Shown here: positions 1 through 64,000 of the stretch, in pieces
Layout: each line of letters starts with the position of its first letter
How positions within the stretch are numbered: position 1 is the first letter of the stretch
Source of the DNA: a virus
Reading direction: 5' to 3' (one strand)
Virus record (IMG/VR): IMGVR_UViG_3300025086_000013
Coordinates: 1-64,000 of that record
Length of the DNA stretch: 64,000 nt
Made by a program: the position numbers and the translations under genes
The notes under the pieces: generated by a model
Told to the model about the DNA's origin: nothing
What the model saw: the letters and a program-made list of their open reading frames with translations, nothing else
Database searches by the model: none

Positions 1-2
1 AT

Positions 3-902
3 GGATTATTTTGTACTAGATGGTTATCAAAAGGAGATCCTGCAGATGTACTTTCTTGGGCACAAGTTTATAAAGATGTATTTGAAGATGATCTTTATGA
101 TGAAATTGTAAATGATTTAAATAAGATACCTTCAGATGCTCATATTGTAATTGAGTCAGAATGGTTTAGTTCATATTATCATGATACTGCTGCTAATATT
201 AAAAGATTTGAAAAAATGGCTGAAGGATTAAAGAAATTAACTCAAGGTAGCAGATACCATTATTACATTGAATCATTAGATCAGTGGAATGATATACAAA
301 ATAATATGTCTAAACTTGTTTGGGATACTAATATGAATGATCTTGCTACAGAAGATTCTGAAGTAATAAATGAAGAAATGTATATTCAACTTAAAACTAT
401 GCTTGGTTGGGAAAAGACTGACGAAGGTTGTGGTTGGCAAGGTAATAGGGACAAAGAAAATATGAACTTAGCATTAGCAATGATTGCTAATTGTAATATT
501 AAAGAGTCTCATACATACTTAGCTTTGTTATTTTCATTCTTAAGTGATTCTATGAAAGATGCCGGTATATGGAACAGTGTTAACTTTAAATCTGTAAGGA
601 AGAAGTTTCAGAAATATATAGATTTTTCTGGTTGGAATTGGTGTCATGTTTATAATTATTTACTTGAAGAATTAATTAAAGATGATGCATTAACTGAAGT
701 TGCTTGGAAAGAAATTGCTCAGAAAATGTATGATGATGTATTATCTGGTCAATATGGTGTTGATGGTAAGAATAATTTTAGCATTAGTCCTGAGAGTATC
801 CAATTAAAACCGGAACTTAGAGCAAGAATGAAAGTTGAAGAACCTGTGCTTGATGACCTAGAAGCTATGGTTGATATGCATACTGAATCATATAGATTAT
901 GA
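3..902 (+). CDS. Unknown protein, 5' end outside the window
   Basis: The frame is open from the first bases of the window, so an ATG at 216 is internal and the true start lies to the left. About 299 residues are visible. The protein is acidic, rich in Trp and Tyr, and mostly helical in appearance, with no signal peptide or membrane segment. I see no catalytic motif and do not recognise the family. Its stop overlaps the start of the next gene (ATGA at 899-902), which points to translational coupling with the glycosyltransferase and nuclease that follow. The role is unknown; a replication or metabolism function is only suggested by position. Confidence 0.8.
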   Translation, partial: GLFCTRWLSKGDPADVLSWAQVYKDVFEDDLYDEIVNDLNKIPSDAHIVIESEWFSSYYHDTAANIKRFEKMAEGLKKLTQGSRYHYYIESLDQWNDIQNNMSKLVWDTNMNDLATEDSEVINEEMYIQLKTMLGWEKTDEGCGWQGNRDKENMNLALAMIANCNIKESHTYLALLFSFLSDSMKDAGIWNSVNFKSVRKKFQKYIDFSGWNWCHVYNYLLEELIKDDALTEVAWKEIAQKMYDDVLSGQYGVDGKNNFSISPESIQLKPELRARMKVEEPVLDDLEAMVDMHTESYRL

Positions 903-2029
903 AAATACATGTAGTAGGTTGTCCTAGAAATCCATCAACCAACAAAAGGCCTATAGAATCTTTTGCAATGGTTCCATATTATTTAACTACATATTTACAT
1001 AGAAGAGGTCATGAAGTTTATTATTATGGTTATAAAGAATCAAATGTAGAATGCACTAAAAAATTCATATGTGCAGACAAAAAACATTTGAAAAAATATT
1101 ATAAATATAATAATAAAAAAAATGGACATTCAGATATACAAGATTTTGGACATAGTGATAAGGGAAATCTTATATATCATCAAAATGCTTATAAATATTT
1201 AAAAGAAAATTGCAAAGCTAATGAACCTATTATATGTACTTGGTCAGGAATGGTTGAGTACATATATAAACAATCTAGATATTTTAATTATTTTAATAAG
1301 GTTATAGATGGTCATGTTGGTCATCATTGGCCTATTATAAATTGTCATTATACTGTTTATGCATCTTATGCAAATAAACATTATAATTATGGTAAGTTTT
1401 ATAAAGAAAGAATTGAATATAGATATGTGGATGCTGTAATTTATCCTATGGCTAATGAAATGAAAAATTTTACATATAGAAAAAAGAAAAAAGATTATTT
1501 TTTATTTTATGGTAGATTACTTAAAATGAAAGGTGTAGGATTATATTTAGATTTAGCTAGACAATTTCCAAATAAAAAGTTTATAATTGCTGGGCAAGGT
1601 ATATTTAAAGGAGGTATTCTTAATGATGGTTTTAGATTTAAAATGCCACATAATATTGAATTTGTAGGATTATTAGATTTAAAAAATAGAAAAAAATATT
1701 TATCTAATGCTACTGCAGTTATATCACCGTCTGAATATTGTGAACCTTTTGGATTAACAGCTATAGAAGCTGGTTTATCTGGAACACCTATTATTGCAAC
1801 TGATCACGGAGGATATCATGAAACTATTATTAATGGATATAATGGATTTAGATGTAGTTACTATAGTGAATTTGTAGATGCTATTAATAATATTGATACA
1901 ATTAAATCAGAAAACTGTAGAAAACATGCAAAAAGATTTACAGCTGAAGAATTAGTTAAAGATTGGGAAAAATATTTAAAAAATGTTGTTAAAGAAAATT
2001 GGTATTCACCATATAAAAAACCAGAATAA
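899..2029 (+). CDS. GT-B fold glycosyltransferase (GT4-like)
   Basis: 376 residues. The C-terminal half has the features of GT4/GT1-type retaining glycosyltransferases: a beta strand FLFYGRLLKMKG that opens the nucleotide-sugar domain, then FIIAGQG, and the SPSEYCEPFGLTAIEAG segment whose two glutamates fit the E-x7-E donor-binding motif. The next segment, GTPIIATDHGGYHE, is also typical. The N-terminal half would bind the acceptor and is more divergent. Such enzymes transfer a sugar from a nucleotide donor to glycan, lipid, protein or modified DNA; the acceptor cannot be told from sequence. It overlaps both neighbours by a few bases, so it belongs to the same rightward transcription unit. 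Phage enzymes of this type often modify DNA or the host surface, but that is inference here. Confidence 0.85.
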   Translation: MKIHVVGCPRNPSTNKRPIESFAMVPYYLTTYLHRRGHEVYYYGYKESNVECTKKFICADKKHLKKYYKYNNKKNGHSDIQDFGHSDKGNLIYHQNAYKYLKENCKANEPIICTWSGMVEYIYKQSRYFNYFNKVIDGHVGHHWPIINCHYTVYASYANKHYNYGKFYKERIEYRYVDAVIYPMANEMKNFTYRKKKKDYFLFYGRLLKMKGVGLYLDLARQFPNKKFIIAGQGIFKGGILNDGFRFKMPHNIEFVGLLDLKNRKKYLSNATAVISPSEYCEPFGLTAIEAGLSGTPIIATDHGGYHETIINGYNGFRCSYYSEFVDAINNIDTIKSENCRKHAKRFTAEELVKDWEKYLKNVVKENWYSPYKKPE

Positions 2030-3021
2030 TGATAGATAAAGTTAAAGAAGATTTGTTTTATAAGGAGGAGTTTAAGTTTAGTTACTCCTCCTTAAACAGG
2101 TTGTTATTTTCACCAAAACTTTTTTATAAAGATTATATCCTTAAAGAAAGGGAAACCAAGATGGAAAAACATCTGATAGAAGGTAGATTAATACACCTGT
2201 TACTATTAGAACCAGATCGGTTTGATGAAGAATTTGTAATGTCTCCATTAAAGATGCCTACAGATTCAGTCAAAAAAATATTAAGAATTGTCAGCAGTAG
2301 AATTGTTGACCCAAATAATTATATGAAGTTAAAAGATTTAGATGATCAAATATTAGAAGCTTTGAAAGAAGAAAACTTATATCAATCATTTAAGGAAGAC
2401 CAAAAGAGATTAGATAAAATAATAACAGAAGAAAGTGAAGCGTATTTTAAATTTCTACAAACAACAGGTAAAACTATAATTGATGCAGATACATTTGCAC
2501 GTTGTATGGATCGTGTTGTTATAATCCGGGCTAATGATGATGTAACTAAGTTGCTAATGCAAGAAGCCACTGATTTTGAAATGGATACTATTCAAGTATA
2601 TAATGAAAAAAAATTAGATTGTAAATTAAATGATTATAAATTTGGATTAAAAGGCATAGTTGATAAATATATAGTTGATGATGAGTCAAAAACAATAACT
2701 ATTGTAGATCTTAAAACTACTGCAAAACCATTAGATAGTTTTGCTGAAACAGTGGATTTTTACAATTATTGGCTACAAGCAGCTGTATATTCACTACTTG
2801 TTGTTAAAAATGTTGATGAAAATCAACAGAAATACAAAATTATTTTTAAATTTGTTGTCATAGACAAGTATGACCAGGTTTATGTCTTTCCTGTATCAGA
2901 AGAAACGTTAGTAAGATGGATGACATCTTTGAAAGAAGCATTACAAGAAGCAAATTATCATTACAGTGAAAGAAAATATGACTTACCATACGTGTTTGCT
3001 AATGGTAATGTAACACTATGA
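2029..3021 (+). CDS. PD-(D/E)XK nuclease (RecB/Cas4-like)
   Basis: 330 residues. The nuclease core is near residues 205-255: D212 in GIVDKY, then D227-L-K229 in IVDLKTT, followed by Q250-x3-Y254 in WLQAAVYS. This D...D-x-K plus Q-x3-Y layout is that of RecB/YqaJ/Cas4-like PD-(D/E)XK exonucleases. The N-terminus has the phrase SYSSLNRLLFSPKLFYKDY, also common in this group. It probably processes DNA ends during replication or recombination. The start is fixed by a TAATG overlap with the glycosyltransferase stop, and the end overlaps the next start by 4 bp. crAss-like phages commonly carry a nuclease of this fold, which is consistent with the rest of the window. Confidence 0.85.
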   Translation: MIDKVKEDLFYKEEFKFSYSSLNRLLFSPKLFYKDYILKERETKMEKHLIEGRLIHLLLLEPDRFDEEFVMSPLKMPTDSVKKILRIVSSRIVDPNNYMKLKDLDDQILEALKEENLYQSFKEDQKRLDKIITEESEAYFKFLQTTGKTIIDADTFARCMDRVVIIRANDDVTKLLMQEATDFEMDTIQVYNEKKLDCKLNDYKFGLKGIVDKYIVDDESKTITIVDLKTTAKPLDSFAETVDFYNYWLQAAVYSLLVVKNVDENQQKYKIIFKFVVIDKYDQVYVFPVSEETLVRWMTSLKEALQEANYHYSERKYDLPYVFANGNVTL

Positions 3022-3572
3022 AACAAATTTATACACAATATTTTCAAAAAAGCAAAGTATTTTTATACCCTCTGCTAGGAGTAGCAAAGGGTATAAGATA
3101 CGTGCCTATACAAACATATACATCTTGGAATGGACATCATGTTGGTAATGAAAATTTACTAATATGTGTTTATGCAATAGAACAAGATTCTAAAAAAACA
3201 TTTGATACATTTCTAAAAAAACATTTAGAAAAAAATGAATTATTTCATTCTAGATATTCTGAAGATGATTTAGAAATTGTTACTTTTGATCTATCTTTTT
3301 TTAAAGGTGATTTAAGAAAATTTGAAAAAGGAAAATATTCTGAATTTTCAATTATGACTAAAAAAATAATTATGGATTTCTTTGGAAATACAGGAACTAT
3401 ATCAGAATATATAGAAAGCTATTTATATCCTGAAAAATATTATGAAGTATATTCTGAAATGCTTAATGTACCAATTTCACTTTTAGAAGAAGTAGTAGAA
3501 TTATGTGATAAACCAAGCATAAAAAAAGAACATTTTAAAAAATCAACAATAGAATTAGAATTATTTAAATAA
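3018..3572 (+). CDS. Hypothetical protein, 184 aa
   Basis: The start overlaps the nuclease stop (ATGA). The sequence is Lys- and aromatic-rich with mixed strands in the first half (FLYPLLGVAKGIRYVPIQTY) and helices toward the C-terminus. There is no signal peptide, membrane segment or recognisable catalytic motif. It probably acts in the cytoplasm with its replication-type neighbours, but no function can be assigned. It is followed by a 32-bp gap holding a TATATTTG box. Confidence 0.75.
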   Translation: MKQIYTQYFQKSKVFLYPLLGVAKGIRYVPIQTYTSWNGHHVGNENLLICVYAIEQDSKKTFDTFLKKHLEKNELFHSRYSEDDLEIVTFDLSFFKGDLRKFEKGKYSEFSIMTKKIIMDFFGNTGTISEYIESYLYPEKYYEVYSEMLNVPISLLEEVVELCDKPSIKKEHFKKSTIELELFK

Positions 3573-3577
3573 TTTAT

Positions 3578-3585
3578 TATATTTG
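3578..3585 (+). promoter_or_regulatory. Possible Bacteroidetes -7 box TATATTTG
   Basis: TATATTTG matches the TAnnTTTG -7 consensus of Bacteroidetes sigma-A promoters and lies 20 bp before the next ATG. No clear TTG or TTTG -33 element sits 17-20 bp upstream, so this is weaker than the boxes near 6052 and 19257. Confidence 0.4.
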
Positions 3586-3604
3586 TTTTTTAAATATTTT
3601 AATT

Positions 3605-4045
3605 ATGACAGAAAAAGTTGGAAAAAATATGATTTTAATACATGCTCCTGATTTTCAAAGCATGGAAAAATCTTTTAAAATGATACCTATCACACTAGAT
3701 TGTCCTTATGTAGAATGTATGTATTCTGCAAAAGATAATGTAATGGCGGTTATCACTAGAACTATGAAGCAGTCTTATCATATGGTTCCTAAGTTAGATG
3801 ATAATGGAGATCCCATTAAAAGCAAAACTAAAAGACCAAATGGTAAAGATTTTAAAGAGGAAAGAAGATTAGTAGATACATTTTCAGAATTCTACTTACT
3901 TACCCCCGAAGAGATCAATGGTTTCATTGAATCTTTTGCAGTAAATGCAAAAACATTTGATTATAAAGCTTTAACTACACCAAAAAAGGATCCAAAAGAT
4001 GAAATAATATCAGTTGGAAAACCTGAATTAGTTAAAAAAGCGTAA
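3605..4045 (+). CDS. Hypothetical protein, 146 aa
   Basis: A soluble protein with a central charged loop (near residues 65-90, rich in Lys, Asp and Pro) and a C-terminal tail alternating Lys and Asp/Glu. Segments such as FSEFYLLTPEEINGFIESF look like a compact alpha/beta fold. There is no recognised family. It is preceded by a possible promoter box and followed by a strong terminator, so it may be the last gene of the first unit or be transcribed on its own. An abundant replication accessory factor, for example a DNA-binding protein, is possible but unsupported. Confidence 0.75.
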   Translation: MTEKVGKNMILIHAPDFQSMEKSFKMIPITLDCPYVECMYSAKDNVMAVITRTMKQSYHMVPKLDDNGDPIKSKTKRPNGKDFKEERRLVDTFSEFYLLTPEEINGFIESFAVNAKTFDYKALTTPKKDPKDEIISVGKPELVKKA

Positions 4046-4085
4046 GTTTTGGTCAAACTTTAAAATGACCTATTTTTCATGTTGA

Positions 4086-4124
4086 TAGGGAGCTGGTTTG
4101 TGTGACAGCTCCCTATTTTTTTTT
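4086..4124 (+). terminator. Rho-independent terminator
   Basis: A perfect 10-bp stem, TAGGGAGCTG (4086-4095) with CAGCTCCCTA (4106-4115), encloses a 10-nt loop and is followed by nine T residues (4116-4124). It separates the 3605-4045 gene from the DNA polymerase. Confidence 0.9.
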
Positions 4125-4136
4125 AAATTATTTTAT

Positions 4137-6041
4137 ATGAATCACTGGGTAATGGACTATGAAACATTATCTAATTGTTTTGTGGGTGTATTTACACATT
4201 ACAAAACTGAAGAGACTAAAATCTTTTCAATATGTAAACTACAGAATGATTTTGATAAGTTCATAGAATTCTTAAAAGAAAATATACAGAATAAAGAGTG
4301 GCATATATCCTATAATGGATTAGCATTTGATGCACAGATCACTCACTATATAATAAAAGATTATGAGAATCTAAAAATGATGGATGGTGAATCCATTGCT
4401 CAAGAAATTTACGGTTGTGCACAGAGATGTATAGAAAAAAGTAATAAACATGAATTTCAAGAGTTTCCTGAATGGCACATGTCTATTAAACAAATAGATG
4501 TATTTAAATTAAACCATTGGGATAACATGGCTAAGAGATCTAGTCTTAAGTGGATAGAATATACTATGGACTGGGATAATATCTTAGACATGCCTATACA
4601 CCATGAAACAGAGATAAATACACAAGATCAGTTAGATCTAATTATTGAATACTGTATTAATGATGTGGAAGCAACTAAAGAGATCTTTAATAGATGTAAA
4701 CCTTTAATTGCATTAAGAAAGAACTTAACTGAAAAATATAATATTAACTTGTTTAGTGCATCTGAACCAAGAATAAGTAAAGAAATATTTGCTTATTATC
4801 TTAGTAAAGAACTGGACATGCCAAAATATGAAATTAAGAAGTTAAGAACTTTTAGAAATGTAATTAAAGTAAATGATCTTATATTAGACTATATTAAGTT
4901 TGAAACACCTGAATTTAAAACTTTATTAGAAAAGTTTAGAACAGTAGAGGTAAATCCTAATTATACTAAAGGAGGATTTAAGTCATCTGTAAAATATAAA
5001 GGTGTAAAAACTGACTTTGGATTAGGTGGTGCCCATGGTGCTACTAAAGCTGGAGTGTATGAGTCTGATACTGAGAACGTTATAATGTCATCAGATGTTA
5101 CCAGCTTCTATCCTAATTTAGCTATTGTTAATCAATATGCACCAGCTCATATACCTAAAGAAAAGTTTTGTGAATTATATAAATGGTTCTTTGATGAAAG
5201 AAAGAAGATACCAAAGAGTGATCCAATGAACTATGTATATAAGATTATCTTAAATTCAACTTACGGGTTGAGTAATGATAAGAACTCTTTTCTATATGAT
5301 CCGCAGTTTACTATGTTTATCACTGTTAATGGTCAACTTACACTAATGATGTTGTATGAAATGATTATGACTAGGATACCAGAAGCTGTTGCTTTAATGC
5401 AAAACACTGATGGTGTTGAGACTATAATCCCACGGGATAAGGTAGACTTATATATGGAGATCTGTAAAGAGTGGGAGGAGATTACTAATCTTAACTTAGA
5501 ACATGATCAATATAGTAAACTAGTATTAGCTGATGTCAATAACTATATAGCTGTTGACACTAATGGTAAAGCTAAATGTAAAGGTAGATTTGAATATGAC
5601 GGGTTAGCTCTTCATAAGAACAAGTCTAAACTGATCATTCCAAAAGCATTGTATGCGTACTTTGTTGATGGAACTTTACCAGAACATACAATAAAACATA
5701 ATAGAAATATTCTTGATTATTGTATAGGGGCTAAATCTAAAGGAGCATGGAGACAACACGCTATATATGTTAAAGATAAAATAGCAAAACAGGATGAATT
5801 GCAAAAAATAAATAGATATTATATATCAAATAAAGGATGTAAAATAGTAAAGATAAATAAAAATGACAAAAGAGAAATTCAATTAGAGTCTGGGCAATGG
5901 GTTCAAACTGTAATGAATAAATTAGAAACTAAAGAATGGTCAGACTATGACATTAACGAGAAATATTATCTAAATGCAATTGAGAAAGAAATAAATAACA
6001 TAATTGGTGTAAAAGATAACCAATTAATGTTGTTTGAATAA
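4137..6041 (+). CDS. Family B DNA polymerase with 3'-5' exonuclease
   Basis: 634 residues from the ATG at 4137. The longer frame from 4098 begins inside the terminator hairpin and adds 13 unlikely residues, so it is rejected. Exonuclease motifs: Exo I D7-Y-E9, Exo II in SYNGLAFDAQI, Exo III in YCINDVEATKE. Polymerase motifs: motif A SDVTSFYP with D320, motif B KIILNSTYG, motif C QNTDGVE with D425. The enzyme replicates the phage genome and proofreads. It is short, close in size to protein-primed polymerases such as that of phi29, but I see no terminal protein gene. Oddity: the usual D-T-D of motif C reads N-T-D-G, leaving one aspartate. It is followed by a promoter, so it may end its transcription unit. 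Confidence 0.92.
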   Translation: MNHWVMDYETLSNCFVGVFTHYKTEETKIFSICKLQNDFDKFIEFLKENIQNKEWHISYNGLAFDAQITHYIIKDYENLKMMDGESIAQEIYGCAQRCIEKSNKHEFQEFPEWHMSIKQIDVFKLNHWDNMAKRSSLKWIEYTMDWDNILDMPIHHETEINTQDQLDLIIEYCINDVEATKEIFNRCKPLIALRKNLTEKYNINLFSASEPRISKEIFAYYLSKELDMPKYEIKKLRTFRNVIKVNDLILDYIKFETPEFKTLLEKFRTVEVNPNYTKGGFKSSVKYKGVKTDFGLGGAHGATKAGVYESDTENVIMSSDVTSFYPNLAIVNQYAPAHIPKEKFCELYKWFFDERKKIPKSDPMNYVYKIILNSTYGLSNDKNSFLYDPQFTMFITVNGQLTLMMLYEMIMTRIPEAVALMQNTDGVETIIPRDKVDLYMEICKEWEEITNLNLEHDQYSKLVLADVNNYIAVDTNGKAKCKGRFEYDGLALHKNKSKLIIPKALYAYFVDGTLPEHTIKHNRNILDYCIGAKSKGAWRQHAIYVKDKIAKQDELQKINRYYISNKGCKIVKINKNDKREIQLESGQWVQTVMNKLETKEWSDYDINEKYYLNAIEKEINNIIGVKDNQLMLFE

Positions 6042-6059
6042 GTTTTATTATTATATTTG
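6030..6059 (+). promoter_or_regulatory. Bacteroidetes-type sigma-A promoter
   Basis: TTG at 6030-6032, a 19-bp spacer and TATATTTG at 6052-6059 fit the Bacteroidetes housekeeping consensus (TTG / TAnnTTTG). Transcription would begin near 6066 and carry a leader of about 75 nt with a GC-rich hairpin before the gene at 6143. The -33 element overlaps the last codons of the polymerase gene. Confidence 0.7.
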
Positions 6060-6068
6060 TAAATAAGT

Positions 6069-6123
6069 CCAAGGGGGGCCAAAGGTCGTGGTTACACTTC
6101 ATTCGTGCACGGCCCCCTATTGG
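6069..6123 (+). promoter_or_regulatory. GC-rich structured leader hairpin
   Basis: In very AT-rich DNA this 55-bp segment is strikingly GC-rich. CCAA (6069-6072) can pair with TTGG (6120-6123), and GGGGGCC (6074-6080) with GGCCCCC (6111-6117); the loop holds CGTG and CACG stretches that could pair as an alternative. No T-run follows, so it is not an ordinary terminator. It lies in the leader of the 6143 gene, 20 nt before the ATG. It may control translation or RNA stability, or be a small structured RNA. The fold was judged by eye. Confidence 0.6.
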
Positions 6124-6142
6124 CAATAAACTAACTAAAATT

Positions 6143-7036
6143 ATGGGATACACAAGACCAACAACTACTACAAGAGATATGTTAGTGGCAGCACCACTAC
6201 CTAATCATGGAAAAACTTATACAGTTATTCCTCATAAAGATGTCATAGATGTTACTAAAAATCTATTAGACAACAGTGGCTTTATAATAACAAAAGAACT
6301 TTACAGAGCAAATATGAATGCTAAAGTAGCACAAGGAGTATACCACCTTGCTTCAAATGAAGATGAAGAAATGGGCATGATGTTTGCCTGGACTAATTCT
6401 TATGATAAAAGTACACGGTTTCAGTGTGCTGTAGGAGCTTTTGTAAATGTATGTAGCAATGGAATGTTATGTGGAGACATGGCAAACTATGCTAGAAAAC
6501 ATACAGGTAAAGCAGATCATGATATTCATACTCAGATAAGCTCACAAATTAAATCAGCTAATAAGTACTATACTAAGTTAATTGATGATAAGAATAATAT
6601 GAGAAAAATATTTTTACCTAAGAAAAGTCAAGCTGAATTAGTGGGCAGATTATTTTTAGATGAAGAAATCATAGATGCTTCACAAGTTTCTTGTATTAAA
6701 GCAGAAATGAAAGATCCATCATATAATTATAATGCTGATCTTAATAATGCATGGACATTTTACAATCATGTTACACATTCTTTTAAGAAATCTCACCCAA
6801 GAACATGGATGAGTGATCAAGTTAAGTTTCATGAATTTATGACTGCAGAACTATTGAGTCAATCTGGTTTACACCAAATGGATAAAAACTGGACAGATGC
6901 AAACGGTAATGGTCATGTAGAGGATGGAGTTTATGGATCTGCAGCAGTATATAGTCAAGCTATTATGACAGGATCAGACTTTGATGCTGATATGGAAGCT
7001 CAAGATTATGATACTTTTGAAGAATTTAAAATATGA
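6143..7036 (+). CDS. DUF932-like phage/plasmid protein
   Basis: 297 residues. The central segment, with a flexible N-S-Y-D loop, then FQCAVGAFVNVCSNGML, is the hallmark of the DUF932 family of phage and plasmid proteins (TIGR03299-like). The biochemical role of that family is not established. The protein is soluble, with an acidic C-terminal tail ending in EAQDYDTFEEFKI. It is preceded by a host-type promoter and a structured leader, suggesting separately controlled and perhaps high expression. It overlaps the radical SAM gene by 4 bp, so the two are probably co-translated. Confidence 0.8.
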   Translation: MGYTRPTTTTRDMLVAAPLPNHGKTYTVIPHKDVIDVTKNLLDNSGFIITKELYRANMNAKVAQGVYHLASNEDEEMGMMFAWTNSYDKSTRFQCAVGAFVNVCSNGMLCGDMANYARKHTGKADHDIHTQISSQIKSANKYYTKLIDDKNNMRKIFLPKKSQAELVGRLFLDEEIIDASQVSCIKAEMKDPSYNYNADLNNAWTFYNHVTHSFKKSHPRTWMSDQVKFHEFMTAELLSQSGLHQMDKNWTDANGNGHVEDGVYGSAAVYSQAIMTGSDFDADMEAQDYDTFEEFKI

Positions 7037-7899
7037 GTTTAATAACTAAAGATATACGTAAAAGCATGAAGATCCGTCCATCAGGGCGGTCTTCAGACTT
7101 TATATCTCCTAGTTTTGGATGGGGATGTTTATATGACTGTTCATATTGTTATATGAAAAGGCACAAACCAAAAGGTTTATCTATACCAAAAAATGTTAAT
7201 CAGATCCTTACAGAAATAAATACACATGTTATATTTGCACAATTAGAAACAAAAAAACCAAATCAAACACACTCAAAATACATTACTTATGATATAGGTT
7301 GCAATGAAGACTTTGCTCTTCATCTTAAACATCATGAATGGAAAAGAATATTTGAATTTTTTAAACATAATGATAAAGCAATGGGAACATTTGCAACTAA
7401 ATATGTCAACCCAGAATTACTTAAATATAATCCAAAAGAAAAAATAAGAATTAGATTTAGCTTAATGCCTGAAGATAAAAGAAAACTGCATGAGCCTAAT
7501 ACATCTACAATAATAGAAAGAATAAAAGCAATAGATCAATTTATAGAAGCAGGATATGATGTACATGTTAACTTTAGCCCTATTATTGTTTATGATGGTT
7601 GGTTATATGACTATGATGAATTATTTTGCATATTAGATAAAGAGGTGAAAAATAAAAGTAAAGTTTTTGCTGAATGTATATTTTTAACACATGAAATAGA
7701 CAAACATTATAAAAATCTTTTAAAACACCCTGAAACCGAAAAAGATTTAAGAATAGAAGAAATGCAAGAAGAAAAAATTTCACAATTTGGAGGTAATAAT
7801 CTTAGATATAGAACAGAATTAAAAAGACAATTTATAAATAAATTTGTAGAACTGCATGATACGTTAATACCTTGGAATAAAATTAGATATATATTTTAA
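7033..7899 (+). CDS. Radical SAM protein, spore photoproduct lyase-like
   Basis: 288 residues. C32-x3-C36-x2-C39 in GCLYDCSYCYM is the radical SAM motif that binds a 4Fe-4S cluster and S-adenosylmethionine. The layout resembles the spore photoproduct lyase family: the GC-x3-C-x-YCY opening, NFSPIIVYDGW in the second half, and a C-terminal region with LRYRTELK. Known members reverse a UV-induced thymine dimer. A non-sporulating host makes a different substrate likely, or a general DNA repair or base modification role. The start overlaps the DUF932-like gene. The family is well supported; the substrate is not. Confidence 0.8.
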   Translation: MSLITKDIRKSMKIRPSGRSSDFISPSFGWGCLYDCSYCYMKRHKPKGLSIPKNVNQILTEINTHVIFAQLETKKPNQTHSKYITYDIGCNEDFALHLKHHEWKRIFEFFKHNDKAMGTFATKYVNPELLKYNPKEKIRIRFSLMPEDKRKLHEPNTSTIIERIKAIDQFIEAGYDVHVNFSPIIVYDGWLYDYDELFCILDKEVKNKSKVFAECIFLTHEIDKHYKNLLKHPETEKDLRIEEMQEEKISQFGGNNLRYRTELKRQFINKFVELHDTLIPWNKIRYIF

Positions 7900-7902
7900 A
7901 TT

Positions 7903-8097
7903 ATGAAAAAAATTGGAAAATATTTAGTACATTGCATTAGATCAATAAGTGGTATATTTCTACTTGGGATCGTTATATTATTTTGGATAATAGGATTTAT
8001 CCTTAAAGCTACAATAGAAATTGTTACGTGGCTTGAATTAAAACTAACTGAGTTAATGAAAAAAACATTTGGTGATGATATCAACAAATTAAATTAA
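7903..8097 (+). CDS. Small membrane protein, 64 aa
   Basis: A short basic N-terminus precedes a long hydrophobic stretch (about residues 14-44, ISGIFLLGIVILFWIIGF and beyond) that could form one or two inner-membrane helices. A charged cytoplasmic tail (about residues 45-64) follows. It begins three bases after the radical SAM stop, so it shares that transcript. The function is unknown. Confidence 0.65.
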   Translation: MKKIGKYLVHCIRSISGIFLLGIVILFWIIGFILKATIEIVTWLELKLTELMKKTFGDDINKLN

Positions 8098-8117
8098 CTC
8101 TAAATACTTTTTTAATT

Positions 8118-8273
8118 ATGAAAAAAACCATAAAAGTGTCATTAGATGACATGGGAATGCCTCGCATTCCAAAAAATATTATTAAAGGAAATGAAGTTAT
8201 GGTTAATATGACAAATATTAAAACTTCAGAAAATCATGTTGATAACATGAATATAATTTTAGATGAAAATTAA
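8118..8273 (+). CDS. Hypothetical small protein, 51 aa
   Basis: It starts at the ATG at 8118 (MKKTIKVSLDDMGMPRIPKN) after an AT-rich 20-bp gap and overlaps the next gene by 11 bp, which supports coupled translation. It is soluble and rich in Met, Asn and Lys. No motif is recognised. Confidence 0.6.
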   Translation: MKKTIKVSLDDMGMPRIPKNIIKGNEVMVNMTNIKTSENHVDNMNIILDEN

Positions 8274-8583
8274 AGACTTTAATAATCTCTTAGAAAAGAG
8301 ATTTGAAAAGACTAGAGAAACTTATTCTAGAAAAATGAACGAATATGCTACTGATCTAGATGTATTCCAATCATTTAAAAATGGAGTAGGTTTCTCGTTT
8401 CATGATACACCAGAAGGTGTAGCTTGGGAATATGCTTGTAAACATTTTGAATCAATCAAAACTATTTTAAGCAAATTACCTAATGAAGTTCCTACAGATG
8501 AACTCTTAGATGAGAAAATAGGAGATGCCATAAATTACCTTATAATTCTTGAGGGACTTATAAAAGAAAGAGGAGATCAATAG
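8263..8583 (+). CDS. All-helical MazG/Nmad1-like small protein
   Basis: 106 residues, predicted helical. The C-terminal pattern LLDEKIGDAINYLIILEGLI, with the acidic E-K-x-x-D and N-Y-L features, and the earlier KHFESIKTIL recall phage all-alpha nucleotide-related proteins (DUF1599/Nmad1, MazG-like), which act on or sense nucleotides. The usual four-acid MazG metal site is not clearly complete, so an enzymatic role is unproven. It is the last gene of the rightward block and runs directly into a terminator. Confidence 0.5.
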   Translation: MKIKDFNNLLEKRFEKTRETYSRKMNEYATDLDVFQSFKNGVGFSFHDTPEGVAWEYACKHFESIKTILSKLPNEVPTDELLDEKIGDAINYLIILEGLIKERGDQ

Positions 8584-8597
8584 TCTCCTCTTTTTTT
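8569..8597. terminator. Bidirectional rho-independent terminator
   Basis: AGAGGAGA (8569-8576) pairs perfectly with TCTCCTCT (8584-8591) around a 7-nt loop, and seven T residues (8591-8597) end the rightward block. On the minus strand the same stem is followed by TTCTTTTAT, so it can also end leftward transcripts arriving from 8742. Confidence 0.85.
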
Positions 8598-8642
8598 AAC
8601 AATATCTTAACATACCCATAACATACAATTCACATCTGTTTC

Positions 8643-8651
8643 GTATATTAT
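8643..8651 (+). promoter_or_regulatory. GTATATTAT motif, possible phage promoter
   Basis: A T-rich stretch (TGTTTC) followed by GTATATTAT lies 6 bp before the small gene at 8658. The same 9-mer occurs before four leftward genes (near 13561, 17950, 19274, 54289). The short distance to the ATG would give a very short or absent leader. Confidence 0.4.
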
Positions 8652-8657
8652 TTATAT

Positions 8658-8741
8658 ATGGAAAAGAAACAAATAAATATTACAAATGCTTGTTATATAC
8701 TATTAATGATAGTAGCCTTTAGTTTAGGAATAATAATTTAA
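8658..8741 (+). CDS. Single-span membrane peptide, 27 aa
   Basis: ATG at 8658: a basic start (MEKKQINIT) followed by a hydrophobic helix CYILLMIVAFSLGIII that runs to the C-terminus. Its stop is directly followed by the end of the convergent gene (8742), so the two genes use all available DNA. It would sit in the inner membrane with the N-terminus in the cytoplasm. It is too short for family assignment, and its coding status rests on composition and tight packing. Confidence 0.45.
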   Translation: MEKKQINITNACYILLMIVAFSLGIII

Positions 8742-8861
8742 TTATCTACCTTGACCTCTATAAGGTTTTTTATAAGAATTTTGAGATTTACTAGCATTTT
8801 TGCTATGAACTCCTTTTCTTTTTTTACCACCTACACTTCTAAAAGTAAATGTGTTTTTCAT
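8742..8861 (-). CDS. Very basic small protein, 39 aa
   Basis: It reads MKNTFTFRSVGGKKRKGVHS at the start and ends in YRGQGR, with about a third Lys or Arg and almost no acidic residues. The ATG overlaps the stop of the upstream 250-aa gene (TAATG), which fixes the start. Such basic peptides in phage structural blocks often bind DNA or RNA in the particle; that is inference. It is the last gene of the leftward block. Confidence 0.7.
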   Translation of the reverse strand: MKNTFTFRSVGGKKRKGVHSKNASKSQNSYKKPYRGQGR

Positions 8862-9613
8862 TAATTAATCTTTCTATATTCTTTATTAATTCTTTTTTGT
8901 ATTCTTTTTGTTTTTCCAGATTTACCCTTTCCTTTTTTAGCATCTTTTTCTTTACTAGCTCTTCTTTTATTAGATAATTTAGTGAGTTTTTTATTCCAGT
9001 TATGGCTTGGTGTATTAACTTCCCTCTTTATATCTGACATGTTATCTCCCTTTCTTTCCCCTTCTGTTTTTTTCTCCCCTGGAGTTTGCTCTCTTCCTGG
9101 TTCACCACCACTTTGATATTTTTTTGCACCACCATCGTTATACATTCCAGGTACTTTCATTCCTTTATGATTAACTGTTTGTGGACCACCAAATTGATAT
9201 TTATTAGATTTATTTGTATTTGGATTAGATCTATTCTTAGTACCAGGATTGTCACCAAAATTTGTTTTATAATCTGATTTATTTGAATCAATCTTATCAG
9301 GAAATACAGCATTAGTTAAACCAGTCAGATCAGAAATTTCTTTTGCAGCAAGTGCAGGAAGAATCCACTTACCCATTCTTTTAATACCGCCCCAAGCTGA
9401 ACTACCTAATTTACTAGCAGCGTCTCTGTTTGTAATTTCATTCTTTTTATTTTTAGAACCTGTTGGTCTACCTCTTTTTTTACCACTAGTAGGATTTTGA
9501 TTACCTGATTTACCAGCATTAGGTTTGCCACCACCTTTACCACCTTTGCCACCTTTACCACCTTTTTTACCTTTGGGGCCACCAGCTTTCATTTTGTATA
9601 GTTCTTTTGCCAT
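8861..9613 (-). CDS. Gly/Lys-rich basic protein with AT-hook-like motif
   Basis: 250 residues of low complexity. The N-terminus holds a GGKGGKGGKGGG tract (near residues 17-28), then KKRGRPTGSKNKK near 44-56, whose R-G-R-P core is an AT-hook for binding the DNA minor groove. A short hydrophobic patch near 82-95 (WILPALAAKEI) follows, then KYQFGG, KGMKVPGM and KKYQSGG modules near 140-170. The Lys/Arg-rich end (NWNKKLTKL... to NKEYRKIN) is clearly related to the end of the protein at 12232-13047, so the two are paralogues. It is probably a DNA-binding virion component; the Q-x-G-G modules link it to the large virion proteins. Confidence 0.75.
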   Translation of the reverse strand: MAKELYKMKAGGPKGKKGGKGGKGGKGGGKPNAGKSGNQNPTSGKKRGRPTGSKNKKNEITNRDAASKLGSSAWGGIKRMGKWILPALAAKEISDLTGLTNAVFPDKIDSNKSDYKTNFGDNPGTKNRSNPNTNKSNKYQFGGPQTVNHKGMKVPGMYNDGGAKKYQSGGEPGREQTPGEKKTEGERKGDNMSDIKREVNTPSHNWNKKLTKLSNKRRASKEKDAKKGKGKSGKTKRIQKRINKEYRKIN

Positions 9614-9615
9614 GA

Positions 9616-10011
9616 TTATTTCTTTTTAAATTTTTCTACGGATCTACCACCAAAGTAGGCTCCTATTACTGTTATTAATACTAATTGTAAAAGATCTGTC
9701 CATTTCTCTTCTACTTCAAATTTAATTGTACCAGCATCAATAAATATTAATAACATAGTACATACTATTAAAAAAATAAGAACCATAGGTCTTACATTTT
9801 TACTTAACCAACTATCAGAATTCATGTCTGCCGTCCAACGGTCAGTTATGTTTTTTTCCATTTGAGCCTCATGACTCAATATAAGTTCTTTTAGCTTTCT
9901 TTTAGCTTCTAGTTTTTCATCTTTTGTTGTTACTAGGTTGTCTATGACCCCACCTACTGATTCTACCAAGTTGCTTCCTGCACTTGAAAAAATCTTTCCT
10001 AGTATTCCCAT
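9616..10011 (-). CDS. Holin, 3TM family
   Basis: 131 residues. A helical N-terminal part (GILGKIFSSAGSNLVESVGG, then a charged segment with KRKLKELILSHEAQ) leads to WLSKNVRPMVLIFLIVCTML and a second hydrophobic helix LVLITVIGAYFGG. The W-x-x-x-x-R-P signature just before the first membrane helix is that of the Holin_3TMs family. It would form inner-membrane lesions that time lysis. Nearby spanin-like and lipoprotein genes fit a dispersed lysis set; the wall-cutting enzymes appear to be domains of the large virion protein at 54324-61307. Confidence 0.85.
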   Translation of the reverse strand: MGILGKIFSSAGSNLVESVGGVIDNLVTTKDEKLEAKRKLKELILSHEAQMEKNITDRWTADMNSDSWLSKNVRPMVLIFLIVCTMLLIFIDAGTIKFEVEEKWTDLLQLVLITVIGAYFGGRSVEKFKKK

Positions 10012-10028
10012 ACTTTTTGTTTTTTAGT

Positions 10029-10463
10029 TTATAAAATCCCGTTGGGCCCACATGCCCCTCCTCTTTTTAATTCACCTCTTGATAAATCAGTTGTTCCATC
10101 TTCATATTCAACCGTGTGTTTTCCCGGTATATCTTGTTTAGCATTAGGTGAATCATAATTAGGAAACTCACCTGAATTTATTCTATTTAACATTTCCTCT
10201 CTAAGAGCAGGATTAGTAATTTGATTTGCTCTATTAGTATTTACATTAGTTAAACTATCTGTAGCTTCATTATATTTTTTAGTTAAATCAATATATCTTG
10301 TCATTCTTTCTTTAGATGAAGTAGGATTATGAATAACAGGAAATCTTTGATCTATGCTACCTTTAGATTGTATTTGTGCATTTTCAATTTCTTCTTTAAG
10401 TTTGGCATCATTATTACCACCTTCTTGAAATCTTTTTTTCATTTGTTTATAAAAACCGTCCAT
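10029..10463 (-). CDS. Virion-type accessory protein with GPNGIL end
   Basis: 144 residues, mostly polar and helical, with FQEGGNND near the N-terminus. It ends in KRGGACGPNGIL, nearly the same ending as the proteins at 11386-12213 (GGAVGPHGIL) and 12232-13047 (GGAKGPHGIL). It has no signal peptide or membrane segment. Shared ends and the Q-x-G-G motif place it in the same family of modular particle proteins; its exact function is unknown. Confidence 0.65.
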   Translation of the reverse strand: MDGFYKQMKKRFQEGGNNDAKLKEEIENAQIQSKGSIDQRFPVIHNPTSSKERMTRYIDLTKKYNEATDSLTNVNTNRANQITNPALREEMLNRINSGEFPNYDSPNAKQDIPGKHTVEYEDGTTDLSRGELKRGGACGPNGIL

Positions 10464-10464
10464 A

Positions 10465-11211
10465 TTAATTTACTTTATATTTAACTTTACCATGTTCTAT
10501 GTAAACACCTTTAGGTCTACGTATAACTTGTCCGTTAAGATTATATAATGTATTATCTTGAAGAGATTTTTCTATTATTTCTTCTATACCACTATTACAT
10601 GGCATACCTGTATCACAATCTATATATTCAGTAAAAATAATTTCTTCATATTCTATTTCTATAATAGTGTCAGTAACAACTAAAGTGTCTGTAATAAAAA
10701 CATCTACATATTCTGTTATGTATTCAATTACATCAATAAATAATGTATCAGTTTCAATAACTTCTACGTACTCTATAACCGGTACAAATACAGTGTCAGC
10801 ATCTGAATATACTGTTACAGTATCTATTAAATAAACATACTCTGTAATAAAATTATCTACAAAAACAGTATCAAGAATAAAATTATCTACAAATATTGTG
10901 TCTGTAACAAATACATCTATATATTCTATTACATCAACATAAACTGTATCACATAATACCTCTATTGCACATTCTGCAACTGTAGTTGCAACAACATCAT
11001 CTCCTTCATCAGAAGCGTCTACACAGTCTACATAATCATCATTAATCCATGATGCTTGAACACAACCATCTGGAGAATATACAGTCCAATTTTCTGGATC
11101 ATCTCCACAATAAAAACCACCTGCTATAGCACAATCTAAACAATTGTTGCTTTCCTGTGAATAGAGTCCTAGACTCATTATCACAAATAAAAACGTAAAT
11201 AACTTTTTCAT
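10465..11211 (-). CDS. Secreted protein with T9SS type A-like C-terminal domain
   Basis: 248 residues. A clear signal peptide (MKKLFTFLFVIMSLGLYSQE) is followed by a Cys-containing region (about residues 20-90) and a very acidic repeat region in which D-T-[ILV]-[FVY]-V units recur (about 88-200). The C-terminus, with LYNLNGQVI, PKGVYIEHGK and VKYKVN, matches the type A sorting domain that directs Bacteroidetes proteins through the type IX secretion system. The protein is therefore predicted to cross both membranes and reach the cell surface. T9SS cargo in a phage is unusual. The function of the repeats is unknown, possibly adhesion or surface masking. Confidence 0.8.
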   Translation of the reverse strand: MKKLFTFLFVIMSLGLYSQESNNCLDCAIAGGFYCGDDPENWTVYSPDGCVQASWINDDYVDCVDASDEGDDVVATTVAECAIEVLCDTVYVDVIEYIDVFVTDTIFVDNFILDTVFVDNFITEYVYLIDTVTVYSDADTVFVPVIEYVEVIETDTLFIDVIEYITEYVDVFITDTLVVTDTIIEIEYEEIIFTEYIDCDTGMPCNSGIEEIIEKSLQDNTLYNLNGQVIRRPKGVYIEHGKVKYKVN

Positions 11212-11213
11212 AT

Positions 11214-11384
11214 CTATTCTATTATTATTACTTTAATTGTATCAGCTTTAATTGTATCTTCATTACAGCAAGATTCTTCAATAATAGGTTTGGCAACATA
11301 ATCAGGATTATATTTATCTCCAGGATTAAATATTCCGCATCCTACAACAATCAATACCCATAAAACTGCTAATTCTCTCATCAT
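11214..11384 (-). CDS. Small lipoprotein, 56 aa (possible outer-membrane spanin)
   Basis: The start is placed at tandem ATGs just after the upstream stop (TAATATGATG); the longer frame from 11420 runs into the previous gene. MMRELAVLWVLIVVGCGIF is a lipoprotein signal with a lipobox ending V-G-C, so the mature protein would begin at Cys and be about 40 residues, with ESCCNED near its middle. Small lipoproteins near holin genes are often outer-membrane spanin subunits, but the mature part lacks the Pro-rich stretch of classical Rz1, so this remains a suggestion. Confidence 0.6.
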   Translation of the reverse strand: MMRELAVLWVLIVVGCGIFNPGDKYNPDYVAKPIIEESCCNEDTIKADTIKVIIIE

Positions 11385-11385
11385 A

Positions 11386-12213
11386 TTATAAAATTCCATG
11401 TGGTCCCACTGCACCACCACTTTTGTATTTTTTAGAACCTCCGTACTTTTTAATTGTACCTTTTTCTTTTTTCTTTAAAAAAATATCTGCTTGAGTTATT
11501 TGACCGTCTTTATTCATATCAGGAAAACCTCCTCCTTTTTTATACATTTTTTTAGAACCTCCATATTTTTTTGTATGAAAATCAGCCATTTTATCCATTT
11601 GTGGATCAGATGACATTCCATCACTTGGGCCAGCAACCGCATTTTTAATACCTGCTCCTATATTTCTAACGCCTTTGGCACTTTCATCTGCCCAAACACC
11701 TGCTGCTCTAGCTGGAAAACTTCCTTTCATAGCAGATCCAACACCTTCATTTCTAAGTCTACTCATAAAACCTCCTCCTGGTCCTTCAAAACCACTTTGA
11801 GCTTTACGCATTCCTGGAACTTTCATACCTTTTTCAGTATAAATAGGTCCTCCATCTTGTTTTTTATTACCATCTTTCCAATCAGATACTGAATACTTCT
11901 TTTGTCTAATTGGATCTGTTTCTTGTCTATGGTACTTTTTCTGTGGTTCTCTTTTAGAATTAGGATTTAAACCATACTGGTCATTTCTCATTTTAATAGC
12001 ACCCCTAGTTTGATTTCTAACCTGACTACCAGTTCTAGATGTTCCATCAAACCTCATATTTTTAACTCTTGATTCTAATCGCTTTTCCTCAAATGACTTA
12101 TGTTTTTTCTTATTTTTTGGTTTAGATTTACCAAAAATTCTTTTCAAAAGAGATCCACCCTTAGATCCACCTCTTTGATACTTAATTCCAGCTTTTTTCA
12201 TATTTGCAGGCAT
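11386..12213 (-). CDS. Modular basic protein with Q-x-G-G and GPHGIL modules
   Basis: 275 residues. The N-terminus has IKYQRGGSKGGS and a strongly basic segment (KSKPKNKKKHKSFEEKRLES, about residues 28-50). Then come KKQDGGPIYTEKGMKVPGM, AQSGFEGPGGGF, repeated KKYGGSKK and MYKKGGGFPD. A short EF-hand-like loop, DMNKDGQITQAD (near residue 232), is visible. It ends in GGAVGPHGIL. It is related in layout to the protein at 12232-13047. It is probably a virion or DNA-packing accessory protein; no enzyme motif is seen. Confidence 0.7.
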   Translation of the reverse strand: MPANMKKAGIKYQRGGSKGGSLLKRIFGKSKPKNKKKHKSFEEKRLESRVKNMRFDGTSRTGSQVRNQTRGAIKMRNDQYGLNPNSKREPQKKYHRQETDPIRQKKYSVSDWKDGNKKQDGGPIYTEKGMKVPGMRKAQSGFEGPGGGFMSRLRNEGVGSAMKGSFPARAAGVWADESAKGVRNIGAGIKNAVAGPSDGMSSDPQMDKMADFHTKKYGGSKKMYKKGGGFPDMNKDGQITQADIFLKKKEKGTIKKYGGSKKYKSGGAVGPHGIL

Positions 12214-12231
12214 AACTTTACTTTTTTAAAT

Positions 12232-13047
12232 TTATAATATTCCGTGTGGTCCTTTTGCTCCACCATGTTTAAAATTAAACATGCTTTTAAGACCCCTTGC
12301 AGCTCCACGAGCAGCATTCCCAATTTGATTACCCGCCCACATTCCTGTGTTCTTAGCATAATCTCCTGGTCCATCAAAAGATGCAGGATCAACATATTTT
12401 TTACCATATTCAAAACCCTTTTGAGCTCTTGGTGTAGTTTCAGCCACTTGATCTTTAGGATTTATTTTGTAATACTCCTTATTAATTCTTTTCTGAACTC
12501 TAGACGTATCTTTACCCTTTTCTTTTCTTTTTGTTCTTTTTTTGGTTAACCTATTAAGTTTCTCATTCCAATTAGGTTTATCTTTTTCTATAGCATCCGT
12601 TGTTCTATCAAACGTAAATTTGTTGATATCATCATTTGTTTGATTTTGACCACCATCTTGCATCATACCAGGAACTCTCGTTCCTTTTGCATTATAGACA
12701 GGACCACCAGCTTGCATATGTTTACCTTTTTTATCCTTGAGGTTTCCTTTTATTTCCCAGTTAATATTACTTTCAGGTTTCTTTTTATCCCAAACATTTT
12801 TATATGGATTAGATTTTCTTTTCCACATTTCATTCATATTACTTATATCACTTTTATAATTAGGATTATATTGTTTACCACCTTCTCTTACTTGTCTATT
12901 TACTCTTTTTTCCATGTACTTATCAAGAAGATCTTTATCTTTCTTAGTAAGTCCTCCCGGCTTTCCTTTAGCTTTAGAAAGCTTAAAACCTCTTTTTCCT
13001 TTTGCTCCTCCTTTTTGATACTTATTATTTACGTTTCTTACAGTCAT
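12232..13047 (-). CDS. Modular basic protein, paralogue of the 8861 and 11386 genes
   Basis: 271 residues. It opens with NNKYQKGGAKGKRGF, continues with a basic helix-rich region, then HMQAGGPVYNAKGTRVPGMM and QDGGQNQ near residue 110-135. A Lys/Arg-rich stretch (NWNEKLNRLTKKR to INKEYYKIN, about 160-195) is closely similar to the end of the 8861-9613 protein. AQKGFEYGKKY and GGAKGPHGIL follow at the end. So this protein joins the 8861-type basic domain to the 11386-type tail, a sign of module shuffling. A structural or DNA-binding role is inferred. Confidence 0.7.
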   Translation of the reverse strand: MTVRNVNNKYQKGGAKGKRGFKLSKAKGKPGGLTKKDKDLLDKYMEKRVNRQVREGGKQYNPNYKSDISNMNEMWKRKSNPYKNVWDKKKPESNINWEIKGNLKDKKGKHMQAGGPVYNAKGTRVPGMMQDGGQNQTNDDINKFTFDRTTDAIEKDKPNWNEKLNRLTKKRTKRKEKGKDTSRVQKRINKEYYKINPKDQVAETTPRAQKGFEYGKKYVDPASFDGPGDYAKNTGMWAGNQIGNAARGAARGLKSMFNFKHGGAKGPHGIL

Positions 13048-13059
13048 AACTTTTAACTT

Positions 13060-13389
13060 TTAATCTCCAAATGGTACATCTTCATTTAAATCTGAAGGTT
13101 CATCTTTACAAACATGATCATGACTTCCGTCACAACTATTATCTTCATTAGATGTAGTACCACAGACACAGTCTTTAGGAAGGTACTTATCATATATACC
13201 TTCCTTAACTGTTTTTACAAACAAAGCAAATTGATCTTTGGTGAACTCAGTGTAACCTTCGTCATCACCTCCAACAATAACTTTGTCTGAGTCTTTGGAA
13301 ATGTCAATTGCAGGACAGCTTTTACAGCTTGCACAAAAAGTCATCTGAGCTCTTTGATCAGTGACCATAACATTTTTAAGTCCTTTCAT
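13060..13389 (-). CDS. Cysteine-rich protein, 109 aa
   Basis: The N-terminal half has FCASCKSCPAID (C-x2-C-x2-C) and the C-terminal half CVCG, a further Cys-x-x-x-x-x-x-x-C region and an acidic tail DEPSDLNEDVPFGD. The middle (VIVGGDDEGYTEFTKDQF) looks like a small strand-turn-helix unit, loosely reminiscent of DUF397, but that match is too weak to use. The cysteines could bind zinc or form disulfides. The start overlaps the preceding stop (TAATG). Confidence 0.6.
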   Translation of the reverse strand: MKGLKNVMVTDQRAQMTFCASCKSCPAIDISKDSDKVIVGGDDEGYTEFTKDQFALFVKTVKEGIYDKYLPKDCVCGTTSNEDNSCDGSHDHVCKDEPSDLNEDVPFGD

Positions 13390-13538
13390 TATATTTCAAA
13401 TCCAAAGTTTAATACTATAAACCTAAAGCTTTTCTTCGGGTTCCAATTTAATTCAAATAGGGTTATTACCCCAAATCTTAATGTGAAGTCTACAATATTC
13501 TTTTTGTTACCTTCACGCCAACTGTTTATCCAGTTCAT
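13389..13538 (-). CDS. Small beta-rich protein, 49 aa
   Basis: ATG at 13538, stop overlapping the next ATG at 13389. It reads MNWINSWREGNKKNIVDFTL and ends FIVLNFGFEI. Alternating hydrophobic residues suggest two or three strands, and the Phe-rich end resembles the last strand of a barrel protein, so it might be a remnant or partner of the outer-membrane protein just upstream. A GTATATTAT motif precedes it. Confidence 0.55.
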   Translation of the reverse strand: MNWINSWREGNKKNIVDFTLRFGVITLFELNWNPKKSFRFIVLNFGFEI

Positions 13539-13560
13539 ATATTACGGTTTTGGTTATACT

Positions 13561-13576
13561 ATAATATACAAAAAAA
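13561..13576 (-). promoter_or_regulatory. GTATATTAT motif preceded by T-run, possible phage promoter
   Basis: On the minus strand a run of seven T is followed by GTATATTAT (core 13569 to 13561), 22 bp before the ATG at 13538, in one of the few gaps in this block. It is shared with gaps near 17950, 19274 and 54289. Confidence 0.5.
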
Positions 13577-14674
13577 TTATCTAAATTGATAATTTAGACC
13601 AATATTAAATGTGTTTAGATTTCTGTCCCAATATTTCAACCATTCACTTTCAAGAAATATACCAAATGATTTATTTAATCTAACTCCAGCTATAACACCT
13701 ATGTTATAATCAAACCATTGTCCATCATTAAAAGATTCATAGCTAAAATTATCATCCCCTTGGACGTGCCAATGATATGGCAATAAAGAAGCCCAGCTAT
13801 GTAGCCAGTATTTAGGAGAATAATGATAGAAGTCTAGGCCTGCTATTACTGAAACAGTTCCCATATCTCCTATTTTATTAAACTCACGTTTATTAAAATC
13901 TCTAACTATATTTTCATAAACATGTGTTCTAAAGTCTAAATCAGAGTCTGCAACTCTGTTACCGTCTGGCCCAGTCCAGAAAAAATTCATTTGATCAACT
14001 TGAAAATCACCATCTAGATCCATAGAGTAGGCGTGGTCTGCATAACCATAGTCATAAGCTAGGTCCCACCAAAAATTATTTTCTAAATATTCCTCTATTG
14101 GATTAAATCCATATGGTCTATGTGTACGGTATGCTGTTCCTAAAGAAAGGTTCAGTCTAGCACCAACCTTAAGTCTACCTCTTAGTTCTGCTTGTGTATA
14201 TTTAAGATCTATTAAACCGTTTTGTTGATGTTCAACTCTAGCAAGCCAATTGTCACCTAAGTATCTAACAAAGTATCGTTGATTATTGTAGTTTCTTAAC
14301 TGTTGTTGACCTTCATCGTATTGTAATAAAAACTCAAAACCGTTAACTGCACCTATATTAGAAGATAGAGATACATTGTTTTCAGATCCATCGTAGAATT
14401 GTGTTACTTTTTTCTCATAAGAAAATCTGGCAATTTTTCGTATGCCAAATGTAAATCTATAATCAGGGGTAGCTTCAGGAGTAATGTTTAATACCTCACC
14501 ATCTTGTCGTACAAAGTATCTAGATTCTGGAACAAGAGATGTTCCACCTGAAAAACTAGTATAGATAGTAGAGTATTTAAATACCTTATCAAAAGTTTGT
14601 TCAATTACTGATTGCGCTTGTATTGCACAGGAGTACAATACAAACACAATTAACATTTGTAAAAACTTATTCAT
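13577..14674 (-). CDS. Outer-membrane beta-barrel protein
   Basis: 365 residues with a signal peptide (MNKFLQMLIVFVLYSCAIQA, cleavage probably after QA). The mature part is a series of amphipathic strands with many Tyr, Phe and Trp, for example NQRYFVRYLGDNWLARVEHQ and ARLNLSLGTAYRTH. It ends in FNIGLNYQFR, close to the terminal aromatic strand of Gram-negative barrels. D-D-G-D-like loops (YSMDLDGDFQVDQ) may bind calcium. It should insert in the host outer membrane; possible jobs are blocking superinfection, a pore or a receptor mimic. A phage-borne barrel next to a T9SS-type secreted protein and a thioredoxin-fold protein suggests envelope remodelling. Confidence 0.75.
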   Translation of the reverse strand: MNKFLQMLIVFVLYSCAIQAQSVIEQTFDKVFKYSTIYTSFSGGTSLVPESRYFVRQDGEVLNITPEATPDYRFTFGIRKIARFSYEKKVTQFYDGSENNVSLSSNIGAVNGFEFLLQYDEGQQQLRNYNNQRYFVRYLGDNWLARVEHQQNGLIDLKYTQAELRGRLKVGARLNLSLGTAYRTHRPYGFNPIEEYLENNFWWDLAYDYGYADHAYSMDLDGDFQVDQMNFFWTGPDGNRVADSDLDFRTHVYENIVRDFNKREFNKIGDMGTVSVIAGLDFYHYSPKYWLHSWASLLPYHWHVQGDDNFSYESFNDGQWFDYNIGVIAGVRLNKSFGIFLESEWLKYWDRNLNTFNIGLNYQFR

Positions 14675-14691
14675 CGTAATAAGTATTTTTA

Positions 14692-15063
14692 TTAATACTT
14701 ATCTAATGTCCATGTTCCGTATTCTACTTTTACAGTTCCACTGCTAGCAGTACCTTTTACAGCTCTAGAATCATGAACACAGAAAAAACTCATTTCTCCT
14801 GGTCCAACTTTTAAAGTATTATTACTATCAAACGTTATATCTAACCAAGATGACGCATCTGTATTTTTTATATACATATACATCCCATCACCAGCTCCTG
14901 AACCAGAAGGTGCAGTTGCTATTGTAGTAATAGTTGAAATAGATAATGTACCAGTTTGAATAGCAGGATTCTTTATATGTGCTATTTTAGATGAAGTAAA
15001 ATTTACTCTATCTTTTGCTACACCAGAAGTTGCTAATTGCATTACGGTTGTTAAAGTTGCCAT
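14692..15063 (-). CDS. Small beta-rich particle protein (MATLT family, member 1)
   Basis: 123 residues beginning MATLTTVMQLATSGVAKDRV. It has no signal peptide and is rich in Thr, Ser, Ala and Val. Shared features with three nearby proteins (15833, 16233, 16629) are the start, the central [IV]-Y-[IL]-[KR]-N segment (here MYIKNTDAS), and a late G-[EP]-x-x-x-[FI]-x segment (PGEMSFFCVHD). It is likely a beta-sandwich decoration or tail component; copies could form a hetero-oligomer. The function is inferred only from family layout and position near the LamG-like fibre gene. Confidence 0.65.
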   Translation of the reverse strand: MATLTTVMQLATSGVAKDRVNFTSSKIAHIKNPAIQTGTLSISTITTIATAPSGSGAGDGMYMYIKNTDASSWLDITFDSNNTLKVGPGEMSFFCVHDSRAVKGTASSGTVKVEYGTWTLDKY

Positions 15064-15083
15064 ATCTTAAATTTATTTATTAA

Positions 15084-15182
15084 TTAACACTTGTCTTTCT
15101 TACAGCATGATTCCTCACACCACTTTAAACATATATAGTTGAAAGTAACTATACATAATAATTTACATAAAATTTTTTTCAT
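15084..15182 (-). CDS. Cys-rich secreted or membrane peptide, 32 aa
   Basis: ATG at 15182, stop at 15084-15086. MKKILCKLLCIVTFNYICLK is a short basic-hydrophobic signal-like segment, followed by WCEESCCKKDKC. The E-E-S-C-C phrase also occurs in the lipoprotein at 11214, which hints at a common origin. It lies in the 121-bp gap between two genes, one base from the upstream stop. It may be a tiny envelope peptide; the function is unknown. Confidence 0.5.
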   Translation of the reverse strand: MKKILCKLLCIVTFNYICLKWCEESCCKKDKC

Positions 15183-15183
15183 A

Positions 15184-15549
15184 TTAAAATTTATCTAACA
15201 TTAATTCGTTTATCTCTTTTTGTACTTTTTTAGGAGTTGACTCTGGACAAAGACTAAAAGATATGTCACCTTCAAATCTTTCTATTTCTTCTCCATCATT
15301 AAATACTATAATAGTAGGTAATACAGTTATCTTATTTTTTTTAGCCGCATTAGTATTAAGATCTATTCTATATACCTCTGCTTCTTCTAAATTTTCTAAC
15401 CAAGTACACTCATTTTTAGAATTCCAATCAGCCCAAAACTCTACAACAGTTACACCAACTTGACTATTGTTAAATGTTTTGTCTGTTAAAACTGTTTGAG
15501 CATCTATAGTTGCACCTATCATTAAAAATATTGTTATTAAATATTTCAT
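15184..15549 (-). CDS. Periplasmic thioredoxin-fold protein lacking CxxC
   Basis: 121 residues with a signal peptide (MKYLITIFLMIGATIDAQ). The rest follows the thioredoxin fold: VTVVEFWADW before the active-site helix, VYRIDLNTN, and ITVLPTIIVFNDGEEI with the cis-proline after L. At the place of W-C-G-P-C the protein has W-N-S-K-N-E-C, so the first redox cysteine is missing and only a later one remains. It is unlikely to be a standard disulfide oxidoreductase. It may be a chaperone-like or single-Cys variant serving the Cys-rich secreted proteins nearby, which is inference. Confidence 0.75.
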   Translation of the reverse strand: MKYLITIFLMIGATIDAQTVLTDKTFNNSQVGVTVVEFWADWNSKNECTWLENLEEAEVYRIDLNTNAAKKNKITVLPTIIVFNDGEEIERFEGDISFSLCPESTPKKVQKEINELMLDKF

Positions 15550-15830
15550 TTAATGTCATCTATTTTATCCTCTATCCTTATAAGTCTATCTTCCAATTTC
15601 TTTACATTTTCTTCAGTATTCTTTATAGAGAGTCTAATATTTTCATCCTTCATCTGAAATTCCATTCTTGTTACTTCAGGATCAGGAGGTGCAGGTAATT
15701 CTTTAGCTTCTGCTATATCAGCTTGTAGCATAAACCACATGCTAATAACAGTGGTCATTGCAAAACCTATACCTACTAAAGTTTTTATACTTACTTTAAA
15801 GCCTGTATCTTCATTTAACTCTTTTGCCAT
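15546..15830 (-). CDS. Membrane-anchored coiled-coil protein (spanin-like)
   Basis: 94 residues from the ATG at 15830, chosen because it lies just after the upstream stop; the frame from 15929 would run inside the previous gene. One membrane helix (VGIGFAMTTVISMWFMLQ) follows a short N-terminus, then a linker with LPAPPDPEVTR and a heptad coiled coil (NVKKLEDRLIRIEDKIDDIK). This is the layout of an inner-membrane spanin subunit, though many phage membrane proteins share it. The start of the thioredoxin-fold gene overlaps its stop by 4 bp. Confidence 0.6.
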   Translation of the reverse strand: MAKELNEDTGFKVSIKTLVGIGFAMTTVISMWFMLQADIAEAKELPAPPDPEVTRMEFQMKDENIRLSIKNTEENVKKLEDRLIRIEDKIDDIK

Positions 15831-15832
15831 AA

Positions 15833-16207
15833 CTATGCTGCTGAGAATACACCAACCTCCAATATAGGAGCTCCACTTGCTGAAAATGCTAATACATCTA
15901 CTAAGGTTGTCCAAGGAAACATAGCCCATTCTCCACCTTGTAATATTATTTCTCCACCTACTGCTGCAGATAATTGAATTGTTATTACAATACCACCTTT
16001 AGCTTCTCTATTTCTTAAATAAACAATTGTACCTGTTGCATATTCATCAGCTTCAAGAATTTTTTCTCCTGCTGCTGAATTAGTATCTATAGATCTACTA
16101 GTTACACCTCCAGATACTGCAGTATATGTAAAACTTTTATCTATTGAAATAGGATCAGAAGTTATTCCTGAAACATCTGCTTTTAATTGTGCTGTTAATG
16201 TTGCCAT
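15833..16207 (-). CDS. Small beta-rich particle protein (MATLT family, member 2)
   Basis: 124 residues beginning MATLTAQLKADVSGI. The centre has TIVYLRNREAKG and the end GEWAMFPW then LEVGVFSAA. It is closest to the next gene (16233-16610), which shares MATLTAQ, TVIYLRN, an F-P-W segment and the VGVFS ending. Tandem duplication is evident. It is probably an external decoration or tail protein. Confidence 0.7.
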   Translation of the reverse strand: MATLTAQLKADVSGITSDPISIDKSFTYTAVSGGVTSRSIDTNSAAGEKILEADEYATGTIVYLRNREAKGGIVITIQLSAAVGGEIILQGGEWAMFPWTTLVDVLAFSASGAPILEVGVFSAA

Positions 16208-16232
16208 ATTATTATTTTTATTTTATTAATTA

Positions 16233-16610
16233 TTATGATCCAGAAAATACTCCTACTTCTAATGTAGCAGCACTATCTACTAGAGCATGATATACTTTTA
16301 TATCTGTAGCAGCCTTCCAAGGAAATACTGTCCATGTTAAAGGAGCTAAGCTTATATGTGTTGTACCAGCTGTTAACTCTACTTGAATTGTTTCAGTTGA
16401 ACTCATATTTCTTAGATATATTACAGTTCCTTCAGAATAATAAGTTGCCTCTACAATTGTTAAAGCACTACCTGTTGCTCTTGCTGAAGTTAGTGTTTTG
16501 CTTGTAATACCCCCTGCAATAACAGTAGGAGACATTGTTATATCTAATGCAATAGCATCAGCTACTATATCTGATACTGTTAATTTAGTTTGCGCGGTTA
16601 AAGTTGCCAT
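16233..16610 (-). CDS. Small beta-rich particle protein (MATLT family, member 3)
   Basis: 125 residues, MATLTAQTKLTVSDI at the start, TVIYLRNMSSTE in the middle, LTWTVFPWKAATDIKVY and LEVGVFSGS at the end. It is a close paralogue of the preceding-numbered gene at 15833-16207. A 25-bp AT-only spacer separates the two. The composition (Thr, Ser, Ala, Val) suggests a secreted-like, stable beta-sandwich exposed on the particle. Confidence 0.7.
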   Translation of the reverse strand: MATLTAQTKLTVSDIVADAIALDITMSPTVIAGGITSKTLTSARATGSALTIVEATYYSEGTVIYLRNMSSTETIQVELTAGTTHISLAPLTWTVFPWKAATDIKVYHALVDSAATLEVGVFSGS

Positions 16611-16628
16611 ATCTTATTATTTTATTTA

Positions 16629-17042
16629 TTATTCAAAAATTAACATCCATTCTACTAATGTAGTAGCAGATGAACATTCTACGTTTATATCTGATGCACC
16701 TGACCATGGAATCCATGCCCATTCATTATTATGTAAAAGACCTATTTTACTTTCTGCTCCTATTGTACCAAGAGAAACTGCTACTGTACTAGCTGACGCT
16801 CCAGCTGCATCTGTATTTTTAATATATAATTTACTAGCTTTATTATCTGTATAAGCAGCATTACCTAAAAGTAATGTTACAGTTGAGGCTGCAAAACTTT
16901 TTCTAGCTAGACCGGTAGTTTTGGTCATACCATCTGTAGTTCCTGCATCATATAAAGTTGTTGTCTCATCTATAGCTATTGCAGAACTTGTTAAACTATC
17001 TGCTGCGCTAGTTATCTTTAATTGTGCTGTTGTTACTGCCAT
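16629..17042 (-). CDS. Small beta-rich particle protein (MATLT family, member 4)
   Basis: 137 residues beginning MAVTTAQLKITSAAD. Shared family marks are KLYIKNTDAAG, NNEWAWIPWSGASDINV and an ending with VEWMLIFE. It resembles member 1 in the Y-I-K-N-T-D-A phrase and members 2-3 in the W-x-P-W phrase, so it links the family together. Confidence 0.65.
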   Translation of the reverse strand: MAVTTAQLKITSAADSLTSSAIAIDETTTLYDAGTTDGMTKTTGLARKSFAASTVTLLLGNAAYTDNKASKLYIKNTDAAGASASTVAVSLGTIGAESKIGLLHNNEWAWIPWSGASDINVECSSATTLVEWMLIFE

Positions 17043-17044
17043 AT

Positions 17045-17638
17045 CTAATTGTATTTCATTTTAATAAAACCACCTCGTCTTAATGACTCAGCTTTTTCTT
17101 TAATTGCTCTTATATCTCCTGGTGACATCTTTCTATTATTAGGAGGATTCATTTCCATAGGAGTTAGTGGTCTGTTTCTTTCATTAATAACATCAAACGC
17201 TGATCCCCCCATTTGTCTAGGTGTATTTGCATTTGTCATATCTTTTTGTGGTTTTCTACCAGAATTAATAAGTTGTTGCTGTGCAGATTCTGCTGCTTGA
17301 ACTTCCATTTGCTTTTTTAATTCTATATTTTCTCTCATTGCTGCCTCAACAGTATTTATTAATGACTGTTGATCTTTCATGCCTTGCATATAAGTTTGTG
17401 CTTGACTTCTAGCTCTTTCATCTAACATTAGGTTTTGATTACCACCCAACATGCTATCTCTTTGCCAAAGAGCAAAATTATTTTGATCTTTCATAAGATC
17501 TTGTTTTGCTTTTCCTAAAGCATCTTGATTATATTGCTGCCTTGTCATTTTAGACATTTGCTTCTTAGGAGTTTTACCTCCTTCCTGAAACATACCCGGA
17601 ACCTTAGTTCCTTTTCTATTAAATACAGGTCTAGCCAT
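17045..17638 (-). CDS. Helical particle protein with KVPGM and Q-x-G-G module
   Basis: 197 residues. The first 25 carry NRKGTKVPGMFQEGGKTPKK, the same module found in the 8861, 11386 and 12232 proteins. The rest is Gln/Asn/Met-rich and helical (coiled-coil-like near residues 85-125, with Q-E-rich heptads). It ends with LRRGGFIKMKYN. No enzyme motif is seen. The N-terminal module may be an anchoring or cleaved sequence. Confidence 0.7.
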   Translation of the reverse strand: MARPVFNRKGTKVPGMFQEGGKTPKKQMSKMTRQQYNQDALGKAKQDLMKDQNNFALWQRDSMLGGNQNLMLDERARSQAQTYMQGMKDQQSLINTVEAAMRENIELKKQMEVQAAESAQQQLINSGRKPQKDMTNANTPRQMGGSAFDVINERNRPLTPMEMNPPNNRKMSPGDIRAIKEKAESLRRGGFIKMKYN

Positions 17639-17946
17639 TATACTCTTTTTAATCTATCATTTTCAGCTTCAAGTGATTTAACTCTTTCACGCAGAGTAGC
17701 AACTTCAGCTGTTAATTCAATTACTTTATCTCGGAGATCATCTTTCTCTGCAGAACTTGCACCTAACAAGTCTTCTAATTTGCAAATTCTTCCTTCTAAA
17801 CTATTAACGTAAGCTCTTTCTTTTTCTTCAGCCATGGATTCTTTATTATAATTAATATTAAGTTTTGATCTATAATATCTCCACGCTTCTGTACTAAACA
17901 ATACTGTTAAGGCTGTAATTATAACTGTAAAGATGTACTCCTCCAT
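17638..17946 (-). CDS. Membrane-anchored coiled-coil protein, 102 aa
   Basis: An N-terminal membrane helix (YIFTVIITALTVLFSTEAW) is followed by a long coiled coil ending in RERVKSLEAENDRLKRV. The layout again fits an inner-membrane spanin or another membrane-tethered phage factor. Its stop overlaps the start of the next gene (TAATG at 17638). A GTATATTAT motif ends only 3 bp before the ATG, so the transcript may have almost no leader, or the motif serves something else. Confidence 0.65.
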   Translation of the reverse strand: MEEYIFTVIITALTVLFSTEAWRYYRSKLNINYNKESMAEEKERAYVNSLEGRICKLEDLLGASSAEKDDLRDKVIELTAEVATLRERVKSLEAENDRLKRV

Positions 17947-17949
17947 AAT

Positions 17950-17965
17950 ATAATATACTAAAAAA
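17950..17965 (-). promoter_or_regulatory. GTATATTAT motif preceded by T-run, possible phage promoter
   Basis: On the minus strand a T-rich run (TTTTTA) precedes GTATATTAT (core 17958 to 17950) in the 34-bp gap between the LamG-like gene and the 17638-17946 gene. It is the closest of the set to a start codon. Confidence 0.45.
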
Positions 17966-17980
17966 TTACCATTTTTAAAA

Positions 17981-18934
17981 TTAACTTATGGTTATTCCAT
18001 ATTTATTTCCTAAATATACCTTTAAACCTGCTAATTCATCATCAGTTATATATCTATCATACATAATAGTTTCATATATTCCTCCTTGCCAACTAGTTTC
18101 CATAGTACCAGTAGCATAATTTCCACCTATACTTAAAAAAGAAGAACCACTTAAAGTAGTTGATAAACTACTTGGATTATTAAAAAGAATATCTCTATCA
18201 AAACCTGTATCTGTATCTGTTTGAACAACCCCATCTACCTGCATTGTCATATTGTTTGTTCCTGATGTGGCTCTAAACATCATTACATGAGGATTAGTAT
18301 CAAGAACGTCATTTTGTATAGTAGTTTCTAAATCTATTCCTCCTGATGGAATTATTGCTTGAAACATAGAATATTTGTCTGATGTGTTATTTTTAGTTAT
18401 ACGAACAATAGATGATTGTATATTATTATTTGTTTCATTACCGTTTAAATACAAAGAAACATCATGATTTACATCTATATCAGAATCATCATGTTTTAAA
18501 ACTTGTATTATTGTAAAATTATCTGATGTAAACTTTACATCAGAAAAATTATCATCAGCAACACCACCGTCAGTTCTAGCTGAAGTACCTATATTACCAC
18601 TTAAAAAACCTTTAGAATTATCTGTAGCATCATCTCCAAATTGAATATATGGTTGACCACCAGATCCACCGGTTTTAAAAGTTCCTCCATAAGAACTTCC
18701 TGCTACTGGTGAGCGTGCAAAAAATCCTAATACATCTCCATTTTCATTACCATTAGCTAGATTACGTGCCCATTCTACATGATCATTGTTAGCAGTAACT
18801 GCAACTGTACCATCTCTGTCTTGGCGTAAACTATTCATCCTTGTAAAGTCATACCACATAACTAATCCATGTATTGCACTAGGATCATTAATTAATGGAT
18901 TTTTAGAAAGACCAAGTCCTAAACCTATGTTCAT
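17981..18934 (-). CDS. LamG/concanavalin A-like tail fibre or receptor-binding protein
   Basis: 317 residues. It opens with MNIGLGLGLSKN and HGLVMWYDFTRMNSL, then a jelly-roll type sequence, and ends with GGIYETIMYDRYITDDELAG and NKYGI. That ending is a hallmark of LamG (laminin G/concanavalin A-like) domains in phage fibres and bacterial surface proteins. Such domains bind glycans, so the protein is a good candidate for host recognition. No signal peptide is present, as expected for a particle component. It is followed by a 34-bp gap holding a GTATATTAT motif. Confidence 0.75.
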   Translation of the reverse strand: MNIGLGLGLSKNPLINDPSAIHGLVMWYDFTRMNSLRQDRDGTVAVTANNDHVEWARNLANGNENGDVLGFFARSPVAGSSYGGTFKTGGSGGQPYIQFGDDATDNSKGFLSGNIGTSARTDGGVADDNFSDVKFTSDNFTIIQVLKHDDSDIDVNHDVSLYLNGNETNNNIQSSIVRITKNNTSDKYSMFQAIIPSGGIDLETTIQNDVLDTNPHVMMFRATSGTNNMTMQVDGVVQTDTDTGFDRDILFNNPSSLSTTLSGSSFLSIGGNYATGTMETSWQGGIYETIMYDRYITDDELAGLKVYLGNKYGITIS

Positions 18935-18936
18935 AT

Positions 18937-19242
18937 TTAAGATTTTTTATATGCTATACATGATCCACTATCTAAACTTATTTTTGTAAAGTCGCCATAT
19001 ATAATTGCTCCATTTGGAATTACAAAATCAGCATCAAAGTCTACCATTCCACCACCAAAAGTACAATCACTTACATCTAGCTTGCAAGAATTAATACCTT
19101 GTATTGCATAAAAACCTTCAGTATGTGCACTATTTGAGGTGTCATCTATAAACTTAGCACCAGATTTTCCAAACTCTTGGATTGATTCACCTCTAATTAA
19201 GTTTATTAATTGATTACCTTGTTTATCTGTAAAATTTGCCAT
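18937..19242 (-). CDS. Small protein, 101 aa, possible tail component
   Basis: The start is set at the ATG at 19242 (MANFTDKQGNQLINLIRG). The longer frame from 19335 crosses the divergent promoters and a run of AT and is rejected. The second half is strand-rich with Gly and Asp (FGGGMVDFDADFVIPNGAII) and ends in SGSCIAYKKS. It lies directly upstream of the LamG-like gene and is probably a fibre or particle accessory protein. It is the first gene of this leftward block. Confidence 0.65.
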   Translation of the reverse strand: MANFTDKQGNQLINLIRGESIQEFGKSGAKFIDDTSNSAHTEGFYAIQGINSCKLDVSDCTFGGGMVDFDADFVIPNGAIIYGDFTKISLDSGSCIAYKKS

Positions 19243-19264
19243 AACATTTTTTTTATTATATTTG
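19235..19264 (+). promoter_or_regulatory. Bacteroidetes-type sigma-A promoter
   Basis: TTTG at 19235-19238, an 18-bp spacer and TATATTTG at 19257-19264 match the host consensus well. It would drive the rightward island (19299 onward), with transcription starting near 19271. It lies back to back with a leftward GTATATTAT motif. Confidence 0.75.
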
Positions 19265-19273
19265 TATACTATA

Positions 19274-19282
19274 ATAATATAC
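19274..19282 (-). promoter_or_regulatory. GTATATTAT motif preceded by nine T, possible phage promoter
   Basis: On the minus strand T9 then GTATATTAT (19282 to 19274), 31 bp before the ATG at 19242. Together with the host-type promoter at 19235-19264 it makes a compact divergent control region. Confidence 0.5.
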
Positions 19283-19298
19283 AAAAAAAAACAACAAT

Positions 19299-19472
19299 AT
19301 GAAAAGATATGAACTAGGTTTTGAACCATTACCACATAGCCCTCTTATTGGACTGCATATTCAACAATGTGAAATACAAATAGAAGATGAAGAATGGAAT
19401 CCAGCAATAAAAATTGAGTTAGGTTTTTTATTTTTTATAATTAACTTTACATATATTAATTTTAACTCATAA
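19299..19472 (+). CDS. Hypothetical protein, 57 aa
   Basis: ATG at 19299, about 28 nt after the expected transcription start. MKRYELGFEPLPHSPLIGLH, then an acidic middle and a hydrophobic C-terminal stretch (IELGFLFFIINFTYINF) that could be a membrane anchor. It is the first gene after the promoter and upstream of the ribonucleotide reductase. There is no known family. The 70-bp gap before the reductase shows no further clear promoter. Confidence 0.5.
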   Translation: MKRYELGFEPLPHSPLIGLHIQQCEIQIEDEEWNPAIKIELGFLFFIINFTYINFNS

Positions 19473-19542
19473 TTTTTAACTATATTATTATTACCTGTTT
19501 ATCTCAGGAAACTACATTTATTAACTATTAAATAACAAAAGC

Positions 19543-21402
19543 ATGGAATTAAATAACAAAATTCTTAGTGATATTACTGTCCATATGAAATATGCACGGT
19601 ATAATGCAGAATTAAAAAGAAGAGAGACCTGGAAAGAATTGGTCACTAGAAATATGGAAATGCACATAAAGACATATCCAAAACTTATGAATGAAATTAT
19701 AACTGCATATCGTCATGTAGAAGACAAAAAAGTATTACCATCTATGAGGTCAATGCAGTTTGGTGGTAAACCAATTGAGATTAGTCCCAATAGAATATAT
19801 AACTGTGCATACCTTCCTATAGATCATATAGATGCTTTTAGTGAAACCATGTTTTTATTACTTGGCGGAACTGGTGTTGGTTACTCTGTACAAAGACATC
19901 ATGTTGATAAACTTCCATTAATTAATAAACCATATGTAAAAAGAACTAGACGTTATTTAATTAGTGACTCTATTGAGGGGTGGGCAGATGCCATTAAGAT
20001 GTTAATGAAATCTTATTTAAATGGTAAAAGTTCACGTATAGTATTTGACTATTCAGATATTAGACCTAAAGGTGCAAGGTTAGTTACATCAGGAGGTAAA
20101 GCCCCTGGACCACAACCATTAAAAGAATGTATACTTAAAATTACAGGCATACTAGATAACAAAGAAGATGGAGATGCATTGTCTACATTAGAAACGCATG
20201 ATATTGTCTGTCACATTGCGGATGCTGTATTAGCTGGTGGTATTAGACGTGCTGCATTAATTAGTTTATTTAGTGCTGCTGATGATGAAATGATATCTTG
20301 TAAAGCTGGTGCTTGGTGGGAACTTAATCCACAACGTGGTAGAGCTAACAACTCTGCTGTTCTTATGAGACATAAGATAACTAAGTCTTTCTTTATGGAT
20401 CTATGGAAAAGGGTAGAGCTAAGCAAAGCCGGTGAACCTGGTATATACTTTAACAATGACAAAGACTGGGGAACTAATCCTTGTTGTGAGATTGCCTTAC
20501 GTCCTTTTCAGTTTTGCAATCTTTGTGAAGTCAATGTAAGTAACGTTGAGTCCCAAAAAGATTTAGAGTCAAGAGTTAAAGCTGCTGCATTTATAGGAAC
20601 ACTTCAAGCAGGATACACTAACTTCCACTATCTCAGACCAGTATGGCAAGAGACTACAGAAAAAGATGCATTAATTGGTGTGTCTATGACTGGTATAGGA
20701 TCTGGTAGAATACTGGGTTATGATATGGAAGCAGCAGCTTCTGTGGTAAAGAAAGAGAATGCAAGAGTGGCTAAGTTAATTGGAATTAAGAAGGCAGCTA
20801 GATGCACAACAGTAAAACCTGCTGGTACAACATCATTAACATTAGGAACTAGTTCTGGCATTCATGCATGGCATAATGACTACTATGTAAGAAGAATACG
20901 TGTAGGTAAGAATGAAGCTATATATGGATATCTTGCTAAGAATCATCCTGATCTAGTAGAAGATTGTGTTTTCCGTGCTCATGATACTGCCGTAATAAGT
21001 ATACCACAAAAAGCCCCGGAAGGCTCTATCTTAAGAACTGAATCTGCTTTTCAACTATTAGAAAGAGTAAAGAGAGTAGCAACTGAGTGGGTAAAGACTG
21101 GGCATAGAACCGGGTCTAATACTCATAATGTTTCTGCTACAATTAGTTTAAAAGATGAAGACTGGGATCTAGCTGGTGACTGGATGTGGAAAAACAGAGA
21201 TCACTATAATGGTCTAGCTGTTCTTCCATATGATGGTGGTACATATACTCAAGCTCCGTTTGAAGATATTGATGAAGAGAAGTTTAATCAAATGGCCAAG
21301 TCACTAATGGATATTGATCTGTCTAAAATTGTTGAACAAGATGATGAAACTAATTTAACAGGAGAACTAGCATGTGCTGGTGGTGCTTGTGAAGTCAAGT
21401 AA
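19543..21402 (+). CDS. nrdJ: Class II (B12-dependent) ribonucleotide reductase, monomeric type
   Basis: 619 residues. It makes deoxynucleoside triphosphates from ribonucleotides using adenosylcobalamin. Matching the Lactobacillus leichmannii enzyme: C88 (YNCAYLP) as one redox cysteine, C314 in NPCCE as the radical cysteine, C325 in FCNLCEV 11 residues later as in the model enzyme (C408/C419), the VKPAGTTS segment, and a C-terminal CAGGAC pair with the same spacing as C731/C736. The N-terminal phrase SMRSMQFGGKP is typical of the monomeric subgroup. The protein is about 120 residues shorter than the model enzyme, partly between C88 and C314, so allosteric features may differ. It is driven from the promoter at 19235-19264. 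Confidence 0.92.
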   Translation: MELNNKILSDITVHMKYARYNAELKRRETWKELVTRNMEMHIKTYPKLMNEIITAYRHVEDKKVLPSMRSMQFGGKPIEISPNRIYNCAYLPIDHIDAFSETMFLLLGGTGVGYSVQRHHVDKLPLINKPYVKRTRRYLISDSIEGWADAIKMLMKSYLNGKSSRIVFDYSDIRPKGARLVTSGGKAPGPQPLKECILKITGILDNKEDGDALSTLETHDIVCHIADAVLAGGIRRAALISLFSAADDEMISCKAGAWWELNPQRGRANNSAVLMRHKITKSFFMDLWKRVELSKAGEPGIYFNNDKDWGTNPCCEIALRPFQFCNLCEVNVSNVESQKDLESRVKAAAFIGTLQAGYTNFHYLRPVWQETTEKDALIGVSMTGIGSGRILGYDMEAAASVVKKENARVAKLIGIKKAARCTTVKPAGTTSLTLGTSSGIHAWHNDYYVRRIRVGKNEAIYGYLAKNHPDLVEDCVFRAHDTAVISIPQKAPEGSILRTESAFQLLERVKRVATEWVKTGHRTGSNTHNVSATISLKDEDWDLAGDWMWKNRDHYNGLAVLPYDGGTYTQAPFEDIDEEKFNQMAKSLMDIDLSKIVEQDDETNLTGELACAGGACEVK

Positions 21403-21538
21403 GTATTATTATTTTGAAAAAGGCAAGATGGTTATGACTGCAGCATACCACCGTAAAAGGGGGTATTGCTGCGGTAATGGCTGTAGACATTGTCCTTTTA
21501 AACAAAAGGAACACCAGGATCAACGCCCACGGCCTTAA
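21389..21538 (+). CDS. DUF5522-like cysteine mini-protein
   Basis: About 49 residues, probable GTG start at 21389 (other GTGs lie just upstream), overlapping the reductase end by 14 bp. KYYYFEKGKMVMTAAYHRKR leads to GYCCGNGCRHCPF, the hallmark C-C-x2-x-C-x2-C cluster of DUF5522, a small family common in Bacteroidetes chromosomes. The cysteines probably bind metal. Its function is unknown; in this phage it is translationally coupled to the reductase. It overlaps the convergent gene at 21498 by 41 bp. Confidence 0.7.
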   Translation: MKSSKYYYFEKGKMVMTAAYHRKRGYCCGNGCRHCPFKQKEHQDQRPRP

Positions 21539-21668
21539 GGTCTTCAAAAGTTCCAATAACATAATAGTCATTATCAGATATATATAAATCAAGAATAGTA
21601 CCAAAGTCTCTTTTAAGCTCTTCATACTTATCTTTATCTATCTTTATTATTTTTTTATGTACTGGCAT
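21498..21668 (-). CDS. Small protein, 56 aa
   Basis: ATG at 21668 overlaps the stop of the 1917-aa gene (TAATG), which supports translation. MPVHKKIIKIDKDKYEELKR, then FGTILDLYISDNDYYVIGTF and EDLKAVGVDPG: a likely small alpha/beta fold. Its last 41 bp overlap tail to tail with the DUF5522-like gene. It is the last gene of the giant leftward operon; the function is unknown. Confidence 0.6.
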   Translation of the reverse strand: MPVHKKIIKIDKDKYEELKRDFGTILDLYISDNDYYVIGTFEDLKAVGVDPGVPFV

Positions 21669-24600
21669 TACTTAATGTGGAAATTTTTAATTGTATCATA
21701 TGACCACCATCTATTTAGTGCATATAAACCAGGAGCTACATCTCTTAATTCTTTGTTTAACTTTAATGAACCTTTTTTATCTCCTCTTTGATATGTTACA
21801 CGTGAGTCTAAATAAAACTCATCTTCATCTTTTACTATATATAAATAAGGTGTTTGTACCATACTAACTAAGGCGTCATTCATTTCACCAAGCATTCTAA
21901 TAGAACTAATAGGGTTTTTCATCATGTTGTATGCTTCATACCATCCTACTACAGGCATAAATTGAATCATTTCTCTACGTTGTCTGTCTAATTGAAATAA
22001 TAAAGCATTCTCTGCTCTTTTTCTAGCAACTGATTTATCCTCATCTTCATCATCAAATAAACTTGAAACTATAACTTTTAACATAAATGTTGCCATGATA
22101 AGAGTAAGTTCTGCTGTAGTTCTATAAATATTTTCCATTTTCATTTTAGCCTTATCAGGATCTTGTGATTCTTTCCATTCTGTAGCTGCTTTTCTTGCAC
22201 TTAAAAGATTCTTTGCAACATGTCCTGCAAAACTTACAAAAGTTTTATATCTTCCCTCAACCCATCCTAGGTTTTCATCAAAATATTCTTCTCTATATCT
22301 AGCTTTAATTGCTGGTGCAATCCACTTATGAAACTGTGCAGCCAAATGACCTAATGAATGAGATTGCATAACCATCCTATCTTGATATGCATAGTTACCA
22401 TGAATTTGTTTATTTACTTCTCTAATATAATTTCTTGTATCATATCTGGCATTTTCATCCCATTTAGTTTCTTTTCCTGATTGATAATTAATTAAAGTAT
22501 CATAACCATCTTTCATAGTAAGTTCACCTGTTTGTTGATTATATTGATAGGCATCAAATAAAGATATTACATCATTTGTTTTACTATTTTTTATTTTAGT
22601 TGACATTAATGTAGCCATACCAACTTTAGTTTGTACATTATATTCAGCAGCATCCTGTAACATATAACCCCAACCCATTGCTCTTCTAATTGTACTTTCT
22701 TTTTTAGATCCAAGTTGATTTTGCTCTCGTATATCTGCTTTATCATCCATCATTCTAAACAAATCTACAAGTGCTTCATATTTACTCCCCGGTCTATATT
22801 TATCATATTGACTAGGTCCTAGCCCTGTAACATCTCCTACAAATGTTTGACCATAGGCAATCCTTTTAAAGAAATCAGGAATCATTCTTTTGTTAAATTC
22901 AACTGTAGCTCTAACACCTGCTTTTCTATCATAGTATCTACCTCCCATTGTTTCAACAAAATTATTTAATCTACCTATAGCGTAGTTATTAATATTACCA
23001 AAAGGGTTCATACCTACATAGGTAAGAGATGTATAACTAATTAAACCTTTGGTAACTTTATCAAAAAATCCTTGAGTTTCTTCATCATTATCATAATAAA
23101 CCATCTTCATCCACTTCTTAGCTCTTCTAACTATTAAAGGGTCTTCTAATGCTGTTTTAGATTTAATACCAACCTTCTTTAATTTTCCTTTAACAAAAGT
23201 AGTAATCTTACTTCCATCTGATGGAGAATATTCTCTTTTCTCAAGAACCTTAACCATTGCACTTAAAGTATCTTCAATACCATTCATAATCTCATAGTGT
23301 TCAGCCATTGAACTAAACTTTATAAGATTGTCTGCCATGTCTGTACTAATTTCATTAAGAGCTGGTCTTGATTGTATTTTGTTTCTTTTTCTTTTTAAGT
23401 CTTCAGTTTTTTCATTAAACTCTCCCTCGGTTATTTCTTTAGCTTTACGTTTAGCAATTAAAGAATTTATTTCATTATCAATATTTTGTAATGTTTCTTC
23501 ATTTTTAGGATTACCAACATAATATATAGGAAGGGTATTTGTAAACTGTCCATTCTCATCTGTTAATACAACTTTAGTTTTATAAGTTTTAGTAAAGAAA
23601 TAGTTATATGTATTCTTTGGAATTGAAATAACTTTAGACCAAAGTGACCCAATTATATTAGGTGCATTTTTTACCTTACGTAAACTAGTCTCTTTTATTA
23701 AAGGTATTCTACCTACCATTTGATGATTAACATGCATAGGTAATTTCTTTAATAAGTCATTCTCAAACATTTCAACATACATTTCATAGAACTCTTTTTG
23801 AGCTTGAGCTAATGCATTACCTGCTGGAGGATTCATTAATTTTTTATATTTTGCAGATCTCATATCTTTACCTTCAGAAGATATTTGTCTTTTTTCTACA
23901 TACTCTGGTTTTACAAATGGGTCTGTCATTAATTTAACATGACCATTCATTTCATCACGGGTATAAGAAGCTTTGTAATATTCTTTTGTTTCATAGTATT
24001 TAGTTTGAAAAGATGCAAAATCAATATCATTAACTTTTGCTTTCTTTCTCCATTTACCTTTTCTAAATACCATATATTTAGATCTTTCTGTTAAAAATTC
24101 TTTTGTATACTTATGATACTTACCATCATATCTAACATCATTTAAAACTCTTTCAGCTTTAGCAAAGTCACCAAATGCTTTTCTAGCAGCATGTAATTTT
24201 TTATTATGATCTATTTCTGTTTTTGTAAGATCAGATAAATTATCTTTTACTACATACTCTAATGGATTTCCATCTTCATCTCTTAATGCATCAGATAATG
24301 CTTTTCTCATTTTATAATATTCTTGACCAATAGCTTTAACATAGTGTCCTGTTGGTAAACCATTATCATCAAGAACAAGCATGAAATCATAATTATTACC
24401 TCCTAATTTTTCTATCTTTTTTGCTAATTTTCTTACTGTAGCATTTCTCATTTCAATCTTATCAAGCACTTCTTGAACTTTACGTTTATATAATTTATCC
24501 ATTAATGCTAATATAGTATCTCTAGATGTAGCCATGTCTCCAGTTTGATACTCTAATAAACCAATATCTTTAGCTGTAAGAAGCAAGTTCTCTAATTCTG

Positions 24601-27421
24601 CTTCTGAAAAATCTCTTGATGAATAATTATTAATAAATGTTTTAACATAGTTGTCTATAGCGTCATTTATAATTCCTTCTTTTCCTTCTTTTATATTACC
24701 TAATCCATCATATTCACCATTAACTTCATTAAGTTTTTCTATTAACTTTAATATTAAACTTTTTTGCTTAGACTTAAGACCCGCTATATTTTTAATACTT
24801 GTCAAACCTTCATAAGTACTTATCATTTTTTGAAAGTTTAGAATAACAGATATATATTCTTCAGAGTTCCAGTTGTCTTCGTTATGTGCATACTCTATAA
24901 ACTCATCCATAGTTTCAATTGCTTGCTCAAGTAATTTACTATATGCCGGACTGATCTCACCTTTAACTATTGCAGCATTAATCATAGATGATGTTCTCTG
25001 TATTTCAGAGATCATGTCCTGTTTACTTCTTATAAGCTTTGTGCTATCTGTTAATTTTGAAATTGCTTTATCTCTAGCAATTAATGCAACATCATAATTC
25101 ATCATTACTTCAAGCACAGATTGTTCTGTTTCGTGTGCTAATGCTTGTTCTTCTGCCTGAGCTTCATCATCATTTAATTCTGTAGGATTTACATTAGCTC
25201 TTTTAAACGCGTCATCTAATTTTTGTTCAGCATAAGGATCAATAAAAGGCGTTACAATTTGTTCTAAAGCATAGGTACCATTATCAAGTTTTACATCTTG
25301 TGATGGAGCATGATTTATTTCATCTTCTAATACAAAGTCTTGTAAAAATTTTTGATTTTTACCTTCACCTTTCATACGTACATTCACATGTAATGTAGTT
25401 GCTTGATCAACACTAAAACCCATATTTTGTAGTATTGTTCTATATGAATTAACCTGAAGGTTTTGCAATTGTCTCTTAGAAAATTTTTGCTGATCTTCAT
25501 GTTTTAAAGCAGGATTATAAAACATACTACCATATGTTACAGGATATTTTACATCTTGTTTTAATTGCACACCTTTACTATGCATTTCATATATAGAATT
25601 TTTACTTGTTTTTAAATCTATAATATCCATTGACCCATCTTTATTAACCATTAATAAATCAATAGATCCTGCTGTTTCTGACACAGCATCTGCAATAACA
25701 ACTTGAGGAATTAAAAGACCTGATCTAGATATACCTTTAAGTCTATTTGTAATATCATTATAAAATCTTCTAGCAGTTTCTGGAGTTAAAATTTTTAAAT
25801 CTAAAGTACTTATGTCTTCACCTAAAGCATATGCCTCAACTATAGAATCCATTTCATTTCCAAGTTCTACATTTAGCTGAAAGTCTTTTTCAGGAACATA
25901 TATTTCTGTTAAAGCATCTCCTGCAGAATCTTCTAGTTTTCTTAAATTAGTACCTATAGGATTTAATTTTTCAAGTTCTTCTTTACTAGTATCATATTTT
26001 TTTAATACATCATTTAATTTTTCACCTTTTTTAAGTTGATGACTCTTAGACATATAGCCACCTGCCTTTGTAGTTACACCATTATATTCTTCTAATGTTT
26101 CTATATTAATATATTTGTGATCTGTTTTATTTAATATAACTAATGGATGATTTTGACTACCTGTTATACCAACAGTAAAGTCTCCATATTGTTTTGCTCT
26201 ATCTGCTATAGAAGCATGAAACAATTGTTCAAGTACAATTTTTTGTTGTGGAGATTGAGCCTGTCCTTTTAGCTCTTCATAAACAGCCTTTTTCTGTTTA
26301 GTCATACTATAATAAATACCTGTGTCTCTTTTAATTGCTTTTTCAAGATTAAAGCTTAAACCTCCTGTATTAAGTAGTTTAGCAATATCTGACATGTTAG
26401 TACCAGTACGTATCATTCCGGGAGATAGCTTTAAAGATTCACCTGTAACGTATGCGTTTAGATCCTTAATTATATCCAGTAACCATTGTAAAATTTGTTT
26501 AACTTTATATCTCCAATCCATAGTTGGTTGGGTTTCATACTCTTTTTTAAAGTGTCTAGATAAAGATTGAGTCACAAGTTCTTTGTCTCTATATGTTTGA
26601 TCAAAACCATCTTTATCTCTGTATGCTCTATCAATCTCCTGTCTTAGTGTTGGAAATGTTTTTCTTGCTTCCTTAACTAATCCAGGAAATAAATTAATAC
26701 CATCTGCCTCAAGAGCATTAATAAAAGGATGTAAGACTTCTTCAATTGCTGTTTCTGAAGTTACACGTCCTTTAATTAAAACGGCATAACCTAATGAATA
26801 AAAACTTTTTATATTTTTAAAGTCTTGTTTTTTTTCTGTTCCATATTTAAATTGTGGTAATGCATCATATGCTTGCTTAGCTTGTGTTTCATCAAGAACT
26901 CTAATTTTTACATCAGGAAATAATCTTGTTAAGTGAGAAATAATATCTGCAGTATGAACTGTATCTTCAGAAGGTAAAATATTATCTTTAGTTTTTAATT
27001 TTGTGTGATCAATAGAAATCCTAAATGCTTTAGTAGTTTCTTCCATTATAACTGCATCTGGAGTTATTCCCCATACTTCTAATAATCTTTCTATTTTCTT
27101 TTTATTTAAAGCTAATGTAGCTGGATCAGAAACTGTAGATCCTTGAGGTGTATTATTAACATAAAACTTACCATGTAATCTACTAATAAGTTTTTTATCT
27201 CTTAAGTTTTCTAATATAGTTTCTGCTAGAACTCTACCTTGTATACTATTAAAAGCATTTTGTTTTTGTAAAAACGCTTCTGCTTGTGTTATTGTTGGTA
27301 TAAGATCTGAGTTGTTTACTTTTTGCCAACCGTTGATAATACTATCTACTACAATTGGTTTTTCAAATTTTGCTTCTAAGGCTTGATACTCTGCGGTATT
27401 CTTATTAAAACATGTGGCCAT
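21668..27421 (-). CDS. Giant virion protein with PD-(D/E)XK nuclease motif, 1917 aa
   Basis: Residues about 205-290 hold AIEEVLHPFINAL (H231) and KELVTQSLSRHF, resembling the metallopeptidase-like domain of phage polyvalent proteins, but without a full HExxH. Residues about 570-680 hold a nuclease core: D588 in GSIDLLM, D602-L-K604 in MDIIDLKTS, then a Q/Y-rich helix. The remainder is charged, helical and coiled-coil-rich (about 760-1400), and a late hydrophobic helix (LTLIMATFMLKVIVSSLF, near 1770) could insert in a membrane. There is no signal peptide. Size, position next to the RNA polymerase gene and layout fit an internal virion protein ejected with the genome. The nuclease could process incoming or host DNA. 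Confidence 0.75.
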   Translation of the reverse strand: MATCFNKNTAEYQALEAKFEKPIVVDSIINGWQKVNNSDLIPTITQAEAFLQKQNAFNSIQGRVLAETILENLRDKKLISRLHGKFYVNNTPQGSTVSDPATLALNKKKIERLLEVWGITPDAVIMEETTKAFRISIDHTKLKTKDNILPSEDTVHTADIISHLTRLFPDVKIRVLDETQAKQAYDALPQFKYGTEKKQDFKNIKSFYSLGYAVLIKGRVTSETAIEEVLHPFINALEADGINLFPGLVKEARKTFPTLRQEIDRAYRDKDGFDQTYRDKELVTQSLSRHFKKEYETQPTMDWRYKVKQILQWLLDIIKDLNAYVTGESLKLSPGMIRTGTNMSDIAKLLNTGGLSFNLEKAIKRDTGIYYSMTKQKKAVYEELKGQAQSPQQKIVLEQLFHASIADRAKQYGDFTVGITGSQNHPLVILNKTDHKYINIETLEEYNGVTTKAGGYMSKSHQLKKGEKLNDVLKKYDTSKEELEKLNPIGTNLRKLEDSAGDALTEIYVPEKDFQLNVELGNEMDSIVEAYALGEDISTLDLKILTPETARRFYNDITNRLKGISRSGLLIPQVVIADAVSETAGSIDLLMVNKDGSMDIIDLKTSKNSIYEMHSKGVQLKQDVKYPVTYGSMFYNPALKHEDQQKFSKRQLQNLQVNSYRTILQNMGFSVDQATTLHVNVRMKGEGKNQKFLQDFVLEDEINHAPSQDVKLDNGTYALEQIVTPFIDPYAEQKLDDAFKRANVNPTELNDDEAQAEEQALAHETEQSVLEVMMNYDVALIARDKAISKLTDSTKLIRSKQDMISEIQRTSSMINAAIVKGEISPAYSKLLEQAIETMDEFIEYAHNEDNWNSEEYISVILNFQKMISTYEGLTSIKNIAGLKSKQKSLILKLIEKLNEVNGEYDGLGNIKEGKEGIINDAIDNYVKTFINNYSSRDFSEAELENLLLTAKDIGLLEYQTGDMATSRDTILALMDKLYKRKVQEVLDKIEMRNATVRKLAKKIEKLGGNNYDFMLVLDDNGLPTGHYVKAIGQEYYKMRKALSDALRDEDGNPLEYVVKDNLSDLTKTEIDHNKKLHAARKAFGDFAKAERVLNDVRYDGKYHKYTKEFLTERSKYMVFRKGKWRKKAKVNDIDFASFQTKYYETKEYYKASYTRDEMNGHVKLMTDPFVKPEYVEKRQISSEGKDMRSAKYKKLMNPPAGNALAQAQKEFYEMYVEMFENDLLKKLPMHVNHQMVGRIPLIKETSLRKVKNAPNIIGSLWSKVISIPKNTYNYFFTKTYKTKVVLTDENGQFTNTLPIYYVGNPKNEETLQNIDNEINSLIAKRKAKEITEGEFNEKTEDLKRKRNKIQSRPALNEISTDMADNLIKFSSMAEHYEIMNGIEDTLSAMVKVLEKREYSPSDGSKITTFVKGKLKKVGIKSKTALEDPLIVRRAKKWMKMVYYDNDEETQGFFDKVTKGLISYTSLTYVGMNPFGNINNYAIGRLNNFVETMGGRYYDRKAGVRATVEFNKRMIPDFFKRIAYGQTFVGDVTGLGPSQYDKYRPGSKYEALVDLFRMMDDKADIREQNQLGSKKESTIRRAMGWGYMLQDAAEYNVQTKVGMATLMSTKIKNSKTNDVISLFDAYQYNQQTGELTMKDGYDTLINYQSGKETKWDENARYDTRNYIREVNKQIHGNYAYQDRMVMQSHSLGHLAAQFHKWIAPAIKARYREEYFDENLGWVEGRYKTFVSFAGHVAKNLLSARKAATEWKESQDPDKAKMKMENIYRTTAELTLIMATFMLKVIVSSLFDDEDEDKSVARKRAENALLFQLDRQRREMIQFMPVVGWYEAYNMMKNPISSIRMLGEMNDALVSMVQTPYLYIVKDEDEFYLDSRVTYQRGDKKGSLKLNKELRDVAPGLYALNRWWSYDTIKNFHIK

Positions 27422-27455
27422 TTTTTTATGGAATTAAATTAATAAATTATTAAAA

Positions 27456-30400
27456 TTACTTATAACATTTTTGCATTTGTTCTAAAAACTGTTCTAAGTT
27501 AAACTGATTATTTGAATCTTCATAATGTTTTATAAGATCTTTTAGTCTATCTCCTCCTAACTTCATGCTTGATATTATTTTTCCTTTTTGCATATCTGTT
27601 AAATCTCCCCACACTTCTGCTAATTTAAACTTATCATTTTGATTAACATCTTTAGATCCTATATCATCTTTAGTTGTACTTGCTTGTACATTGTCTGCTT
27701 TACCAAAATTAAGTACAACTTTTTTTGGTGCTTGTTCTTCTAGTCCCTTTCCTTTTATATTTTTATTCACAATTTCTTCTGCTTTATCTATAGTGGTATC
27801 ACCAACTATTTTATCTTTTTTTATAGCTCTTAAACCTTCATTGCTTGCAGCTACTCTTTCTATATCAGTATCACTAAGAGTTTTTTTCTTTTCATCTTTT
27901 ATCCACTTGTTTAATTTATCTTTTGTATAGTTTTCTTTATACTTAGATAGATCACCAAAGTTATTACCTTTTATTGAAACTTGTTTTTGTTTTTCTCTAA
28001 TTGTTTTGTAAGATGTTCTTCTTTGTAATTTTCCATCTTTACCAATATTAAAAATAAATGCTATAGGTGTTTGTTGTTTACTTCCATAAGGATCAAATTC
28101 TACATATTCAGCTCTTGTTCCATATGCAGCACTTTGTGCTTCATCTACATTAAGCATATCTTTTTGGGCTTTATATTGTCCTTCTGTATATGGAGTAAAT
28201 ATTTTTTCTAACCTGTAGTGTTTTATTTCTGTCCCGTCATCAACTAAATTACCTTTGTCATTTCGTTTTTTTACTGGAACCTCTATTTTGACCGCATAAG
28301 GAAATTTATGAATCTCTTGAGTCTGACCCTCATAATCTACTTCTACTGCTCTAAAACCTGCAGAATTAATTTTTTTAGAATTTTTCCACATCTTACTCTT
28401 TTTGTCATACTTATTCCATTTTCTATATTGTTTTTTACCTTCTTTATATACTATTTTACTTTGTCTAGTACCCGCTGCTTGATCTATAATAAGAGTATTA
28501 TCTTCTAAGTTTAATACTACAGGAGACATTCCTGGTGACTTAACTCCTTCAATTGATGCAGCAACATCTGTATCTATTTTTATAATTTTTTTATCTGTTT
28601 CTTTTATATCATAAACATATAATGTTAATTCATTTGTTGTATCTCTTAACCAGTCTTTAGTAAAATTATATTTTGCATCTGCCACTTTTTCAAAACCTTC
28701 TGACTTTATCATTTTTTCTTTACCTCCAGCTTCTTCAATGTTTAATTCTCCTCTATTTGTAACTTCATAAACTACCATCTTTCCAGTCTTAGGATCTTTA
28801 AACTCAACTAATTTAGATTCTCCTACATTTATGTTTATTTTTTTAGCACTTTCTTCTCTTCTAACAGTTGTGGTTTTTTCCCCTTTTATAATTTTCTTTA
28901 TGTTGCTTTCATCCATTGGTATATTAGCAGCTGTACCTGGTTTTGCTTTTTTCTTTACAGTTGGATTTTTAAATCCAAATTCTTCTAATAATCTTTTTTG
29001 TAAAAAGTCATAAGTCTTTGGTGCTTTTTCTTTTAACTTATATATATCTTCTACACCTACACCCTCTTCATTAAACACAACAGTAGCACCTGTTTCTTCT
29101 CCTGCCTGTTTTATTGCTTCTATAGCATCATTAATTTTATTTTGATTATCTTCAAGTTCACTATCAGTATAGTAAGAACTATCATCCATACCTTTATTCT
29201 TTTTAACAGGGATAGCAAATACATTAGGTAAATTTCTAAGACTACTAAAACCAACATTACCTTGTTGAGCTTCATTATCTGATATAACAAATATTTTATT
29301 TGATTGTTCTTCTATTGTATTCCTTTTTAAATTCTTTTTTAATTCTACTTCACCTTTAAAATCATATTCTTTCTTTTGTAGAACACTAACATATACTACT
29401 GTTTTATCTTTATTTGTTCTATTTAATTTTTGCAATAAATGATCAGCTGATGATGATTCAAAATATAATAATGAATATTCTGCTAATTCGCTAAAGGTCA
29501 TACCAAAAATGTTTTTATAGTCTTCATCTAAACCTTTATACCCTGCTTTTGCTGGTGGTTGTTTTGCAAATAAATTTGCCACATCAGAAGAAGCTTGTAA
29601 AAATCTTTCAAGTAAAACTGGAGGAACTATATTTAAATATGATCCAGCTCTAAATTGAAAACCATCTTTAACTAATAGGTAATTTATTAAATGTGTTACT
29701 GCAGCTCTTGATTTTTTGTCACCATCTAATAATGAAACTAACCCTGCTTGTAGTTTTTGAATTTGACTATCTTTTAATTGTGTCCATGAATTAACTTTAG
29801 CTCTATTTATTCCAGCTTTATTAACAGCTGTATTGGCTTTATCATTAAATAAAAACTCATTAATAAAATCATTTTTAATACCTTCTTTTTTAAGATAATC
29901 TCTAAGACTTGTTATTACTTCTACAATATCTACTGGTCCATCCATTTCTGGATATATTAAAGAATTTCTAACAGAAGATAATGCTTCTGGATCTGCTATA
30001 TCTTTTAGTAATTTTATATATGCAATTCCATCAACAAAACTTAATAAGTCTTTTCTAGCTTTTGATCTTGCAGCTTTTGCAAGAGCTGGGTTTAATGCAC
30101 CCATGTTAGCACTTATAACACTATTAATCTTTTTAAAGGGTTGAGATGCATATATAACTTGTTTTTGTAATAGTTTTTGTGTAAACTGTTTCCATATTCC
30201 ATAAAAGGTGGATTGCATTGTTGTACCTTTTTTTGGTTTAAATATTTTTCTTACATCAATAGATAATTCACTTTCACCCATTTCATTATCTGAGGCTTCT
30301 ATACCTAAAGAAGCAACAGAAGCTTCAGCAGCTTCAACAGCGTCTACATCTCTACCCATACCTTTAAACATATTTGCAAAAGCTGATAACTCTTTTGTTT

Positions 30401-33400
30401 GTTCAGATATAGTTATCATATTTAAAAACTGATTAAGTATAGCAATTTCACTTCTAATATAATCAGTTGACATTCTTGTACCAGTCTCTCTTGCTTCTTG
30501 TTCTAATGCCTCATAGTTTTCTATATGTTCTTCTAATAATGAATCATTAACAGGAACTTGTTTGGCTTCTTTAGCTATTTCTGAAGAGTAGCTAGTTAAA
30601 CTTTTTAATCTTTTTATAACTAAACCTTTAATACCAGGATCAGTAGGTTTATCTTTATGCATTGCAGAAAAATACATTTCTTTTATTTGAGGATGGTTCA
30701 CTAACATAACACTTGTATAAGGATCTATACCTAACGCAACCATATTTGCAACAACCCCTAAAGCATGTTTATTTAAACCCATTTTTCCAGCAAGAACATG
30801 TTTACCGTTATCTGTCATACCAGTTATAAATGAAGATATCCAATATTGAACTCTATCTCCTTGTTTATTTTGCTTACCTGTTTTAGGATCTATAATATAA
30901 TCTACATCATAAGTATTATAACTGTGACTATTAAATCTAGGAATAGGAAGAGATACAAAATCATTTTTTTCTCTAAGTGATATTTTAAAATCTTTTAACC
31001 ATCCTAAATATACATTTGGTAATACAACTGATCCAATATTTCTTGCGCCTTCTTTTACATTAGTATATGCTATGGTCTGGCCATTCATATTATCTATATC
31101 CATACCAGCTTCTCCTGCTTTTGCAGCTAAAGTTGGAAGTCTATCTTTTATTTTTTCCCACATGTCAGCTAAAGGATCAATTACAGCTGGTTCATTTTTA
31201 ATACCTAATCTACGCCCAGGTAATACTTTAGTCATACCATTATTACCAAGAAGAGCAAATTTATAATCTAATATATTATTATTGTAACCACCAGCATAAG
31301 GTTCAGAATATAAAACTCCTGTTTGTTTTTTTCCTTTAGAATCTTTATATGTATATTCTTTTTTATTTGATTCTCTAAATTCTTTATATTCATTTTTTGT
31401 TACAGGTAGTCCTAAAACTTTTAATGCTCCTGCTATATGTTTATTCTTTCCAAAGAATTCCATGATTTGTGCATCAGTAGCTTTTTCATTTACATCTATT
31501 TCATCTTTATATAAAGGATCAAATCCACCTGTTTCATTTTCATTTTTAGTTGGATCATAATCATATCCATTTTCTTTTGCCCATTTAGCTTTTACATTTT
31601 TAGGATCTGTTCCAGATAGTAGTCCAGATTTTTTATCCTTAGTTGCCCATGTTAAGTATTCATCAAATATAACATCAGCAGGTTTTTCAATTTCATACTT
31701 GCTATCATATAAAATACCCTTATTACTTCTCCATTTTTTAACAGCCATTGCCATGGAAGAACCTTTATCATTTTGATATTCTAGTGTTTTATATCTTATA
31801 TAGTCTGCAAATTGTTCATTTAAAGTAGCACCTTTACCATATTCTTTAAAATTACCTTGAGTATCAGTATAAAATTCTTTGTTTTGAATATATAATTTAT
31901 CAATATCAAAGTCAGCTCCTGATACTTCAATTAGTTCTCTAGGAAATACTGCAGTAGATCCTTTAGCAGCTGACATAAAATCAACAATTTTTAAATTTAT
32001 TGCTGAGTGTTTATCTTGAGAAGGAATACGTACACCAAATTGTTTTGCAATAGCATCTGGTATAGGTTTAGTAGGATCTAAGTTTTCCATTATTTCTCTG
32101 AAGTGTGGTGGTAATATAAATTCAGCATATACTAAATCAGTAGGAATTAATTGATTGTTCTCATCTTTCATTAATTTACCATCCTTATTTCTTTTATACT
32201 CTTGAACATCATACCTTAATCTATCTATATATAAATCACCAACTTCTAATCCTGAAAATTTTCCATCTGTATTTTCAGTAGCTACTGGATTCCCTTCATT
32301 ATCTAATGCTAATTTAGATTTTTCTGAATCACTCATTCTTTTAAAACCTTCTGTACTTACAACAGTCCATGCAATAGGGTTGCCATCTTTATCTTTAGCA
32401 TCAACTCTTTTAACTACATTTACACCATAGTCAGACATAAGAACTACATTATGACCTGGTTGTTTTTCACTTAATACACCCTTACTAAAGAATGTCATAA
32501 ATAGTTCTGACATTTTTTGTATAGTAATAGGGTTATTTAATTCATAATTAGGTTGTCCTGTTATTCTATCATAGGAAAAGAATTCTAAGTATTGTGATTT
32601 AGATTGAGAAGATTCTAATGCTGCTATAGCAAAATCTAGAAAAGATTTTAAATCTAAAGAAACTTCATTAGCATTAAAAGATTTATCTATTTCACCTAAT
32701 GCAGTACTAAGATCAAAGATAAGGCTTCTTCTGTCTAAGTACTTAAGCTCTACTCTATTAGATATAGAATAGTGATATAAGCTTTTAAGTTCTCCTATTG
32801 TTATTGTCTTATCACCAATAACAACTTCAACACTAGGATCCTGTTCATTAAGTATTAAATTTTTAATTTGTCTAGGATCAACAATTTCTGTCTTATTAGA
32901 AGGTGTTACTTGTTGAAGTCTCATGTAATCTGCATTAAGCACAGATACATTTTTTGAATTTATAAAAGTATTTGATTCAAATAGATCTGCATGTTCTGCA
33001 ATATTTTTATTAAACATTTTAGAAGCAGATTTAGGAACAGCCATTATAACTCTATTGTTTTCTTTTTCCCATGTCTCTAATTTTGTTCTTAAATTATATT
33101 GTTTTATTCTATGTGGATAAGGAGTTCTTACACCTGTATTTACATCTATGTAACTATCATCGTCTGGTATAAGATATGTTTCTGACATTTTTATAAATAT
33201 ACTTCCATCTCCATATACCCACTTCTTAGAGTTTAATTGTGCATCTAATTGTTTATATCCTATACTACTTTTATCAGCAGCACCAAACATTTCTTCACCT
33301 GTTATTTGTTCTCCTTTTTCAAGTCTATCTATTAGATTTGCTTGTTGTTTAGTTAATTCACCAAGACCAAAATACTTATATCTAAAACCTTTTAATGTAC

Positions 33401-36400
33401 CATATACTTGAGCATCTGTTTGAGAAATTGCATCACCCGGTTTGTCAGTATAAAATTCACTATCAATTTCAGGATCATTAAACACTATCATATCTATTTC
33501 TGTCAAAGTGTGTTTAACACCTAAGCTTGGAGCAGTAATTATTGACTTAGCACTTTTTCCTGCAGCATTTTGCATTTTTGCTCTTTTAATAGCATCTATA
33601 GGATCTTTTATTTTCATTGCTTGATTCCCAAGAAGTAATTGATTTATAGATTTTGTATTGAGCCAATTGCTAAGAAATATTTGCTTAAGGTTATATTCAA
33701 GTTGATTAGCTTTTAAATTTAAAGCTTCCATAGAAGTTTTAGTTTCTTGATTAACACCTCTATCTGCTTTACCTTCTTTTTTATTTATTGATAATTGTGT
33801 TTTAATTCTGTTATCAATAAGTTTTTCTGCTTTTATTTTCTTTGCAGTTTTTATAAACTCATCTGATTGAGCTAATAAAGCTTCTTGAATAAATTCTTGT
33901 GATGTTATTCCGCTTTCATGTTTAAAGCTTGCCATAGCGTCTTTAAAGCTTTTAGCTTTTCTTGCCTCTTTTTCTAAATGTCTTTTTAAAGAATTATCAA
34001 ATACATTTCCTTCTTGCTCAAATTCTCCTAGCTCTGCTCTTTCTATTTGAGCATCTTCAATAGGTTGTATTTTAATTCTATGTAAAATATTATTACCGTT
34101 ACCTTTAACACCATTAAACCATTCTTGTAATCTTTTACTTTTTACATAGTATGTATTATTATCATTGTCAATAACTTCAAATTTAAAAACATCATCTGAA
34201 TCTTTTTGTATTGAGTCACCTAGTTCTTCTATTACAGCATCAATATTTACATCCGTTCTTTGCACTATACCTTGATGTGCTACCTGATACTCTATGCCAT
34301 TTATTATAACTGTAGCACGTGTATTTTCACGCATACCTGTTATACCTCCTTTCTTTAAGAATACTTTTTGAGTAGCTCCTTCTTTTGTAATTAAAGGAAA
34401 ATCAGCTGATCCTAATCTTTTCTTTACAGCGTCTTCAGTAACCTCCACTCTTTTATCTGCTGTTCTTCTTATAGTTGTAACTTCTGAAGTTTGTGTTAAT
34501 TTATAAGCTCTATACTTTTTTTGATTTAAATCATTTTTAGTATCATTAATTTCTTCTAGACTATTAGCATCATTAAATCCATCTATAATATCTTCATCTG
34601 CTGTTGGGTTTAATAATTTTTCTGTTTCCTCTAGAATAATATTATATTCTTTTTCAACTTCTGCAATCCAATTATCAAGATAATCTTTTCTTAAACTAAC
34701 ATCTCCTGTTTTTTTATTTGTTTCAACAGCTTTATTTACAGGAGCTTCTATCCAGTCTGAAGTATTTGATTCACTTAAAACTCTAATTAATATAGGTGAT
34801 GTTGAAAAATAATCAATCTTTCCATTTTCATTTGTATATTCAATTTCATCTATTTTTCCTGTTACAGGATTAAAGTTTAATAAGTACATGTTTATCATGT
34901 TAGCTAAAAACTCATTTGGTCTCATTTCACCATAGCTTACACCTGGCATATTATTAGCATCAAGACCTTTGTTTTCTATAACAGTTCCATCCTTAGTAGT
35001 TGTAGTTGTAGTTTCTTTCATACCTATCATTCTGATAGCTTTAAGTTTTTTCAACTCTCCAAGTTTTTGCATTCTTTTGTCATTAGCTAGAAAGTTCTGT
35101 GCTAAATATCCAGTAGCATCATTATTCATAACTTCCTCTAGTCCACCTTGTTTATTTATCATTGCAATTTTCTGTAAATGATAAGTAGGTAACTGATGAG
35201 CATATATATAATTTCCTTTAGGATCTAAAAATACAGTTGTCCCTACAGTTTCATCAAAAGCAGCATTAGCAAGAGCCCATTTACCAAGTCTTTTTTTAAT
35301 ACCTTCTGGTTTTTCTTGTTCAGCTTTACTTTCTATATCTTCTTGTAAAGCCTCTAACTCTTCTGCATTTTGATTATCTAGAAATAAATTTTCTCCTCTT
35401 ACAAGAGACTGTTCTAATTCTGAAAGGTCTTCTATTGTAACAGGATTTTCATCAAACAAATCTGTTATAGAAGATTGATAAGGTGTAACAGCATCAGTCT
35501 TACCTGTTGATAAAATACTATACTGCACATATGCTGCACTTAAACTAATACCTGTAAGTTTTTCTAAATCTGCTGCAATTTCTTTTGAAACTTTTTTTAA
35601 TAAGGAATCAGATATAGTATTTTTTCTCATTTGTGATCTAAGTCTATCTAACACATCTTGAAGTTGTGTAAAATAAGGAGAATATACATTTACATCTTGC
35701 CCCTTTTTATTAGTTTCTATTCTTGGTTTTAATTTTTGAAATACTTGATCAAATGCTTCTCCCCATAATGCTAGTTGAGAATGTGCATCATCTTTTTTAT
35801 TTGCAGCAAATAAGCTTGTTTTACCTGAAGCTTTATCTCTTAATGCAAATATATAATCAACTCTAAATTGACTAAACCCTTTTATAACTTTTTGGTAAAA
35901 TATAGGATCTAAAGGTGTAGGTACTACTCCCTCTTCCATTATTTTAGTCATTGCATCTTGATAACCATTTTGTCCATACAATCTAACAAAAAAGTTTTTA
36001 ATAACAGCCGCACCATTTACACTTGTTTCACCAAATAGTAACATCTTTTTTAACATAGATATTTCATCTACTGCTCCTGCCATTGATTTAAGCATACTAT
36101 TATATGCTTGTATATAGTCAACACCTGTTCTAAGTACTAATTGATCTTTAGGAGCTGCTTCTGGATTTATTATTATATCTTTACCATATTTATCTTGTTC
36201 TTTGACTGAAGTAGTAGCAATAAATAAACGTAACTCAGTACTAAGATTTTTAAATCCTCCTTGTTGATTTGCTTCATCATCCCATTGTTCACCTCCGTTT
36301 TCTTCTTTACTTTCTAGTGCATCATGTTCATCCACATGAGTTTCAAATTCTTGTTTAGTTTGAAGAAGATCTAAATACTCTCTAGCTCCTTTTCTTATTT

Positions 36401-39400
36401 GTCTTTTATGATCTTTAAGGGCTTCATATTTTTCTTCTTGATCTAATATCTCTAAAGCTGAATAATCATTATATTCAGCTCTATCTGGATTTTGTGTTTC
36501 TACAATTAAATCAACTGCCTTTCTTAAAAGGTCTTTTGGTTTAATTCCTTTTTCTTTAGAAATTTTAGCTTGTGAAATCAGATCCCAATATGCTGCTGCA
36601 ATATTTCTTGTAATTTTATCTGACTCATTTGATGTAAAATAAATTTTAATAGGTGTATCTATTTCTATAATTTCACCAGCTCTTCTTACTTTCTCTTTTT
36701 TAACAATAGTTTTTTTAGGTATGATTGCAAATACTGGTGCTGCTATACCTCCGTTTGTTTCTGCTAAAGCTTCAGTAAATCTATTTGTTTGTCTGTTAGC
36801 TGTTTTAAATTTTCCTGAATCAATTTTTTCAAATAATTTATCTATTTGATTTTCTTTCCACTTTTTAGGAGTAACTTTTGAAAATATACTTATTATCCAG
36901 TCTAAAACTTTTCTGAAAAAACTTTTAATTTCTGGATCAACTTTTGTTTTTTTAGGGTTTATTTTAAACTCTTCAAATCTATCTGCCATCCATTCTTCAG
37001 ACATACGTTCTATTGCCTGTTCTTTAGTCATATCTGTATATACTGGACTTTGTAATTTAAATTCTTCTATGGCTTTATCTAAACTTTTATTTTCAGATTT
37101 TAATTGAGCCATTAAACCTTTTTTACCAAGTGATAAATATTTAACAATTTCTGTTTCAGTTAACATTAATCTAAATACAGCATGGAATGCTTCATGATAT
37201 CTATAAGGAGATGTATTACCAGTATATATTTTACCAAAAAACTTCTCACCTCCAGCAACTTTTCTTAGTTCCATTAAAAAAGCACCTACAGTAATACCAT
37301 TGTTTTTAAGTTTTAATTGTAAGTTGTCTATCTCTTCTATACTAATATAATCAGGAAGATTTTGTTTAACCCAATTTATAAATACATTTATATCTTGTAT
37401 ATCTCTTCCATCCCAATCATCTTTAACCACCTTTAAAACTGATCCTTCTAACTCATCTATTTTTGCTTTTAATGCAATTATTTGAGGATCCTTTGCTACT
37501 TCATCAAGTACCTTACGTCTTAAACCTTTTGTTCCTTCAGGAAAAGTACTTTTTATTTTTTCAAATTTTTGAACCCATAGATCTTTGTATTCTTTTTTTA
37601 ATTTATCTAGATCTTTAACGTCTTGCTGATTCATTGTTTGAGGTGGTGTAAGACCTTCTTCATTTTCTATTTGTTCAGCTTTAGGATCGTTTTGTTTAAG
37701 AGCTGCTACATAATTTAATATTTTACGTCTATTTGCTCTTGATCTAAATATTATATCTTCTTGTTTTTTAAGTTCTTGTTTTTCATTTACTTTTCTAGCT
37801 ATATCTTCAAGCACCGCTTCTGGAACTTTTTCAAAATTATTGTTAAGAGATTTTTCAAAATCTTTCTTGTACCAAGTATCTAAATCAAATACTGTAGTAT
37901 CATCTTCTCCTTGTTGCTCATTTTCTATATTATCATAAGGGTCTGCTGCATTATCTAATATTCTTTGAATACCAGCTGGATCATTAACTACTAAATCCAT
38001 ACGTTGATTATATCTAATCCACGGTTTTATATTAACACTTGTATTGTCTTTTAAATCTTTAAAAGTAGCATCTTTAGGAACACTGTTTCTAAAAGCACTA
38101 GCATCTAATTTAAAATTTGTTTCATGAAACTTAACTTTTCCTTTATGATCTTTTTTTGCTTCTGCTTCTTTTTTATCTAACTTTTCTTGTATTAGTTTAA
38201 TAAATCCCTCTACATCATTACTTTCTATTTTTTCTAAATCTTTAGGATATATTGTTGCATCATAATCTAATTTAACTTCTACATTTTTTCCTCCTACAAT
38301 TGTTTTAAATTTTCTAGAATAATCAACTTGAAGATTACCAAATTCTGTTACTTCAAGTTTTATTGTTTCACCAGGTTTACCTGAAATAAATAAACCTTTA
38401 GAAAAACCAAATATATCTTTTTCACCACTACCGTTATCAAGCTCTTCATTAAATTTATAATTAAATTTTTTATCAACTCTTTCAGGTTGAGATCCTTTTT
38501 CTTTTTTAAAGTTACCACCTTCATCTACATTTAACTTAGTAAGAGAAACTCTGTCTTTAATTTTTTGAATAATGTTAGAAATTTCTGATGTAGATTTAGA
38601 TTCAGATTTCATTTCTGCAAATGTAATTTCACCATCAGGAGTTTTAATAACTAATACATATCTACCAAAATTATTTCTTAAATCAGCTCTATCTGCTGCT
38701 TCTTTTACTTCTGCTCTAAATTCTTTATATTTTTTTTGTTGCCACTTTTCATCTTGTGGAAAATTAGTTATACGGTCAGCTTCAGCTAATCTTTCTTCTG
38801 AACCTAGCTCAGATACACGTTGATCTATAATATAATATATATCTGTTGGTACACCATCTACTTTCATAGTACCAATAGTATTATATTCTAGTTGATCAAA
38901 TTTTGTCATTTCTGACTTCTTCTTAGGATATGCAACTATTCCTTTATTAATTTTTACACCAATCTTTTGCTCATCCATCAGATCTGTAAGTTTCATTTTT
39001 ACAGTTCCATCATCAGATTTGTTTATTAAGTCTTCAAATTTCTCTTCTAATAAATAAGCAGCTGCATATGTTCTTTGTAATTTTTCAGCAGCTTTATCAT
39101 CTTTATTTGTTCTAAATAATTGATGGGCTTGTTCAGAAGTTATTTTTAATGGGTTTATTTTGTTATTATTTTTATCTAATAATATTACATCACTAGGACT
39201 TTGAAGAACTGCTATTTGTTCTTTTCCTGACCACAGAACAACACTGTACTTTGAACCTCCTCTTTTTATTTTTGTATTTACTTCATAACCTTCAAAATTT
39301 TCAAACTGATCTAGATCTTTAGTTTCTTTTCCAGCAACATTAGTTTCATAAGCATCACTCCTTTCAATTCTTATTTCAAAATTAGCTATAGTTTCTGGAT

Positions 39401-42400
39401 CCATTTCCATTATTTGTCTAGCTAATTCTAATCTAGCATCTTCACTATCACTATATAATTTTCTTCCATTAATTTCTGGATTAAAAGCATAAAACTGTAA
39501 AGGTTCTTGCATTCTTAATCTAGTTGTTTTAGTAGCTGGTAAGTTTATTTCTTTTCTGTCTTCTTTCTTGGCTCCTATTTTACTTCCAACAGTCCAACCA
39601 CCATCATCAAAATTTTCTTGATCTATGTATTTAATTTTACCAGTTCCTTCTGTGCTAACAACTTTTAAATTATTATATTCCTCTACATTGTCTTTTGATG
39701 ATGCAACTTGCCATGTATTACCATCTTTATCTTCTACTATATCACCTTTTTTAAAAGTATCTGTTTTATTTTCTGAAGTTTTAAAATCAAACTCTGTAGT
39801 TTCTTGAAGCTTTTCTCTTAAATCCTTCATAGCTTGATCTGCTTCAGATTTATTTGTATAATGATCTTTAAGAAACTTACCTTCTGGATCTAAACCTCTA
39901 TGCATGTCATGTGCATTATCATTAGCAAAAGTTCTTATTTCCCAAAATTTATCTTTTTTATTAGTTTTTTTATTATATGCGTCAGTTCTAACAAGTCTTA
40001 TTCCAATCTTCATTGCATATTCTTCAACCTCATTACTATCAATTTCAGCTTTTACTTTTGTTTTGTTGTTCATTACATTATCATATAATATATCAACAAC
40101 ATCTAAACCTTGAGTATTAACTATTTTTATAATAGAAGCTAGACCTTGATTAGCACTTAGCCACTGATCAAATGTTTTATCTCTTTTTTTAGCGGCACTT
40201 AACTTTTCATATATGGCATATGTTTTTTGTCTAGATCTTGCAAAAGGTGCACCATATTCAGATTTTATAAATTTATTAATATCTATTATTAAAGGACCTT
40301 TATTTGTTGACTTATCATTTGCCCATCTTATTTTATACTCATCATGTAATACATGAAGCATTTCTTTTGTGTTTGGATCTTTATCTAAAAACTTTTGAAG
40401 ATTATCTAAAGTTGTAACTTGTACTGGTGATTGACCAGCACCTTTAGCAATAGCATCAAGGTCTTCTTCAGTAGTGTCATCATCAATAGATCCTTTATCT
40501 ATATTTTCTTTATCTACTTCAGCTTCTTCACCTACTTCTTCTTCTTTAGATTTTTTATCTGCTTCTACAATTAAATTATGATTAGTTTTTTCATCTTGAA
40601 TAATTTTCCAAGCTGCAGGATTTTCTTTTGCTGTAACTACATTAATTTTACTATCTTCACTATAATAGTCTGTTGGAAGAACACCGGATTCTAAAAATAT
40701 TTTTGCTTGATCTGCATCTGCAAAAATTCCTTTTTTTGCTAATGCTGATAAATATTTTGAACGCTCTTGTTTTTTAATAAATGTATCTAATTTTTTATAG
40801 ATATTGTATTTCTTTTTATTTTCTTTCCATATTCTATTCATTGACTCTGACATTCTATCTGCAACTTCAACAAGCATTTCGGAATTGTTTAATACTTGAG
40901 AAGCTTTATAATAGTCAATCATTCTACCGCCTAAAGTCTTATGATCAATAATCATATCAAGAGCTTCATTTAACTTATCTTTATCTGCCCCTCCTCTATT
41001 TTTACCACTAGTTAATGCAAGATGATCTATATAATTATTAAAAGCTTTTCTAAGTTTTGCAATCTTTCTTCTATCAAATTCTGATGTAGATGTTTCATTT
41101 TCTTTGGAATAAAATACATCATAATATTCCTTAAGAAGTTTTAATTTTTCTTTTTTATTTTCATATTGTTTTTTAAAGTCTTTTGGAGCATTTTTTTCAG
41201 GTTCTATTTTTAATTCTTCAGTCAATATACTCATTTCTTGAAGCATAGAATTTCTATCTGTTAATGCTGCAATATCATTAGCAGCTAAATTATCTATAAC
41301 TGGATCTACAGCAAGTTTTTCTAGTATTGATTCCATTCTTTGTATAGATCTCTGATATGTATCATTAGAAAACATTAACATCATTTTAGCTTGTTGGTAT
41401 GCTCTCTCCCTTATTGCTTCTTGAGCCCATGCTAATGAGTTTGTCTTAAATTTACTTGCATCATAAGGATTTATAAATTTATCTTTAAATTTATTATAAT
41501 TATTTTCCATGTCTCCAAGTCTTTCAAGCATTCCTGAAAGTCTTTTTCTAACATCATCAGCACTAGCTTCTGAATCAGAAAACGCTTCTAATAATTCTGC
41601 ATTATCCATATTAAGATAAGCTTGGAATTTCTTTTTAAATTCATTAGCTTTTCCTAGATCAATCATTGTATATAGCTTACTAAATATAGCTTGATCTTTT
41701 GCATCTTTAAAGTTCATTATTCTACCTTCATAAGATGCTGCTAACATTTCTATATTAAGTTGTTTTTGAGTAAGACCATCTATCTTTGTTGGATCAAAAT
41801 AGTTTCTTGGATCAGCCCACATTTCATTGAGAGCATCTACAGAATTTTTTACATACTTTTCCTTTTGTTTTTGATAGTTATCATATTTTTCTTTATCTGT
41901 TACATATGTATATGCTTGAGGCATATGCTCAAATAAAATTTTTTGAAAAGGTTGAACCATACCACCCATTAAAAATCCTGACATAAATGTTTCAAATGTT
42001 ACACCTTCACCATGAATAGCTGCAGCATATGCATCTTTAAATTTAACATTACCAGATTTTCTAGCAGATTCTACAGATGCTATATTTAAATCTAATGACG
42101 TTGACATAACTTCATTAAACAATCCATCATAATAATAACCTGTACCAGCAGCAACTGCTTCTTGTGCTAATTCTTGAAAACCTTCTGCAAAATTAGCTGT
42201 AAGATATCTAAGACCTGCAGCACCTGCACCTTTAGCTCCATTCTTCCAACCTGCATTCCAAACTCCTTTAAGACCAGTTCCTGCATCAAAGAATGCTTTT
42301 TCTGACCCAGCTTTAGATCTAAGAATTCTACCACCAGCACCTTCCATAGTTTCATCTAGCATTCTACCTATAGGTTTAAATCCTCTTAGTGCACCATCTA

Positions 42401-43784
42401 AAACAAGCTTATTACTTAACCATATAATTGGAAAATTTTTCCATGCCGTACTCCATCCTACACCTTTAGATAAATAGTTAATAGCATCCCATTCTTCTTT
42501 TGATAATTCAGCTCCACCATTTTTTTCTAATGCTTCTATGTAATATTGCTCTCTTTTATCTAATTCTTGTATACCACCTTCTAATTTAGATTCTGACCAT
42601 GCTAAATTAATCATTCTTAAATCTCTATAAAATCCACCAAAAGTTTTAGAAGCTTTAGCTAAATTAGAAAGATTCTTAACACCATTTTTTGTAGAGTTTA
42701 TTTTGCTTAAAGCATACGCTGTTTCTGGTGCTATACCAGACATAACCCATCTTCCTGCTCTTGCTGTATATGTATTACCTTTTGCAAAATTATAAAAATC
42801 TCTTGCTTTATCAATAGCACCTAGCTCTTGCATAAAGTTTTGAGTATAGTTTGTTGCAGTTCTTCCTACATCATTAAGTTTGTCTGCAGCAGTAAATAAT
42901 CTTTTTAAATTTCCTGCAGTTCTTAATGCAGCTACTTCACTTGCTATACCACCTGTTGCAACTGTTAAACCACCAAGTGCAACTTCTTCTACAAAAATAC
43001 TACTAATAATACCAGCTGTATAAGAACTATTTAAAAATAAATCATTAACAAATCCACCAACACCACCTCTAGTAGAAGAGCCAACTCTCATTGCATCTCT
43101 CATAGATTCACCACCAACAAGATCTGTTTCAAGACCATCACCAGTAAAGTAATCACCTATTGCTCTCCAGCTACTTGTAAATGCAGGACCAAACATATCT
43201 CCAAAAGCACCCATTGTTCTGCCCATATCATCCCACCATGTACTATTTTGATTATAGTATACTTCATTATCTTGAAAAGGATGAAATCCTATATCTTGAA
43301 ATTTAGGGTGTCTAAAGTATCTATCTGCATTCATTTGCTTTTTACCATAGATAATAGGCTCTCTGTAACCAGCAGGAGTACCAGAAGTACTTTGATTTGC
43401 TACTTCATTTTTTCTACTAATAAATGCCTCTCTTCCTTCAGAAGTAGTTAAGTCAGGTATATTAGATGAATCAGTAAATGGATTTACATTTGGAGAAGAA
43501 TTTCCTGGATAACCATCTCCTATATCTGGAATTTTTGGTAATACTGAATTAATATCATAAGAAGCTCTTTCAATTGCTTTTTTAGTATCAGGATCAACAT
43601 TATAGTTATCAATATCTGTAATTGTAGAAGCCATAAGCTTATCATCTATCTCATCCATTTGATATCCAGATAGTGCTTTTTCCTGTGTACTTATAGGCAT
43701 AGTATTATTTACAGGAGGTTGAGATGTAGGTGTAGCAGGAATTTGGGTATTTGCTACTTGATTATTTGTATTTTCTTCTGCCAT
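27456..43784 (-). CDS. Giant crAss-like virion RNA polymerase protein, 5442 aa
   Basis: The key signature is SGADFDIDKLYI with D3958, D3960 and D3962, the metal-binding loop of the single-chain, double-psi barrel RNA polymerase carried in crAss-like virions (phi14:2 gp66). FGVRIPSQDKHSAINL precedes it as expected. The N-terminus (about 1-330) is polar, then has FRHPKFQDIGFHPFQDNE, a W-W-D-D phrase and hydrophobic segments such as AGIISSIFVEEVALGGLTVA, suited to membrane passage. H2197-E-A-F-H2201 with a downstream SEEWMADRF forms a gluzincin-like protease site. Near the C-terminus lie a domain with IFVISDNEAQQG (about 4830) and an ASCH-like domain (GEKTTTVRREES, about 4965). The protein is probably packaged, ejected and used to transcribe early genes. 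Whether it is cut into pieces is unknown. Confidence 0.85.
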   Translation of the reverse strand: MAEENTNNQVANTQIPATPTSQPPVNNTMPISTQEKALSGYQMDEIDDKLMASTITDIDNYNVDPDTKKAIERASYDINSVLPKIPDIGDGYPGNSSPNVNPFTDSSNIPDLTTSEGREAFISRKNEVANQSTSGTPAGYREPIIYGKKQMNADRYFRHPKFQDIGFHPFQDNEVYYNQNSTWWDDMGRTMGAFGDMFGPAFTSSWRAIGDYFTGDGLETDLVGGESMRDAMRVGSSTRGGVGGFVNDLFLNSSYTAGIISSIFVEEVALGGLTVATGGIASEVAALRTAGNLKRLFTAADKLNDVGRTATNYTQNFMQELGAIDKARDFYNFAKGNTYTARAGRWVMSGIAPETAYALSKINSTKNGVKNLSNLAKASKTFGGFYRDLRMINLAWSESKLEGGIQELDKREQYYIEALEKNGGAELSKEEWDAINYLSKGVGWSTAWKNFPIIWLSNKLVLDGALRGFKPIGRMLDETMEGAGGRILRSKAGSEKAFFDAGTGLKGVWNAGWKNGAKGAGAAGLRYLTANFAEGFQELAQEAVAAGTGYYYDGLFNEVMSTSLDLNIASVESARKSGNVKFKDAYAAAIHGEGVTFETFMSGFLMGGMVQPFQKILFEHMPQAYTYVTDKEKYDNYQKQKEKYVKNSVDALNEMWADPRNYFDPTKIDGLTQKQLNIEMLAASYEGRIMNFKDAKDQAIFSKLYTMIDLGKANEFKKKFQAYLNMDNAELLEAFSDSEASADDVRKRLSGMLERLGDMENNYNKFKDKFINPYDASKFKTNSLAWAQEAIRERAYQQAKMMLMFSNDTYQRSIQRMESILEKLAVDPVIDNLAANDIAALTDRNSMLQEMSILTEELKIEPEKNAPKDFKKQYENKKEKLKLLKEYYDVFYSKENETSTSEFDRRKIAKLRKAFNNYIDHLALTSGKNRGGADKDKLNEALDMIIDHKTLGGRMIDYYKASQVLNNSEMLVEVADRMSESMNRIWKENKKKYNIYKKLDTFIKKQERSKYLSALAKKGIFADADQAKIFLESGVLPTDYYSEDSKINVVTAKENPAAWKIIQDEKTNHNLIVEADKKSKEEEVGEEAEVDKENIDKGSIDDDTTEEDLDAIAKGAGQSPVQVTTLDNLQKFLDKDPNTKEMLHVLHDEYKIRWANDKSTNKGPLIIDINKFIKSEYGAPFARSRQKTYAIYEKLSAAKKRDKTFDQWLSANQGLASIIKIVNTQGLDVVDILYDNVMNNKTKVKAEIDSNEVEEYAMKIGIRLVRTDAYNKKTNKKDKFWEIRTFANDNAHDMHRGLDPEGKFLKDHYTNKSEADQAMKDLREKLQETTEFDFKTSENKTDTFKKGDIVEDKDGNTWQVASSKDNVEEYNNLKVVSTEGTGKIKYIDQENFDDGGWTVGSKIGAKKEDRKEINLPATKTTRLRMQEPLQFYAFNPEINGRKLYSDSEDARLELARQIMEMDPETIANFEIRIERSDAYETNVAGKETKDLDQFENFEGYEVNTKIKRGGSKYSVVLWSGKEQIAVLQSPSDVILLDKNNNKINPLKITSEQAHQLFRTNKDDKAAEKLQRTYAAAYLLEEKFEDLINKSDDGTVKMKLTDLMDEQKIGVKINKGIVAYPKKKSEMTKFDQLEYNTIGTMKVDGVPTDIYYIIDQRVSELGSEERLAEADRITNFPQDEKWQQKKYKEFRAEVKEAADRADLRNNFGRYVLVIKTPDGEITFAEMKSESKSTSEISNIIQKIKDRVSLTKLNVDEGGNFKKEKGSQPERVDKKFNYKFNEELDNGSGEKDIFGFSKGLFISGKPGETIKLEVTEFGNLQVDYSRKFKTIVGGKNVEVKLDYDATIYPKDLEKIESNDVEGFIKLIQEKLDKKEAEAKKDHKGKVKFHETNFKLDASAFRNSVPKDATFKDLKDNTSVNIKPWIRYNQRMDLVVNDPAGIQRILDNAADPYDNIENEQQGEDDTTVFDLDTWYKKDFEKSLNNNFEKVPEAVLEDIARKVNEKQELKKQEDIIFRSRANRRKILNYVAALKQNDPKAEQIENEEGLTPPQTMNQQDVKDLDKLKKEYKDLWVQKFEKIKSTFPEGTKGLRRKVLDEVAKDPQIIALKAKIDELEGSVLKVVKDDWDGRDIQDINVFINWVKQNLPDYISIEEIDNLQLKLKNNGITVGAFLMELRKVAGGEKFFGKIYTGNTSPYRYHEAFHAVFRLMLTETEIVKYLSLGKKGLMAQLKSENKSLDKAIEEFKLQSPVYTDMTKEQAIERMSEEWMADRFEEFKINPKKTKVDPEIKSFFRKVLDWIISIFSKVTPKKWKENQIDKLFEKIDSGKFKTANRQTNRFTEALAETNGGIAAPVFAIIPKKTIVKKEKVRRAGEIIEIDTPIKIYFTSNESDKITRNIAAAYWDLISQAKISKEKGIKPKDLLRKAVDLIVETQNPDRAEYNDYSALEILDQEEKYEALKDHKRQIRKGAREYLDLLQTKQEFETHVDEHDALESKEENGGEQWDDEANQQGGFKNLSTELRLFIATTSVKEQDKYGKDIIINPEAAPKDQLVLRTGVDYIQAYNSMLKSMAGAVDEISMLKKMLLFGETSVNGAAVIKNFFVRLYGQNGYQDAMTKIMEEGVVPTPLDPIFYQKVIKGFSQFRVDYIFALRDKASGKTSLFAANKKDDAHSQLALWGEAFDQVFQKLKPRIETNKKGQDVNVYSPYFTQLQDVLDRLRSQMRKNTISDSLLKKVSKEIAADLEKLTGISLSAAYVQYSILSTGKTDAVTPYQSSITDLFDENPVTIEDLSELEQSLVRGENLFLDNQNAEELEALQEDIESKAEQEKPEGIKKRLGKWALANAAFDETVGTTVFLDPKGNYIYAHQLPTYHLQKIAMINKQGGLEEVMNNDATGYLAQNFLANDKRMQKLGELKKLKAIRMIGMKETTTTTTKDGTVIENKGLDANNMPGVSYGEMRPNEFLANMINMYLLNFNPVTGKIDEIEYTNENGKIDYFSTSPILIRVLSESNTSDWIEAPVNKAVETNKKTGDVSLRKDYLDNWIAEVEKEYNIILEETEKLLNPTADEDIIDGFNDANSLEEINDTKNDLNQKKYRAYKLTQTSEVTTIRRTADKRVEVTEDAVKKRLGSADFPLITKEGATQKVFLKKGGITGMRENTRATVIINGIEYQVAHQGIVQRTDVNIDAVIEELGDSIQKDSDDVFKFEVIDNDNNTYYVKSKRLQEWFNGVKGNGNNILHRIKIQPIEDAQIERAELGEFEQEGNVFDNSLKRHLEKEARKAKSFKDAMASFKHESGITSQEFIQEALLAQSDEFIKTAKKIKAEKLIDNRIKTQLSINKKEGKADRGVNQETKTSMEALNLKANQLEYNLKQIFLSNWLNTKSINQLLLGNQAMKIKDPIDAIKRAKMQNAAGKSAKSIITAPSLGVKHTLTEIDMIVFNDPEIDSEFYTDKPGDAISQTDAQVYGTLKGFRYKYFGLGELTKQQANLIDRLEKGEQITGEEMFGAADKSSIGYKQLDAQLNSKKWVYGDGSIFIKMSETYLIPDDDSYIDVNTGVRTPYPHRIKQYNLRTKLETWEKENNRVIMAVPKSASKMFNKNIAEHADLFESNTFINSKNVSVLNADYMRLQQVTPSNKTEIVDPRQIKNLILNEQDPSVEVVIGDKTITIGELKSLYHYSISNRVELKYLDRRSLIFDLSTALGEIDKSFNANEVSLDLKSFLDFAIAALESSQSKSQYLEFFSYDRITGQPNYELNNPITIQKMSELFMTFFSKGVLSEKQPGHNVVLMSDYGVNVVKRVDAKDKDGNPIAWTVVSTEGFKRMSDSEKSKLALDNEGNPVATENTDGKFSGLEVGDLYIDRLRYDVQEYKRNKDGKLMKDENNQLIPTDLVYAEFILPPHFREIMENLDPTKPIPDAIAKQFGVRIPSQDKHSAINLKIVDFMSAAKGSTAVFPRELIEVSGADFDIDKLYIQNKEFYTDTQGNFKEYGKGATLNEQFADYIRYKTLEYQNDKGSSMAMAVKKWRSNKGILYDSKYEIEKPADVIFDEYLTWATKDKKSGLLSGTDPKNVKAKWAKENGYDYDPTKNENETGGFDPLYKDEIDVNEKATDAQIMEFFGKNKHIAGALKVLGLPVTKNEYKEFRESNKKEYTYKDSKGKKQTGVLYSEPYAGGYNNNILDYKFALLGNNGMTKVLPGRRLGIKNEPAVIDPLADMWEKIKDRLPTLAAKAGEAGMDIDNMNGQTIAYTNVKEGARNIGSVVLPNVYLGWLKDFKISLREKNDFVSLPIPRFNSHSYNTYDVDYIIDPKTGKQNKQGDRVQYWISSFITGMTDNGKHVLAGKMGLNKHALGVVANMVALGIDPYTSVMLVNHPQIKEMYFSAMHKDKPTDPGIKGLVIKRLKSLTSYSSEIAKEAKQVPVNDSLLEEHIENYEALEQEARETGTRMSTDYIRSEIAILNQFLNMITISEQTKELSAFANMFKGMGRDVDAVEAAEASVASLGIEASDNEMGESELSIDVRKIFKPKKGTTMQSTFYGIWKQFTQKLLQKQVIYASQPFKKINSVISANMGALNPALAKAARSKARKDLLSFVDGIAYIKLLKDIADPEALSSVRNSLIYPEMDGPVDIVEVITSLRDYLKKEGIKNDFINEFLFNDKANTAVNKAGINRAKVNSWTQLKDSQIQKLQAGLVSLLDGDKKSRAAVTHLINYLLVKDGFQFRAGSYLNIVPPVLLERFLQASSDVANLFAKQPPAKAGYKGLDEDYKNIFGMTFSELAEYSLLYFESSSADHLLQKLNRTNKDKTVVYVSVLQKKEYDFKGEVELKKNLKRNTIEEQSNKIFVISDNEAQQGNVGFSSLRNLPNVFAIPVKKNKGMDDSSYYTDSELEDNQNKINDAIEAIKQAGEETGATVVFNEEGVGVEDIYKLKEKAPKTYDFLQKRLLEEFGFKNPTVKKKAKPGTAANIPMDESNIKKIIKGEKTTTVRREESAKKININVGESKLVEFKDPKTGKMVVYEVTNRGELNIEEAGGKEKMIKSEGFEKVADAKYNFTKDWLRDTTNELTLYVYDIKETDKKIIKIDTDVAASIEGVKSPGMSPVVLNLEDNTLIIDQAAGTRQSKIVYKEGKKQYRKWNKYDKKSKMWKNSKKINSAGFRAVEVDYEGQTQEIHKFPYAVKIEVPVKKRNDKGNLVDDGTEIKHYRLEKIFTPYTEGQYKAQKDMLNVDEAQSAAYGTRAEYVEFDPYGSKQQTPIAFIFNIGKDGKLQRRTSYKTIREKQKQVSIKGNNFGDLSKYKENYTKDKLNKWIKDEKKKTLSDTDIERVAASNEGLRAIKKDKIVGDTTIDKAEEIVNKNIKGKGLEEQAPKKVVLNFGKADNVQASTTKDDIGSKDVNQNDKFKLAEVWGDLTDMQKGKIISSMKLGGDRLKDLIKHYEDSNNQFNLEQFLEQMQKCYK

Positions 43785-43787
43785 TGG

Positions 43788-46700
43788 TTATTTTTTATCT
43801 TCCTCATTAATATCATTATTTCTTGCAGTCCATTGAACTGCAGCATTTTGTTTAAGGAATTCTTGTGTTGTTGAAAAATGTGCATTTAATTTTCTCACAT
43901 CAACTACTGACTCTGAATGTCTTCCAGCATCTGGCTCAAAGTTTCCTGTGTCAGGATTATATCCATACATAGTAATACGTTCCATATATTGTCCATTACC
44001 ATTAACATAATAAACAACTTCTCCCCCACCTTCTATTGGGACCGGTTGATAAGTTTTAGCAGAAGAATTATCTATAATAATTTGTAGTGCATTAGGTCTG
44101 TTTCTAGACATATTTTTAGGATTGTTTTGTCTGTCAAACTCTTCTTTAACTAAAATTGTTATTTGATTGTTTGTTCCTTTCATTAGGTCTTCAATGTTTT
44201 TAGCATCACCATCATTATTGTTTAAACTAAGACCTGCATATTTTTTCATTTCATCTTGTGGAATTGTTAAAACATATCCTGAGTAATAATCATATTCTCC
44301 AGTTGCTTCATTATAAACTCTGCTTTCTTGACCACCCATCATTTGAGACCATGAAATAGTTGCATTTCTTTCATCTGCTTCAGTATCACCATTTACAAAA
44401 TCCCTTAACCAATGACTTTGAAGAAATAATTTTGCAGCTGCATCATCAGTAGTTTCATCTGGAAATTGAGTTTCATAATTTCCAAATTTAATTATAGTTG
44501 TAGCATCAGGAGCTTTTAAAGCTTGAGTAAGTCCATAGAAATTATCTAAGGCAGCTGGGTTATCTTCAATATTAACACTATTTATATAAGAGAAATTTTT
44601 AGGATAAATTATTTGATCTGATCCTAATATTTCATCTTGACCATATAAATCATTAAATACATGTGGTGTAGGATATTCTCCATTCTTAGCTTTTTCATGT
44701 GTAAATATAGTATTAAGTTGAGTAGTCATATCATCATAGTGTGCATCTGCAAGTTCTAAAGCTTTAACTTTATTATATTGCCAACCGTTGTTTCCATCCC
44801 AATACCAAAGTTCTCCTCTTAAACTATTCTGTCTACTCATAAAATTATTTGCATTAGGATCATCAAATGGTGAATTACCATTTTCATTTTTACCCCCATT
44901 ACCATAATAACTATTTAAATAATTTGTTAGATCTCCAAGGCCATCATTATTATGTGTTACACTTCCATCAGTTCCAACTGTAGCAGTACCTCTACCTTGA
45001 GTTTGCATTAATATCATATTTCTATATTCATTTTTAGATAAATGTATTAAATCAGAATTAAAAATTCTACTACGAAAACTTTCTGTTCCCGTGTATCCTT
45101 CATCTACTAACCAAGGAACTTGTTCTTCAATCCAATCCCAATGATTTTGACCATCTGCTCTTACAGCATCTTCAGGTGCAAATATATCTGCGTCAGTAAA
45201 TCCATATCTACCTAGGTCATAATATCCTTGTGTTACAACTAAATCACTATATCCATTTCTAGCATTTACAGCATATTGAGAATTTGGTTCTTGATTCTTT
45301 AATATATTTAAACCTTGTTGTTCTATCTTTTTAAAGTTTTCGCTAACCTCTGGAAGATAGGCTTCTGCACCTGCAATTTCTACACTAAGTTGTCCTAAAT
45401 TATCTAATAATTGTTCACCCCATTTACCTCTAAAATTAGTTCTTAATGCAACTGCTGGTCCACCACCTTCGGGTTTTATATATTCTACATCTGAATACCA
45501 CTCATGTGCTTGATTGTATATCCTTTTTAATTGATCATAATTTTCAGCTTTTAAAAAATGAGATTTAGCTTCTTGCATACTAACTACATTAGGATTGTTA
45601 GGATCTTTTGAAATATCAAATCCACCACCTGCTCCTCCATTCCATACTGAAGCAGCATCTCCTATATTATCATATATTTGTTCTACAAAACCAAACATAT
45701 ATTTTGTATTATCTTCATATGCATCATTTAAAGCTCCCCAATTTTCTGCAATTACATCAACATCAATTGCTTCTCCAGTTCTAGCAGCATCTCCTGCATC
45801 ATTCCATGTAGAAATAATTTGATCCATAATATCACCTCTACTTCCTTTTCCTTTTCCTGGATCACCATCTTTACCTTTATTCTTTAATTTCTGAAGCTCC
45901 ATGTCATTTGCATGTTTAATAGCTTCCATATTCATGTCATGAATTTGTTGAGATTCTATTTTTGCTGCTTCAAATATTTGTTTTTTTCTTTGTAGTTCTG
46001 CTTTATTTACTTCATATACTTGTTCGTGTGATCTTGTTGCATATTGTACAGCTGTATTATACATATCTGTTTTTAATGCACCATACATATAAGCTCCATA
46101 TGCTTTGTTTGCTAATGCTCTTTCATCATCTGTAGGAGATTTTTGATCTTGAATGTGTGTACTTAATTTATCTCTAGTTTTTCTTTTTAGACTTAATTCA
46201 ACTTGTTTTTTAAATAAGAAATCATCTTCTACACTTCCTGTTTTAATGCCATATGTTTTTTTATATTCTTCCCATTGTTCTACAGTTAAAGCATCACCTT
46301 TTAATTCTGTATCTAGTTTAGCTAATTCTATAGTCTCATCTTTTGTACCTTCTGTTAATTGATCATTTCTCCATTGCCTTTTTGCAGCATTTATGTCTCC
46401 CCCGAATTTATCTTTATTTGCTTCTGCCCATTCTCTTTCTCTTACCTTAGCTTGAACAAAATACCCTTCTTTAATTTTTGGATCATCTTGAAATGCTTGT
46501 GCTAAAAACTCCATGGGTACATTTCTATATTTAGTTTCCCCATTTTCATCTGTATAAGGTTGACTAGTCATACCCATACCATTAACATGCTGCACCATGT
46601 AATCACCTTCAAAGGTTGTATACTTTATTGACATTGCATCTTTAGTATCACCATCACCGTTTGGATCAGATAATAGTCTTTGCCCTTCTAGAAATAAATT

Positions 46701-47216
46701 TGGATTTTTTACATACCTTGGCATTGGTGCTGATAAGGCTGCTTCATCAGTTCCATTTATAAAATCTTGCATTTCATAATCCATCCATACATCACCATCT
46801 CTCCAATAAAGCTCGCGTCTATCTCTATTATTAGAGTTCTTATATCTTTCCATTTCTCTTTTTTGACTTTGGTATCCTTTAGTATACATTAAGTCTTTAA
46901 CTATATTCTTATCTTCATAAAAAGGTCTAAATAAAGCTTTTGCTGTTTCAACATTTTGTTGTAATGAAAGATCTAAACCACTAACTTGTTTTAATTTACT
47001 ACTGAGTTGGTTAGCATATTGATCTCTTTTTATTTTATTATTCTCCCTAGATAAAGGAGCATATACTACTTGTCCATATAAGTCATTAATAGCTTTATGG
47101 TTAGTGTCATACCTATCTTGTCTAATTTGTAATACATCCTGAAGAAATTTATAGTCAGGAGTAAACGGCTCTAACTGAGGTATGTAAGTTTGAACATTTG
47201 GTAAATAACTAGGCAT
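43788..47216 (-). CDS. Large virion-type protein, 1142 aa
   Basis: It starts MPSYLPNVQTYIPQLEPFTP, followed by FLQDVLQIRQDRYDTNHKAI, an opening I associate with internal or tail proteins of large marine Bacteroidetes phages, though I cannot name a family. A long charged coiled coil lies near residues 395-450 (ELQRKKQIFEAAKIESQQIH), ended by a Gly/Lys/Asp linker (GKDGDPGKGKGSRG). The C-terminal half is Asn/Tyr/Asp-rich and probably beta. No signal peptide, no catalytic motif and no Q-x-G-G modules are seen. It sits three bases from the polymerase gene, so co-ejection or chaperoning of the polymerase is a reasonable guess. Confidence 0.7.
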   Translation of the reverse strand: MPSYLPNVQTYIPQLEPFTPDYKFLQDVLQIRQDRYDTNHKAINDLYGQVVYAPLSRENNKIKRDQYANQLSSKLKQVSGLDLSLQQNVETAKALFRPFYEDKNIVKDLMYTKGYQSQKREMERYKNSNNRDRRELYWRDGDVWMDYEMQDFINGTDEAALSAPMPRYVKNPNLFLEGQRLLSDPNGDGDTKDAMSIKYTTFEGDYMVQHVNGMGMTSQPYTDENGETKYRNVPMEFLAQAFQDDPKIKEGYFVQAKVREREWAEANKDKFGGDINAAKRQWRNDQLTEGTKDETIELAKLDTELKGDALTVEQWEEYKKTYGIKTGSVEDDFLFKKQVELSLKRKTRDKLSTHIQDQKSPTDDERALANKAYGAYMYGALKTDMYNTAVQYATRSHEQVYEVNKAELQRKKQIFEAAKIESQQIHDMNMEAIKHANDMELQKLKNKGKDGDPGKGKGSRGDIMDQIISTWNDAGDAARTGEAIDVDVIAENWGALNDAYEDNTKYMFGFVEQIYDNIGDAASVWNGGAGGGFDISKDPNNPNVVSMQEAKSHFLKAENYDQLKRIYNQAHEWYSDVEYIKPEGGGPAVALRTNFRGKWGEQLLDNLGQLSVEIAGAEAYLPEVSENFKKIEQQGLNILKNQEPNSQYAVNARNGYSDLVVTQGYYDLGRYGFTDADIFAPEDAVRADGQNHWDWIEEQVPWLVDEGYTGTESFRSRIFNSDLIHLSKNEYRNMILMQTQGRGTATVGTDGSVTHNNDGLGDLTNYLNSYYGNGGKNENGNSPFDDPNANNFMSRQNSLRGELWYWDGNNGWQYNKVKALELADAHYDDMTTQLNTIFTHEKAKNGEYPTPHVFNDLYGQDEILGSDQIIYPKNFSYINSVNIEDNPAALDNFYGLTQALKAPDATTIIKFGNYETQFPDETTDDAAAKLFLQSHWLRDFVNGDTEADERNATISWSQMMGGQESRVYNEATGEYDYYSGYVLTIPQDEMKKYAGLSLNNNDGDAKNIEDLMKGTNNQITILVKEEFDRQNNPKNMSRNRPNALQIIIDNSSAKTYQPVPIEGGGEVVYYVNGNGQYMERITMYGYNPDTGNFEPDAGRHSESVVDVRKLNAHFSTTQEFLKQNAAVQWTARNNDINEEDKK

Positions 47217-47220
47217 ATAT

Positions 47221-47236
47221 CAAAAATACTAAAATT
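47221..47236 (-). promoter_or_regulatory. Weak promoter-like motif before the 1142-aa gene
   Basis: On the minus strand AATTTTAGTATTTTTG precedes the ATG at 47216. TTTTAGTAT matches the first half of the GTATATTAT motif set, and TATTTTTG fits the host -7 box, but no -33 element is seen. The 62-bp gap 47217-47278 holds nothing else. Confidence 0.3.
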
Positions 47237-47278
47237 TTTTAAGTTTTTCTATTAATCTTAATACACTTTTAAGGTGTA

Positions 47279-50170
47279 CTAATATGTGTTTCTTTTTACA
47301 AGTTTCCTTTTTGGTCTCTCTAATCCAAATCTAACAATAGGTAAAAAAGGTGTTTCAGAGCCATATGCTTGTGTAGGCAATGTTTGAGTCAATGGTGTAG
47401 TGTTTAAACCACCTGGATACATTGATTCATTTGCAACTATATTTGCATAAGGACTAACTGATTCTGTTTGTGTACCTGTTGTTTGACTTAATATATCTGA
47501 TACAACCTTTTCACTAATACCATCATCCATATAAGGATCAAGTTTTTCTAGAACATCTAATTGATCTTCTAAAAGATCTTTTTGATTTTCTTTATTTGGA
47601 TAGAATGCTTTAGGATCTGTTATATCAATTATACCACCAGTTGATGGGTCAATATCAAACTGAGGATAAGTCATATTTAAATTATGAGTCTTTGCTCTAT
47701 TAGTATAAGCATTTTGTAATTGAGATGTAATCTTCTCATTTGCAGCTCTTAATGCATTATCATAATTTTCTTCAACTAACATTGTCTTATCATATAAGTT
47801 AGATAATTCTTTTTTGTTAGCTTGCTGAGTTCTCATTTTAATTTCTGCATTTTTAGTAGAAACATCATTTGCAATTTTTGCATTTTGATTATCTACATTA
47901 GCCATTGCATCTGCAATTTGATCTGCTGCAACACCTTGAGCTTTAGCTTGTACAGCAGCAGCTCTTTGTGGACCAGCAAAAGCAGATGCTGTACTTGCAG
48001 CAATTGCAGCTTGTTCACCTATCTTAGCAATTTGTCTTGTAGGATCTAAAAATACTGGATCTATTAAATTCTCTTGATAAGTCATTCCAATAGGATATCT
48101 TTTCTTTAAACTAAACTTATTGTCAACAGCATTCATTATTCCTAATTGATCTTGTAACCAAAACTCTGGATCTTTTTCTTCTATTTGTTGAACCTCTTCT
48201 TCTATATCTTCTCCACATACACAACCTGTTCCTTCTTCATTATATGGTATCCAAGCCTTTCCTGCTGCAGCACAATCTGCTGCTTTTTGTGCAGCATCTG
48301 GACACTCATCTGTTTCATGTAAAGTTGATACACTTTGACGGTTATATGTATTACCATAATAACCATCATCAGATGAAATATTTTTATTTTCTCCTAGCTT
48401 TTCATCACCAACACCGGTTGCTGCAAATGTAGTGCCCTCTAACATATCACCATAATTATCATCTCTAGACATTTGATCCATTGTTATATAGAAATTTTGC
48501 ATTTGCTTTATATCATCTTGGCTCATTGGCTCACCTTCATAACCATGATTTTCTTTTAAATCTTTAATTGTATCATTATATTTCCAATTAACTTCTTCAA
48601 CATACTTACCATCATCACCTTTTATTTTTTTACCATCAGCATCTCTTCTATATTTTGTATCCCAGCCTTCATCACTTAAATAATCAGAATCATAATGCTC
48701 GCCTAAAAGATTTTTTTGTTTTGTATCTTCATAAAACAATTGATCTACTTGAGCCATTTGTTCTGTAGTTAATGAATCTACTCCTAATTGAGTTGCATAC
48801 TTTTTATAAAATTCTGTTCTAAAATCTCCCCATTCATCACTTTCCCAATTTTCTGTAAGATCTGTTCTTTGTTTTTTACTACTAACTTCATTTCCATCTT
48901 GATACCTTGGAGTTCCTCCATATATAAATTCTTTTAAAGGATTTTGCTCAAAAGGATTTCCACCATGTTTTACGTAACTATAGTCTTTATTTGGATCAGG
49001 TATTGTTGAATCAGCTAATGCATTTCTTACAGGATTACCAGCAAACATATCTGCAGTAGCTGCCATTCCTACTACATCTCCAGGACCAGGAACTGCAGAA
49101 ACTAAATTAGTTACAGCATCAGTATTATACCTAGCTTTTAAAGTTGGATCATCTGTTGCCCAAGCTCTACCTTTACTCACTCCCGCATTTACTAAATCAG
49201 GAACTGCACCAAGTACAGGAAAATTTCCTGCAACTTGTAAACCTCCTTGCAATGCATCTAGCCAACCTCCCTTTTGTGCCATAGGAATTCCAATAGGTGG
49301 AGGTGCTCCTTCAATACCACCTTCACCTTGAGGATTAGTTGATCCTTGTCTTGTTCCATATGGTGGAATAGGTTGTGGTGGTTTTGGTAACGTAGATTGA
49401 TAAAAATTATTAAATGTTTGTTTTGTTTCTAAATCTGATATAGGTGCTTCTAAACCTTGCTGTGCTTGTTGCAATTGAGCATTTGCTTGATCTATTTTTA
49501 AAGCAAATTCTTCAGGGTTTATTCCTTGCATTTTTAAATAAGGAAATGCTGCTTTTGGAACACCTGAATCAAATCCTTTTTTAGCTTCTTGAACAAAAGC
49601 AAGATGAGATAACTTTTTCTTATTTTTGTCTAACATGTATTCTGCAGTATCTACAGAAATTTTATCTGCATGAGGATCATCTAAAACTCCAATGAATTTA
49701 TTTAAATCATATTTTTTTGAAACTTTTGCAGGAGTTATTTTTTTCTTAGAATCAATTCCTAGTTCTTTTAACTCTCCTTTATTAAGCTTCATTGATCTTG
49801 TATCTGAATAAATAAATGATTGCTCAGGTAGATTTAAAGGGGTTCCTCCACTGTTATGTCGGTTACCAGCTATGTTATATAATTCAAATGATCCGTCATT
49901 ATTTAAATCAGTTAAAGCTGTTTCACCTTTTTCTGCTTCAAGATTTGCTTCATCTCTAGGAACTGGTTTAAGAGTATTATTAATAGTTCCTCCAGATGGA
50001 AAAAATGGAATATCACCATTAGAACCTGATGGAGTATATTGAGGAAATGTATTTAAACTATAATTACGTTGCACACCAGTTTTAAATCCACCGTGTTGCA
50101 TAGATTTAACAATTTTACCATTTGAAACTGAATACCCTGAAGGTAATTTATTTATTTTAACTCTTGCCAT
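47279..50170 (-). CDS. Large virion-type protein with Q-x-G-G modules, 963 aa
   Basis: An N-terminal region has KSMQHGGFKTG (about residue 24) and FFPSGGTINN; residues about 80-125 (EAEKGETALTD, NRHNSGGTPLNLP) form a beta-rich unit resembling particle proteins of crAss-like phages. Further modules are MAQKGGWLDALQGG (about 300) and PRYQDGNEVSSKK (about 425). An Ala-rich helical region with AAIAASTASAFAGPQRAAAV (about 720-750) could act on membranes. The C-terminus is basic (ERPKRKLVKRNTY). No enzyme signature is visible. It is probably a structural or ejected component that is processed or docked through the repeated modules. Confidence 0.7.
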   Translation of the reverse strand: MARVKINKLPSGYSVSNGKIVKSMQHGGFKTGVQRNYSLNTFPQYTPSGSNGDIPFFPSGGTINNTLKPVPRDEANLEAEKGETALTDLNNDGSFELYNIAGNRHNSGGTPLNLPEQSFIYSDTRSMKLNKGELKELGIDSKKKITPAKVSKKYDLNKFIGVLDDPHADKISVDTAEYMLDKNKKKLSHLAFVQEAKKGFDSGVPKAAFPYLKMQGINPEEFALKIDQANAQLQQAQQGLEAPISDLETKQTFNNFYQSTLPKPPQPIPPYGTRQGSTNPQGEGGIEGAPPPIGIPMAQKGGWLDALQGGLQVAGNFPVLGAVPDLVNAGVSKGRAWATDDPTLKARYNTDAVTNLVSAVPGPGDVVGMAATADMFAGNPVRNALADSTIPDPNKDYSYVKHGGNPFEQNPLKEFIYGGTPRYQDGNEVSSKKQRTDLTENWESDEWGDFRTEFYKKYATQLGVDSLTTEQMAQVDQLFYEDTKQKNLLGEHYDSDYLSDEGWDTKYRRDADGKKIKGDDGKYVEEVNWKYNDTIKDLKENHGYEGEPMSQDDIKQMQNFYITMDQMSRDDNYGDMLEGTTFAATGVGDEKLGENKNISSDDGYYGNTYNRQSVSTLHETDECPDAAQKAADCAAAGKAWIPYNEEGTGCVCGEDIEEEVQQIEEKDPEFWLQDQLGIMNAVDNKFSLKKRYPIGMTYQENLIDPVFLDPTRQIAKIGEQAAIAASTASAFAGPQRAAAVQAKAQGVAADQIADAMANVDNQNAKIANDVSTKNAEIKMRTQQANKKELSNLYDKTMLVEENYDNALRAANEKITSQLQNAYTNRAKTHNLNMTYPQFDIDPSTGGIIDITDPKAFYPNKENQKDLLEDQLDVLEKLDPYMDDGISEKVVSDILSQTTGTQTESVSPYANIVANESMYPGGLNTTPLTQTLPTQAYGSETPFLPIVRFGLERPKRKLVKRNTY

Positions 50171-50171
50171 A

Positions 50172-53100
50172 TTATATAAATTCTATTTCTGCACCTGCAG
50201 CCATTAATTCTTGTATTGTACTCTCATCTAACTCTATTGTTGTATCAATATCATCATATTGTCTATTTCTTAATTGTTCTGTTCTTCCCCCATCTTGAAA
50301 TTTTAAATTTAAACCTGCTCCAATAAATGGTGATCCTGTATCAACATTGTATCCACCTTTTATACTAACAGGTCCATAACCTGCTTCTAATCCAAGATTA
50401 ATTCCTGAATTGCTATCATATTCTCCATAACCACCAATGTTAGCTCCTGTATATTGTGCATCATTTATCATAATAGGAGAACCAGTATATCCAGCAGATA
50501 ACTTCCCTTTATAGAAAGCTTCTGGACTTATGTTACCTTCTGTAGCATTCATTAAGTTTGTCTGTGCTCCAGCTTCTCCACTTAAGTTTAAACCTAAACC
50601 ACTTCTTCCTGTATAGCCAACATGACTTTTAAGACCACCTTGTAATAAAGCATTATCTAAATCATTTCCTTCAACTCCAACAAAAGCTGAAGCTCCTGAA
50701 TCCACATAAGGATTACCAGCACAACCACCACCCTTACAGCCACCGGCATTTATAAAATTATAATCAGCTTCAAGTCCTCCACCTTGTTGAAATCCTCTAA
50801 ATCCAAAACCTTGAAATAATTGATTATATCCTTGCTTTTGTCTATCTGGATCACTAGATTGAAGGTTATCATCCATTTCTCTAAACTTGTCATCTTTTCT
50901 TAATGTTTCATAGCCTTTATCTATACCCCATTGTACTCCTGGTTCAATAACACCATAATATCCAGCTAACATAGGTAATACTCTACTTCCTACACCACCA
51001 CTAAAACCTTGTAAATTACGTGGATTTCTTAAATATGCTTTTGCCGCATCTTTAGTCCAACCTAATCCTTTAGTAAGATATTGAAAACCTTTATACCAAG
51101 CAGCTCCTTCAACTCCAGCGTTTATAATTGGAATTGGACTTCCACTATCTATTGCATCTGCAATTGCCATACCTGCTTCTTCAACTGCATATGCTGGAAA
51201 TTTAGCAGGGTTGTAACCCCATTCAGCAAAATCTACAATCTCATTAAGAATACCATCCCCAAGTATATTCTCAGTTCCAAATCCAAGTATATTATCTTTA
51301 CTGCTTACACTTACTAAATCTAATAAACCAAAACTTCTATCTCTTAACGCATCTGTGCTTAAAGGAGGTCTAGGATTTAATTTGTTTATAAGACTTCTTC
51401 TTTCATCATCTATATCATCTTGAACATGTGAATAATTCCATTCACCATCTTCACCTTCTCTCCATTTACCTATTTGTTGACAACTGCCATCAGGTAATCT
51501 TATATAACCATTAGGACATAATCCTTGATCTTGTTCTGAATATTCAGGATCTGTAAACATACTAATTACAGGAAGTTGATCCCAATTTCCTATAGGGTCT
51601 GTCATCCAGTCATTTAATTGTGGACTTATATCATAATGACCTTTAACTTTTGTTTCTTCATCTAATAAGTCATAATAATTTTGGCTAAGAGCATAATCTC
51701 CTTCTCCAAGCATCTCTTCTTTGTTAGGTAGAATATTGGTAATTAAATTATTAGATACAACACGTGTGTTGTCCATTTGATTACTATTATCATTATATAT
51801 AGTACCATCTTCTCCTATATTGTATCCAACAATTTTAGACTTAAGTTTTTCATTTTCATATTTTTGTATAACTGCTTTATCTTCTGAAGTATGCTGGTTT
51901 CTTGGATCAAGTGTAGGTAATAATTTAATTCTTTCTTCCATTTCATTTTGTTCCTCTTCTGACATATCCCACCAACCTTCTGGGTATTGTTCTAAATACC
52001 ATTTACTTGCTTCTCCCATTGGATTTTGTTCATATACATATCCAGGAAAATCTGGATTAATTACCAAACCTTCAGTTAATGTATCTCCTGGTAAAGCATT
52101 TAAGTCTGGATAAGCTATATTTAAAGAATCTAAATCTTCTTGACTATGATATTCATAAGGAAAATCTTTCCAATAAACTTCATTTCCATCTTGTATCTCA
52201 TTAGATCCTCCGCCTTGATATATAAATCTATTTAATTCAGTACCAAACTTACCTTGTCTTGATCTAACACGTTTATTTTGAAATCTTCCCCCTGTATTAA
52301 TATCTGTATCTCCTCTATTATCTTCATCACTAGCAGCTACAAATTGATTGTCTGCTAGATTCCATCTTTTCATTCCTTTAAGTCTATCTCTTTCTTTTTT
52401 CTGCTCTAACATTCTATTAAGAGGTTTAGCAATATTAACTATACCTGTAGAAATTTTATCAAATGTTTGTACACCTTTGCTATCCATAAACCTTCTGCCT
52501 TTATTATAAGCATCAGTTGCCCATTGTTCTGTTGTTCTTTTTCCTCCGGGTGTATTATTTACATCTCCATCATTATCAATTGTGTCATCTTCAATATTAT
52601 TATTATTGTTATTGTTGTTGTTATTATTGTTGTTATTATTTCCTGGTCCAGGTTGTATTTGAGGTTCATAATCAAGAGAATGATCAGGATCTCCATAACC
52701 CCAGCCTCCCCAAGCTCCTTGTGTATAATCTCTTTCTTGTAATAAATAAGGTTCTTGTTGATCTGGTGCATTTTGTGTTTGGCTTGTATATAAATTACCT
52801 CCACCTGTTTGATAGTGACTTATAGGTTGTTGAACATCCATTTGACCTCTTGGATTTCTTCTTTTATATTCATAATTTTTAACTCCATACTCATTAAGAT
52901 TTTCAGACCCTATTTGAGCTTTAGGAATAAATCTTCTCAATACATTTTCAGCAGCACCACCTTGTCTTTGTTCTGGAAGATTATAATTACCTTGTTGATC
53001 ATATTCTGAATATGGAACATTATCTGTACCAGTAAACATAGGATTATCTAACTCATCTAAACCTTCATATCTTGCACCACTATATCTAGTACCAAAAACA

Positions 53101-54266
53101 TCAATAAGACCATCTTCATCTTTTACCATTTTGTCTTCTAACCAATAAGGATCATCTTTAAACTCTTGACTACTTGGGTCAATGTCTTTTACTCTAAATC
53201 CCATATAATCTGCATCAGGATTTAAAGCTTCTATTAAATCACCTTTTCCTTGTGTTCCTTCGTCAATATCCCACTCCCCTGTTTCTTCATTATAACTTCT
53301 TTTACCAAATAATGATGGAGCATTCTCATGTCTTTGATCTAATATTTGACCAGTATAGTATTGAGTTTTTTCATCTTCAGTCATTAGATTTCCTGTCTCA
53401 GGATTAACATACATATCTTCATCTGTAGTATTTGTCCATGACTTTCTTTCATAACTTGCTGGATCAGTATCAATATAATTTTCTTTTTTAAAACTATCTA
53501 CTGTACCAGCTACTGCAGCAAATAAATCAAGAAACCCTGTATCACCTACACCAGCAAATCTTGATGTATAAGGCTCTGCACGGGGAACTCCTTTTTTTCT
53601 TTGAGGTCCCTGATACTGTTCATTAGATACATTTTTTGCACTACCAAGACCAGGGTATTTTTGATAAAAATCTTCAGTACCCCATACTTCAGATTGATTT
53701 TGTTCAGAACCATCTTGATATTCAGGTATAAAATCAGTTAAACCTCCATATTGGTATACAGGAGGCATTCCTTCCATCCCTTGAGGAGGAGCAGGTGGCA
53801 TCATTTGTTGAGGTGGTTGTTGCATAGGTTGGGGTATATTTCTTGCTCCTTCTGGAGATTGTGGCTCAACACCAGGTATTGGTGCTTCAATTGCATTAGC
53901 AGTAGCAACGGGCTCTTCTGTTAAAGCTTCTTCAATATATTTTGCTTGTATTGCATAAGAGGCACTATCATCTTCTATGGGACCGCCTTCTTCTACACTA
54001 TCACAAGTCATTCCCGCTTTACATTTAAAATAATTTTTCCAGCAATATCCTACACCTGGTTCTTTGTCATTACAGTTTTGCATTCTTTTAGATACATCAA
54101 AAAGAGCACAACTTTGACAACCACCACCACCATCAGATTCTCTATAATTATTATTTTCTACAGCTGCATTTTCATTAGCTGCTTGTAAATTAGGTATTTC
54201 ACAAGCAGAAGGACAAGCTTTAGCAGCTCCTCCTTTTTGATAACTATATGTTGCTTTATTAGCCAT
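50172..54266 (-). CDS. Large modular virion-type protein, 1364 aa
   Basis: It begins with YSYQKGGAAKAC and a Cys-rich region (about residues 14-80, including CQSCALFD and CWKNYFKC) that may bind metal. Q-x-G-G type modules recur at about 170 (VYQYGGLTDF, EYQDGSEQ), 450 (PKAQIGSENL), 485 (SHYQTGGGNL), 660 (FIYQGGGSNE, IQDGNEVYW), 1165 (GFQQGGGLEA) and near the end (LKFQDGGRTEQ). Residues 543-557 are a run of 15 Asn. The last 200 residues are Gly-rich and strand-like, with alternating G-Y-G units as in porin-like or adhesive folds. No catalytic motif is seen. The modules divide the chain into segments, as expected if the protein is cut into several mature products. Confidence 0.7.
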   Translation of the reverse strand: MANKATYSYQKGGAAKACPSACEIPNLQAANENAAVENNNYRESDGGGGCQSCALFDVSKRMQNCNDKEPGVGYCWKNYFKCKAGMTCDSVEEGGPIEDDSASYAIQAKYIEEALTEEPVATANAIEAPIPGVEPQSPEGARNIPQPMQQPPQQMMPPAPPQGMEGMPPVYQYGGLTDFIPEYQDGSEQNQSEVWGTEDFYQKYPGLGSAKNVSNEQYQGPQRKKGVPRAEPYTSRFAGVGDTGFLDLFAAVAGTVDSFKKENYIDTDPASYERKSWTNTTDEDMYVNPETGNLMTEDEKTQYYTGQILDQRHENAPSLFGKRSYNEETGEWDIDEGTQGKGDLIEALNPDADYMGFRVKDIDPSSQEFKDDPYWLEDKMVKDEDGLIDVFGTRYSGARYEGLDELDNPMFTGTDNVPYSEYDQQGNYNLPEQRQGGAAENVLRRFIPKAQIGSENLNEYGVKNYEYKRRNPRGQMDVQQPISHYQTGGGNLYTSQTQNAPDQQEPYLLQERDYTQGAWGGWGYGDPDHSLDYEPQIQPGPGNNNNNNNNNNNNNNNIEDDTIDNDGDVNNTPGGKRTTEQWATDAYNKGRRFMDSKGVQTFDKISTGIVNIAKPLNRMLEQKKERDRLKGMKRWNLADNQFVAASDEDNRGDTDINTGGRFQNKRVRSRQGKFGTELNRFIYQGGGSNEIQDGNEVYWKDFPYEYHSQEDLDSLNIAYPDLNALPGDTLTEGLVINPDFPGYVYEQNPMGEASKWYLEQYPEGWWDMSEEEQNEMEERIKLLPTLDPRNQHTSEDKAVIQKYENEKLKSKIVGYNIGEDGTIYNDNSNQMDNTRVVSNNLITNILPNKEEMLGEGDYALSQNYYDLLDEETKVKGHYDISPQLNDWMTDPIGNWDQLPVISMFTDPEYSEQDQGLCPNGYIRLPDGSCQQIGKWREGEDGEWNYSHVQDDIDDERRSLINKLNPRPPLSTDALRDRSFGLLDLVSVSSKDNILGFGTENILGDGILNEIVDFAEWGYNPAKFPAYAVEEAGMAIADAIDSGSPIPIINAGVEGAAWYKGFQYLTKGLGWTKDAAKAYLRNPRNLQGFSGGVGSRVLPMLAGYYGVIEPGVQWGIDKGYETLRKDDKFREMDDNLQSSDPDRQKQGYNQLFQGFGFRGFQQGGGLEADYNFINAGGCKGGGCAGNPYVDSGASAFVGVEGNDLDNALLQGGLKSHVGYTGRSGLGLNLSGEAGAQTNLMNATEGNISPEAFYKGKLSAGYTGSPIMINDAQYTGANIGGYGEYDSNSGINLGLEAGYGPVSIKGGYNVDTGSPFIGAGLNLKFQDGGRTEQLRNRQYDDIDTTIELDESTIQELMAAGAEIEFI
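52596..52640 (-). repeat. AAT/AAC codon repeat (15 Asn)
   Basis: A 45-bp run of mixed AAT and AAC codons within the 1364-aa gene, bounded by G-P-G and I-E-D-D. It is probably an unstructured linker and a likely site of length variation between relatives. Confidence 0.85.
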
Positions 54267-54288
54267 TTAAAAAAATCTATTATATATT

Positions 54289-54297
54289 ATAATATAC
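54289..54297 (-). promoter_or_regulatory. GTATATTAT motif, possible phage promoter
   Basis: On the minus strand TTATTTA then GTATATTAT (54297 to 54289), 22 bp before the ATG at 54266, in the 57-bp gap after the 2327-aa gene. It has the same spacing to the start as the copy at 13561. Confidence 0.5.
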
Positions 54298-54323
54298 TAA
54301 ATAATAAGGACATAATCTAATGA

Positions 54324-57300
54324 TTATAACTTTCTGATATGATCATAAATATGTCTTCCTTTCTTTTTAGCATCTGTATAATATAATCTATTTATTTTAT
54401 CAATATATTTCTTAACTCCTTTTTCATCAGATGTACCATCAAATTTTCCATCTATGTATTCATTGTATATTCTAATTTGTGTATTTAAATCAAAAGCTCC
54501 TCCTGGAATATTTTGTTTTATTGCTCCACCTTTTTTTATTTTTGGAGTTCCAATTCCATATATATTATCTGATCCTATTTTATTTTGTGTTTGATGAACT
54601 TCTGGAGGTTTATTATTATTTCCTGCTCCAGGTTGTAATATATAATTACCAACATCTTTCCAAAATCCTGATGATTCATATTCACCTAGAACATCTACTT
54701 TCCCTGGTTGATTTACATCTGCTATATCTAAACTATAAACATCAATAAGTGGATAATAATTTGAAACTCTTTTTGAATAATTTTCTCTTTCTGGATTCCA
54801 TGTTTGAGCTAAATAGTCTCGTACATAATTTTGATCAGATTTCTGTTCTGCTGTAAAATTATCTGTTCTGCTATTGTATCTATGTGCAATTATTGCTTGA
54901 GTTGCTATTGCGGATTTTTGAGGATCCATAAGATCATGCTGACTTGTTATACCTAACTCATTAAGTAATTCTTTTTCTGTATCATCTAAAGCTACATCCC
55001 ATTTTATTTGTGTCCAACCAACACTATCTCTTGAACTTTTTGCACTCAGTTTTTTCTTATTTCCTTTATAATCTATTTCTATATCACCAATCTGACCCCA
55101 ACTATGATATTTTCTATTAACATCAGGATTTGTATTACCAATACCAGATGCTTTAGATATACCAAGACCCATATTAAGAATCTCAGGATTTATATTACCC
55201 ATACCACTTTCTACACCATATATACCAAAACTAGTTGGTATAAGCATGTCATATATATCACTAGGAATTCCTGAATTTACTTTTACAAGTGCATCTAAAA
55301 TTTGTTTTTTATTATTAACTATTGCATTTAAATAAGGTTCTGTATGTTTTTGAAATTCCATATCTTCATGAGCAGCATAAGAATTATAATCTAAATTGCT
55401 TTCTTGAATTTTATTTTTATCTATAGAAATACTTACAGGATGATACTTTATACTTTCAGCACTTCTCATAATACCCTGACCTTCTCTCCATACTTGATCT
55501 TCTGAATCAAAATACCAACCACCTTGGTTTCTTCCTATTTCTCCAGTTTCTGGATGTTCTGGATTTTCTACTTCTCCTTTAAATGAAAGTTTTCCATCTT
55601 GATAAATAAACGTATTTTGATCTTTAAATTCAGGAAGGACATATACATTAGTTCCTTTTTTTATTGTGCCAAGTAACTCATTTAAATCACCACACTTCAT
55701 ATTAATGCATCCATATGATTGTCTATTATCATCTGTAGCATGAGAATATAATCCTTTTTTTCTTTGTTGTTTTTCTTCCCAATTAACAGTATTAGGTATA
55801 CCATGTAAACTCATTGATATATTTTCACCTTCTCCCATTCTATCATGTGTAAGATTAAAAGATGGAACATCTCTTCTTTGACCTGTTTCGTCCCAATAAC
55901 CTGAATCTGGATCTACATTAGAGATAGTAAATATTCCAGCTCCTGTTTGCATATTACCTGCACTCCAATCATATGTCCATAACTTCTTACCATTTTTCCA
56001 TACTTTATCATCGTCATTTATTATACCATCTTTATTTATATCTAAAGGTTTTGTAACTGTTTGTTGATCACCAGGATTTTCTCCAATTAATATATTATAA
56101 CTTCTTGTTGGATCTTTTTGTCCTGGATAATATAAATGTGTTTTACCAGCTATTTTATCTACAACTAAAAAAGGATCACCAGCAGGCTTCTTAACAATTA
56201 AATTTTGACCTGGATAAAGAGTACTGTCTTCACTTAATCCGTTATCAACTAATAATTGTTTTATGCTTGTTTGATTTTCATTTGCTATTTTTCCTAAGTA
56301 GTCTCCGTCTTGTATTGTATATGATAATTCTTCTACAGTTTCATCTGGTTTATTTTCTCCTTCATAGAATAAAATCTTTTCTACATTTTGTAATTTATTT
56401 ATATCTCTATTATTATTTATTTTTCTATCTATATTTCTCCATGGCCCTACTGCATCTTCATAGTCAGGAGTATTCTTATCACTATATATTGAATCAACTA
56501 ATGTATTTTCTATTTCTATTCTATCATTAGTACTACCATTATTTAAACCATTATTTTCTAAATCTGCTTCTGTAGGTGTCCATGCTTCTCCTTTAAGATT
56601 AGTTCTAAATTTATTTCCTCTATAATCAAATATTTTATTTGGTCCTAAATTTTCTCTAGCTTTTTCAAATGCTTCACTAAATGTTTTAAAATCATCATAA
56701 AGTAATTTTGGTGTTTTTTTATTATTAGATGGTGATTCGTTTTTAAGTTTTACAGAATCATCAATTCTAATATGACTTGGATTAGATTTATATTGTGGAT
56801 TTAATTCAAGAACTTCTTCTAAGGTCATATCATTTGATCTAGCAATTCTTGTTAAATTATCTCCCTTTTTAACTTTATAAACACTTCCTCCATCTTGAAG
56901 TTTTGGTATATCATTATCAATTAGTCCATACTCAAACAATTCATCTTTTACAATTCCTGATACTTTACCTCCTTCTTTATATTTTTTTAATTGTTGTTGA
57001 AGTGTTTTAATTTTTTTATCATTTTTTTCATACTCTCCTCCTGCTTCAAATTGTTTTTCTTTTACATCTTCTTCTGTATAATCTCCTAATAACTTTTCAA
57101 CAATTTCTGGAGGTAAATTATTTAAAATATAATCTTCATAAGAACTTGATTTATCATATTCCTCTATAGATTTTCTAAAATGATTTATATATTGTTCTGG
57201 TGTTTTATTTTGTTGATCAGCATTTTCACCATATAAACTTGGAAATACTTCTGATAAAGACTTTCCATCTCTAACAACATATCCAAGATATTCTCTTGTG

Positions 57301-60300
57301 CCTTGTCTCCCTAAAAAGTTAACTAATGCAGCAAGTTCAGTTTTATTAAATGGCATATTTATTTGACCAGAGTATTCACTGTATACTTCATCTGCTGCTG
57401 CTTTTAAACCTCTTTCACCTTTAAACAAACTTCCATCAAATCTTTTTTTGAATGTATTTTCTTGTGCTTCAAAATCTGCTATAAACTCATCTCTTGATCC
57501 ATCATATAAACTATTGTCTGTTAACTCTGAAAATCTTTGACCATATAATCCACTTGCACTAGATTCTGAATTTTTTAATAATTGTCCATTTGCACTTTCA
57601 ACAGCTATAATACCTGCCTTAAGTTTATTATAATCAACATGATAATCATCTATTCTATCTTGAGGTATTCTTACAGGGTTACCATTTTGGTCAACATTAT
57701 TAGGATCATAGTACATTCTACCATATAATTCAAAAGGTTTACCAACTATTTTTTCTGCTGGTATAGTATAAGAACCATCTTCTCCTTTTTCTCCAAATAA
57801 CCAACCTGCTGAAGCAAATGCTCCTTTCATAGGTATATCAAAATCAAACTGATCATAATAAGAAACATAAGGGAGTTTGCGTTCTTCATCATAACCCTTT
57901 GAAAGTTTATAATTATTCATAGCAAAACCTCCAGAAGAAGAATCTTTTATATATAGATTATCTTCTTGTTTTGAATTTTCAGTTTTTGGTCTTTTCTTTA
58001 AAAACTCATATGATAAAACATCACTCCATATATCATCATCCCAATTAAAAGAAAAATATTTTTTAGCTTTTTTTATTGCACCTTTAATAGTTGGTGAAAA
58101 TTTTGATTCAGATATAGTATTATTTTCTGGTTCAAAACCTAAATATTTATCCCAAAGATCTTGTGAAGATTGTTTAATATATTCAGATTGTTCTGGTGGT
58201 AAATTTAAATTTTCTCCAAAAGTATCCCATGTTTGAGTTTTTCCATCCCATTCAAATGGTAATTTTTCACCAGCAATTAGTTCTTTAAAAGCATGATCTA
58301 TATTATATCCAATTGGAGTTACAGAAGATCTCATACGTTGTGCTAGCATTCCTGGTTCTACTTCTCCTTTTTTCTGAAACCTTACAAGTTCTGCTCCATA
58401 CTTAGCTTTAGGTTTTTCAGATTTTTGTAACATTTTTTGAAGAACCTCATAATTTTTTTGACCATAAGCATTTTTAAATATATCTAAATCTCTAATTAAA
58501 TCTTCACTAGTATAATCTTCTCTTTTAGTAGCATCTAATATTGCTTGTCCTGATGTATTTATTTTTGAAGATTGTTTAGTATTTTGTAATTCTCCCATAA
58601 GTTCTTCAACGGTTTCAGAAATTTTAGGAACGTATCTCCATTGATTTTTTCCAAAATAACCAGAATCATCTTTTACTAGATCATAATGTTCTCTTTGGTA
58701 TTCTGCTCCAGGATCATCTGATTTTAACCAGTCAAGTTCGTTTTGAAATGAATCATGTTTATCAGATTTTAAAAGCCATCCATCTTTTCCTACAGAAGGT
58801 CCATGATATTTATTATCATATGTTTCAGGAATCCAACCTTCTTCTCCCCAATAATCAGATTTTTTACTTTGATTAAAATCTTTTGGTTTACCCATAGCCT
58901 CCCAAAGACCTTCCATATTATAGTTAGGATCTTCTGTTTTAAGATTTTCTGGCAAAGTGTTTACAAAAGAGTTATAATCATCTCTTTCATTTTGCATATC
59001 AGGAGTTAAAACAATTTCTGGAATATCTCCAGTAAGAGGTGGTGAACCATAAGAAGCACCTGCTGGTTTAGGAACAAATCTAGATCTTTGAGGTAATTGT
59101 GTTTTTGGATTAGTTGGCATACCATCTATAGTTACCGGATCTAAAGTTATTGTTTGAGAATCTCTCCAATATCTAAAATCAGGATTACTTATATAATCTA
59201 GTAAATCATCATGTTTATGATTAAATCCTTCATCTCTAAAAGCTTGTTTTAATCTTCCAGGATTTTGAAACCACTTCATATCTTTTTGTGAAACTGCAAA
59301 TCTAATACCTCCTCTATCATTTACAATATCTATTTCACCAGTTCTAGGATCTAAACGTAAATGGTCCTTTCCTATTAAATTGTATTTTTGTTTTATATCA
59401 CCAGGAAGCATGTATAAGTCTTCATCTCTAAGTGTATAACTTAAAGGAGTTTTATCACCATAATAATTCCAACCACTCCATGTTTTACCTTGTTTGTTAA
59501 CTCTTAAATCTCTTTGATAACCTTGTTGATACCATTCTTCACGTCCATATTCTTTTCTTTCTTCTGGTGTTAAATCAAACCAACTACTATATTGACTTAT
59601 GGAGCCTTTACCTTTTTTCTTTAAATCTGTTACATATTCTGGATTAAGATTAGCAAGCCCTGATTGATCATTTCCACGTGCATAAGTTCTCCATCCACTA
59701 TTACCTTTGTATTCAAGAGTGTATGTTTTCTTACCTCTATCATTAATATTTTCTCTAACCCTCATGTTTCCTGTAGTGTTATGGACTAAACTTGGCCAAG
59801 CTTGTTGAGAATGTTTTTTTGTATCTTTAAATAATGATTTACCTCTATAGCTTAAAAAATTATCTAATTCGTGTCTTTCTATATCAAAGTATCTTCTTTT
59901 ATATTTTTTATCTTTATAATCATATTCTTCATAATCTGTCCAATCATTTGCAGGAACATATTTTTTTTCATTAGCTCCATACTTTTTAATTTCCCACTCT
60001 TCTTTTTCATCATCATCCTCTCCTCCTTTCTGATATATGTTTAAATCTAATAATGGTTTTCCTGTATTAAGTTTTTCTTGTACTATATTTTTCATAAAAG
60101 GTGCAAAGGGTCCTCTATTGTCTGGCATATTTTCATATTTGTTTAACCATTCTTTTAATTCAGGTTTACTATATTCATCAATTCTTCTTTGAAATAATCC
60201 TAAATCAGATTTTGTTGGAATGTTATCTAATTGATGAGCTTGTGGAGACCATGCGCCTGACCATACATCATCAAATTTTCTTCTAGAGTGTAATCCAAAT

Positions 60301-61307
60301 TCTGGTGATTCTTGATGAGAATAAGGAGAAGATGCTGAACTACTTACACCTCTTAAACCATCTTGTCTATATGGATTATATTTTTCCCAACCTAAATAAT
60401 ACTTACGGTCATTCATATTAATAGGATCTAATTTTAACGAATTAATATATTGATTATGAATTTTTCCATTTTCTAATTTAAGTTGTTTATATTCTGTCAT
60501 TAAAGCATCTCTTTCAGATTTAGAAATATTTTTATCAAATATTTTCATTCTAAGATTTTTAATTTTAGATGCATATTGCATACTTTCTTTACTTAATATA
60601 ACATCATATTTTGAATCTTTTAATCTGTTATACAGTTGATAATCTCCTGTAAAAATTTTTGTTTCATTTGGATATTTAAATTGACCATAAAAATATGTAT
60701 CATTTAATGAATTAGATCTAAGATTACCTGGATTAAGTTTCATAGCTCCATCCATTGGAAGATGTATAGTAGTTAGTGCATCATCCCAATTTCCTACATG
60801 ATGATTTATAACTGAACTTCCACTTCCAGAAAAATGTGTAGTACGTGCATTATTAATCAAGTTTCCATTTTGATCAAAATCTATATATCTTCCTTTATCT
60901 CGTCTTATTAAATTGCCTTCAAAAGGTTTTGTTTCATCTATAAAGTCAAATCTATTTCTTGAAATATTACCAGGCCCTTGCACATTAGATGTTGGATTTT
61001 GTTGCCCAGATGTTCCATAATTAGTAGTGTTTGGCTTTGGTTTTGGATTCCACCAATCTTTTATTTTAGAAATAATACCTTTTTTCTTTTTAGATCCTCC
61101 TCCTTGCATTAAAGGTACTTCAAATACTTCATTACCAGGAAATATATAATCAGCACCAGGCATCATAATTTGACTATTACCAAGGTTATCAGTTCCTCTT
61201 ACAGGAAAGTCTACACCTTTCATAGTTATATTACCTGATGGTATTATATTATAGGGATTGTTTTTATCCTTGCTATTTCTTTTATATCCGTTTTTACTAT
61301 ATTTCAT
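54324..61307 (-). CDS. Giant wall-active virion protein: two lysozyme-like, two LysM, one YkuD domain
   Basis: 2327 residues. Near 1230-1300: AGIIAVESANGQ with E1237 and SESSASGLYG, a transglycosylase-like core. Near 1474-1520: LysM 1 (VYKVKKGDNLTRIARSNDMT). Near 1660-1705: LysM 2 (YTIQDGDYLGKIANENQTS). Near 1709-1880: L,D-transpeptidase (YkuD) domain with H1835 in LHGIPN and C1867 in SYGCINM. Near 2025-2180: a second lysozyme-like segment, GIYGVESGMGN with E2033 and SRDSVGWTQIKW. Q-x-G-G modules (PLMQGGGSKKK, NIYQKGGEDD, KLQDGGSVYKV) punctuate the chain, one directly before LysM 1. It should bind and open or edit peptidoglycan at entry or exit. It is coupled by TAATG to the upstream protease gene. 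Confidence 0.85.
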   Translation of the reverse strand: MKYSKNGYKRNSKDKNNPYNIIPSGNITMKGVDFPVRGTDNLGNSQIMMPGADYIFPGNEVFEVPLMQGGGSKKKKGIISKIKDWWNPKPKPNTTNYGTSGQQNPTSNVQGPGNISRNRFDFIDETKPFEGNLIRRDKGRYIDFDQNGNLINNARTTHFSGSGSSVINHHVGNWDDALTTIHLPMDGAMKLNPGNLRSNSLNDTYFYGQFKYPNETKIFTGDYQLYNRLKDSKYDVILSKESMQYASKIKNLRMKIFDKNISKSERDALMTEYKQLKLENGKIHNQYINSLKLDPINMNDRKYYLGWEKYNPYRQDGLRGVSSSASSPYSHQESPEFGLHSRRKFDDVWSGAWSPQAHQLDNIPTKSDLGLFQRRIDEYSKPELKEWLNKYENMPDNRGPFAPFMKNIVQEKLNTGKPLLDLNIYQKGGEDDDEKEEWEIKKYGANEKKYVPANDWTDYEEYDYKDKKYKRRYFDIERHELDNFLSYRGKSLFKDTKKHSQQAWPSLVHNTTGNMRVRENINDRGKKTYTLEYKGNSGWRTYARGNDQSGLANLNPEYVTDLKKKGKGSISQYSSWFDLTPEERKEYGREEWYQQGYQRDLRVNKQGKTWSGWNYYGDKTPLSYTLRDEDLYMLPGDIKQKYNLIGKDHLRLDPRTGEIDIVNDRGGIRFAVSQKDMKWFQNPGRLKQAFRDEGFNHKHDDLLDYISNPDFRYWRDSQTITLDPVTIDGMPTNPKTQLPQRSRFVPKPAGASYGSPPLTGDIPEIVLTPDMQNERDDYNSFVNTLPENLKTEDPNYNMEGLWEAMGKPKDFNQSKKSDYWGEEGWIPETYDNKYHGPSVGKDGWLLKSDKHDSFQNELDWLKSDDPGAEYQREHYDLVKDDSGYFGKNQWRYVPKISETVEELMGELQNTKQSSKINTSGQAILDATKREDYTSEDLIRDLDIFKNAYGQKNYEVLQKMLQKSEKPKAKYGAELVRFQKKGEVEPGMLAQRMRSSVTPIGYNIDHAFKELIAGEKLPFEWDGKTQTWDTFGENLNLPPEQSEYIKQSSQDLWDKYLGFEPENNTISESKFSPTIKGAIKKAKKYFSFNWDDDIWSDVLSYEFLKKRPKTENSKQEDNLYIKDSSSGGFAMNNYKLSKGYDEERKLPYVSYYDQFDFDIPMKGAFASAGWLFGEKGEDGSYTIPAEKIVGKPFELYGRMYYDPNNVDQNGNPVRIPQDRIDDYHVDYNKLKAGIIAVESANGQLLKNSESSASGLYGQRFSELTDNSLYDGSRDEFIADFEAQENTFKKRFDGSLFKGERGLKAAADEVYSEYSGQINMPFNKTELAALVNFLGRQGTREYLGYVVRDGKSLSEVFPSLYGENADQQNKTPEQYINHFRKSIEEYDKSSSYEDYILNNLPPEIVEKLLGDYTEEDVKEKQFEAGGEYEKNDKKIKTLQQQLKKYKEGGKVSGIVKDELFEYGLIDNDIPKLQDGGSVYKVKKGDNLTRIARSNDMTLEEVLELNPQYKSNPSHIRIDDSVKLKNESPSNNKKTPKLLYDDFKTFSEAFEKARENLGPNKIFDYRGNKFRTNLKGEAWTPTEADLENNGLNNGSTNDRIEIENTLVDSIYSDKNTPDYEDAVGPWRNIDRKINNNRDINKLQNVEKILFYEGENKPDETVEELSYTIQDGDYLGKIANENQTSIKQLLVDNGLSEDSTLYPGQNLIVKKPAGDPFLVVDKIAGKTHLYYPGQKDPTRSYNILIGENPGDQQTVTKPLDINKDGIINDDDKVWKNGKKLWTYDWSAGNMQTGAGIFTISNVDPDSGYWDETGQRRDVPSFNLTHDRMGEGENISMSLHGIPNTVNWEEKQQRKKGLYSHATDDNRQSYGCINMKCGDLNELLGTIKKGTNVYVLPEFKDQNTFIYQDGKLSFKGEVENPEHPETGEIGRNQGGWYFDSEDQVWREGQGIMRSAESIKYHPVSISIDKNKIQESNLDYNSYAAHEDMEFQKHTEPYLNAIVNNKKQILDALVKVNSGIPSDIYDMLIPTSFGIYGVESGMGNINPEILNMGLGISKASGIGNTNPDVNRKYHSWGQIGDIEIDYKGNKKKLSAKSSRDSVGWTQIKWDVALDDTEKELLNELGITSQHDLMDPQKSAIATQAIIAHRYNSRTDNFTAEQKSDQNYVRDYLAQTWNPERENYSKRVSNYYPLIDVYSLDIADVNQPGKVDVLGEYESSGFWKDVGNYILQPGAGNNNKPPEVHQTQNKIGSDNIYGIGTPKIKKGGAIKQNIPGGAFDLNTQIRIYNEYIDGKFDGTSDEKGVKKYIDKINRLYYTDAKKKGRHIYDHIRKL

Positions 61308-64000
61308 TATCTAAAGGATAGGTTAAGTTTTGTATTAACTAATTTAAGTAACATTTTTCTTTGATGAAGAATAACTTCTCCAGGTTGGAAATGGAATTCG
61401 TCTATCCAAAAACCTTCAGTTTCTTCAACTCTTTTTCTAAGAATTAAGTTATTTACATAATGTCTAAATTTCTTTCTTTCTAATTGAGGTTTATTATAAT
61501 CTAAATAAGCATCATTTAGATCTCTAATATAACCATTTAATTGAGTTATAAACATTGACTCAGAAACATTTCTGTTTGAAGTTATATCCCAAAATTGATC
61601 AAATCTATATTTTTGTTCTACTTTACTATATAGTATTTGAATGTCATTTGCACCAATTATTGGATAAGAAATTATATCATTTACATCAGGTGTTTGCTCT
61701 ACAAGAGTTAACAACCCAGAAACTTGTTCTGTATTATAAATAATAGCTTCATCAAAGTTATACATTAAATCATGCCATCTATCATCACATCCATAATTTA
61801 ATGCACAGCCTTCGTCATCTAATTGTACTTTGTATTCAAAAGCTTCCATTTGATATTCAACACTTCTTACTGTATTAACCGCTTGACCTACAGATTCTAC
61901 AAGTTCAATTTCCCATGGATATTGTATATCATAATAATTATTAAATAAATCACAACGTACATTATGTTTCCATAAACTGCTTGATTCAGTTACAGGAAAT
62001 ACTTGTGGTGCAATATTAAATTCATCTTCACAAATTCTTATTTTACATTCTACACCTATTGTTGACTCTTGTTCATTAAATATTGTTAAACAATCTATTT
62101 CTTCTGCTGGATCCCATGTTCCTATAAAATACATATCATAACCTTCTGGACACTCACATGTTAATGCTGTTAGTTCTATTCCAGTAGTACCACCAGGATC
62201 TACTATTTCAGTTATTGGATCATCAGTTGAGCATTCTAAACAACCTTCATCAAGAGCATCTTGTAAAGTAGGTTCAAGTCTTTGATCTATAACTACAGGG
62301 TGAAATTCCCAAGGAAATTCAAAATCTCCTGTACCTATACCCCATTGACCATAACCCATAATTGTTGCATATTGAACATTTGAATAAAAGTTAGCTGTAT
62401 CAGGTGGTATATTACCTGGGGGATCAAAACATCCAGGTGCTTCAATTGGATCTTCATTATCATCTAATTCACCAGCATCCCATGCTTCATATGTTTCTAT
62501 ATAAGTATCTTGATATGAATTTAAAGTATCTAAAGGACCTCCAAAAAATCCAAAATCAGGATCTGGATCATATGCAGTACAAGAATGAGTATGAGATGCA
62601 CCAAGGTTATGTCCTATCTCATGCATTACAACTTTAAAAGACCAAGATGAATCAAAATCAGAATTTAAAAATCCTTCAGGATTAAATTCTATATTTTGAC
62701 TTAAAGGTGCAGCAATACCATAAGCTCCTGGAGTTGATTCACAATAATCTGGTGATACATCATGGTTACATACTCCACCTATACCCCATGCTTGACCACC
62801 TTCAAGAACTTCATCATTCATACTAAATATATATACTAAACTTCTGTCAACTGCAATTAAATCTGGATCTGTTGTCCACTCAGCAATAAGAGTTTGTAAA
62901 TAACAAGTTCTAATTTTATGAATACTACCATTATCACAACCACCACAAGGAAAAGACATTGAAAAATTATCATTTAATGTCCATATACGAAGATAATTAA
63001 GTGTCACCTGTGTATCTAATTGATCTTCATATACTTCACTAACTCCAGCTATAATCATAGTCACCCAATCTGTAAGTGCATTAATATTATCTGCTTCATC
63101 ACCATTATTAAATTCTTCATAAGTATACTTATCAATTTCAATTGCCATTTTAATACAACCTCCAGTTGAAGATCTAGCTTGTTTTGCAGATGCTTTTCTT
63201 GCTGCTTTTGTAATATCATCAGTGGTTGCACAATCAAATATTGGAATTCGTTTTGAATCAAATGTATTATATAAAATATATTTAGTTTTATCTTTACTTG
63301 CTTTCTTTTTAACATCTGAATCTTCAACAGTAAATTCATAAATTTTCTTACCCTTTCTAATTACTCCAAACATTTTAGTTTCCATAAATGTTATAGATCC
63401 TTTTAAATCTTTTTCTCCACGAATTTTATATGAAACTGCTTTAGATACATATGGATCTTTCACTCTTCCTTTTTCTGTTTCTAAAACTACTTGAAAATCT
63501 TTTGAATGTACATTGACAAGTTCTAATGGTAATTTAAGAGTTTGGTTATCCATAAAAGGAACAGTTATACTAAATCTTTTAGGCTTTGATAATCTAATGT
63601 CTTTAAGTATACTATCTTCTATTTCAAAGTAAATAGAATTATTTTTATTTTTTGTTACACTTGCATTTTCAATATGTATTCTATTAAATGGTGGCATATC
63701 ATCACCATCATCTATAATGGCAAAATCAAATGTAAAATCAGGAGTTCCTTGACCATAATTACCACCATATTCAACTTTACAACATTGTGGAGGATCTAAT
63801 GTTTCATCAAGTTCATAACCAGGACCACACTCCCAAGTTGCATCATTTATACACATACCAAATTCATCCATAGTATACCCTGGAGGACATATTGGATCCA
63901 ATCCTTTTATTGTATTAGTTGTAAGAAAATGATTATAACTAGACATAGTAAGTTCAGGATGCCAATCATGAAATGATATCCATCCTTTAATCTTAGGGTC
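61307..64000 (-). CDS. Virion-type protein with reprolysin-like zinc protease domain, 5' end outside window
   Basis: The frame is open through the right edge; 18 residues precede the ATG at 63946, including GWISFHDWHPELTMSSYNHF, which looks like coding sequence of a crAss-type tail or neck protein, so the start lies beyond 64000. Counting from the 63946 Met, residues about 265-535 form a metzincin protease: H442-E-I-G-H446-N-L-G-A-S-H452 and the Met-turn ATIMGYG with M530, as in reprolysin (M12B-like) enzymes. Cys-rich segments flank it (CPPGYTMDEFGMC near 20; a second with CECPEGYDMYF near 605). The C-terminal 200 residues are helical. It may cut host surface proteins or process phage proteins. 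Confidence 0.8.
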   Translation of the reverse strand, partial: DPKIKGWISFHDWHPELTMSSYNHFLTTNTIKGLDPICPPGYTMDEFGMCINDATWECGPGYELDETLDPPQCCKVEYGGNYGQGTPDFTFDFAIIDDGDDMPPFNRIHIENASVTKNKNNSIYFEIEDSILKDIRLSKPKRFSITVPFMDNQTLKLPLELVNVHSKDFQVVLETEKGRVKDPYVSKAVSYKIRGEKDLKGSITFMETKMFGVIRKGKKIYEFTVEDSDVKKKASKDKTKYILYNTFDSKRIPIFDCATTDDITKAARKASAKQARSSTGGCIKMAIEIDKYTYEEFNNGDEADNINALTDWVTMIIAGVSEVYEDQLDTQVTLNYLRIWTLNDNFSMSFPCGGCDNGSIHKIRTCYLQTLIAEWTTDPDLIAVDRSLVYIFSMNDEVLEGGQAWGIGGVCNHDVSPDYCESTPGAYGIAAPLSQNIEFNPEGFLNSDFDSSWSFKVVMHEIGHNLGASHTHSCTAYDPDPDFGFFGGPLDTLNSYQDTYIETYEAWDAGELDDNEDPIEAPGCFDPPGNIPPDTANFYSNVQYATIMGYGQWGIGTGDFEFPWEFHPVVIDQRLEPTLQDALDEGCLECSTDDPITEIVDPGGTTGIELTALTCECPEGYDMYFIGTWDPAEEIDCLTIFNEQESTIGVECKIRICEDEFNIAPQVFPVTESSSLWKHNVRCDLFNNYYDIQYPWEIELVESVGQAVNTVRSVEYQMEAFEYKVQLDDEGCALNYGCDDRWHDLMYNFDEAIIYNTEQVSGLLTLVEQTPDVNDIISYPIIGANDIQILYSKVEQKYRFDQFWDITSNRNVSESMFITQLNGYIRDLNDAYLDYNKPQLERKKFRHYVNNLILRKRVEETEGFWIDEFHFQPGEVILHQRKMLLKLVNTKLNLSFR

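Follow-up and report, generated by a model that had tools for sequence, protein, structure and literature searches.

The locus and its gene family

The window analysed here is a 64,000-nt stretch contained in a 94.9-kb IMG/VR virus record (IMGVR_UViG_3300025086_000013), which is AT-rich, with 30% GC. On its minus strand lies a complete open reading frame with an ATG start (10465-11211, stop codon included), which encodes a secreted acidic protein of 248 aa, hereafter T. The starts of T and its neighbours are not preceded by Shine-Dalgarno-like sequences, which would fit a Bacteroidota host. T shares its strand with the giant late-type genes, and a holin gene is located nearby.

Several other genes of the window can be recognized. 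A 5442-aa open reading frame on the minus strand (27456-43784) is surrounded by further giant reading frames of 879-2327 aa in what is presumably the late region. The plus strand encodes a radical-SAM protein (7033-7899) that matches spore photoproduct lyase (PF20903, 97 bits), possibly a phage DNA-repair gene, as well as a protein matched by class II (B12-dependent) ribonucleotide reductase models (19543-21402). Additionally, among the proteins encoded on the minus strand at 8861-9613, 10029-10463, 11386-12213, 12232-13047 and 17045-17638, four K/G-rich ones share an internal KG[MT][KR]VPGM motif, and three neighbours (10029, 11386 and 12232) end in GGxxGP[HN]GIL. These shared tags perhaps mark virion proteins.

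Pattern-plus-tblastn scans of IMG/VR located relatives of T at no fewer than 212 loci, 80 of which were retrieved, and removal of near-duplicates left 53 non-redundant members for alignment. Homologues with the same layout occur at 81 loci, establishing as real the frame that an earlier note on this DNA had picked out. The members have in common a signal peptide that ends in ...Q, a Cys-rich module resembling the LDL receptor class A (LDL-A) module, with the motif C..C...G.YCGDD..NWT.YSP.GCV...W.ND...DC.D..DE, an acidic linker free of Lys and Arg, and a conserved C-terminal tail. Nine Cys are present in 50 of the 53. Comparison with isolated phages returned no relevant match for T. Judged by these sequences, a large phage family with Bacteroidota-type hosts carries a small, very acidic, predicted secreted protein of this kind.

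Signal peptide, N-terminal module and linker

By inspection, residues 1-18 of T (11158-11211, minus strand) form a Sec signal peptide, MKKLFTFLFVIMSLGLYS, with predicted cleavage before Gln19 of the following QES; this Gln is invariant in a 51-member alignment (A3). The signal peptide already named in the earlier note is thus of Sec type and conserved across the family.

The mature protein begins with a Cys-rich module (residues 24-81; 10969-11142, minus strand) containing six conserved Cys and the pattern GCVQ..WIND..DC.DASDE. AlphaFold2 models the region from about residue 21 to 80 with a pLDDT of 89-95, and all 13 structural matches at Z>=2 are LDL-A modules, with Z values of only 2.0-3.2. 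Profile searches of PDB sequences likewise led to VLDLR, LRP1, glucosidase II beta and CD320 (best E 2.9e-4). The LDL-A family model PF00057 gives the window protein 14.7 bits, below its gathering score of 24.1, and matches 32 of 51 family members at E<=0.1, again below cut-off (best E 4e-4). The module resembles LDL-A in its calcium-cage-like C..DxSDE signature, its six Cys and its best fold matches, but differs in that an Asn replaces the fourth LDL-A Cys. A Marinimicrobia protein bridges the two sequence types: inside an LDL-A array (47.6 bits), it contains a module like that of T in which the canonical fourth Cys is kept. We regard the N-terminal module of T as probably LDL-A-like and predicted to bind Ca2+, which is less than a proven LDL-A domain. 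Within the cellular genome scan, such modules were found only in the Marinimicrobia protein and in a protein of a Crocinitomicaceae metagenome-assembled genome (MAG), the latter being the sole hit of a profile scan of 395 Bacteroidota genomes; this homologue passes PF00057 with 26.7 bits.

Between module and tail lies a linker (residues 87-198; 10618-10953, minus strand) recognized by its composition, rich in D-T and V-I-E-Y sequence and modelled at low confidence (pLDDT mostly <50). Its 113 residues in the window include 28 Asp/Glu and 16 Thr and not a single Lys or Arg, so that the acidic, D-T-rich character noticed earlier can be assigned to this segment. Across the family, the linker ranges from 48 to 178 residues, with a mean of 26 Asp/Glu and 0 Lys/Arg.

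A probable short sorting signal at the C-terminus

T ends in LYNLNGQVIRRPKGVYIEHGKVKYKVN, and residues 206-248 (10468-10596, minus strand) constitute a candidate short sorting signal (short CTD) for type IX secretion (T9SS), identified by hhalign, reciprocal searches and published motif definitions (PMC11969387). The earlier note had described T as cargo with a type A T9SS domain and had staked this on a match to TIGR04183/Por profiles, counting a missing match against it; T gave no match over cut-off. Neither TIGR04183 nor PF18962 was found in T up to E 10 in NCBIfam or E 1 in Pfam, the whole 94.9-kb record likewise gave no match, and TIGR04183 exceeded its cut-off in 0 of 50 T-bearing records. 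When the T tail was compared with long CTD profiles, nothing beyond its motif-B stretch could be aligned (2-36%).

A second class of signal has been described by Ye et al. (2025) in Prevotella intermedia, where short tails of 40-51 residues are predicted to form one three-stranded sheet (PMC11969387). Their motif B comprises a Tyr, an invariant Gly and a basic residue, followed by a GxY-Ile motif D and a basic motif E, with 1-6 aa between B and D as against 10-17 in long CTDs (PMC11969387). Both cleavage and glycosylation were demonstrated for cargo with these tails, and recognition of the tails by PorV was modelled (PMC11969387). Moreover, GFP fusions to HBP35 required at minimum its C-terminal 22 residues, which contain motifs D and E (PMC3120885).

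The tail of T reads in the same order: motif B is YNLNGQVI (223-230), motif D is GVYI (235-238) and motif E is GKVKYK, within a family consensus of YN[LI].GQ.I.xPEGxYI.xGKxKYK. In motif B, Gly is present in 53 of 53 members and Tyr in 50, with Arg or Lys at position 231 in 44. The spacer between B and D is 4 aa (RRPK) in an alignment ungapped there, and it is because of this short spacing that the curated type A models miss T. Motif D has x-Tyr-Ile throughout (53/53), its first position being Gly in 43 members, Ser in 9 and Asp in 1, where Prevotella has an invariant Gly. Overall, Gly227, Tyr237, Ile238 and Gly241 are identical in all 53 members. The T/G-I cleavage site described for those tails has a possible counterpart in Ser207-Gly208-Ile209, about 41 residues before the C-terminus. 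AlphaFold2 predicts a helix and then short strands for the tail (pLDDT 60-76).

For reference, ten short tails were collected from the 540 kb read of the 568-kb second replicon of P. nigrescens (filed as a plasmid); they were selected because they carry the motifs and because the species is related to P. intermedia, and are not proven cargo. Aligned to these by hhalign, 31 columns of the T tail (53 members) reached a probability of 95.9% with a score of 35.9, a value attained by none of 200 column shuffles (maximum 16.4), by the reversed tail (8.0) or by barrel segments (<=16.2), while genuine long CTDs scored 25-26 against the same profile. The motif-based choice of reference tails makes this comparison somewhat favourable; the shuffles retain the composition of T, and the motifs used had been published for short tails. 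In the reciprocal direction, the T-tail HMM ranked sorting-tail-like C-termini first to sixth among 1361 P. nigrescens reading frames (best E 2.2e-5), and the short-CTD HMM, run against 3377 phage reading frames, returned T members and phage long-CTD proteins as 43 of its top 45 hits, in a list read by eye.

Searches at genome scale were far less discriminating. In 395 Bacteroidota genomes, the T-tail profile yielded virtually no credible match at E 0.001, a 47-column model giving one weak match, and a single short-tail peptide returned nothing useful from the same genomes. A 29-column model produced many sub-threshold matches, of which 30 loci were inspected: six covered the motif-B part inside canonical T9SS-type tails, and about fifteen were YIENGKIKY matches within one unrelated protein family, so that genome-wide E-values are uninformative for so short a motif.

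A tail this short and unmatched by the curated T9SS profiles might instead be a decayed remnant or a convergent beta-hairpin without a sorting role, on a protein that stays periplasmic. We consider this very unlikely, since few parts of T are as conserved as the tail, the four invariant residues of the tail occupy the positions that define short signals, and shuffled columns fail to reach its score. Likely, then, the tail of T belongs to the short signal class known from P. intermedia, which the long profile does not detect, and we hold sorting of T by the T9SS to be likely.

An outer-membrane barrel and lysis genes nearby

Five genes upstream of T, the window encodes a protein with a signal peptide and a predicted outer-membrane beta-barrel (13577-14674, minus strand), modelled by AlphaFold2 with a pLDDT of 84 and a pTM of 0.77. 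Fold searches gave Z values of up to 11 to CymA, OmpG and TamA-type barrels, a similarity that is general only; PorV and FadL are absent among the matches listed, which excludes nothing. In NCBIfam, no PorP/SprF or PorV model matched any of 41 barrel members up to E 0.1, model and profile searches assigned the barrel to no named family, and isolated phages yielded no relevant match. Linkage to T is nearly universal: among the 81 T loci, two are cut off, and 78 of the remaining 79 have the barrel gene upstream, the other being without it. It is immediately upstream in 58 and two or three genes away in 19 (77 within three genes), the five-gene distance being found only in the window.

Two further conserved neighbours are a single-TM protein with a coiled-coil tail (15546-15929, minus strand; true start probably near 15830) and a secreted protein of thioredoxin fold in which the CxxC active site is missing (15184-15549, minus strand; PF00085, 27.3 bits). 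Each lies at most eight genes downstream of T in 63 loci, often followed by an M15 endolysin and a holin; the window is an exception, both genes being upstream of the barrel. Its own holin gene is at 9616-10011 on the minus strand (PHROG 3427, E 1.4e-31; PF11351). The thioredoxin-fold, TM coiled-coil and barrel genes are kept together even in phages without T, possibly forming an unrecognized outer-membrane or lysis module. Directly upstream of T, a small putative lipoprotein (11214-11399, minus strand; lipobox LIVVGC) is present in a minority of relatives (cluster 29, with 9 rows, some of them near-identical copies of the window locus) and contains DTI/DTV repeats resembling the T linker; it may pair with T.

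This neighbourhood raises the alternative that T itself serves lysis from the periplasm or the outer membrane, either like a spanin or by disrupting the outer membrane, and that its C-terminal hairpin binds the barrel instead of directing export. The holin, M15 endolysin, TM coiled-coil and inactive thioredoxin-like genes indeed surround T at most loci, the length of the linker would suit the spanning of a gap, and nine conserved Cys (50/53) leave one potentially free for dimerization. We nonetheless judge a lysis role improbable, as the homology of the tail to short T9SS signals far exceeds that of shuffles, sister phages have canonical T9SS cargo in the niche of T, and phages without T retain the barrel, TM-coil and thioredoxin genes, implying that T is not needed for lysis there.

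Sister phages and a cellular homologue

Searching by the barrel instead of by T uncovered many loci that lack T. Among 50 records chosen in this way, 17 contain a protein over the TIGR04183 cut-off, encoded in 14 of them immediately upstream of the barrel gene with a gap of -6 to 87 nt. The two such proteins checked in full, large and Cys-rich with canonical T9SS type A tails, lie directly before the barrel on the plus strand (L155:5485-7959 and L163:5680-7971) and score 45.8 and 41 bits against a cut-off of 23. Occupation of this barrel-adjacent niche by long-CTD genes suggests that two kinds of T9SS-type cargo are alternative neighbours of one barrel family. T and long-CTD cargo were not seen together in any of the records, an exclusivity that is provisional given that the records are mostly fragments. 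Many barrel loci carry neither cargo, which suggests that the barrel has a role of its own.

The linkage could also mean that the tail, while homologous to short T9SS tails, acts independently of the T9SS by docking on the phage barrel, which would then export or anchor T. The barrel gene's presence upstream of T at almost every assessable locus would suit this, as would the dedicated barrel/cargo pairs known for type B T9SS cargo (PMC9143113, PMC12618676) and a possible lack of T9SS in the phage host. Many phages, however, have the barrel but no such cargo, and the barrel shows no family or specific structural match to known protein-exporting barrels, leaving this arrangement, in our estimate, somewhat less probable still than a lysis role.

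A cellular relative adds to the case for T9SS sorting. The Crocinitomicaceae MAG protein combines two T-type N-modules with Kazal and PKD domains and a T9SS tail (PF18962, 36.1 bits; cut-off 27), and 50 T9SS tails were counted in its genome. Together with the long-tailed sister proteins, it suggests by analogy of sequence that proteins of the T kind are exported to the surface. Thus, what survives of the proposal of type A cargo is a T9SS sorting signal on a phage protein, now resting on the short-CTD match, the long cargo of sister phages and the cellular homologue; its framing as a long TIGR04183-type domain does not.

A model for surface display

From the computed family, architecture, tail homology, synteny and cargo replacement, we infer a course of secretion, cleavage, barrel partnership, timing and function. 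T would be exported by Sec and lose its signal peptide, whereupon the host T9SS translocon, probably via PorV, would recognize its last 41-43 residues or so as a minimal short type A-like signal. T would then cross the outer membrane, its tail probably being cut near Ser207/Gly208, and the remainder would stay on the surface or be released. Displayed in this way would be a flexible acidic stalk, devoid of Lys and Arg, bearing an LDL-A-like module that probably binds Ca2+. The nearby barrel may act as a partner, either as an attachment site or as a dedicated shuttle. Production late in infection is probable for T, given its place on the late-gene strand close to the holin and other genes of the lysis region. 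We put the probability of T9SS export together with surface display at roughly 0.7. The idea of T9SS export was already in the earlier note; the LDL-A-like module, the nearby outer-membrane barrel and the lysis-gene context were not part of that note.

As to what such display would achieve, our first choice, held tentatively and at less than even odds, is a late change of the surface in which receptors are masked, blocking further adsorption to infected cells or debris. Adhesion or decoy roles and the lysis role may share the remaining probability; the earlier note had suggested that T might block other phages or alter adhesion. More speculatively, and somewhat less likely again, a widespread phage group might possess a self-contained display module, in which cargo with a minimal signal is paired with its own outer-membrane shuttle or anchor barrel, unrelated to PorV or PorP/SprF, short- and long-signal cargo being interchangeable and the host surface being remodelled before lysis.

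If the T9SS reading is correct, short T9SS signals extend beyond Prevotella, and a large phage group keeps dedicated T9SS cargo as a conserved late-region gene, not as an occasional passenger. T would offer a directly testable case of a phage employing the host secretion system to remodel the surface. Furthermore, standard T9SS profiles miss such cargo, so that phage and bacterial T9SS cargo is probably under-counted.

Comparison with known systems

The closest counterparts are the short CTDs of P. intermedia (PMC11969387), with which T shares motifs B, D and E in order, a 4-aa B-D gap, a tail of about 41-43 aa, few predicted strands and a small-residue/Ile site before the tail that resembles the cleavage site. 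It differs in being encoded by phages, short signals having been reported only from P. intermedia; in the replacement of the motif-D Gly by Ser or Asp in 10 of 53 members; in the helix and Cys pair that precede the hairpin; and in that motif B lies slightly farther from the putative cleavage site. With the T9SS type A domain (TIGR04183/PF18962), T has the motif types in common, and the canonical form occurs beside the same barrel in sister phages, whereas T itself is unmatched by the profile, the first strands and the long spacer between B and D being missing from it.

Type B cargo with an adjacent PorP/SprF shuttle (PMC9143113, PMC12618676) likewise pairs a surface cargo gene with an outer-membrane barrel gene, but PorP/SprF and PorV models do not recognize the phage barrel, the tail of T is type A-like and the gene order is barrel, then T.

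Among phages, Cryophage genes were found to carry T9SS sorting signals, and a hijacking of host export, possibly for superinfection exclusion, was suggested (Bellas et al. 2020, PMC7468147). That cargo consists of variable enzymes and PA14 proteins with type A signals, whereas T forms a single conserved family of small proteins that are not enzymes, carry a short signal and have a barrel gene linked to them. In the open-access literature searched, we found no description of a short-signal phage family with an LDL-A-like module and a barrel. Phage-encoded T9SS cargo as such was thus already reported in 2020; what is new here is the short signal outside Prevotella, the phage family around it, the LDL-A-like module and the linked barrel.

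Follow-up and report, generated by a model that had tools for sequence, protein, structure and literature searches.

The crassvirus transcription block is built of large proteins, here named A, B and C. In phi14:2 all three are separate, with lengths of 1797, 2180 and 1421 aa, and gp66 (PDB 6VR4; AGO48955, 2180 aa) occupies the middle of the block. In p-crAssphage the catalytic subunit is fused with another subunit in a protein of 4070 aa, and the annotation of gp45 reads 'fused to zincin protease'. RNA polymerases reaching ~6000 aa are considered a hallmark of the crAss group (review, PMC10136315), and the same review describes in vitro activity and rifampicin-resistant early transcription for the phi14:2 polymerase (PMC10136315). 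RNA polymerase-associated proteins have been found by mass spectrometry in crAss001 virions (PMC10172136).

The window analysed here, a stretch of 64,000 nucleotides from IMG/VR virus record IMGVR_UViG_3300025086_000013, contains a fused gene A and gene B protein of 5442 aa (27456..43784, minus strand) that joins a zincin-bearing cargo part to a putative virion RNA polymerase. The 16.3-kb open reading frame, first reported with no strand, is real: it runs from 43784 to 27456 as a single frame with no internal stop in the standard code, the plus strand across 27456-43784 has stops throughout, and the ATG lies 3 bases past the stop codon of the upstream gene. The frame sits well within its source record, a 94,934-bp virus, the remaining 31 kb of which were also analysed. 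The same genome encodes a Crass_capsid major capsid protein (PF23898, E 2.1e-31), a crAss_MUZ muzzle protein (PF25731, E 1.2e-17), a portal (phrog_6547, E 7.1e-94) and a TerL (phrog_6681, E 1.4e-69), the terminase sharing ~25% identity with the best-scoring terminases of named phages. Judging by the homology of its capsid, portal, TerL and muzzle genes and by its A-B-C transcription block, the genome is that of a crassvirus (order Crassvirales).

Profiles of the relatives were aligned with crassvirus A, B and C alignments using hhalign, whose E-values are pairwise and not calibrated against a database. The A profiles match at 95.4% over the zincin part and at 91.9% over 30 columns close to the N-terminus; in between, the gene A part is too diverged to match. 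The B profiles match at 100% (E 2.2e-67, 1564 columns) and the C profiles at 100% (E 4.1e-63). The six cross pairings of A, B and C serve as a control, and each stays below 5%. Thus, the 5442-aa protein combines A and B, and C is the gene at 21668-27421. The gene A part, counterpart of crAss001 gp47 and p-crAssphage gp45, spans residues 1 to ~2450 (36435..43784, minus strand), the position of the join being approximate. The gene B part, counterpart of phi14:2 gp66 and crAss001 gp50, covers residues ~2505-4760 (29505..36272, minus strand), again with approximate limits. Gene C, identified by hhalign (21668..27421, minus strand), codes for 1917 aa and is the counterpart of crAss001 gp49 and of the third transcription-block protein of phi14:2. 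A DUF7831 domain (PF25176, E 7.2e-20) is inserted near the C-terminus of the giant at residues 4815-4930 (28995..29342, minus strand).

Evidence that the gene B part is a crAss-type polymerase comes from alignments rather than from single sequences. Single-sequence phmmer against the PDB, Pfam on the polymerase core and a single-protein IMG/VR scan for relatives found no match, and single-sequence PHROGs searches matched none of the giant proteins except a LysM-bearing protein of 2327 aa; alignments were therefore needed. A tblastn search with the motif region returned 111 phage records, and the matches listed, phi14:2 among them, are either crass-like or gut contigs lacking annotation. A further IMG/VR scan for the polymerase confirmed at least 509 relatives, of which the best 80 were kept. 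When a 57-sequence profile of environmental relatives, with phi14:2 left out, was compared with the whole PDB, the sole significant chain was 6vr4_A, phi14:2 gp66 (E 2.5e-19, over two stretches of that chain), and the next chain scored 0.43.

The predicted structure leads to the same protein. The catalytic core was modelled with AF2 over residues 3320-4480 (30345..33827, minus strand; pLDDT 82.4, pTM 0.82), and Foldseek against the PDB places this model on 6VR4 (E 1.3e-22, probability 1.00, TMq 0.56, 1194 alignment columns), the sole significant match, followed by QDE-1 (E 0.054) and P23-45 gp96 (E ~1). Among viral models, most of the named matches at E < 0.001 are crass-like virus proteins. 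A second model, of residues 2095-3290, also matches 6VR4 (E 2.4e-11), which indicates that the polymerase part reaches well upstream of the core. The double-psi barrel pair anticipated by the original prediction is thereby supported as a predicted gp66 fold with both barrels in one chain, by a match of the model as a whole.

The metal-binding loop DFDID, identified by motif and alignment, lies at residues 3958-3962 (31899..31913, minus strand), exactly where it was first reported, in the context ELIEVSGADFDIDKLYIQNKEF. Bare DFDxD is expected 0.12 times per shuffle of the giant protein, so that the five letters alone are weak evidence and the surrounding region decides. In an alignment of 21 sequences, made up of the giant of the window together with representatives of four crassvirus families, the residues G3956, D3958, F3959, D3960, D3962, R3919, P3921, S3927, P3892, G3777, Q3624 and K3589 are invariant in 21/21. 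The DxDxD motif occurs in the crAss context G[SA]DFD[IV]D, and its three aspartates align with D1361, D1363 and D1365 of gp66, in keeping with the proposed likeness to the gp66 catalytic loop; in the AF2 model they are predicted to share one loop ahead of strand 644-649. The invariant lysine K3589 (33018..33020, minus strand), before the DFDID barrel, aligns with gp66 K1065. Two other DxDxD strings in long frames of the genome, DFDAD and DLDGD, were considered as marks of a second polymerase and rejected, as both lack the crAss context.

None of the tests run produced evidence against polymerase identity, and sequence profile, predicted fold and gene order all support the crAss-type, gp66-like assignment that the original prediction made from the motif. 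In sequence and in predicted fold alike, the polymerase part is a homologue of phi14:2 gp66, with which it shares the profile, the DFDID loop, the flanking invariant residues and a place in the middle of the transcription block. It differs in that gp66 is a separate protein whose upstream gene has no HExxH, whereas in the window A and B are joined in a single chain that also carries DUF7831 and long insertions. Taken as a whole, the locus is very probably explained by a crAss-like RNA polymerase fused to the gene A protein and probably carried in the virion. By comparison with the crAss001 cargo and the phi14:2 polymerase, the giant chain would be packaged in the virion, extruded partly unfolded and then active in the cell, a course of events that is probable by analogy. 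The fused N-terminal half would most likely be the leading, envelope-facing part, and the zincin may, as a guess, cut either the chain or an envelope protein.

The protease-like and membrane-passage-like regions first proposed for the same chain fare differently. The former is upheld at the level of motifs. A zincin motif HEAFH (YHEAFH in context) is present at residues 2197-2201 (37182..37196, minus strand), and conserved E2263-E2264 (36993..36998, minus strand), ~62-67 residues past HEAFH, are candidates for the third zinc ligand, so that the giant possesses HExxH and a candidate acidic ligand downstream. HE[AP]FH recurs in 75/79 frames, the one in the window included. The best profile match of the zincin region is a weak one to Pro-Pro endopeptidase (E 0.28), no zincin is listed among the Foldseek matches of the 1196-residue model (2095-3290), and the stretch just ahead of the zincin is modelled at low confidence. 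For membrane passage, one conserved hydrophobic stretch at residues 257-275 (42960..43016, minus strand) is a weak membrane-helix candidate, but its Kyte-Doolittle mean of 1.56 is barely above that of the 4344 stretch within the soluble polymerase core; it lends membrane passage weak support.

The position of the zincin suggests an alternative in which the giant is a polyprotein: the zincin would cleave at the A/B join, either within the virion or following entry, to leave a polymerase of gp66 size (~2,200-2,900 residues). The motif stands at the C-terminus of the gene A part, directly before the polymerase part, and is also found near the end of the separate gene A protein in crAss001 gp47 (2341 aa, YHEAFH at 2157) and Dulem virus 41 (2474 aa, motif at 2327). 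The parts function unfused in Steigviridae and Intestiviridae, and a weakly conserved stretch is present at ~3051-3300. However, these same separate proteins show the zincin where nothing needs to be cleaved, and its presence in phages with separate A and B indicates that it has no exclusive tie to fusion. HExxH is absent from gene A of phi14:2, DAC15 and cr106, no cleavage site was identified in the giant, and the weakly conserved stretch falls inside the gene B part, away from the join. This polyprotein reading is accordingly rather unlikely, and it is similarly doubtful that the zincin ending the gene A part processes its own chain and so frees the polymerase during or after ejection. If it were, packaging as a single molecule would ensure equal delivery of the envelope-crossing and transcribing parts.

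A tape-measure-fused virion RNA polymerase like P23-45 gp96 is very unlikely. That protein also reaches giant size (5002 aa) and likewise includes a DxDxD polymerase (PMC10770324), but its polymerase is N-terminal whereas that of the window lies in the C-terminal half, P23-45 polymerase structures match the core model at noise level (E ~1, vs 1.3e-22 for 6VR4), and the muzzle, capsid and portal of the genome are those of a crassvirus. DFDID might also have arisen by chance in a giant structural protein of an unrelated kind. The ease with which bare DFDxD arises (~0.12 per shuffle) could be cited for this, but the profile, the fold, the invariant residues around the motif and the order of the genes agree on a polymerase and refute it, and its probability is negligible.

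The A+B fusion has counterparts in other crassviruses. Seven sampled Suoliviridae encode A+B giants, namely cr130_1 (5801 aa), cr273_1 (5794 aa), cr118_1 (4946 aa), cr1_1 (4551 aa), cr115_1 (4493 aa), cr10_1 (4460 aa) and cr113_1 (4328 aa). The description of the protein as one of the largest in phages is thus fair as to size, although it is no record, as the proteins that cr130_1 and cr273_1 encode at the equivalent place are longer with TAG read through. Like the giant of the window, the Suoliviridae proteins occupy one frame with HEA[FWY]H, DFD[IV]D ~1440-1880 residues further on, and then gene C where the record reaches. They differ in sharing only ~16-20% identity with it over the core and in occupying a separate branch of the polymerase tree. 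Several of their frames also require readthrough of in-frame stops, whereas that of the window requires none. The annotated giant frames of cr130_1, cr113_1, cr115_1 and cr273_1 contain 36-80 in-frame stops in the standard code, which fits reassignment of a stop codon.

Closer relatives are found among IMG/VR crass-like contigs (L029-L108; e.g. L029, L030 and L038), which share 32-46% identity over the modelled core. Among the best 80 of at least 509 such relatives, almost every intact frame sampled is of the fused type. Complete frames are mostly 4283-4798 aa, and the longest incomplete frame is 5415 aa; a crass capsid is present on 15/17 contigs, and the largest genomes are 112-135 kb. The stretch occupied by DUF7831 is filled in few of these relatives: the domain is also present in L038 and weakly in cr130_1, and a domain search of the close relatives L029 and L030 did not find it. 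Size and the DUF7831 near the C-terminus are what distinguish the giant within its clade. The best viral predicted-structure match, from an unclassified virus, is Virus NIOZ-UU157 A0A7S9XE14 (43% identity, 898-residue piece compared). In quick polymerase trees that sampled Steigviridae, Intestiviridae, Suoliviridae and Crevaviridae and that are subject to a long-branch warning, the window and the environmental contigs form their own clade (100 SH-aLRT) on a long stem outside these four named families. The Epsilon and Zeta groups are absent from the trees, and family rank is therefore not claimed.

The rarity implied by the original prediction does not hold, since A+B fusion is the usual arrangement in Suoliviridae and in the large set of environmental relatives. 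The giant A+B form is already known, and the novelty is the environmental lineage, not the mechanism. The fused state of Suoliviridae is usual also among environmental crassviruses of a large branch that has hardly been described. Together these phages provide a natural series, in which the genes range from separate to fused as A+B or B+C, that serves two questions: how a chain of ~600 kDa passes through a phage tail, and what role the zincin plays.

Several further observations concern the genome and its relatives. Four large upstream proteins (963 to 2327 aa) show no match to alignments of putative crAss C1/C2 ejection proteins, which were drawn from ten or eleven crassviruses. The 2327-aa protein (window 54324-61307) has two LysM stretches, an L,D-transpeptidase (YkuD) domain and endolysin-like matches, and is likely a cell-wall-acting virion protein. 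Next to it, a frame at ~61307-69970 (window 61307-64000 plus L001:1-6171; ~2887 aa) continues past the window end, with the crass muzzle match in its N-terminal part and a reprolysin-type metallopeptidase match (E 3.4e-15) toward its C-terminus; the muzzle protein may thus carry a protease. Among the best 80 relatives, L044 (3288 aa) and L046 (1629 aa) have a shorter giant frame though the locus runs on, representing a broken frame, a real split or an assembly error. For contig WLWP01000004 (114,697 bp) of a Pseudomonadales metagenome-assembled genome, its length and a crass-capsid match in the same genome suggest that it is phage DNA assigned to the wrong bin. Finally, polymerase relatives are present in Spirosoma oryzae DSM 28354 (NZ_PVTE01000009, 182678-188714; 3367-aa frame) and Spirosoma terrae KCTC 52035 (NZ_JAAFZH010000004, 477470-483488; 3599-aa frame), each with a crass-capsid match ~44 kb off on the same contig, that of S. 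oryzae being below the curated cut-off. Together with the location of both on large contigs of isolate genomes, this suggests integrated crass-like elements in cultured Bacteroidota.

Follow-up and report, generated by a model that had tools for sequence, protein, structure and literature searches.

Phage enzymes that act on the cell wall during entry are usually regarded as cutters. In T7 gp16 and other ejected transglycosylases, the domain resides within a large protein, stored in the particle until its ejection ahead of the DNA; T7 gp16 carries a single transglycosylase domain and neither LysM nor YkuD, unlike the 2327-aa protein described here. In PhicrAss001, the genes following the muzzle gene encode cargo proteins that were found by mass spectrometry, and the product of the gene after the muzzle, gp45, is found partly within the tail and is the one expected to leave first (PMC10172136); the same structure paper does not mention peptidoglycan. 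In bacteria, L,D cross-links are needed before the muramidase TtsA can act and let protein through the wall (PMC6996933), the L,D-transpeptidase activity of YcbB (LdtD) readying the wall for this specific muramidase. In the literature that we searched, which excluded most subscription journals, phage YkuD domains appeared in endolysin lists only (PMC13284279, PMC5017753), and the literature on crAss-like phages that we examined did not mention transpeptidases.

We analyzed a window of 64,000 bases, comprising the first 64 kb of the 94,934-base viral record IMGVR_UViG_3300025086_000013. The features that concern us are listed below, in window coordinates and with residue numbers referring to the 2327-aa protein.

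61307 to 63946, minus strand: final part of the muzzle (tail-gate) gene; the whole gene extends to about 69970 of the record
54324 to 61307, minus strand: wall-domain protein, 2327 aa, ATG start, one open frame
61104 to 61307, minus strand: N-terminal module, residues 1-68
57078 to 57665, minus strand: SLT1, lytic-transglycosylase-like, residues 1215-1410, with catalytic glutamate E1237 (57597-57599)
56748 to 56885, minus strand: LysM 1, residues about 1475-1520 (Pfam)
56190 to 56324, minus strand: LysM 2, residues about 1662-1706 (Pfam)
55593 to 56180, minus strand: YkuD (L,D-transpeptidase fold), residues 1710-1905, with H1835 (55803-55805) and C1867 (55707-55709)
54708 to 55355, minus strand: SLT2, lytic-transglycosylase-like, residues 1985-2200, with E2033 (55209-55211) and an S-x-G-x-T-Q motif
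54327 to 54512, minus strand: conserved C-terminal tail, residues about 2266-2327
50172 to 54266, minus strand: next gene of the cargo operon, 1364 aa, rich in [YF]QxGG motifs
47279 to 50170, minus strand: cargo-operon gene, 963 aa, kept in relatives
43788 to 47216, minus strand: cargo-operon gene, 1142 aa, kept in relatives
27456 to 43784, minus strand: giant virion RNA polymerase, 5442 aa, with DFDID at about residue 3958, matching PhicrAss001
21668 to 27421, minus strand: RNA-polymerase-associated cargo protein, 1917 aa, matching PhicrAss001 gp49 (4e-27)

The rest of the record holds the muzzle gene together with genes for terminase, portal and major capsid protein, the latter three named by eye and from gene order. 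On sequence grounds the source genome is a crAss-like phage (Crassvirales, taken broadly), because it encodes a DFDID-bearing virion RNA polymerase and a muzzle homologue. BLASTP revealed resemblance of the 5442-aa polymerase to PhicrAss001 gp50 (1e-13) and gp47 (2e-4), and a weak match of the muzzle gene to gp44 (8.6e-4). Thus the order known from PhicrAss001, with a muzzle gene followed by cargo genes and then the virion RNA polymerase, recurs here with homologues of gp44, gp49 and gp50. When PhicrAss001 gp45 was compared with the proteins of the record (BLASTP, E up to 1), no match to the 2327-aa protein was obtained, and the link to gp45 is therefore positional. The 963- and 1142-aa proteins were considered as homologues of PhicrAss001 gp45 and gp46, and no similarity was detected, nor did gp45 or gp46 resemble other cargo-operon proteins of the window.

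The 2327-aa gene heads an operon running from the muzzle toward the giant virion RNA polymerase, and sits amid structural and tail genes (muzzle, portal, major capsid protein and virion RNA polymerase). Its ATG overlaps the muzzle stop codon by one base (TAATG), and the corresponding open reading frame (ORF) starts exactly at the muzzle stop in 38 further loci; for ten YkuD proteins an upstream muzzle was undetected. A scan of related records for the virion polymerase, with PhicrAss001 gp50 as the query, found a gp50-type polymerase in a giant ORF in 19 of the 20 that carry an ORF in this slot. We propose, with a probability of about 0.72, that the 2327-aa protein serves this crAss-like phage as a virion cargo (ejection) protein, cutting and editing the wall at entry.

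The earlier note on this DNA had read five wall-active domains in this one chain, with catalytic residues E1237, H1835, C1867 and E2033, and all four residues were found at these positions. Pfam identified two LysM domains (2.9e-19) and the YkuD domain (3.3e-10), and missed both transglycosylase cores, neither of which matched any Pfam family even when searched alone up to an E-value of 10; both were therefore examined by structure prediction, which supported them and so bore out the five-domain reading. SLT1, modelled from 34 natural relatives, gave a confident structure for residues 1215-1410 (pLDDT 92, pTM 0.88). Its best match in the PDB was Campylobacter jejuni Cj0843 (Z 9.2, rmsd 3.8, 129 aligned), other top matches included Pseudomonas aeruginosa Slt, MltE, MltC, MltF and goose-type lysozyme, almost all top matches being lytic transglycosylases or lysozymes, and phage phiKZ gp144 was matched with Z 8.4. 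SLT2 was taken from a 1005-residue model built on seven relatives, with a local pLDDT of 80-90; the region of about residues 1969-2191 matched the lytic transglycosylase MltF (Z 8.3, rmsd 3.3, 131 aligned), and also Tse3. These Z scores are middling, and the models support the assignment of both cores to the fold of the GH23-type lytic transglycosylase superfamily. Sequence-profile searches of the PDB with the SLT1, SLT2 and YkuD alignments gave no meaningful match. Aligning shallow profiles with single E. coli MltD, EmtA and LdtB sequences in hhalign was too weak to be informative; the EmtA-SLT1 and LdtB-YkuD pairs were nonetheless in register over the catalytic motifs. A structure search also returned a LysM protein of virus NIOZ-UU157 (A0A7S9XDV9), which over the part compared, SLT1, shows 48% identity and a TM score of 0.68.

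Relatives of each domain were gathered by three further scans of viral contigs. The SLT1 glutamate E1237 was present in 41/41 distinct relatives (median pairwise identity 44%), the YkuD residues H1835 and C1867 each in 31/31 (38%), and the SLT2 glutamate E2033 with its S-x-G-x-T-Q motif in 29/29 (36%), counts that do not represent independent events because the relatives come from overlapping metagenomes. Catalytic residues had thus not been lost in relatives, and their invariance at median identities of 36-44% is, as judged from these alignments, far from chance. Taken with the predicted fold, the invariant glutamates support the prediction that both cores are peptidoglycan-cleaving domains with intact catalytic residues. 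It could be argued that the domains are non-catalytic binding modules of a wall-adhesion cargo or structural protein, as one relative (L008) retains a decayed SLT2 copy and several others have no such domains. That the catalytic residues are among just 11-15 invariant columns in the alignments of 41 (SLT1), 31 (YkuD) and 29 (SLT2) distinct relatives makes this extremely improbable.

The YkuD domain scored 41.2 bits with PF03734 (cut-off 23.4), and more divergent relatives fall below this cut-off. Its structural model was poor, with pLDDT mostly under 50, and we base its identity on Pfam for this reason; the model itself matched L,D-transpeptidases (Z 8-10), in line with Pfam. Like LdtB, LdtD, LdtE and DpaA, the phage domain scores above the Pfam cut-off for YkuD and has a histidine followed by a cysteine, and it shares [ST]-x-GC with LdtD, LdtE and DpaA. 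It differs from these enzymes by a longer loop between the histidine and cysteine, by an asparagine after GC-x, and by its fusion to LysM and transglycosylase domains, a form found here in the phage lineage only. The phage signature is [ST]-x-GC-x-N, with 20-28 residues from the catalytic histidine to the S/T and no histidine before GC. The L,D-transpeptidase motif has been given as HX14-17-[ST]HGCh (PMC9638812); this strict form is absent from the phage YkuD, and E. coli LdtD and LdtE (SSGC) likewise do not have that histidine, the motif of the hydrolase DpaA being SIGC. As LdtD and LdtE are cross-linkers that also lack the second histidine, the strict motif is an unreliable definition of these enzymes, and the phage motif does not tell a cross-linker from other YkuD enzymes. 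We had considered its absence as the mark of a non-cross-linker, following the H129A variant of Tlde1a (PMC9638812), and dropped this idea in view of the SSGC of LdtD and LdtE. Enzymes with the YkuD fold include transpeptidases, carboxypeptidases and endopeptidases (PMC12729407), and Tlde1a, an injected YkuD-type effector, trims and exchanges stem residues (PMC9638812). The phage YkuD may cross-link, trim or exchange peptides, each of which is compatible with the sequence, and the activity described in the earlier note as "cross-link-forming" stands as one option beside a carboxypeptidase or an endopeptidase.

We searched 50,697 phage records with the whole protein and with the YkuD domain, and obtained no relative beyond matches to LysM. 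The YkuD domain had a sole match in 84,980 genomes of bacteria and archaea, itself a contig of a crAss-like phage. This contig (L136) is filed under a Pseudomonadales MAG, and has a muzzle, the N-terminal module, LysM, YkuD and SLT2. A virion-associated wall enzyme with YkuD in a modular cargo slot may be new, and YkuD may be rare in viruses.

The ends of the slot proteins are constant and the interiors variable. The N-terminal module of about 67 residues is up to 88% identical among relatives and occurs as one copy per genome where found. Three slot proteins (L011, L015 and L031) match the 2327-aa protein near the N-terminus only and have unrelated interiors, the C-terminal tail is kept even in a relative without wall domains (L016), and the slot proteins measure 509 aa at the shortest and over 3000 aa at the longest. 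The most distant carrier of the module, Cellulophaga phi4:1 gp40 (39% identity over the module), is annotated as found in particles by MS/MS proteomics. Because the module is constant, single-copy and attached to differing interiors, and because its phi4:1 carrier is in particles, it is a candidate for a module that docks proteins in the particle or addresses them to it. The proteins phi4:1 gp40 and phi17:2 gp41 (PHROG 36695) resemble the 2327-aa protein in having this module and in sharing strand and operon with a muzzle homologue. They differ in being 895 aa long and free of wall domains, with the module of about 67 residues alone in common; a separate preceding gene, phi4:1 gp41 or phi17:2 gp42, holds lysozyme-like and zincin-like parts, and in phi4:1 it is this lysozyme/protease-like protein that comes after the muzzle. 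The synteny with the muzzle and virion RNA polymerase, together with the MS/MS detection of this distant relative with the same N-terminal module, lends indirect support to the earlier note's reading of a particle-type protein. The module may be the address by which proteins are loaded into these particles, and the slot, with fixed ends, an exchangeable interior and a position right behind the tail gate, provides a natural series of entry payloads for comparison. In another group of phages, which encode GroEL and GroES, the N-terminal module occurs as a stand-alone gene of 78-80 aa upstream of terminase (L018-L026).

A function in lysis, as an endolysin or a late lysis aid, in place of one in entry would account for some of these features: LysM with transglycosylase is the usual composition of an endolysin, the PHROGs matches are endolysins, and SLT1 stands alone as a 199-aa gene next to an M15-like peptidase in one relative (L052). 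The gene, however, belongs to the operon of muzzle and cargo genes and encodes a chain of 2327 aa with the N-terminal module of a virion protein, and the holin-like gene at 9616-10011, beside which a lysis-cassette enzyme would be expected, lies 44 kb away. By hydrophobicity this chain has neither an export signal nor a stretch typical of a membrane helix (maximum 19-residue KD 0.78), and a role in lysis appears very unlikely.

We next consider which domains travel together. Slot architectures range from zero wall domains to SLT1-LysM3-YkuD-SLT2, and LysM 1 is missing from one relative (L002). SLT2 was accompanied by YkuD in 33/33 distinct ORFs, and YkuD by SLT2, which follows it, in 33 of 38 proteins. 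SLT1 occurred in 48 distinct ORFs, 12 of them with YkuD. These counts indicate that LysM-YkuD-SLT2 moves as a single unit and that SLT1 is a cutter independent of it. L008 has lost YkuD, and its SLT2 remnant has neither the glutamate nor the SVGWTQ motif, a joint loss and decay that is expected if YkuD and SLT2 cooperate. Several close slot-mates (L011, L015, L016 and L031) lack all of these wall domains, and the wall payload is therefore not essential to the slot. The contig that carries L082 and L008 is itself crAss-like, with 245,646 bp over twice the size of the other related records, and encodes two polymerase-like giant ORFs of 5461 and 5791 aa.

The inheritance of YkuD in a block with the wall-cutting SLT2 indicates a joint editing-and-cutting role at entry. 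It also bears on the suggestion of the earlier note that the phage reseals the wall or marks it against rival phages, in which YkuD would make new cross-links after entry and so reseal or reinforce the wall, avert lysis, or alter the wall against later phages. Without any need for new precursors, YkuD folds of this family can make 3-3 cross-links, the catalytic histidine and cysteine are invariant, and the SSGC variant also occurs in LdtD and LdtE, which form cross-links in E. coli. Resealing should nevertheless track SLT1 as well, yet many slot-mates have SLT1 and no YkuD, and the usual partner of YkuD is a cutting enzyme; the suggestion thus found no support in the distribution of the domains, and we consider it unlikely. 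The YkuD domain might instead bond the phage chain covalently to peptidoglycan, fixing the entry channel in place, as host L,D-transpeptidases are known to attach proteins to the wall (PMC12729407), and LysM tethering on the same chain and the constant C-terminal tail would fit such an arrangement. With no anchoring residue or acceptor peptide identified, and with data that do not favour anchoring over the trimming of stem peptides, it is highly improbable.

For the proposed entry protein, we envisage the following sequence of events. Docking or addressing of the protein in the particle near the muzzle would fall to the N-terminal module and possibly also to the C-terminal tail, with the interior as an exchangeable payload. 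On opening of the tail, the chain would be extruded into the periplasm before the DNA, and the LysM domains would keep it on glycan strands, which SLT1 and SLT2 would cut. YkuD would modify nearby stem peptides, upon which the paired SLT2 could act or the mesh would loosen, and the outcome would be a local passage for cargo proteins, such as the virion RNA polymerase, and DNA. In a more specific and tentative version, which we regard as possible though doubtful, the particle-delivered YkuD edits cross-links (or bonds the chain to the wall), and the transglycosylase on the same chain acts only at sites marked by the phage. The proposed cooperation of YkuD with SLT2 would resemble the preparation of the wall for TtsA by YcbB, with the difference that those are two separate bacterial enzymes engaged in the outward export of typhoid toxin, and the phage would use one chain directed inward. 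If edit-then-cut is true, the protein would be a self-targeted entry device, more than a wall drill. A glycan cutter joined to a fold that remakes peptide bonds, as a pair conserved in crAss-like cargo, would show that entry can include editing of the wall, and by what means a phage could keep damage local to its site of entry.

Further observations concern neighboring genes and related phages. The muzzle protein contains, in the part encoded at 61307-63946 of the window, a reprolysin-like M12 zinc metallopeptidase domain (Pfam 3.4e-15), and the tail gate itself may therefore bear a protease. The [YF]QxGG motif occurs 13 times in the proteins of the record, compared with 0.6 times in shuffles, and was noted in the ORFs at 50172-54266, 8861-13047 and 17045-17638, with six of the 13 copies in the 1364-aa protein; it is also present in phi17:2 gp41. 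The possibility that the 2327-aa chain is a polyprotein cleaved at [YF]QxGG was dropped, as this protein has a single strict motif. The same phage carries a spore-photoproduct-lyase-like radical SAM gene (window 7033-7899) and a B12-type ribonucleotide reductase (window 19543-21402). Finally, a second, stand-alone YkuD-like family of about 210-220 aa, with the motif IHRAT...WSAGCQVI, is encoded near the terminase gene in two related phages (L035, G002:143246-143866; L036, G004:109774-110442).
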